Shown: positions 1 through 23,395 of the stretch, piece after piece
How positions within the stretch are numbered: position 1 is the first letter of the stretch
How the letters are laid out: each line of letters opens with the position of its first letter
Source: a virus
IMG/VR virus record: IMGVR_UViG_3300006638_000233
Span: 1-23,395 of that record
DNA length: 23,395 bases
Reading direction: 5' to 3' (one strand)
The notes under the pieces: model-generated
The model's database searches: none
What the model saw: the letters and a program-made list of their open reading frames with translations, nothing else
Told to the model about the DNA's origin: nothing
Program-made: the position numbers and the translations under genes

Positions 1-596
1 GCCCACGACATGGCGGCCTTAAAGTAGGCGACCATCTTTTCCCGCGCTCGGTGGCCGGTGATCTGGTCGCGCGCAGCGTGCAGGGTCGGCCGGTCGAGAT
101 CCGTCAGGGCCTCGGAGTGCAGCGCCTGCAGCGGCGCCTTGGCGAGCGTCAGCCGCACGTCGTCGCAGGTGCCCGGGCTTGACGCCTTCAGTCGCCGGTT
201 CACCCACCTGGGCGCTGCGATCATGGCCTGGTATTGGCGATCGAGCTCCGCCCAGGTCCAAGCCTTGGCCGCTGGAGCCGGCGCGGACTTCCGTGGTGTG
301 GGTTCGGCGCCGGCAAGCTCCGCATACACGATCGTCGCCTTGGTGCGCGCCGCCGAGGTCGGCAAGTAGTCACGGCGCCCAAGGCCGTCGCGCGGGTCGC
401 CGATCACCCGCACCTGTTTGAAGCCGCGGACGCACCACTTCACGGATCCGCCGCGCTGGCGTAGCACCAGGAAGTGCTGCTTTTTGTCGGCCCAGTCGTT
501 CGTGCCCGGCTTGCGCGCGGCCGCCGCAGCGGAGGCTTCCGCCACAACGTTTTTGTTGATATCTACCCGAATGAGCTTCGATTTCGCGGTTGTCAT
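1..596 (-). CDS. Tyrosine-type site-specific integrase, N-terminal part (runs off the left edge)
   Basis: Reading leftward from the ATG at 594-596, the frame stays open for 198 codons to the window edge, so the catalytic domain with its Arg...His-x-x-Arg...Tyr residues lies outside. Residues about 35-100 look like the N-terminal arm-binding region of rhizobial integrases (VKWCVRGF, then IGDPRDGLGRRDYL). Residues about 130-198 look like the helical SAM-like core-binding domain, ending in AREKMVAYFKAAMSWA. Such enzymes insert islands into tRNA genes, and a tRNA-Met 3' fragment lies 140 bases upstream of the start, as expected for an integrase near one att end. The assignment rests on domain style and context because the active site is not visible. 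It most likely belongs to an island to the left, not to the phage-like element on the right. Confidence 0.72.
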   Translation of the reverse strand, partial: MTTAKSKLIRVDINKNVVAEASAAAAARKPGTNDWADKKQHFLVLRQRGGSVKWCVRGFKQVRVIGDPRDGLGRRDYLPTSAARTKATIVYAELAGAEPTPRKSAPAPAAKAWTWAELDRQYQAMIAAPRWVNRRLKASSPGTCDDVRLTLAKAPLQALHSEALTDLDRPTLHAARDQITGHRAREKMVAYFKAAMSW

Positions 597-603
597 GGGG
601 GCC

Positions 604-632
604 AATCTGTAACGATTTTGTAACGACAGATT
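604..632. promoter_or_regulatory. Repeat cluster upstream of the tyrosine integrase
   Basis: Two direct copies of TGTAACGA (608-615 and 619-626) are spaced 11 bases apart, one helical turn. They sit inside a 7-base inverted repeat, AATCTGT (604-610) and ACAGATT (626-632). The cluster begins 8 bases upstream of the integrase start and could be an operator or an arm-type integrase binding site. The role is inferred from spacing and position only. Confidence 0.4.
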
Positions 633-735
633 GCCCAAAACGGCCCCGATGAGAAGCCTCAAGATCGAAAATCTGGTTGAATTGCGGGGAAAGTGCTAGG
701 TTATCTTACCCTGAACGCCAACAAACCCACGAAGT

Positions 736-785
736 CCGGAATCATAATCCTGGGGTCGGGGGTTCGAGTCCCTCTCTCGCTACCA
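736..785 (+). other. 3' fragment of a tRNA-Met(CAT) gene; probable attachment-site core
   Basis: Read as a tRNA, 736-740 is the 5' side of the anticodon stem and 741-747 the loop ATCATAA with anticodon CAT. 748-752 closes the stem with one mismatch. 753-757 is the variable loop, 758-774 a T arm with a TTCGAGT loop, 775-781 the 3' acceptor strand, 782 the discriminator A, and 783-785 an encoded CCA. The sequence upstream of 736 has no D arm or acceptor strand, so the gene is not complete. Tyrosine integrases that use the anticodon loop as crossover leave such a fragment at the far end of an island and rebuild the whole tRNA at the other end. The segment from about 742 is therefore the likely att core. 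No second copy was found in the window. Confidence 0.8.
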
Positions 786-2334
786 TTCGGCCCCCACCCA
801 CTAGGGGGCGGTCAATCAGCTCGTGCAGGCGGCCCTTAATCTCAACCTCGAAGCCCTTCACGCCGGGTTCCGCGTGGACCACGACGCTATGAACTAGCCG
901 CCTTAGGGGCTCGATTAGTTCGGGCCGTTCGGCGGCCTTGTCGTCTTCGAGGGCGGCCCGCATCAGTTCCACGTCGGCTAGATAGTTCTTGATCGCGGCC
1001 GGGTGGATGGTGACGACCTTTTGATCGCTGTCCGCTGCGGCGAGTTGCTGAGCGACTGAACGCTTCTCGACTTCCAGAGCTTGCAGGCGCGGCGCGATAC
1101 TGTCAGCGGGGACACCCTGTACAATCGAATCCACGAGGCGCTCTATCTCGCGCTTAATCTCTCCCGTGCGGCGTTCAAGCTTGCTGCGGTCCCTGACCGC
1201 GCCACGGGCGAGGCGCGTGCGTTCTTCATTATACGCCTTCACATAGATCGCGAGATAGTCCGGCTGCTTCAGCACCTCGCGCAGACCGTCGAGCACGGCG
1301 GCTTCGATCTTGCGACGGTGAACCATGCGGCTGTTCGTGCATGATCCGCTCTCACGATACGTCGAACACTGAACGCGCGGTTCGCCTCGATGTAGGCCAA
1401 CAGAACCCATTCCGCCGCTGCACGTCGGACAGCGCAGCAACCCGCTCAGCATTCTAACGACGCGCACGGGCGGCTTGCCAGCGGCCCGCGTTCTGCGTTT
1501 CATCTGCGCAGCTTCCCACGTCGCTTTGTCAACGATGCGAAGATGCGGCGCGGATGCGCGGCGGTGCTTGGCCGGAGGATTGGGGCGCGACAACCGTTTG
1601 CCGGTCGCCGGGTCCTTCACCATCGTCACTTTATTCCAGACGATCTCACCGACATAAAGCTCGTTGAGCAGGATGCCATTGCCGCGCTGTGCGCTGCCGT
1701 GGATCGTTGACGCATTCCAACGCAGTCCGTTCGGCGGTGCGACTTTGTCGGCGTTGAGATGCCCCGCAATGTCGCGCGCGGTGTAACCCTGCGCGAACTC
1801 TTTGAAGATGCGACGGACAACTTCGGCTTGCTCTTCGATGATCTCAAGCTCGCCCGGCCGTCCGAGCACGGGCTTGTAGCCGTACGCCTTACCGCCTGCA
1901 TGTCTTCCAGACCGCACGACGCCTTCGAGGCCCCGGATGACGTGCAGACGCAGATTGTCGATATACATTTCGCCCATTAGGGCGCGCAGCGACCCTTCGA
2001 GCTTGCTAACTTTTCCGACCGCCGTGTGTATCGAGATGCCGTGGTGATCGAGCCGCTTGCGGGCGTGGTGGTAGTCGCCTTGGTCGCGGAACACGCGGTC
2101 CATATCTTCGGCGACAAGCACGTCGAAGCTTTTGTCTTCGGCGGCTCGCATGAGCTTTTGGTACCCGGGCCGGTTGATGACGGACGCGCCGGAAATGGCG
2201 CGGTCATCGAAGATCGCAACAACCGTTAGCCCTTCCCGTGCACAAAGCTCTCGGCATAATTCAATCTGATCTTCGACCGATTTGTCGTTTTGATTGTCCG
2301 ACGAGTAGCGAGCGTAAATAGCGGCGCGAAGCAT
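742..2334 (-). CDS. Large serine recombinase (site-specific integrase/resolvase family)
   Basis: A complete 530-residue large serine recombinase, expected to insert and excise its element by double-strand exchange at short att sites. The N-terminal catalytic domain shows ARYSSDNQ, with the nucleophile at Ser11 or Ser12, and EDMDRVFRD near residues 76-84. A recombinase domain spans about 165-270. A zinc ribbon has cysteines at 302, 305, 323 and 332, followed by a charged coiled-coil stretch (about 365-435). The start overlaps the stop of a small upstream gene (TGATG), so translation is probably coupled. The last residues, REGLEPPTPGL, are the reverse-strand translation of the tRNA-Met T arm and variable loop, and the TGA stop comes from the anticodon loop. 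The authentic C terminus may therefore differ in the unintegrated element. The family call is secure; which ends it recombines is not shown. Confidence 0.93.
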   Translation of the reverse strand: MLRAAIYARYSSDNQNDKSVEDQIELCRELCAREGLTVVAIFDDRAISGASVINRPGYQKLMRAAEDKSFDVLVAEDMDRVFRDQGDYHHARKRLDHHGISIHTAVGKVSKLEGSLRALMGEMYIDNLRLHVIRGLEGVVRSGRHAGGKAYGYKPVLGRPGELEIIEEQAEVVRRIFKEFAQGYTARDIAGHLNADKVAPPNGLRWNASTIHGSAQRGNGILLNELYVGEIVWNKVTMVKDPATGKRLSRPNPPAKHRRASAPHLRIVDKATWEAAQMKRRTRAAGKPPVRVVRMLSGLLRCPTCSGGMGSVGLHRGEPRVQCSTYRESGSCTNSRMVHRRKIEAAVLDGLREVLKQPDYLAIYVKAYNEERTRLARGAVRDRSKLERRTGEIKREIERLVDSIVQGVPADSIAPRLQALEVEKRSVAQQLAAADSDQKVVTIHPAAIKNYLADVELMRAALEDDKAAERPELIEPLRRLVHSVVVHAEPGVKGFEVEIKGRLHELIDRPLVGGGRMVAREGLEPPTPGL

Positions 2335-2543
2335 CAGTTCAACTTCCTAGATTGGGCCTCGTGATCCTGGCGCGCCGCGTACCTAGCCAAGGCCTCGACG
2401 AAGGCAACAGCATCGGGGTCAAGGTTACCCCGCCAGGGCGGCCGGGGTAAGCCCTGAGGGGCCGCCAAAACCCTGCCTGATCCACAGGAATTCGGTCTTT
2501 TGAGCCCCAATTTGGAGCCCGAGTGGGGGAAATCGCCAACCAT
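2334..2543 (-). CDS. Small protein coupled to the serine recombinase
   Basis: A 69-residue reading frame whose TGA stop shares its last base with the recombinase start codon (TGATG), the usual sign of translational coupling. The C-terminal half (DPDAVAFVEALARYAARQD) is a plausible amphipathic helix and resembles short proteins often found before serine recombinases in alphaproteobacterial elements. The N-terminal half is proline-rich and less convincing, so the true start could be internal. A GGTGAA ribosome-binding-like sequence lies just upstream of the ATG. It could be a recombination accessory factor, but no function can be assigned from sequence. Confidence 0.55.
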   Translation of the reverse strand: MVGDFPHSGSKLGLKRPNSCGSGRVLAAPQGLPRPPWRGNLDPDAVAFVEALARYAARQDHEAQSRKLN

Positions 2544-2548
2544 AACAA

Positions 2549-3162
2549 TTCACCGACGACGGGCAGTTCGTGGCTGCCCGTGAAGTTCGCAGGAACGGTG
2601 CGGCCCTAGCGGGTGGCGCGGGCCGCGCTTTTACGGTTGCGTTGGGTTTTGTTTTCCGCCCGAGCGAACGACGCGCTCGGGTTCTGGGATTAGGCTTATT
2701 CCGAAAGGTCCTAATTCCACAATTAAAAACTGCGGGGCCTTTCGGGGCGGTCGGGCATGGGAGCCGTGGCGGCTCAAAGCCTTACCTCGCGGGCGGCATA
2801 GATGGGGAGGGGGTAGGGTCGCACTGTGTTTTAAATTGCAGCCCGCTTAACGCCTGTGCGATAAAAATCTCGGAAGGCTTCGACGCACCCGTTTTCATCC
2901 TGTCGAATCTTTAATCCTGTTGATGAGCCCTTTTCTGACTATATAGGTGTTGAACATACGCGAGCCGGTAATGGACATGTCCGGCCGCAGAGGGATCGAA
3001 TGACGCATTCGCCCCTTTACAGCGCTAACAACGTTGGGCTCGCGCAGGCGGGCTTACTGATTTCCTCTCCGGCAGTCAGTCGTCGCGCGTCATTCTTGTA
3101 GTTCGCTCTTCGAAGCGGCGTCCCTGAACCAATCCCCATCCTCTCTGCTTCAGGGCACAGCC
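2549..3162. other. 614-base noncoding region between the recombinase and rightward operons
   Basis: No convincing gene is seen; the open frame at 2570-2914 starts with GTG, has no homology I recognise and looks accidental. The stretch contains a perfect 8-bp hairpin (CCCGAGCG near 2658 pairing with CGCTCGGG ending near 2680). Near its right end are a promoter-like pair and a 10-base palindrome, described separately. It separates leftward integration genes from rightward replication genes, the usual place for phage control elements, yet no repressor gene lies in it. Confidence 0.5.
2920..2982 (+). promoter_or_regulatory. Candidate promoter and operator for the rightward operon
   Basis: A TTGATG (2920-2925) is followed after 16 bases by TATAGG (2942-2947), a moderate match to a vegetative promoter. 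The perfect palindrome GGACATGTCC lies at 2973-2982, within a longer imperfect one (GCCGG...CCGGC), close downstream of the predicted transcription start. That is where a repressor would act. First gene downstream is the AlpA-like gene at 3163. This is pattern matching only. Confidence 0.35.
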
Positions 3163-3426
3163 ATGACCGACGCCACTACTATCGACGCCACCACCTCGAC
3201 CAACGCACGCCGCACGAAACGCTTACCCGCCGCTGTGCCGCTCGACTTCCCGCACCCCGCCCGCCTGGGCGGCACGCAGCTCTTCGAAGCCGTGCTCGAC
3301 GTTGGCACCTCGACGTTCGCCCGCTGGCGGGCCGAAGGCAAAATCCCCGTACCCGTCATGCAAGGCAAGCTGTGCAAATGGCGCGAGACCGTCATGGCTG
3401 AGCTTCGCGACAACGGCGTGTCTTAG
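3163..3426 (+). CDS. AlpA/excisionase-like helix-turn-helix protein
   Basis: An 87-residue basic protein. The segment VGTSTFARWRAEGKIPVPV, followed by GKLCKWRE, has the layout of AlpA/MerR-like winged helix-turn-helix proteins: a recognition helix that reads as Ser/Thr-x-Phe-x-Arg-Trp, then a wing with a pattern close to Gly-Lys-x-x-Lys-Trp. In prophages and islands such proteins serve as excisionases or activators of the integrase and early genes. An AGGG ribosome-binding site lies about 8 bases before the ATG. It is first in the rightward gene series, which suits an early regulator or directionality factor for the recombinase. Target sites are not identified; the GGACATGTCC palindrome upstream is a candidate. 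Confidence 0.65.
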   Translation: MTDATTIDATTSTNARRTKRLPAAVPLDFPHPARLGGTQLFEAVLDVGTSTFARWRAEGKIPVPVMQGKLCKWRETVMAELRDNGVS

Positions 3427-3518
3427 CGCCGCCCGGCTTCACGTCCCGCATCCCACCAAGCCCCGCCGCCGCACCTTCGCGAACAGCGAAGCCGTGCGCA
3501 GACACGAGCATCACGCAC

Positions 3519-4550
3519 ATGAAGACGACTACACCGACCGCCGAAGAGTTCTTCGCGAGCCACGGCTTCGACGCCAACGCCAATCCCATCAACGCGCCAA
3601 AGGCCGACCACGTCGAAGGCGAGACGATATACGACCTCGACCGCTTTACCAGCGGGCAGCTCGACGACCGCGAACTTAGCCGCGATTGCGTCGAGGATAT
3701 CGAGCAAGCGGCAGCGCGCACCGAAGCGCTCGCCGCGACTTACAAGGCCCAAGGTAAACCTGACCGCGTTAAAGAGTATGAGCAGGACTCGCGGGAACTT
3801 CGACAACTCGCGGCTTTCACTGCCCGAAACACCTTTCGCATTCACGCGCTGTTTTCCGAAGCCTTCGCGCACGCCGTAAATGGGGGCAACTGGCACATTG
3901 CGCAGGCCCACTTAATCGACGCTATCAAATCGGACGAAGCCGACTTCGCCTTGAAGGTTGCCAGCACGAGAGCGCTTGCCGAGATCGCGACCTTTGCGGG
4001 GGATACAGGCAGCGACTTTGACGGACGGTGGTTGTCCGAATTGACTGGCATTCCGTCGAGCACGGCGCGCGAATTGATTGCAGCCGCTCACGCTGTCGAA
4101 AGCGGTGTGGCTGTCATCCTCACGGGCACCGAGCACGGGGGGCGTAAAGCCTTTCTCGAAATAGTCGAGATGACTCCTGCGCGCCGCCGCGCAGTCGTGA
4201 CGGCCGTCAAAACGTGCCTCACGCGCTATCTGCTCGAAAACGCGATTGAGAAAGAGCGCAAGCAACGATCCCGCAACATCTCGATTGCTGAGCTGAACGC
4301 GCTCACGCTGATCGGCTGTAATAACCCGGACGGCTGGCACAAGCTAACGACCCTTGGCATTGACGAAGGCAACGAATGGCTTGTTGCCGCAGTCGACGAA
4401 GCGCTCCGCAAACGCGTGCTTAGCGAACGCACCGAAGCGCGGGCCTCGCAGACGCTCAGTGATTTGAGAAAGCGACTGCACCGTAACGCCGCACCGCGTC
4501 AGTCGAGCCGCCGCAACGCCTACAACTCTAATCGGGAATGCAGCAAGTGA
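3519..4550 (+). CDS. Unknown protein coupled to the replication gene
   Basis: A 343-residue, largely helical, charged protein that I do not recognise. It begins MKTTTPTAEEFF and has no signal peptide or membrane segment. Long helical stretches occupy about residues 55-160, and a basic C terminus (RKRLHRNAAPRQSSRRN) could bind nucleic acid. Its 3' end overlaps the start of the primase-polymerase gene by 13 bases, so the two are almost certainly co-translated and may act together, for example as a loader or regulator of replication. The ribosome-binding site before the ATG is weak. A 6-bp hairpin (CTTCGC...GCGAAG, about 3476-3492) lies in the leader. Confidence 0.8.
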   Translation: MKTTTPTAEEFFASHGFDANANPINAPKADHVEGETIYDLDRFTSGQLDDRELSRDCVEDIEQAAARTEALAATYKAQGKPDRVKEYEQDSRELRQLAAFTARNTFRIHALFSEAFAHAVNGGNWHIAQAHLIDAIKSDEADFALKVASTRALAEIATFAGDTGSDFDGRWLSELTGIPSSTARELIAAAHAVESGVAVILTGTEHGGRKAFLEIVEMTPARRRAVVTAVKTCLTRYLLENAIEKERKQRSRNISIAELNALTLIGCNNPDGWHKLTTLGIDEGNEWLVAAVDEALRKRVLSERTEARASQTLSDLRKRLHRNAAPRQSSRRNAYNSNRECSK

Positions 4551-6778
4551 GCGTCCAATCTTCTAACATCGTCCCTTTCGCGGACAACACACGAGCCCGA
4601 CGACTGGACAATCTGACCAACGCGAAGCTCATAGCCAAGTCAGGCATCTACATCTTCGTATCGTCCGGCAAAACGCCGTTGGTCCCCCGTTTCAACAAAA
4701 TCGATACACAGCTCACCCAGGACGAGCGCGAAGCCGCAATCGAAGAATACGAAGCCAAGCACGGCGAGCGGCCGATCCACGTCGGCGCGACCAAAGACCC
4801 GGCCATCGTTGGTAAGATGTTCAAGCGCTATCCCGACGCTGTGCCGTCCATCGCCTGCGGCCCGAGCAAGCTCGTCGTGGTCGACGCGGACCAGAAGGAC
4901 AACGGCCCGGCGCTGATCGGCAAGCACTTCGAAGAGCACGGCCTGCCCGATGGTGCGGTCGTCGTGCCGACGCAGTCAGGCGGCCTGCACTACATTTTTA
5001 AAGACCCCGAGGGCAAGTACACGAACGCGGCCGGTGCGCTGAAGAAGCAATACGGTTGCGACGTGCGCGGCGTCGGCGGCCAATACATCGCGCCTGGATC
5101 GATGCGCGAAGACGGCAAGACCTACGGCACAAAAAAAGATCTGATTGCGTTCCTGCGCGGCTACGTGCGTGGCGCGCTGCCCGAACTCCCCGACCATATC
5201 GTCGAGCTGATCGGTACCGCAGGCGAAGCGTCGCAGATCGTCAACGACAGCGACATCGCCCCCATCATTCGCGAGCTTGAGGACACGGATTGGCCGGAAT
5301 ACGACGAGCTGTTCGACCCGACCATCGGCACTTATGACCTCGAAGCATTCAAGGCATCGAGCCCCGAGTTCGCAGAACTGTACGACAGCCCGACCGGCGA
5401 CCGTTCCGAAGATCGTTGGGCCATCGCGCAGATGCTCTTGCAGAAATTCAAGATGCCCGTTTGCGACCTCGCGGTGTTCTACCAGAATTGGGATGGTGCG
5501 GGCACGCTCACCGACGACGGCAAAGGCGCGGGCAACTACAAGCTCCGCGACATTGCGCGCGAATGGTTCAAGAACGTAAATCGCTACGTCTCGGAGGGCG
5601 GCGTGATGGGGGCCGTCGTCGATGACTATGATGAAGTCGACAACAAAAAGCGCATCGGCGAGCAGCCGCGTTTTTCCTATATCGAAGACGTGCGTTTGGC
5701 TGAGCCCCGCTTCATTGAATGGGCGGTCAAGCATTTCCTGGCGCGCGGGACGACTTCAATCGTCTCGGGCAAATGGGGTACAGGCAAAACCGCCGTCTAT
5801 ACCGATATCGCTTTGCACATTGCGCATGGCCTGCCGTATCGCGACCGCAAGGTGACGAAAGGCGTCGTCATCTATGTCGCGCTGGAAAACGCGGAAGATG
5901 TGGAACGGCGCATTCGCGCTTGGTGCGACGAGATGGCAAAACAAGGCCATGACGTAAGCAGCGGAGCGTTCGTCATTCATCGCGGCCCGTGCTCGCTATA
6001 CGATCAGCGTGGCAAGGCCACGCCTGACGAGAAAGCGCTAATCAAGATCGCGCAAGATGCTTCGAAGCACTACGGCCTGCCGGTCAGCATGATCGTCATC
6101 GACACGCTCTCGCAGTCGATAACCCCAGGTAGCGACCGCGAAGACGGCAGCATTTTTACCGCAGCGATGCAGAGGATCGTAAACGCGACGGGCGCCAACG
6201 TCTCGACGCTTCACCACCCGACAAAGGCGGGCGAAGCCGTTCGCGGCGATAGCGCACTGCAAGGCAACGTCGATACGGTTATCGACGTGGCGCGCGAGGG
6301 CAACGGCCGGGGAACGATCAAGGCGGGCTCTAAGTTCCGCATTGGTGACCCCGCTAAAGTGAACTTTGCCTACCGGCTGAAAGCGTTCGAAATCGATAAG
6401 GATGAAGACGGCGACGCAATTACCGTTGTGCTCGCGGTCGAAGCCAGTGTCGGCGTTGCTATGAGCGCCGTCGATGACACGGATGACGACTCCGCTCTCA
6501 CGCCAACGGACACACCCGCCGACAAGCTCGTGGCGACGTTGCGGGTGTTCAAGGAACGGGTTGAAGACATCGCGTCCAATACGGGCGAAGCGGCCTGTGA
6601 GATCGGTTTGCAGGCAGGAGAAGTCTTTGCTGCTCTGAACAAATACCGCCGTTCTGCGGGGCTGCCGGAGCTTAAAGACCGCACCATCGTCCCGCGACTG
6701 TTGAAGCAGTTGGGGGAAAGCGGTGAGATCGTTAAGTCGGGTGACAATCGGCGAACAGAGTACAGATTAGCGCGGTGA
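4538..6778 (+). CDS. Primase-polymerase fused to RepA-type (AAA_25) helicase
   Basis: A 746-residue replication protein with two enzymatic parts. The N-terminal primase/polymerase (Prim-Pol) domain, about residues 75-215, carries the metal-binding VVVDAD (Asp116, Asp118), SGGLHYIF with His151, and CDVRGVGGQYIAPGS. It would make primers and possibly extend them. From about 390 to 620 follows a RecA-fold helicase ATPase like plasmid RSF1010 RepA: Walker A GKWGTGKT at 411-418, Walker B MIVID at 517-521, and the sensor-like TLHHPTKAG near 557-565. Residues about 660-746 look like a winged-helix DNA-binding end. Such fusions start replication of plasmids, satellites and phages. An iteron-like array lies less than 1 kb downstream. 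The gene overlaps the gene before it by 13 bases. This is one of the firmest calls in the window. Confidence 0.93.
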   Translation: MQQVSVQSSNIVPFADNTRARRLDNLTNAKLIAKSGIYIFVSSGKTPLVPRFNKIDTQLTQDEREAAIEEYEAKHGERPIHVGATKDPAIVGKMFKRYPDAVPSIACGPSKLVVVDADQKDNGPALIGKHFEEHGLPDGAVVVPTQSGGLHYIFKDPEGKYTNAAGALKKQYGCDVRGVGGQYIAPGSMREDGKTYGTKKDLIAFLRGYVRGALPELPDHIVELIGTAGEASQIVNDSDIAPIIRELEDTDWPEYDELFDPTIGTYDLEAFKASSPEFAELYDSPTGDRSEDRWAIAQMLLQKFKMPVCDLAVFYQNWDGAGTLTDDGKGAGNYKLRDIAREWFKNVNRYVSEGGVMGAVVDDYDEVDNKKRIGEQPRFSYIEDVRLAEPRFIEWAVKHFLARGTTSIVSGKWGTGKTAVYTDIALHIAHGLPYRDRKVTKGVVIYVALENAEDVERRIRAWCDEMAKQGHDVSSGAFVIHRGPCSLYDQRGKATPDEKALIKIAQDASKHYGLPVSMIVIDTLSQSITPGSDREDGSIFTAAMQRIVNATGANVSTLHHPTKAGEAVRGDSALQGNVDTVIDVAREGNGRGTIKAGSKFRIGDPAKVNFAYRLKAFEIDKDEDGDAITVVLAVEASVGVAMSAVDDTDDDSALTPTDTPADKLVATLRVFKERVEDIASNTGEAACEIGLQAGEVFAALNKYRRSAGLPELKDRTIVPRLLKQLGESGEIVKSGDNRRTEYRLAR

Positions 6779-7558
6779 ATATGATTGCGGTTGGGGGCTC
6801 AGCACGGCATTCCGGGGCCACACCGGGGATGCCTCAGCGCTAGGTCTACGAAACTCGTTGAGCGGGCGTTTCAGCTCAGAACTAACCGCGTTTCGAACAT
6901 TCAGCCGTTTATCATCGCCCCATAGACTTGCTTTTGCTTTAAACTTCGCGCGCCCTTCGGCGTGCCGCTCCCAAAAGAGCGGCACGTTGTGAACGCGGCC
7001 CTTGTCGTCTAGGCAGTCCGGTTGGCGAGTGTCGAATGCCAGTAGCGTATCCGAGCGGGCACCCGTCGGTTTGCAATAATGGTAGTGCCAACCCACCCCG
7101 TCATTGTCCCGATCAAGAATATTGTCATCGTCAAATATTTTTAAGAAATAAGCGACGGCTGGCGAACGCTCGACCATCGCAAGGCTGATCGTCTCGATAA
7201 TCTCAAGATTTCCTCGCAGTATAGGGTGCACGCCGTGCACTATATGAACTAGCCGTCCGGGCTGACCCGAGGCGGGTGTCACTAATCGTTCCGACTGTTC
7301 ATTGATTTTTGCGAGAATGCTTCTGAGTTCAGGGCAATTCAGGGCAAAAAGTCCCTGCAATTTACGCTCCGTCGACTCTGAGCGCATTTCCTCCGCACGA
7401 TCCTCGATCATCAATTCGGGATGGAGGTCATTCGTCCGAAGTAAGGACGCAACCATTTGCAGAAACATAATCGAAAAAGTAGTTTCTTCGAAAATGCGGG
7501 TCTCCAGACGATATTCGAAAGGCCATCCCAAATTTGACCACTCAGGCAATTCGTTCAC
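6767..7558 (-). CDS. Unknown protein beside the iteron array
   Basis: The frame is open from 7690, but its first 44 codons are only the reverse translation of the GACCGTGCA repeats, rich in Cys, Thr and Val. I therefore place the start at the GTG at 7556-7558, preceded by AGGA 11 bases upstream, giving 263 residues starting NELPEWSNLGWPF. No family is recognised. A polar, aromatic-rich core (DRDNDGVGWHYHYCKP) and a basic C-terminal third (AKFKAKASLWGDDKRLNVR) are visible. Its 3' end overlaps the end of the primase-polymerase gene by 12 bases on the opposite strand. Its promoter must lie in or next to the repeats, so whatever binds them may control it. It could be a regulator or initiator; that is inference from position. 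Confidence 0.6.
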   Translation of the reverse strand: MNELPEWSNLGWPFEYRLETRIFEETTFSIMFLQMVASLLRTNDLHPELMIEDRAEEMRSESTERKLQGLFALNCPELRSILAKINEQSERLVTPASGQPGRLVHIVHGVHPILRGNLEIIETISLAMVERSPAVAYFLKIFDDDNILDRDNDGVGWHYHYCKPTGARSDTLLAFDTRQPDCLDDKGRVHNVPLFWERHAEGRAKFKAKASLWGDDKRLNVRNAVSSELKRPLNEFRRPSAEASPVWPRNAVLSPQPQSYSPR

Positions 7559-7593
7559 GTTGGATCGATTCCTATCGGATTGGATGGACGAGA

Positions 7594-7831
7594 TGACCGT
7601 GCAAACGACCGTGCAGCCTCTCACCGTGCACGGTTGCTGCACGGTGGCGTGCACGGTCGGCCTACACGGTTCGTGCACGGTCGGATGCACGGTTGTTCTG
7701 TAGTATTATCAATGGTCTAGCGCGACCGTGCAATGACCGTGTAACGACCGTGCACTCAATTTCCCATCAACCGTGCATCATTCTCTCCCCCCTATAGGGG
7801 AGAGATGCACGACGGCGGACTTTACACGGTC
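7594..7831. repeat. Iteron-like array of GACCGTGCA; candidate replication origin
   Basis: About 13 copies of the core ACCGTGCA occur in 238 bases, ten exact and three with one change. Forward copies start near 7595, 7607, 7623, 7724, 7735 (variant), 7746 and 7770. Reverse copies (TGCACGGT) start near 7627, 7638, 7650, 7663 (variant), 7674, 7686 and 7823 (variant). The copies at 7623 and 7627 merge into the 12-base palindrome ACCGTGCACGGT. Neighbours are 11-13 bases apart, one helical turn, as for protein-bound iterons. The two groups flank an AT-rich stretch (7691-7720) that could melt. With a primase-helicase gene adjacent, an origin is the best explanation; an operator array for the leftward gene is the alternative. 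Confidence 0.75.
7783..7804. repeat. Perfect 8-bp inverted repeat beside the iterons
   Basis: CTCTCCCC (7783-7790) pairs with GGGGAGAG (7797-7804) around the 6-base spacer CCTATA. It lies between the last forward iteron and the outlying TACACGGTC copy. It could be a dimeric protein site or a hairpin that marks a replication start. There is no following T run, so a terminator is unlikely. Confidence 0.45.
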
Positions 7832-8147
7832 AGCCGCACAGTCGTTCGGGCGGTCGAATGGCGAAACAGGGGCTTCGACCCGGTAGGGCCGCCCGGACCC
7901 TAGGGCGGGCCACGCGCAACGGATCGCATTTTTGCCCCCGGACGGCTGCAATATATGTGGGGGCCGTTGTCGCGGGACAGTACGGCCTTGCCATTGGATG
8001 CTCGTCCAACACAGCCGCGCGGACGGAAACGCCCGCGCGGCCCTTCGAGCATGCCACCGCAGCCGCTCGCCCGGCGCGACCCCACCACCATCGTTCCTCT
8101 CACAACTGTCTAGCCACCGGGCCGCGCTCGGGGCTGAAAGGATACCT
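7832..8147. other. 316-base GC-rich noncoding region with hairpins
   Basis: No gene is supported; open frames here have no ribosome-binding site or recognisable content. A strong hairpin pairs GCCGCGCGG (8014-8022) with CCGCGCGGC (8033-8041) around a 10-base loop. A weaker one pairs GGCCGCCC with GGGCGGGCC near 7887-7912, with one bulge. The region may hold the leader of the 8148 operon or part of the origin. An AAAGGA ribosome-binding site for the next gene lies at its end. Confidence 0.45.
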
Positions 8148-8483
8148 ATGAGCAAAGTCTATCCGGCCGCCGACACCGACGAACCTGAATTGCCGCCGCT
8201 GCACGCCGACGAACTCTTTCTGCTCAGCATCGAGACGAGACTCGGCCGCGTTGCCGACGCGCTTGAAACGACTGCCAACGCCGTGACCGCAGGCCGCGAC
8301 GATATTGCAGGATTGACGGCGCAAGTTCATCGCCTTGCTGACGCGCTTGACTCCATCGCGGCGGTGTTCGGCTGTGTCACCGAAAGCGTCGAAGGTCACG
8401 ACGGCGTTTCGCGTTGCGTCATCCGCACGCGCGACACCGTCCCCGGCGCGCTCGCAATGCGCGACGACGGAAGCGAGGATTGA
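8148..8483 (+). CDS. Small coiled-coil protein, unknown
   Basis: A 111-residue acidic protein starting MSKVYPAADTDEPELPPLH, with AAAGGA about 6 bases before the ATG. Residues about 25-75 (DELFLLSIETRLGRVADALE and ITAQ/LADAL-type heptads) form a likely coiled coil, so it may oligomerise. No signal peptide or catalytic motif is seen. The frame continues upstream to 7932 without a better start, and the ribosome-binding site decides for 8148. It opens a run of small genes leading into the minor tail gene. Function is unknown. Confidence 0.7.
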   Translation: MSKVYPAADTDEPELPPLHADELFLLSIETRLGRVADALETTANAVTAGRDDIAGLTAQVHRLADALDSIAAVFGCVTESVEGHDGVSRCVIRTRDTVPGALAMRDDGSED

Positions 8484-8486
8484 TCG

Positions 8487-8684
8487 ATGTTCGAATCCAA
8501 ACCCGCAGCCGCCTGGGAAATCAGATTTCTCACTGCCGCGCAGCTCATTCAGCCGATACTCGACACGCCTTCGCTTTCACCGGCCACGCGCCTCGCGCTA
8601 CGCGGCGAAGATATCATGCGGAACGCTGCCGACGCGGCGGCGCGTAGCGAACTAGAAATCAGCGGAGCATTCCGCAAAATATAA
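8487..8684 (+). CDS. Small unknown protein
   Basis: A 65-residue frame starting 3 bases after the previous stop, with GAGGA about 9 bases upstream of the ATG. The sequence (EIRFLTAAQLIQPILDTP, then RLALRGEDIMRNAADAAARS) predicts two or three amphipathic helices. No family is recognised. Tight spacing and a good ribosome-binding site support a real gene in one operon with its neighbours. Confidence 0.6.
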   Translation: MFESKPAAAWEIRFLTAAQLIQPILDTPSLSPATRLALRGEDIMRNAADAAARSELEISGAFRKI

Positions 8685-8695
8685 GGGTCGAACAC

Positions 8696-8908
8696 ATGAG
8701 TAAACAAAGCGATGCCCTCGGGTCCGCGCATCATTTCATTGGCGCTGCTTCGATAATTCTTGGGCAGATACATGCAATGCAGACCGATGAAAACGTCGGC
8801 AAGCTGCTCGCTTCCGTGGGTATATGTCTGGAAATGGCAAAGAAGCACGTTTGGAATGCATGCTCTAACCAGCTAGATGCCGATGACGCTGCTCAACGTC
8901 AGCCTTGA
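8696..8908 (+). CDS. Small unknown protein
   Basis: A 70-residue frame with AAGGG about 8 bases before the ATG, 11 bases after the preceding gene. It is predicted helical (HHFIGAASIILGQIHAMQ, VGICLEMAKKHVW) with no membrane-length segment. Its 3' end overlaps the start of the minor tail gene by 32 bases, as in compact phage operons. No function can be read from sequence. Confidence 0.55.
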   Translation: MSKQSDALGSAHHFIGAASIILGQIHAMQTDENVGKLLASVGICLEMAKKHVWNACSNQLDADDAAQRQP

Positions 8909-9488
8909 CACGAAGCAGCTCACCGCCTGGGCAAGCGAGTTGAGCACGAGAGGCATGCGGAATGCCATCCGTCGCGCGGTCGACCAAAGCGCGAGATACG
9001 CCCGCAAGGTAACGATCAAAGTGATTGCCGCCGACATCGGGGTTAGCGCGTCGAAGATCAAAGCCGCCACGCCGAAAATTCAGACGACCACCGCAGGCAA
9101 CCTGTCGGCGCGATGGACGGTCACGAAGATGCGCATCGGCATTCTCGACACCGCTGGCGCGAAGATATCGCGGGCAACCGGATTGCAAGCCTCGACGAAC
9201 AAGGTCACGGGCGGCGGTTCAGCAAGTCTCGACATTAGCAAAGCCTTCGTGCTTCGGCTCAAGAACGGCGCGACGTTCGTCGCGTACCGCAAAGGCAAAG
9301 AGCGTCTGCCGATCAAAGGCGTATACGCCGAACATCCTGCGACCGCATTGGGGCAAGACGGCGCGGCAGCCAACAAGACGTGGAAGCAAGAAGCCGATAA
9401 GCAACTCGCCACGCGTTTGCCAATCGAGATTCAGAAGGCGCTCGTCACCGAGGGCCTATCAGCAAGCACCCCCGACATCGGGGACTGA
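8877..9488 (+). CDS. Phage minor tail protein Z-like
   Basis: A 203-residue protein matching in length and pattern the lambda minor tail protein Z family (about 190 residues), a tail-completion protein at the head-proximal end of the tail. Features typical of the family are the N-terminal helix with RNAIRRAVDQSARYARKVTI and the following VSASKIKAATPKI. A beta-rich middle then leads to LKNGATFVAYRKGKERLPIKGVY. A second ATG at 8883 is an equally possible start because no clear ribosome-binding site is visible. In lambda Z lies after the head genes; here it precedes the terminase, so the module order is changed. Confidence 0.78.
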   Translation: MPMTLLNVSLDTKQLTAWASELSTRGMRNAIRRAVDQSARYARKVTIKVIAADIGVSASKIKAATPKIQTTTAGNLSARWTVTKMRIGILDTAGAKISRATGLQASTNKVTGGGSASLDISKAFVLRLKNGATFVAYRKGKERLPIKGVYAEHPATALGQDGAAANKTWKQEADKQLATRLPIEIQKALVTEGLSASTPDIGD

Positions 9489-9515
9489 TAAATACTCAAT
9501 CATGGAGATCAAGCT

Positions 9516-9671
9516 ATGGCGGCGTCTGTCAACGTGAAGATTCCGTACAACATACCGCTCGGCAAGCTGCCTTGGCGTGACTACCCACAAGCTCTCGCTG
9601 ATCTGGTGCGGAAAGATGCCCGGCCGAAGATCATCGAGACTGTCAGCGCCAAAGTACACCATCTCGACTGA
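9516..9671 (+). CDS. Very small unknown protein (51 residues)
   Basis: A 51-residue frame starting MAASVNVKIPYNIPLGKLPW, with GGAG about 9 bases before the ATG. It carries PWRDYPQALADLVRKDARPK and ends KVHHLD. It lies 27 bases after the minor tail gene in the same direction, with a base composition like its neighbours. No family is recognised. The good ribosome-binding site and position support it despite its length. Confidence 0.5.
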   Translation: MAASVNVKIPYNIPLGKLPWRDYPQALADLVRKDARPKIIETVSAKVHHLD

Positions 9672-9712
9672 CCGCAATGACGATTAACATCAACACCGGA
9701 AGGGTACAAACT

Positions 9713-9928
9713 ATGAACCATCGAGACATGACGCTGACCAGACTGGTGACGCTGCACCAAAAGCGCAAGTCGCTTCCGGCTGAAGTGACCGTTGACGGCG
9801 AGCTGATCGATACGAAGAGCTATTTGGAGTCGTTCCGCTCCGACAAGCGCGAAGCATGGGCCGCCATTGTGGGGCACATGGAGACCGTTCAGCGGCCTCT
9901 CGTCTGTGAGGTCGCGCTGTCGCTCTAA
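9713..9928 (+). CDS. Small unknown protein
   Basis: A 71-residue protein starting MNHRDMTLTRLVTLHQKRKS. I chose this ATG over the in-frame ATG at 9677 because GGAAGGG lies 8 bases before it, while the upstream ATG has no ribosome-binding site. The sequence suggests a helix, a short beta element (LPAEVTVDGELI) and a second helix (SYLESFRSDKREAWAAIVGH). It is the last gene before the noncoding stretch ahead of the terminase. Function is unknown. Confidence 0.55.
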   Translation: MNHRDMTLTRLVTLHQKRKSLPAEVTVDGELIDTKSYLESFRSDKREAWAAIVGHMETVQRPLVCEVALSL

Positions 9929-10378
9929 CTCCAATCCTCCGCTACGAGCTGCCGCCGTAGCGTCGAGGTGCAGAGCGCAACGCTGGCGGTTTAGATCAGC
10001 GTTGGCGTTGCGCTCTTCGCTCGACCAACCAATTCGGACACCGTCGCCAGCCTAGACAAGCTTGGCGACGGATAGTGCCGCGCTCGCCTTGCTGCCATGG
10101 CGGGATGACGCATGCGCTTGAGCGCGGCACGCCTCTTCACACATTGCGCAGGCGCACAGTGCCAGCATGCACGCGCCCGCATCGCTGGGCTTAGCGCTTC
10201 GCACGACATGCGCAGCACACCGCGCGCTCCGAGTAGGTGCCAACGCGCACGACATACGATCACGCGGACGATTCATAGCGATTTGGGTCCTAGGCGAGCC
10301 AGGGCGCGAGCCCATGCGGGCCGCTGCCGCCCTTTTCTCGTTAAAAACACTCAACATTTCGATAGCCGAGAACCAACT
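9929..10378. other. 450-base noncoding region with tandem inverted repeats; candidate cos/pac site
   Basis: Three perfect inverted repeats lie in 160 bases: AGAGCGCAACGC (9972-9983) with GCGTTGCGCTCT (10005-10016), CCGTCGCCA (10041-10049) with TGGCGACGG (10063-10071), and GTGCCGCGCTC (10075-10085) with GAGCGCGGCAC (10120-10130). The first can also form an inner 8-bp stem, CAACGCTG (9979-9986) with CAGCGTTG (9997-10004), that competes with the outer one. No gene is supported on either strand. Lambda-type terminases recognise a cos region next to the small-subunit gene, and this stretch ends at that gene, so a packaging site is the leading idea. A structured RNA is the alternative. Confidence 0.5.
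10301..10336 (+). terminator. Possible branched terminator before the terminase
   Basis: AGGGCG (from 10301) pairs with CGCCCT ending near 10333 and encloses a second stem, GCCC-ATGC-GGGC. A TTTTCTC run follows. The layout resembles a rho-independent terminator that would separate the small-gene operon from the packaging operon, but the stem is interrupted. It could instead be part of the packaging site. Confidence 0.35.
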
Positions 10379-10885
10379 ATGGGCAGACCCAAAGGCGTCA
10401 TCCGCAAACTAGCCGACGAAGCAGAGCTTGATCCCGCCACCGTGCGCCGCGCGCTCGCTGCGGCCAACGTGACCGAAGGGCAGGCCGAAGCTGATTTCCC
10501 CAAGGCTATCGAGATCGTCAATGCCATGGCGGACAGCGACAGAGTGCTAGGGCACGCTGCAAACGGCAGAGGCGAAGGCGGCACTGAAAGCCCGTATTCC
10601 ACGGCTAGAGCGCAGTCCGAAACGCACCGTGCTCGTAAGCTTGAGCTACAAAATGCCCAGCTCGAAGGACGACTAATCGAACGCGCCTTTGTCGAAGATA
10701 CGACTACTCAAATCCTCGGAGACCTACGCGTAGCGCTAATAGCGGTAGGTGTCCGGCTAGCCCCGCGTGTGGCGGGGGAAAATGACCAGAAGTCCATTGC
10801 CCGGATAATCGAGGACGAGATCAGGAACACGCTGACTGCCTTTGCTGATCCTGACAAGTTCTTCGAACGGGTCGCGATGCTGTAA
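10379..10885 (+). CDS. Terminase small subunit
   Basis: A 168-residue protein directly before the terminase large subunit. The N terminus (MGRPKGVIRKLADEAELD, then PATVRRALAAANV) is a basic helix-turn-helix suited to binding the packaging site, as in lambda Nu1-like proteins. The middle is a long helix (THRARKLELQNAQLEGRLIE) for oligomerisation. The C-terminal part (DEIRNTLTAFADPDKFFERV) would contact the large subunit. The frame is open further upstream, but the ATG at 10379 starts at the conserved-looking helix-turn-helix. The assignment rests on position and domain layout. Confidence 0.75.
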   Translation: MGRPKGVIRKLADEAELDPATVRRALAAANVTEGQAEADFPKAIEIVNAMADSDRVLGHAANGRGEGGTESPYSTARAQSETHRARKLELQNAQLEGRLIERAFVEDTTTQILGDLRVALIAVGVRLAPRVAGENDQKSIARIIEDEIRNTLTAFADPDKFFERVAML

Positions 10886-10926
10886 CGGGCGTGCACGCGC
10901 CAATCTTCACAGGGACTACCAAACCG

Positions 10927-12726
10927 ATGCTCGACAACGCTTTAGCGCGGACGATGCTGCGCGCCTTAGCGCCGCTGCCTCGCATCCGCCCATCCGACTT
11001 TGCTGAGCGCGAATTGCGCCTGCCCGCAAGCTCCAACGCCTTACCGGGTCCGCTTCGCTTGCGAACCTTCCAGCGTGAGATCGTTGACTCAATCCAAGAC
11101 GACGAGGTCGAGACGATTGTCGTCATGGCGGGGTCCCAAGTTGGAAAGTCGCTCGCAATCGAAGCACAGATTATGGCAATGATCGCGACAGCGCCGGGGC
11201 CTTTTATGTATCTGTTGCCCGATACTACGGCCGCCGAGAAGTTGGTTCGCACGCGCTTCGATCCGTTCGTCGCGTCGTCGCCAGTCCTTAAATCGCTGAT
11301 CGGCAAGGCGCACGTCTCGCGAAAAGGCTCAACCGGAGGGGCGAACAGCCTATCCGCAAAAGACTTTCCAGGCGGAAGCCTGACTTTCGCTAGCAGCCAT
11401 AAGCCATCGGAGTTGGCGGCGCAAAGCGTCCGCTGCGTATGGATCGACGAAGCCGACCGTTGCGCGTCCAGTGCGGGCAAAGAGGGCGACCCTGTTCTGC
11501 TGGCAATACAGCGGACGGAGCGATGGGGCCTCAGCGGAAAGAAGATCGTCATTGTTTCTACGCCGACAGGGCGAGACAGCCGGATAGCCAAGTGGTTCGA
11601 ACGTTCAGACAAGCGGCGCTTTTTCGTTTCCTGCCCGGCATGCGCGAAAGATGACCATTTAACGTTCGACAACTTGCATTGGACCAGGGGTAAGCCCGAG
11701 ACTGCCGAATTGCTATGCAAGCATTGCGGCGCGCTCCACTCCGAGTCACAGCGCGCGGCAATGCTCGAAGCAGGCCGTTGGGTTCCGACCAACCCTGACG
11801 GCGAGAAAGGTATTCGCGGTTATCACATTACTGCGTTGGCATCCGAATACTCTTCACTCGAAAGCCTAGCGCGAGCATGGGAAGCGGCGGGGACCGCAGA
11901 AGAGCGACAGGTCTTCTATAACCTGAAGCTTGGCGAACCTTTCGATGCGTCCGTCGACCTTTCGATGACTTCGCTAGAGATTCGCGAGCGCGCTGAGCCG
12001 ATCAGACCGCTGTATTCCGCCGACATCGAGTTTATAACGGCGGGAGTCGATGTCCAAGATGACCGGTTGGAAGTTCAGTTCGTTGCGCATCAGCCCAATG
12101 GCGTTACTACGATTTTGAATCATGACGTGCTGAGGGGCGATACGTTCTCAAGTGCGACATGGGAAAAGCTTGATGCAGCGATAGGCCAAACGTTTCCGCT
12201 CGCGGACGGTCGTCACCTGCCCATATACGTAACCGGCGTGGACAGCGGGCATCGACCGGACCCCGTCATTGACTTCGTATTGGCTCAAGCTCGCAAGTCG
12301 CGCCGCGTCGTGGCTCTCAAAGGCATGGGGGGTTGGTCGCGACCTTTTATTGATCGCGGCGGCAAACTCAAAAAACGCCTCGGCATCTACCTTGTGGGCG
12401 TCGATAGCGTAAAGACATCGATTTATCGTCGTTTGCAAAAACTTGAATACGGGCCTGACTTCATCCATGTGCCGGATCATTTGCCGGACTCATTCTATGT
12501 TGGACTGGCAGGCGAGGTTATCGAAAAGAAGTACGTTCGCGGCTTCGCAAAGTCGTATTACAGAAAGGTCGTCAAAGATAATGAGGCGCTTGACGCTTGT
12601 GTGTACGCGCATGCCGTGGCGGGCCTCGTAGATCGTAAAGCACTAGCCAAATCGTCTGCGCCCGCAATACCTGGACCATCCATAAAAGAGCTGGCGGCGA
12701 AACTGAACGCCGCTCACAACACCTAA
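10927..12726 (+). CDS. Terminase large subunit, lambda gpA type
   Basis: A 599-residue packaging motor and nuclease that pumps DNA into a prohead and cuts it. The ATPase half shows Walker A GSQVGKS (69-75), Walker B VWIDEAD (171-177) and the coupling motif STPT (211-214). A zinc-ribbon insert has CPAC (236-239) and CKHC (264-267), typical of the GpA group. The nuclease half includes TAGVDVQDDRLEVQF and VTGVDSGHR with acidic metal ligands. A GTG at 10891 would add 12 residues; I prefer the ATG at 10927, preceded by AGGGA, though its spacing is long. It appears intact. The gpA group usually packages at cos sites. Confidence 0.93.
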   Translation: MLDNALARTMLRALAPLPRIRPSDFAERELRLPASSNALPGPLRLRTFQREIVDSIQDDEVETIVVMAGSQVGKSLAIEAQIMAMIATAPGPFMYLLPDTTAAEKLVRTRFDPFVASSPVLKSLIGKAHVSRKGSTGGANSLSAKDFPGGSLTFASSHKPSELAAQSVRCVWIDEADRCASSAGKEGDPVLLAIQRTERWGLSGKKIVIVSTPTGRDSRIAKWFERSDKRRFFVSCPACAKDDHLTFDNLHWTRGKPETAELLCKHCGALHSESQRAAMLEAGRWVPTNPDGEKGIRGYHITALASEYSSLESLARAWEAAGTAEERQVFYNLKLGEPFDASVDLSMTSLEIRERAEPIRPLYSADIEFITAGVDVQDDRLEVQFVAHQPNGVTTILNHDVLRGDTFSSATWEKLDAAIGQTFPLADGRHLPIYVTGVDSGHRPDPVIDFVLAQARKSRRVVALKGMGGWSRPFIDRGGKLKKRLGIYLVGVDSVKTSIYRRLQKLEYGPDFIHVPDHLPDSFYVGLAGEVIEKKYVRGFAKSYYRKVVKDNEALDACVYAHAVAGLVDRKALAKSSAPAIPGPSIKELAAKLNAAHNT

Positions 12727-12740
12727 GAGGACACACCAAC

Positions 12741-13121
12741 ATGACTAAGACCACCAAGCTCGCCGCTGTCAGCGGCGATACGAACGCGGCTGTGCTGAGC
12801 GAACGCCTGCGCGTCTCTGCCATTCTGGAATCGGCTGAAGGTAAACGCAACCCGGCCATGGCGAACCAACTTGCGTTGCGCACTTCGCTCGACGCTGAGA
12901 CTGCGCGCGGCATTCTCGCACAAGCGCCGTCATCAAACCCGTACCTCGACGCGATGAATCGCCAAGGCCCGATCAACATCGGCGACGGCATCGGCACGAA
13001 CGTCGAGACGTTCAACAGCGACCCGCGCGCCGCTCGGCTCAAGGAGATCGACGGCAGCATGGCGGCCTTCAACGCCAGCCAGCACGGCACGAGCCGCCGC
13101 ACCCCGAGAGCCCGAGGGTAA
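12741..13121 (+). CDS. Scaffold-like C-terminal fragment of a phage S49 protease, without the protease domain
   Basis: A 126-residue protein with AGAGGA about 10 bases before the ATG. The segment RVSAILESAEGKRNPAMANQ, then LALRTSLDAETARGILAQAP and NPYLDAMNRQGP, closely follows the C-terminal tail of phage S49/ClpP-like prohead proteases, where a scaffold is encoded. The protease domain with its Ser-Lys dyad is absent. The end (RAARLKEIDGSMAAFN) is repeated in the protein at 15133-15900. It lies between the large terminase and the portal, and its stop is one base from the portal start. It may be a free-standing scaffold or a deletion remnant; the intact ribosome-binding site favours a working gene. 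Confidence 0.65.
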   Translation: MTKTTKLAAVSGDTNAAVLSERLRVSAILESAEGKRNPAMANQLALRTSLDAETARGILAQAPSSNPYLDAMNRQGPINIGDGIGTNVETFNSDPRAARLKEIDGSMAAFNASQHGTSRRTPRARG

Positions 13122-13122
13122 C

Positions 13123-14826
13123 ATGCGCAACAAACCCAAAACAGGAAGGGCGAAGGCAGGCACACTCGCAAGGGCGCGTTCTGCCTCGCCGGTAACGGCG
13201 CTCGTGCCGCTGCCGAGCACCGCGCTTGCGCCGATCAGCGGCGTATCGTCGGCGCAGATGGGGTTTCAGGATGGCACTGACGGCAAGCCGTCCCTGACTT
13301 GGTCGCGCTATCAAGGCTCCCCCAGGTTCACGGCTGGTTTCGGCCCGTGGTACGGGGCACCCGGCGCAGAGATCAGCTATGAACGTGCGGTTGCCGCTTC
13401 GGTCACGACTGATTTGCTCACGTCTAACACCATAGTCGCAACGGCCGTCGAAAACTTCGCCACCTACGCAATCGGCGATGGCCTGACACTTTCTGCGCGT
13501 CCGAACCATGAGGCGCTGAATATCAGCCCCGAGGCCGCTCGGGCACTGTCGCACGAGATCGAAACCAAATGGGGGCTATGGGCTAAAAACCCCGTCGAGT
13601 GCGACGCCTCGCAGCGTCACAACGTGCACCAGCTCGCAACCGCTAACTTCAAGTCGTGGCTGCTTACTGGCGAAGGTGTGTTCTTGATGGACTGGCGCAA
13701 AGGCAACGGCGCGGTAACCCACACCAAGGTCAAGCTGATTGACCCGCGCCAAATCGATGCGAGCATCACGCGCGCCACCGATAACGGGAGCATCTTGCAG
13801 GGTGTTCAGTTCGACAAGGTTGGCCGATTACTTGGCTACTGGATTCGGCCGTTCGTGCTGGGCAACTTTTCAAGCGCTCCGCAGCCGGTTTTCGTTGCAG
13901 CCCGCACCTCGTGGGGCCGTGCTCGCGCGATGCATATATTCGACTTGCTCTTGCATGGTCAGGTTCGCGGCCTATCGCCGTTGATTGCAGCGCTGTCGCC
14001 TGCGCACTCAAAGGCAACACTACGTGAGTTCACGCTTGCCAGTGCGTTCATTCAATCAATGACTGCGACCACTATCGAGTCTGACATGCCGACGCGGCAA
14101 GCGCTCGGGCAATTTCAAGTGAACGACCCGTTGCAGGGGTACGCCGATGACGGTGCGTCACCCGAAGCGTGGCTCGCGGCTCGGGGTGCGTTTTACGGCG
14201 AAGCTAAAGTGCAGTTGCAGCCGGGCGTCATCTCGCATCTGGCGCAAGGCGACAAGCTGAAGCTGCACCGTTCCGAGACGCCGAACGCAACGTATGACGC
14301 GTTCGATAGCTCGCTCAGTCGTGAGGCTGCTAAGGCAGCAGGCGGTAGCGCTTCCGATATCTCAGGCGATTATAGCAAGACCTCGTTCTCTGCAAGTCGC
14401 CTGGAGGCCGAGTTACCGTCGCGCATCACTGACCGTCGCCGCATGGCGATTGTTCGGCCGTTCTATCAGACGGTATTCGCGTCGTGGCTCGAAGAGCAAA
14501 TGGAAACGGGGGCGATCAAGCTGCCGGACGGTGCCCCCGAGTTTTGGGAGGCAAAGGACGCCTATAGCAACGCCATCTGGCGCGGCAAGGGCAAGCCCAC
14601 ATCCGACCCGCTGAAGACCGCGCAAGCGGACGTGCTCGAATTGGAAAGCGGTCTGACTACGCTCGAAGCCAAGCTCGGGGAACGCGGCCTGGACTTCGAA
14701 GAGGTCATCGCGCAGCGCAAGTCCGAGCGCGAAGCACTCGCAGCGGCTGGCCTGCCTTACCTTATGCCGAAGACACAAGCGACGTTGATTGCCACTAACA
14801 GCGACGATGACGACGCGCTGAAATAA
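13123..14826 (+). CDS. Phage portal protein, lambda gpB type
   Basis: A 567-residue portal protein, close to the usual 500-550 of the lambda family. It forms the ring at the capsid vertex through which DNA passes and to which the terminase docks. Family features are an N-terminal region with NTIVATAVENFATYAIGDGL, the wing/stem part (VKLIDPRQIDASI) and the motif LQPGVISHLAQGDKLKLHRS. SSDISG/DYSKTSFSASRLE, typical of the crown region, precedes a charged C terminus. GAGGG lies 5 bases before the ATG. A 51-base piece (14194-14244, YGEAKVQLQPGVISHLA) recurs in altered form in the gene at 15133-15900. Confidence 0.9.
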   Translation: MRNKPKTGRAKAGTLARARSASPVTALVPLPSTALAPISGVSSAQMGFQDGTDGKPSLTWSRYQGSPRFTAGFGPWYGAPGAEISYERAVAASVTTDLLTSNTIVATAVENFATYAIGDGLTLSARPNHEALNISPEAARALSHEIETKWGLWAKNPVECDASQRHNVHQLATANFKSWLLTGEGVFLMDWRKGNGAVTHTKVKLIDPRQIDASITRATDNGSILQGVQFDKVGRLLGYWIRPFVLGNFSSAPQPVFVAARTSWGRARAMHIFDLLLHGQVRGLSPLIAALSPAHSKATLREFTLASAFIQSMTATTIESDMPTRQALGQFQVNDPLQGYADDGASPEAWLAARGAFYGEAKVQLQPGVISHLAQGDKLKLHRSETPNATYDAFDSSLSREAAKAAGGSASDISGDYSKTSFSASRLEAELPSRITDRRRMAIVRPFYQTVFASWLEEQMETGAIKLPDGAPEFWEAKDAYSNAIWRGKGKPTSDPLKTAQADVLELESGLTTLEAKLGERGLDFEEVIAQRKSEREALAAAGLPYLMPKTQATLIATNSDDDDALK

Positions 14827-14839
14827 CGAAAGCACCACT

Positions 14840-15133
14840 ATGAACAACTGCATACCTCCCGGCGTTGCGCCGGTTGTAGACGACCCGTGCGCGTGGCTCG
14901 GGCAACTGCGAGCGGCGCTATACGCGCTGCTCGCCGGGCAGGCGAATTACGAAGTTCGCAACGGCGACCAATGGCTGACCTATCAGCGCGCCGATACCGC
15001 GAGGCTTCAGCATGAAGTTCGCCGACTGGAAATGATTTGCGACCCTAGCGCCAATCACGGGCGCGCAATCCGAGTCGGTCCATACATTCCCGTTAACGCG
15101 CCATACGGGCGCAATCGCACGAGGCTCTTATAA
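14840..15133 (+). CDS. gpW-like head-tail joining protein
   Basis: A 97-residue protein whose central part (LRAALYALLAGQANYEVRNG, then QWLTYQRADTARLQHEVRRLE) aligns well by eye with lambda gpW: helix, two beta strands, helix. gpW sits beneath the portal and stops DNA leaking before the tail joins. The N terminus is extended compared with the 68-residue lambda protein. It follows the portal here, whereas lambda W precedes it. The stop overlaps the next start (TAATG). No strong ribosome-binding site is visible, so coupling with the portal gene is likely. Confidence 0.6.
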   Translation: MNNCIPPGVAPVVDDPCAWLGQLRAALYALLAGQANYEVRNGDQWLTYQRADTARLQHEVRRLEMICDPSANHGRAIRVGPYIPVNAPYGRNRTRLL

Positions 15134-15900
15134 TGACTGCCAAACAAGTCGCCTGGGTTCATCCCAACCCGTTGCTCGCGCGCTTCGATGTCGTGTTGCC
15201 GGATGGCTACGTGATGACCCGAAAGGAAGCAGTCGCCAAAGGCTTCGCCGTAACGTCGTGGCCTGAAGGCGAACGAACAGCCACGCCGCACCCGCACGAG
15301 CCGGGTTCGGTCGTCTTGTCGCGCGGTCAGGTCGTGTCGCTCGATACGGCCAAGAGCGCGGGCTTTACCGTGTCCGCCCGCGCACCTGAGATAACGGCTG
15401 ATCCTAACCGCTCGTGGCGCTCTGCCATCCTGAGTTCGCCTGAAGCGCGCGACCGGGCGTCCGCGACTGTCGAGCTTGTCACCACTCAATCACCCACAAC
15501 CATGCCGGTTGAAAATGCTCGTGCTTTTTTGCGTGGGCTACCGGTCGAGCAAATCGAGGAAGAAACCACCATGACGACCGATACCAACGCCAACCCCGAG
15601 CGCGCCGCGCGCCTTGCCGAAATCAACGGCGGGATGCAGGCCTTCAATAAGCAGCGAGGGTACGGGGAAGCCAAGGTGCTGCTACGGCCGGGCGTCGTTT
15701 CGCGCCTCGCGGCTGACGTGGACGAGACGAAGCTTCGCCGCTTATCGCAAATCCGGCTGAACGCCCTGGAAAACGGCACGGCGCACGAAGCGAGCGCAGG
15801 CGAAACCAAAAAGCTCCGCTACGCACTGAGCGTCACCGGCATGGCGCTATCGGACGTGTTCGCTCAGCTCAGCGTCGATACGTCGAAGCTCCGCATCTAA
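15133..15900 (+). CDS. Scaffold-like patchwork protein
   Basis: A 255-residue protein, coupled to the previous gene (TAATG) and with GAGG 10 bases upstream. Residues 1-90 (FDVVLPDGYVMTRKEAVAKG and so on) are unrecognised. About 95-140 (SWRSAILSSPEARDRASATV, then VENARAFLRGLP) repeat the S49-protease tail seen in the protein at 12741-13121. About 153-173 (NPERAARLAEINGGMQAFN) match the end of that same protein. Residues 177-193 (YGEAKVLLRPGVVSRLA) match a portal segment at 13 of 17 positions. A well-placed internal start divides it near residue 147. It occupies the place where protease, scaffold and capsid genes would be expected. Scaffold function is inferred. Confidence 0.6.
   Translation: MTAKQVAWVHPNPLLARFDVVLPDGYVMTRKEAVAKGFAVTSWPEGERTATPHPHEPGSVVLSRGQVVSLDTAKSAGFTVSARAPEITADPNRSWRSAILSSPEARDRASATVELVTTQSPTTMPVENARAFLRGLPVEQIEEETTMTTDTNANPERAARLAEINGGMQAFNKQRGYGEAKVLLRPGVVSRLAADVDETKLRRLSQIRLNALENGTAHEASAGETKKLRYALSVTGMALSDVFAQLSVDTSKLRI
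15571..15900 (+). CDS. Possible nested in-frame gene (Nu3-like internal start)
   Basis: Within the 15133-15900 frame, the ATG at 15571-15573 is preceded by GAGGAAGAA (15556-15564) at good spacing and would give a 109-residue protein starting MTTDTNANPERAARLAEING. In lambda the scaffold Nu3 is made from an internal in-frame start in the protease gene C, and this layout is the same. Both the long and short forms may be made. The evidence is only the ribosome-binding site and the analogy. Confidence 0.4.
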   Translation: MTTDTNANPERAARLAEINGGMQAFNKQRGYGEAKVLLRPGVVSRLAADVDETKLRRLSQIRLNALENGTAHEASAGETKKLRYALSVTGMALSDVFAQLSVDTSKLRI

Positions 15901-15929
15901 CCAGCCACCTCGCATAAGGATACACCACC

Positions 15930-16280
15930 ATGACTACCGAAATTTTCAAGCTCTCCCGCCCGATCAAGACGCACAACGGCGAGCTGACCGCCTTGACGCT
16001 GCAAGAGCCCACCATCAGCTCGTTCATTAAGCACGGCGAGCCCTTTAAGCTCAGATCCATCAAGGTCGAGGACGGCGAGCCCGCGAAAGCTGAGTTCGTG
16101 TACGACAATAACAAAGCACTCATGGGCTTTCTCGTAGATATGGTCGTCGAAAAGGGAGTCGATGACATTATTCTCGGCTCAATCCCCTCCAGCGAATTCC
16201 ACAGCCTTCGAAGCGTTGCATCCGTCATCATTTTGGCAGGAGTGCAGGACAAAAATTTTACAAATCCGTCCGACGCCTAA
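15930..16280 (+). CDS. Tail assembly chaperone (Mu gp41/P2 E-like), unshifted product
   Basis: A 116-residue protein with AAGGA about 9 bases before the ATG. Its opening (FKLSRPIKTHNGELTALTLQ, then EPTISSFIKHGEP) is the signature of the tail assembly chaperone family that includes Mu gp41 and P2 gpE. These small proteins coat the tape measure protein while the tail tube forms. The gene directly precedes the tape measure gene and ends in a slippery heptamer, as these chaperones usually do. It tells us the tail is of the long type, although tail tube and tip genes are absent from the window. Confidence 0.82.
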   Translation: MTTEIFKLSRPIKTHNGELTALTLQEPTISSFIKHGEPFKLRSIKVEDGEPAKAEFVYDNNKALMGFLVDMVVEKGVDDIILGSIPSSEFHSLRSVASVIILAGVQDKNFTNPSDA

Positions 16281-16429
16281 TCGGCTGCTTGCTTAGCGAC
16301 CATGGACTTAGCGTCTCCGACGTTGAGTCCATGCGTCTCGGACGGTTCATGGAATACGTTGAAATTTTTGCGGACCTTGCGAAGATTCGCAAGCCCCCGA
16401 AACCCACAGGTATAAGGGCAAATGTCTAA
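15930..16429 (+). CDS. Tail assembly chaperone, -1 frameshifted long product
   Basis: A -1 shift at 16253-16259 would bypass the stop at 16278-16280 and join residues 1-110 to 56 more (YKSVRRLIGCLLSDHGLSVS, then MRLGRFMEYVEIFADLAKIR), making 166 residues. The extension stays open for its whole length. It has no start codon or ribosome-binding site suited to independent translation near its beginning, and ends 8 bases inside the tape measure gene. This is the standard E/E' arrangement of P2-like and G/GT of lambda-like tails. The shift efficiency cannot be judged from sequence. Confidence 0.75.
16253..16259 (+). promoter_or_regulatory. Slippery heptamer A AAT TTT for -1 frameshifting
   Basis: In the chaperone frame the bases read A-AAT-TTT, an exact X XXY YYZ slippery heptamer, 19 bases before the zero-frame stop. 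A perfect 8-bp stem (CATGGACT at 16301-16308 with AGTCCATG at 16326-16333) lies 41 bases downstream. That is farther than the usual 5-9 base spacing of stimulatory structures, so its part in shifting is uncertain. Confidence 0.75.
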
Positions 16430-18563
16430 CCCTTCAGTCACCGCTACCATCACAGCGGACGATCAAGCTTCGCCGAAAATACGCGAGCTATTGACGCTCT
16501 TGCAGAAGGTAGGCGCAAGCGCAAAGTCGCTCCTTAACGAGGGCGGTGTAGGCGGTGCGTATGCGAACAGCTTCACGAGCGCCAACTCGGCTGCGAAAGA
16601 GCATCTAACGATCCTCGAAAAAATCCACAAAATGCGTTCCGCTATCGGCGGAACGGTCGCGGGCGTAGTGGGGGCCAAGGCGCTACAAACTGCAAGCGCA
16701 TCGTTTACGAATTACCTCCCGTATGAGCGGGATGTCCGGTATCAGAAAGCCATTCAGGGCTACAGCAGCTCGGACATGGCGTTGCTGGAACGTCAACGCG
16801 TGAACGCTGCGACCGTGTATGGGCTCAAGCCGGAAGACACCTTGCATGCACAGCAAGCGTTCGTCACCCGGAACTTCTCCGCTCCGATCACTGAAGCCGC
16901 AACGAAACAGGCCATCGTACTCTCGAAGGCGCTAAACGTTCAGACCGACGAAGCCGCAAGAATCGTCGAGGGCTTGACGTTCGGTCAGGGTATTCATCTG
17001 CACAGTCCGGCGGACGCTTCACGAGAGATCAGGAAGTCTGTCGACTTGGCGGCTATCGCCTCGAAGGCTGGCGCGATGACGCCGGAAGACATTCAGGCGT
17101 TTGGCAAGTTCGGTATCGGCATGTCCACCGCTGCCGGTATCGACGCTCAGCAAGCGTTCGCAGCAGCGATGACGCTGAAGCGCGCCAATGTTGGGGGCGA
17201 CGAGTCAGGCGTCTTCATGCGGCAGATGTCAGCTCGCCTGCTCGCACCGACGAAACAGGCCTATGAAGCCTTCGCGCACATGGGCATAAATTATGCCGAC
17301 TTTGCGCCCCAGGGCAATGTCACACCCGATGCTATCGACGCCTCGCTGAAGCGCCGTTACGGCAAGAGCCTCGGGGACGCAGGGAAGGCGAACCTTTCTG
17401 CCGCGTTCGAGGACGAATCGCGCAACGTGCTCAGCAATCGGGAAGACTTTGCGTCTGCGGTTCGCGAAGCCATTGAGGCGGGCGGCGAGAAGCTTTCGAA
17501 GACGGATCAAAAGCACGTCACCGATACGGCGCTTCGGCAGTACGATCTGGCGAAGGGCGCATTGAACGGCGGCGCGCTGTTCGATCAGATTCTCAGCAAG
17601 GCCAGCCCGCGCGACATGCAGGCGATCATTGGCGACAAGCAAGGCGGTCGGGCCGTCATGTTGCTCAATGCGCTCGACCAGTACCGGGAGTATCTTGAGA
17701 AGCTGAAGCACGGCGACGGCTTTGCCGAGAACATCGCGGCGCAACGTATGCAGGGCCTTGCGGCCTCAGTCGATAGGTTGACCGCTTCGATTGACGTTGC
17801 GGAGAAGCAAGTCGTCGCGGCTAATCAGGGTTGGCTAACACAGCTCTCTAACGCAGCGGGCAAACTCGCTGCGACGTTCACGGGCCTTTCGGAATCGCAA
17901 AAGGAAGCCGCAGGCATCGCGGCGGGCACAGCGAGCGTAGCGGGAACGGCAGCAGCGGGCGCAACGTTGCTCCGCGTTGCAGCGGCCTTTACCGGGCTCG
18001 AAGCTTTCCTAACCGGCGCGGCGCTGCTGAGCGGTGGTGCCGCAATCGCGGCCTTCGTGGCGGCGGCGGTCGCGGCGACCAGCATGCTCTACAGCCTAGC
18101 CGGGGACAAGATACTCCCCGAAGGCGCGAAGCATTCGACCCCCGCTGAATTGGGAAGGCGACGCAATCTGTTCAACTCGTCGCTCGACGACTTAGTGGAC
18201 GTTAGCGGGCCGTTCGATAAGTACCAAGCGGCACAGGCTCCGAGACTTCGAGGCCGCACTGCCGAGTACCTCAGCGCGCTCAGGGCCGACGACGGGCAAA
18301 GCGCAGGCTGGCAGGACTCGGCGAAAGTGAACGTCGGAAAATCGGACGGTTTCAAAGACGTTGAAGTCAGCGGCACGGTATCGGGCAGCGCGGAGCTTCA
18401 CACCAGCATCGATGTTCGGCCGACTGCCTACTTCGAGTCATTGGTGAAGCAAGCGCAAGCCGTCGTGAACATGGGGTTGAACGGCAAGTTGGGCACCAGC
18501 ATGGGCGGCCCCGGCGACAACTCCGTCAAACCCTCAGCGCCCGCACTTGCGGGCGGACATTAA
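16422..18563 (+). CDS. Phage tail tape measure protein
   Basis: A 713-residue protein directly after the tail assembly chaperone, with AAGGG before the ATG. It sets tail length and passes into the host with DNA. The N-terminal part (VTATITADDQASPKIRELLT) begins like other tape measure proteins. The long middle is helical and rich in Ala, Gln and Lys. Residues about 486-560 are strongly hydrophobic (AAFTGLEAFLTGAALLSGGA, AIAAFVAAAVAATSMLY), as in the membrane-active part of these proteins. The C terminus is polar and glycine-rich. At this length a Mu/P2-scale tail would be implied (roughly 1.5 angstrom per residue is the known rule). It appears intact. Confidence 0.88.
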   Translation: MSNPSVTATITADDQASPKIRELLTLLQKVGASAKSLLNEGGVGGAYANSFTSANSAAKEHLTILEKIHKMRSAIGGTVAGVVGAKALQTASASFTNYLPYERDVRYQKAIQGYSSSDMALLERQRVNAATVYGLKPEDTLHAQQAFVTRNFSAPITEAATKQAIVLSKALNVQTDEAARIVEGLTFGQGIHLHSPADASREIRKSVDLAAIASKAGAMTPEDIQAFGKFGIGMSTAAGIDAQQAFAAAMTLKRANVGGDESGVFMRQMSARLLAPTKQAYEAFAHMGINYADFAPQGNVTPDAIDASLKRRYGKSLGDAGKANLSAAFEDESRNVLSNREDFASAVREAIEAGGEKLSKTDQKHVTDTALRQYDLAKGALNGGALFDQILSKASPRDMQAIIGDKQGGRAVMLLNALDQYREYLEKLKHGDGFAENIAAQRMQGLAASVDRLTASIDVAEKQVVAANQGWLTQLSNAAGKLAATFTGLSESQKEAAGIAAGTASVAGTAAAGATLLRVAAAFTGLEAFLTGAALLSGGAAIAAFVAAAVAATSMLYSLAGDKILPEGAKHSTPAELGRRRNLFNSSLDDLVDVSGPFDKYQAAQAPRLRGRTAEYLSALRADDGQSAGWQDSAKVNVGKSDGFKDVEVSGTVSGSAELHTSIDVRPTAYFESLVKQAQAVVNMGLNGKLGTSMGGPGDNSVKPSAPALAGGH

Positions 18564-18580
18564 CGAAAGGAATGGGGTAT

Positions 18581-19006
18581 ATGTTATTCCCAGGATCAGA
18601 CTGGCGCGCGGGCATGCAGAAGGTCAGCGCGGCAATCGACGACACGATGGGCGGGCTTGTCTTGGTGACGCCCGCCACCGTGCCGAAGGTTAACTTCCCG
18701 AGCGTTGAAGACCCGTCGAAGGCGATCACCGTAACTGCGGTGTTCACGTCGAAGGCCGAAACCATCGTGATGGGTGAAGGCAGAAGCGGCGGGCATTCGG
18801 TCAGCCCGCTCATTTCGACGAGCAAGCCTGTCTTTCAGTTCAGCTACGCCGTGCTGCACGGGATGCCGTTCAGGCTCCAGCAATCCTACCGCATCACGCG
18901 CCTTTGCAGCGGGGAGCGGTTCGAAGTGACGGACATCAAGCCGGACGGCGTTTCGCGTGTTACTGTGAGCGTCGTGCAACTAGGTCGTCAATCGGAGTTC
19001 AGATAA
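18581..19006 (+). CDS. Possible head-tail joining protein (lambda FII-like)
   Basis: A 141-residue protein. The ATG at 18581 is chosen over the in-frame ATG at 18572 because AAAGGA (18566-18571) lies about 9 bases before it but touches the other. The end (GERFEVTDIKPDGVSRVTVS) has the beta-strand pattern with Pro-Asp-Gly turn seen in lambda FII-type head-tail joining proteins. The rest (ITVTAVFTSKAETIVMGEG and others) is beta-rich. Its position after the tape measure gene is unusual for FII, so a tail-associated beta-rich protein is an alternative. The stop overlaps the next start (TAATG). Confidence 0.5.
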   Translation: MLFPGSDWRAGMQKVSAAIDDTMGGLVLVTPATVPKVNFPSVEDPSKAITVTAVFTSKAETIVMGEGRSGGHSVSPLISTSKPVFQFSYAVLHGMPFRLQQSYRITRLCSGERFEVTDIKPDGVSRVTVSVVQLGRQSEFR

Positions 19007-19314
19007 TGCAGGGCATACCTCGCGTACACTACCAGCCCCGTCAGTCAGCGACGTACGAAGCGCCGCTCGACATTCTGATTCCGGCGTTGATGAAACTGCG
19101 CGAATGCAATGACAGCCTCAAAGCTCTCGTGCTCGTCGATTCATTGCCGGATATCATTCTGCCTGCGCTCGCTTATGCCGCCTCGCAGAAAACCTACGTC
19201 CCGACCGTCGCGGTCAAGACCGTCGTGAAGTGGTGCGGCCCCGATTTCCTGGTCCGCACCTTGGGCCGTGAACGTGCTCGAAACTTGCAGGCCCGCTACG
19301 TTCAAGCGGCGTAA
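19006..19314 (+). CDS. Unknown phage-region protein
   Basis: A 102-residue protein translationally coupled to the previous gene (TAATG). The middle is hydrophobic and helical (APLDILIPALMKLRE, LVDSLPDIILPALAYAASQK). The end is basic (RTLGRERARNLQARYV). It is too polar for a holin and lacks membrane-length segments. No family is recognised. It is the last gene of the rightward structural operon, so a tail or neck role is possible but not shown. Confidence 0.65.
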   Translation: MQGIPRVHYQPRQSATYEAPLDILIPALMKLRECNDSLKALVLVDSLPDIILPALAYAASQKTYVPTVAVKTVVKWCGPDFLVRTLGRERARNLQARYVQAA

Positions 19315-19622
19315 CTGTAAGGTTTGTCACCTCACAAGAATTACAAAAGTGCCTGTGCCGCAGTGGTTTCTGGCATTTTCGTGCTTGACGAACGGGGCGA
19401 TTCAAAGGCACTGTCGCGGCGGGCTTAGAAAACCCATGAGAGGCGGTTCGGTGACCCTCCGTTATAGGGTCACTTACCCTGCGAATACGGTAAGTCCAGA
19501 GTCTGCATGCGGATGTCCAGGGCGCGAGCCTAAAGGCATGCAGGGCACGACCTTTCAGTGTTTTCTAGCTCTGGATTCCTGCCGCAAGAGCGGCAGGCAA
19601 CGATTTGCAGGGGACAAGGGCT
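19315..19622. other. 308-base noncoding region with five successive inverted repeats
   Basis: The pairs are AGTGCCT (19348-19354) with AGGCACT (19406-19412), GTGACCCT (19451-19458) with AGGGTCAC (19466-19473), TTACC (19474-19478) with GGTAA (19489-19493), CTGCATGC (19503-19510) with GCATGCAG (19536-19543), and CCTGCCGC (19578-19585) with GCGGCAGG (19590-19597). Inside the fourth, GGC-GCGA-GCC forms a small GNRA-capped stem. The last is a textbook hairpin with loop AAGA but no T run. A 140-codon open frame (19268-19690) crosses the region, overlaps both neighbours and has no supporting features. A structured RNA or the 5' leader of the 19623 gene is likely. Confidence 0.5.
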
Positions 19623-19859
19623 GTGCAAGACATCACCATCGCAACACGCATTTTCGACAATCCCGATCCGGCGCGCGGGATCACGCATGAAGTAAAAGAC
19701 CGCATGGTTCGAAAGCCGTGCGGTTCTTTTTATCTCATAGAGGGGCCGGAGAAGCCGGGCGGCCTTGAAGTCGTAAAGCCGTACAGCCTTCAGGCGGTTT
19801 ACAGTTGGCTTCAGGATTTGCCGTGGCAGATTGAGCGGACGGTAGTGAGCTGCGCTTAA
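19623..19859 (+). CDS. Small unknown protein with GTG start
   Basis: A 78-residue protein read from GTG at 19623, preceded by AGGGGACAAGGG. A TTG at 19605 would lengthen it by 6 residues but has no ribosome-binding site. The sequence (QDITIATRIFDNPDPARGI, then KPCGSFYLIEGPEKPGG and LQAVYSWLQDLPWQIERTV) is compact with mixed alpha and beta elements. No family is recognised. Its codons 26-36 coincide with a terminator-like hairpin (19698-19730) that recurs just after the gene. The leader upstream is full of inverted repeats, so expression may be controlled by RNA structure. Confidence 0.6.
   Translation: MQDITIATRIFDNPDPARGITHEVKDRMVRKPCGSFYLIEGPEKPGGLEVVKPYSLQAVYSWLQDLPWQIERTVVSCA
19698..19732 (+). 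terminator. Intragenic terminator-like hairpin, copy 1
   Basis: ACCGCA-T-GG pairs with CC-G-TGCGGT around an 8-base loop and is followed by TTCTTTTT, the form of a rho-independent terminator. It lies inside the 19623-19859 coding frame, where a terminator would shorten the message. The sequence is nearly the same as copy 2 at 19882-19915. Confidence 0.5.
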
Positions 19860-19881
19860 TCGACTGAGGTTACGACTGCGG

Positions 19882-19915
19882 GACCGCATGCTCCGAAAGG
19901 GCGTGCGGTTCTTTC
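19882..19915 (+). terminator. Terminator hairpin after the rightward genes, copy 2
   Basis: ACCGCATGC-T-CC pairs with GGGCGTGCGGT through 11 base pairs with one bulged T and a GAAA tetraloop, followed by TTCTTTC. It lies 23 bases after the 19859 stop and ahead of the convergent HNH gene, which ends at 19992. It probably ends the rightward transcript. Confidence 0.65.
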
Positions 19916-19991
19916 GTGTTGATGGTTGCAGGCGAGCGGCCGGGCAGACGCAAGTACAGCCTTCAGTCTTGAAGGGGATTCGACCAAAACG

Positions 19992-20828
19992 TCATAAAGG
20001 GGCTGTTCGGAGAACACTTAACTGTTTGTCGCGTATCCTCCCCGTGACAACAAGGTATCGCGGCATTCCCATGAATGCGAATAAGCGTATGCCGATTAGC
20101 AAATGCGGCACGCCCTTTACGATACAGGCCTGCGGATAAACGTCGTGAAGGACGCCTGGCTGATCGACGAGTGGAGCGCCACTTTTGTCGCCTCCCACGA
20201 AATGTGGGGCTTGGACATTCCTTCCAAGGATCAAATCCGGCAACAGCGGTTCAAAGGCCGCCTCTCCAAAGCGCGCGACTGCATAACTGTGGGCGATCTT
20301 CGCTAGCATTCTAGCGTAGTCGAGAGGGCGCGTTCTAGCTATCTTGATCGCTTCGCCATCTCGCAAATATTTTTCGATCTCACCTTTTGGGTGTCGGACG
20401 ATCAGCTCTCCCACAAATTCCGTCGCGGGCTCGACGTGGCGAAGAAAACCAGCCTCTTCCCAATTAAAGCCCAAACAGGACGTTGGAAATTCCTCTAACG
20501 GAACGACCTTGTTTTCTGTGCGGCCATCCACACGAAACACAATCATCTGGTCGACGGTAGATTTTGGCTTTCTTCGTGTCTTCAGTTTTAGCTTCGCGCG
20601 AAAAGGCCCTAGAGTGCCTTGAAGACAAGACCCTTCAAACCCTTTTGTGATATTGGCACACTTGTCGCAACTTGCCTTCGGCAAAAACCAATCACCACCT
20701 TTTGGCTGAAGGCCATAAGGGATAATGTGCTCGTCGGAAAGACTCTCCGTTGATCCGCAATAGATGCAACGCCCAACGGGGGGATATTTGTCCGCGTCCC
20801 AACGCCCGAAAACATCGGGTGAAGTCAC
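19992..20828 (-). CDS. HNH endonuclease family protein
   Basis: A 278-residue protein with an N-terminal HNH zinc-finger nuclease domain. It has CIYC at 21-24, the core SDEHIIPYGL with His34, and CDKC at 54-57 followed by Asn59 and TKGFEG. The next stretch (LGPFRAKLKLKTRRKPKST) and the longer C-terminal region match in style a widespread family of HNH proteins in islands and prophages. The natural substrate of the family is not known to me. Translation starts at GTG (20826-20828), overlapping the stop of the preceding gene by 4 bases, so it depends on coupling. It could cut foreign or cellular DNA; a phage packaging role is less likely because it is on the opposite strand and far from the terminase. 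Confidence 0.8.
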   Translation of the reverse strand: MTSPDVFGRWDADKYPPVGRCIYCGSTESLSDEHIIPYGLQPKGGDWFLPKASCDKCANITKGFEGSCLQGTLGPFRAKLKLKTRRKPKSTVDQMIVFRVDGRTENKVVPLEEFPTSCLGFNWEEAGFLRHVEPATEFVGELIVRHPKGEIEKYLRDGEAIKIARTRPLDYARMLAKIAHSYAVARFGEAAFEPLLPDLILGRNVQAPHFVGGDKSGAPLVDQPGVLHDVYPQACIVKGVPHLLIGIRLFAFMGMPRYLVVTGRIRDKQLSVLRTAPL

Positions 20829-21046
20829 GGGACAAATGTCCAGTCGCTAATATCCTCAGGGATACCTAGCCCGGAAGGGTTTCCGAACGAGGGCCAAGTG
20901 CAAGTGCCGTTCGCAAGCTCTTCGGCTGCCGCCGCAGGAGACGCGTGATTCTCAAGAGCCTGTCCGTCGAACATAAGCGCGAAGCCGCCCCGCTGCGGTA
21001 TAATCTCCGCAAGTCCCTCGCGCGTTCTGAATATCCATTTCGCCAT
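20825..21046 (-). CDS. Small protein coupled to the HNH endonuclease
   Basis: A 73-residue acidic protein with TAGGGG 6 bases before its ATG and a 4-base overlap with the HNH start. It has regularly spaced tryptophans and a strand-rich opening (MAKWIFRTREGLAEIIPQRG, then GFALMFDGQALENHASPAA). It ends PEDISDWTFVP. No family is recognised with certainty. The one-to-one coupling, small size and acidity would suit an inhibitor or adaptor for the nuclease, but that is inference from arrangement alone. Confidence 0.7.
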   Translation of the reverse strand: MAKWIFRTREGLAEIIPQRGGFALMFDGQALENHASPAAAAEELANGTCTWPSFGNPSGLGIPEDISDWTFVP

Positions 21047-21055
21047 ATTAAACCC

Positions 21056-21271
21056 CTAGCCCGTGTAAGTTTTAAATCTTCCGTGTCGAACGCCGCGCAA
21101 ATAGCCGCGCGACACACTCGCCTCAATCTCCGCTTCTAAAAATTCGTTCGCAACAATCAACGCCTTCACGGCTTCGCGCGCGTCACCGCCGCATGCCGCT
21201 ATCGCCTGATCGGCCGCCGCGTCAAGTTGGTCCGCATCCGGTTGCGGATTGGGCGCGGTTGCTTCAGGCAT
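21056..21271 (-). CDS. Conserved small alphaproteobacterial protein
   Basis: A 71-residue protein, first in the leftward three-gene operon. The segment LDAAADQAIAACGGDAREAV, then KALIVANEFLEAEIEASVSRGY, is one I associate with a small conserved hypothetical family common in rhizobial genomes. It is helical, with no membrane segment. Its stop codon lies next to the ribosome-binding site of the next gene, 9 bases away, so the operon is tight. Function is unknown. Confidence 0.75.
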   Translation of the reverse strand: MPEATAPNPQPDADQLDAAADQAIAACGGDAREAVKALIVANEFLEAEIEASVSRGYLRGVRHGRFKTYTG

Positions 21272-21285
21272 CGGGATTGTCCGTG

Positions 21286-21327
21286 TTGACTAGTTCGAAT
21301 GTTCTCATTACGTTCTAAGCAAGTCAA
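21286..21327. promoter_or_regulatory. Overlapping divergent promoters
   Basis: On the + strand TTGACT (21286-21291), 17 bases, then TACGTT (21309-21314) would serve the exported-protein gene at 21359. On the - strand TTGACT (21327-21322), 17 bases, then GAACAT (21304-21299) would serve the operon starting at 21271. The -35 boxes are good and the -10 boxes weak. The two overlap, so one polymerase would exclude the other. Confidence 0.4.
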
Positions 21328-21358
21328 GATTGCATTCTGCGATAGGTGGGGACCGTTG

Positions 21359-21673
21359 GTGAAAAAATGCATTTTGATTGTTCTGTTCGCGAGCGGCTGC
21401 ACAAACGGTGCTTTCGCAGACCCCGTTCGTGATCCGAGTGGGACAGACTCGTTTTTCGCGCTTGGCTGGGCCGCTGCCGCAGACAAGCGGTGTGAGCTGA
21501 AAACCTATCGTATTGTTCTACAGCTAGCTAAATCGCGAGGGCTTGTGGAAAACGAAATCGCACAGAACGTTTCGAAGATTGTCGAGGCTGCTCTGCAAGC
21601 CGACGACGAAATAAAAACGACGGGCGTCAGTCAATGGTGTGCGAACTATCGTCGCGGCGCGCTTGGTGGGTAG
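21359..21673 (+). CDS. Small exported protein
   Basis: A 104-residue protein from a GTG at 21359, with AGGTGGGG upstream. An in-frame ATG at 21299 is rejected because it lies within the predicted promoter and would spoil the signal peptide. The N terminus (KKCILIVLFASGCTNGAFA) has two lysines, a hydrophobic core and an AFA cleavage site before DPVRD. The SGC motif could instead be a poor lipobox. The mature part is about 84 residues with two cysteines (KRCELK and SQWCANY) that could form a disulfide in the periplasm. No family is recognised. It stands alone, convergent with the metallopeptidase gene. Confidence 0.65.
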   Translation: MKKCILIVLFASGCTNGAFADPVRDPSGTDSFFALGWAAAADKRCELKTYRIVLQLAKSRGLVENEIAQNVSKIVEAALQADDEIKTTGVSQWCANYRRGALGG

Positions 21674-21713
21674 TTCAAGTGGGGAGAATTCGCATCCGCA
21701 TCGGGCGAGCCGC

Positions 21714-22886
21714 TCAGAACAGTGGAAGCCGGTCGTCGAGATCGCTAGTCGACCCTGTAGGACGCATGCCTTCGTGATGAAGCTTCAATATATGCGGGCG
21801 AACTTCGACCCAAATCATTTCAAGGATTTCGCAGAAAGCAGACCGTCTAGTGGCTAGTTCAGGTCGAATAACCTCCGGCGCAATGGCATCCAATCTTCCG
21901 ATATAGTCGATGCGATCTCGGAATGGGGGATGATGCTCACGGGGTGGAGCAATGTCCGCCCCCGTCCGCAGTACAGCAGATGCACGCCTTACCAGATCAA
22001 GTGAACCAAGGATGAGAACCGCGCCAACCCCCGACATAGCATACACATCGTACATGGGCTTATCAATCGCACCCAACATGCACATAGTCTGGCCAAATAT
22101 GTCTGCGCCGTGCTCCTGATCGAATGCATCTTCCTCGACGGCCGTTGAATCGACTAGACCGTGGGCTAAAACGTGATGCCCGTACTCGTGACCGATGGAA
22201 AAAAGTTCGACAGCTTGGAGCAAAAGGGTTCTGATAGTGCCCTCTTCTTTGCCAAGCGATGGCTCAATGAAATTTATAGGCCAAACGTTTCCTCCAAAAT
22301 CTCTGAAAATATCAACCCAAATTTGGATGATGTACGGCTCTTCGTCAAGTTTCCGCCGAATAGAGTCAGGCCGATTGTCCACGGCAACTCGATTTTCGTG
22401 CTGAAAATAAACGAGCGTTTTTGCCATGGCTTTAGCGATGGCGTTACAGAAGACAAAGAAGGGAAGCGAAAGACCCAATATGCTGGCGTCGGTTGTTAGC
22501 ACCGGCATTTGGGTTGCGATCAATAGCGGCGTTGGCGTTACACCAAACACCATGCCGTTTTTGATTGGGATTTCGTTTTTTCGGCAGATTTCCTCGATCT
22601 CTCGCAGCACCCGAGCCATGATATGCAGGGCGTGAGGATCGTCATATTCCGATGCCAGGGCGATTGTAGCTATGCTGTCCTTGTACTCCTGAATGAAACC
22701 GGGCAGCTCGTCTTCCGTCGCGCCACCCGCCTTCGCGGCCTGCTCCAATACTTGTGGGTTGTCTAAAAGCCACTGAACGTGCCGCTCAGGCTGAATTGGA
22801 GGCACGCCGTTTTTCTGTGCTTCACTAGCCTGCCGTTGGCGGCGATAGTCTTCAGCCACCCTTCGTTCTTCGTCGTTAGTGGCCAT
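21714..22886 (-). CDS. M48-like zinc metallopeptidase (HEYGH)
   Basis: A 390-residue protein. The ATG at 22884-22886 is chosen because AGGAG lies 5 bases before it; the frame extends 7 codons further to 22907. The zinc site is FSIGHEYGHHVLAH, an HEXXH helix with His233 and His237 and Glu234 as catalytic base. The third ligand is probably Glu258 in FDQEHGADIFG, 21 residues on. The later HHPPFRDRI resembles the His-Pro...Arg motif of M48 peptidases. No signal peptide is seen. One hydrophobic stretch (about 135-160, ILGLSLPFFVFCNAIAKAMA) could contact a membrane. The family fold is gluzincin; substrate is unknown. It is a lone cargo gene between the exported protein and the transposase remnant. 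Confidence 0.75.
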   Translation of the reverse strand: MATNDEERRVAEDYRRQRQASEAQKNGVPPIQPERHVQWLLDNPQVLEQAAKAGGATEDELPGFIQEYKDSIATIALASEYDDPHALHIMARVLREIEEICRKNEIPIKNGMVFGVTPTPLLIATQMPVLTTDASILGLSLPFFVFCNAIAKAMAKTLVYFQHENRVAVDNRPDSIRRKLDEEPYIIQIWVDIFRDFGGNVWPINFIEPSLGKEEGTIRTLLLQAVELFSIGHEYGHHVLAHGLVDSTAVEEDAFDQEHGADIFGQTMCMLGAIDKPMYDVYAMSGVGAVLILGSLDLVRRASAVLRTGADIAPPREHHPPFRDRIDYIGRLDAIAPEVIRPELATRRSAFCEILEMIWVEVRPHILKLHHEGMRPTGSTSDLDDRLPLF

Positions 22887-22907
22887 TACGACTCCTACGG
22901 GGCTCAA

Positions 22908-23266
22908 GCCGTACTGTGGCCTTGGATAGCTGGCGGCTCAGATCGAAAGTGTCAAGCCGCCCGGTAAGTCTTTGAAAACAAACGCTCGAAATGGGTGGGG
23001 TCCGCTATGTAGCGCTCTCCCGCTACCAGCAAAATAAGCCACTTCTCGCATTTTACAAAAAGTGAAAATAGCTCGTACCACGCTTCGTACCACATATCTT
23101 TGGTTCGAGTTTTCGATTTGACGTGCCCACGCACGCGGGGAGGCGATGCCGTCCTTGGCACGCAACGCCACGAGGTGGGGCGCGGCTATGCAGAGGTGGC
23201 TATTCCGCCTAAGCATTTGCCCGGTCAGTTTCGATGATCCCAATGCGTCGTTAGGGTCAGGGCTGT
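22908..23266. other. 359-base region without a firm gene
   Basis: Two open frames on the - strand (22938-23270 and 22952-23161) are the only candidates. The shorter starts with GTG and encodes 69 residues with an aromatic-rich middle (KDMWYEAWYELFSLFVKCEK). It lacks a ribosome-binding site, and I would not call it a gene with confidence. The stretch just right of 23230 may contain the end of the insertion sequence whose transposase stops at 23267, but no inverted repeat could be paired within the window. Confidence 0.35.
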
Positions 23267-23395
23267 TCAACGCTCTTTACTGAATCTCATGGAAAAGATG
23301 GATTTGAGACCGCCGAGCGCTGCGGCGTAGCGGTCTTGGGCGATCGTATCGGATTGGTTGATCCGCAGGATATTGTAGGCGAAGCTGCGCATTCT
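23267..23395 (-). CDS. C-terminal end of a probable transposase (runs off the right edge)
   Basis: The - strand frame is open from the window edge for 42 codons to a TGA at 23267-23269. The residues (RMRSFAYNILRINQSDTIAQ, then DRYAAALGGLKSIFSM) resemble the C-terminal tail of DDE transposases of the ISAs1/ISNCY type, in which the final helix starts Arg-x-x-Ala-x-Asn-Ile-Leu-Arg. The catalytic residues lie outside. It suggests that an insertion sequence borders the element on the right and may have truncated it. The family is uncertain. Confidence 0.5.
   Translation of the reverse strand, partial: RMRSFAYNILRINQSDTIAQDRYAAALGGLKSIFSMRFSKER

Follow-up and report, generated by a model that had tools for sequence, protein, structure and literature searches.

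PLE satellites encode a tape measure protein (TMP) and a tail assembly chaperone (TAC) and build chimeric tails together with helper proteins (PMC12987554). The TMP in their particles is that of the satellite, with the helper TMP excluded, and deletion of tmp lowers transduction by 96–99.9% (PMC12987554). P4 Sid and PLE TcaP are satellite scaffolds able to resize a borrowed coat, with an external scaffold remodeling the hijacked shell (PMC10945586). cf-PICIs encode terminase, portal, connectors, sometimes a protease, and a capsid gene, and borrow their tails (PMC10690885); putative tmp genes are found in some of them (PMC12987554, Extended Data Fig. 10). P4 and SaPI-type satellites borrow the helper capsid, whose size they alter by means of a scaffold or size-redirecting protein (for Sid, see PMC10945586), and have no large terminase subunit (TerL), portal, adaptors, or TMP of their own. 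In the open-access papers searched (subscription papers excluded), neither a capsid-less satellite with its own terminase or portal nor any satellite in Bradyrhizobium/Rhizobiales was found.

The DNA analyzed here, referred to as the window, is the whole of IMG/VR record IMGVR_UViG_3300006638_000233 (23,395 bases). It likely belongs to a new family of alphaproteobacterial integrative phage satellites (from Bradyrhizobium, Afipia, Rhodoblastus, and relatives) that borrow their capsid from a helper, although no particle, induction, helper, or transfer has been observed. The element starts at position 738 with a 48-nt attachment site identical to the 3′ end of an intact tRNA-Met beside the serine recombinase of a relative, the Afipia metagenome-assembled genome (MAG) G003. 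It extends beyond the end of the record, from which the right attachment site is absent; the window is nearly all, not all, of one element. A serine recombinase lies against the tRNA piece. Beyond it come a small HTH gene, the replication gene (Prim-Pol/AAA), the late block, and cargo reaching almost to the record end (Table 1). Homologues of the Prim-Pol/helicase are present in most complete relatives, and an open reading frame (ORF) placed similarly to the 343-aa early protein in the metagenome contig G399 shows a weak CI-type HTH. Cargo contents vary between relatives and include the defense genes DarTG and a type IIG restriction enzyme. An Rfam search of the window gave no match.

Table 1. 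Features of the window, in order of position
Feature	Position	Strand	Evidence
Left attachment site, 3′-terminal 48 nt of tRNA-Met gene	738..785	+	sequence identity to G003
Large serine recombinase (integrase)	742..2334	-	PF00239, PF07508, PF13408; phrog_95 integrase 3e-87
Small HTH / AlpA-Xis-like regulator	3163..3426	+	PF12728 and phrog_66, both weak; homologue at same place in G399
Early-region protein, 343 aa, unknown function	3519..4550	+	no phrog match
Prim-Pol + AAA helicase replication protein	4538..6778	+	PF09250 3e-19, PF13481 2e-27
gpZ-like tail-completion / neck protein	8877..9488	+	PF06763, phrog_27 3e-17
Candidate cos (packaging) site, GGGTCC-N25-GCGGGCCGCTGCCGC ... CGATAGCCGAGAA	10285..10372	+	alignment upstream of terS
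Terminase small subunit (TerS)	10379..10885	+	phrog_57 8e-17
Terminase large subunit (TerL), GpA type	10891..12726	+	PF05876, PF20454
Scaffold-type protein 1 (scaf1), 126 aa; corresponds to C-terminal scaffold region of phage head protease, protease missing	12741..13121	+	phrog_53 341-466 of 583
Portal protein, lambda family	13123..14826	+	PF05136 1e-62
gpW-type head-tail adaptor	14840..15133	+	phrog_75 2e-5
Scaffold-type protein 2 (scaf2), 255 aa; two N-terminal hairpin repeats and helical domain paralogous to scaf1	15133..15900	+	alignments
Tail assembly chaperone (TAC)	15930..16280	+	phrog_166 8e-4; PF10109 below cut-off; family-conserved
-1-frame extension of TAC (TAC-T type), ends at TMP start	16217..16429	+	open, conserved amino-acid pattern; exact slip site undetermined
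Tail tape measure protein (TMP), 713 aa	16422..18563	+	PF10145 6e-13, phrog_28 9e-16
FII-type head-tail stopper	18572..19006	+	PF05354 3e-4, below cut-off; homologous to FII of G144b
ORF102, conserved protein with five helices, function unknown, last of late block	19006..19314	+	family alignment; AF2 pLDDT 81
Cargo region: HNH protein, U41-like peptidase, small ORFs	19992..22907		PF14279, PDLC03011

The late block follows the conserved order gpZ-TerS-TerL-scaffold 1-portal-(S49 protease)-gpW-scaffold 2-TAC-TMP-FII-ORF102. A first-pass annotation, made from sequence alone, had named terminases, portal, gpW-like, Z-like, chaperone, TMP, and FII-like genes, and profile matches confirm that all are present and intact. 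Its claim that capsid, protease domain, tube, tip, and lysis genes are absent likewise held, as family searches of the window found none of them. Three points required amendment: the gpZ-like gene falls outside the range that had been assigned to the block (10379–19314), the TerS start is corrected to 10379, and the two scaffold-type proteins of the window, as well as a protease retained in some relatives, had been missed. A search with the capsid family PF05065 gave no match in the window record. Apart from 890 bp upstream of terS, the late block contains no unassigned gap longer than 150 bp; therefore, the late region is too full for a capsid gene. The AF2 model of ORF102 had no Foldseek match in PDB or BFVD.

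That scaf1 and scaf2 act as scaffolds is an inference from their homology and location. scaf1 shows homology to the scaffold segment at the C terminus of phage S49 head proteases (phrog_53) as well as to the separate scaffold gene of a full prophage (G144b); it occupies the place of lambda W and was detected in each of the 12 genomes or records examined. scaf2 is strongly divergent in the elements G144a and G463, and a search of viral contigs with scaf2 alone returned no match. As a hidden capsid protein it was considered and rejected, since its AlphaFold2 model is without capsid-like architecture, though confidence in the model is low (pTM 0.26). A separate S49 protease lies between portal and gpW in the relatives L004, L006, and G399 and is absent from the window, L005, and L007. 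From this pattern of presence and absence, it is inferred that the family can dispense with the protease while retaining both scaffold-type proteins.

The -1-frame extension of TAC is open with a conserved amino-acid pattern in all 11 elements compared, ending at or just before the TMP start. The same chaperone-frameshift arrangement is seen in lambda G/GT. TMP is 713–776 aa long across 13 loci and 840 aa in G463; tblastn of TMP against phage records gave no match.

The capsid-less block is conserved in 12 further loci that fully cover it, from Bradyrhizobium, Afipia, Rhodoblastus, and related genomes or metagenomes, at 22–75% amino-acid identity; L004 and G399, both counted among the 12, are near-identical in the late block. 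All loci covering the late block share the same gene order and have no capsid gene, and neither a major capsid protein nor tube, sheath, tip, or lysis genes were found in the block of the 12 loci. Searches of viral contigs and genomes yielded L002, L004–L008, Bradyrhizobium neotropicale, Rhodoblastus acidophilus, and the Afipia MAG; the isolates B. neotropicale BR 10247 and R. acidophilus MO each hold a complete element. Four further carriers (G254, G339, G371, and G144) were found among 392 genomes of the bacterial family and one (G463) in a 397-genome sample of the order; G334, G337, G246, and G296 hold TMP pieces only. PF05065 had no match in five virus records and none inside elements, and PF03864, a second capsid family, had none in the genomes of L009–L011.

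In the portal tree, the 14 satellite portals form one clade (support 100/99), separate from five prophage portals. The next nearest portals, at 30–36% identity, belong to prophages, among them G443 and G652 with PF03864-type capsid genes; G144b, more distant in portal, also has a capsid gene of this type. Not all five outgroup prophages were fully annotated, and the capsid gene was verified in G144b, G443, and G652. Close relatives carrying a capsid gene would have refuted the first-pass proposal of a capsid-borrowing satellite. The nearest such relatives lie outside the clade, and all covered relatives, with portal identities of at least 42%, are without a capsid gene; the proposal is thus not refuted on this count.

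Eight relatives are complete in tRNA genes, bounded by direct repeats of 12–49 bp that include the tRNA 3′ end, and span 21.6–24.0 kb. Their repeat-bounded sizes are 21,723 (tRNA-Lys), 23,406 (Pro), 23,703 (Glu), 22,973 (Arg), 21,611 (Pro), 23,766 (Ser), 21,945 (Met), and 23,978 bp (Cys), with only short repeats for the Ser (14 bp), Met (12 bp), and Cys (15 bp) copies. Family elements sit at the 3′ ends of tRNA genes, adjoining a tyrosine or serine integrase. G399 (22,413 bp) is circularly closed: placed on the co-linear L004, its two ends meet in the scaf2 gene, to within 4 bp. It harbors a single 46-bp tRNA-Pro core (attP) between the integrase and the HTH gene, and the same core flanks the integrated copy in G339. 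G399 may be an excised circle, a tandem, or a packaged concatemer; under each possibility, the unit would be complete and without a capsid gene. Including the circle, element sizes average 22.8 kb (SD 0.9, n = 9), a narrow spread that a packaging limit would produce. Neither the att-bounded elements nor the circle yielded a capsid, tube, sheath, tip, or lysis gene. The family shows two features by which phage satellites are recognized: an integrase with att repeats (eight relatives, and attP in the circle) and the absence of genes essential for a complete virion.

Upstream of terS, nine divergent elements have in common GGGTCC, about 25 bp, GCGGGCCGCTGCCGC (with variants in some), and then ATAGCAGAGAA. 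The exact pattern occurs once in the window and not at all in shuffles. Across 2.9 million viral contigs it occurs in five, four of which are members of this satellite family; one relative, L077, was discovered via the pattern alone. The fifth match (L079) was set aside as apparently due to chance, as it lies inside a coding sequence of an unrelated phage-like cluster. The position of the site agrees with that of lambda cos, and it may function as such; this is inferred from homology and position, and no cleavage has been shown.

The module genes are under purifying selection. Between L005 and L007 (dS 0.35–1.1), dN/dS is 0.04–0.14 for nine module genes, with scaf2 and TAC too similar to judge; the near-identity of these two genes probably reflects recent exchange. 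Relaxed selection on the remaining genes would also have refuted the first-pass proposal, and it was not observed. Relaxed selection or broken genes, by which a defective prophage would be recognized, are not found, as the frames are intact and dN/dS is low.

A satellite without the high-copy shell and tube parts, tip, and lysis genes is most simply explained if a helper supplies them. In the proposed mechanism, the element would be replicated by its own Prim-Pol/helicase, and its terminase would recognize its own cos site before terS and package DNA through its own portal. The portal and the two scaffold-type proteins would nucleate a shell of helper capsid protein sized for about 23 kb. TAC, the -1-frameshifted TAC-T, and TMP would nucleate a tail from helper tube, sheath, and baseplate, and gpW, FII, and gpZ would connect head and tail. 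The helper would thus provide the high-copy subunits plus tip and lysis, and the satellite the low-copy initiating, measuring, and joining parts. The first-pass idea of a satellite with its own terminase, portal, and tail ruler is supported; capsid borrowing itself is still an inference, as are helper identity and particle size.

The helper is probably a contractile-tailed phage with a lambda-E-type capsid. The prophage G144b, which shares a chromosome with the satellite G144a, is a possible candidate for the helper type. It has a sheath-like gene (contractile tail), a PF03864 capsid, the scaffold gene homologous to scaf1, and distant homologues of the satellite portal, S49, FII, TAC, and TMP. 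Its TMP is 845 aa long versus 713–776 aa in most satellites; from this difference, satellite tails are predicted to be about 10–20 nm shorter. With their G144b counterparts, the satellite portal and TMP share only about 26% identity, and compatibility at the interfaces is unproven. Identification of the helper by co-residence was attempted and abandoned, as PF03864 capsids are not enriched among carriers (one of seven tested, G144 only, versus 36 of 392 family genomes).

Four alternatives to the borrowed-capsid satellite were considered. In one, particles use the helper portal and TMP, and the satellite copies merely regulate or compete with helper assembly. Most known satellites do borrow the whole tail, and many the portal. 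However, PLE particles have the satellite TMP and exclude that of the helper (PMC12987554), and the portal here is conserved alongside the element's own terminase and cos-like site, making this alternative very unlikely.

It is also very unlikely that the element is an interference island, whose phage-like proteins are decoys that poison the assembly of invading phages and which moves by other means. In favor of this view are DarTG and the type IIG restriction enzyme in the cargo of relatives, as well as a precedent in which phage tail assembly is blocked by a satellite protein (PMC12987554). However, the full packaging set (terminase, cos-like site, portal, and neck), together with excision and replication genes, exceeds the needs of a decoy, and element size is tight. 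Interference might still be a by-product of satellite life.

Nor is there much room for a capsid protein that is encoded in the element but unrecognizable. Several early and cargo ORFs (343–424 aa) do lack a family match. However, the late block offers no space, the large unmatched ORFs are confined to the early and cargo regions, the cargo differs among members, scaf2 lacks capsid-like architecture (in a weak model), and the sister phages have ordinary PF03864 capsids. This possibility is therefore regarded as very remote.

A decayed prophage, left over by chance after deletions removed the capsid, tube, and tip genes of a full phage, would fit the phage-derived genes and the existence of comparable modules that include a capsid gene in full prophages (G144b, G443, and G652), but is all but excluded by the same architecture at 42–75% portal identity across different species, tRNA sites, and metagenomes, by intact frames under purifying selection, by conservation of both the frameshift and the cos-like site, and by the existence of a circular copy and a tight size range. 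The first-pass suspicion that intact frames imply selection rather than decay accordingly held, on the strength of synteny, dN/dS, and att-bounded and circular copies.

Three other tRNA-bound elements were observed in the same bacterial family. P371 (14,932 bp) encodes an S49 protease followed by a 690-aa protein, both ends of which match the TMP of G144b. G173 (23,688 bp) encodes S49 and TMP, and G213 (18,469 bp) a chaperone-like protein and TMP. No terminase, portal, or capsid gene was seen in these three elements, which are only partially annotated.

For the borrowed-capsid satellite, the balance tips slightly toward a bolder reading, in which one rule governs the gene content: encode all low-copy parts that start, measure, or join the virion (terminase, cos, portal, scaffolds, adaptors, chaperone pair, and TMP) and borrow the mass-produced ones. 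If this is true, smaller tRNA elements that lack terminase and portal and harbor a protease-scaffold and/or a chaperone and TMP would make reprogramming of head size and tail length a common satellite strategy in these bacteria. Known satellites borrow or carry the whole head; this family divides the particle elsewhere, keeping the determinants of packaged DNA, shell size, and tail length. It offers a natural test of which proteins determine capsid size and tail length. Searches for satellites and proviruses that rely on capsid genes overlook such elements.

Among known systems, P4-like satellites rely on the helper terminase and carry the alpha, psu, delta, and sid set. The family does not fit this definition: it has its own TerS/TerL, and no family match to sid or psu was seen, though no specific search was made. 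The prophages G144b, G443, G601, and G652 of the same bacterial order all have homologous TerL and portal, to which G144b adds S49, FII, TAC, and TMP. However, they are phages, with portals at most 36% identical to those of the satellites and, in the three verified cases, a capsid gene. The MulchRoom and MiniFlayer satellites of Streptomyces likewise have their own terminase, portal, scaffold, and adaptor, but their genes include one for a capsid protein and none for tail components, save a fiber in MiniFlayer (PMC10690885). Like cf-PICIs, the family encodes TerS, TerL, portal, and connectors; in contrast, the major capsid protein required of a cf-PICI is absent, and the family is therefore not a cf-PICI, though the packaging side is alike. 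PLE of Vibrio cholerae, which has ICP1 as helper, resembles the family in being an integrative element with its own TMP, TAC, and scaffold-type protein, a likeness of function, as no PLE sequence was compared. For a satellite-encoded TMP-TAC pair, PLE is the precedent. The family differs in adding TerS/TerL, portal, gpW, FII, gpZ, and a cos-like site, in having scaffolds of the phage protease-scaffold type, and in its unrelated hosts; it would carry the 2026 finding of chimeric PLE tails over to another host group and to the head.

The integration module has been exchanged between near-identical elements, as is shown by the viral-contig relative L004 and the closed metagenome circle G399: their late blocks share 96-99% DNA identity, but their integrases fall in different subfamilies. 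The cargo of relatives is positioned between the integrase and the late block and varies from one relative to another (L005, L031, and L028); among the proteins it encodes are DarT/DarG, a restriction enzyme of type IIG, and a trypsin-type protein resembling PDC-S45.

Recent recombination has likely occurred at the spot encoding scaffold-type protein 2 (scaf2) and the tail assembly chaperone (TAC) in the viral contigs L005 and L007, because these two genes are almost the same in both (pS 0.01), whereas adjacent genes have a dS of ~0.45. The N-terminal part of the window scaf2 harbors a repeated motif (VVLPDGYVMTRKEAVAKGF / VVLSRGQVVSLDTAKSAGF), which is present as a single copy in scaf2 of the viral contigs L004 and L006. 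The frame beyond the att site may possibly belong to a neighboring element or the chromosome.

Coordinates of features in the window and its relatives
Feature	Location	Strand	Remark
Near-identical scaf2 + TAC stretch	L005:7012-8122; L007:8723-9833		
scaf2 repeated motif	window 15133-15480		
Integrase, L004	L004:16681-17862		
Integrase, G399	L050:8192-9472		
Cargo loci in relatives	L005:12249-14032; L031:3722-6883; L028:959-1810		
Protein with zinc-protease-like HEYGHH motif	window 21714-22907	-	weak match to PADLOC peptidase_U41 model
Open frame beyond att site	window 3-662	-	no family match
Small tRNA-Pro element	L062:2835-17820		G371 contig 23

The satellite-carrying bacterial genome G371 also holds a second, smaller tRNA-Pro element, encoding an integrase, an HTH protein, an AAA protein, an S49 protease, and a 690-aa protein that matches the tape measure of a prophage at both of its ends. 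Genes for a terminase, a portal, or a capsid were not seen in this element. Similar elements are also found in G173 and G213, genomes of the same bacterial family.
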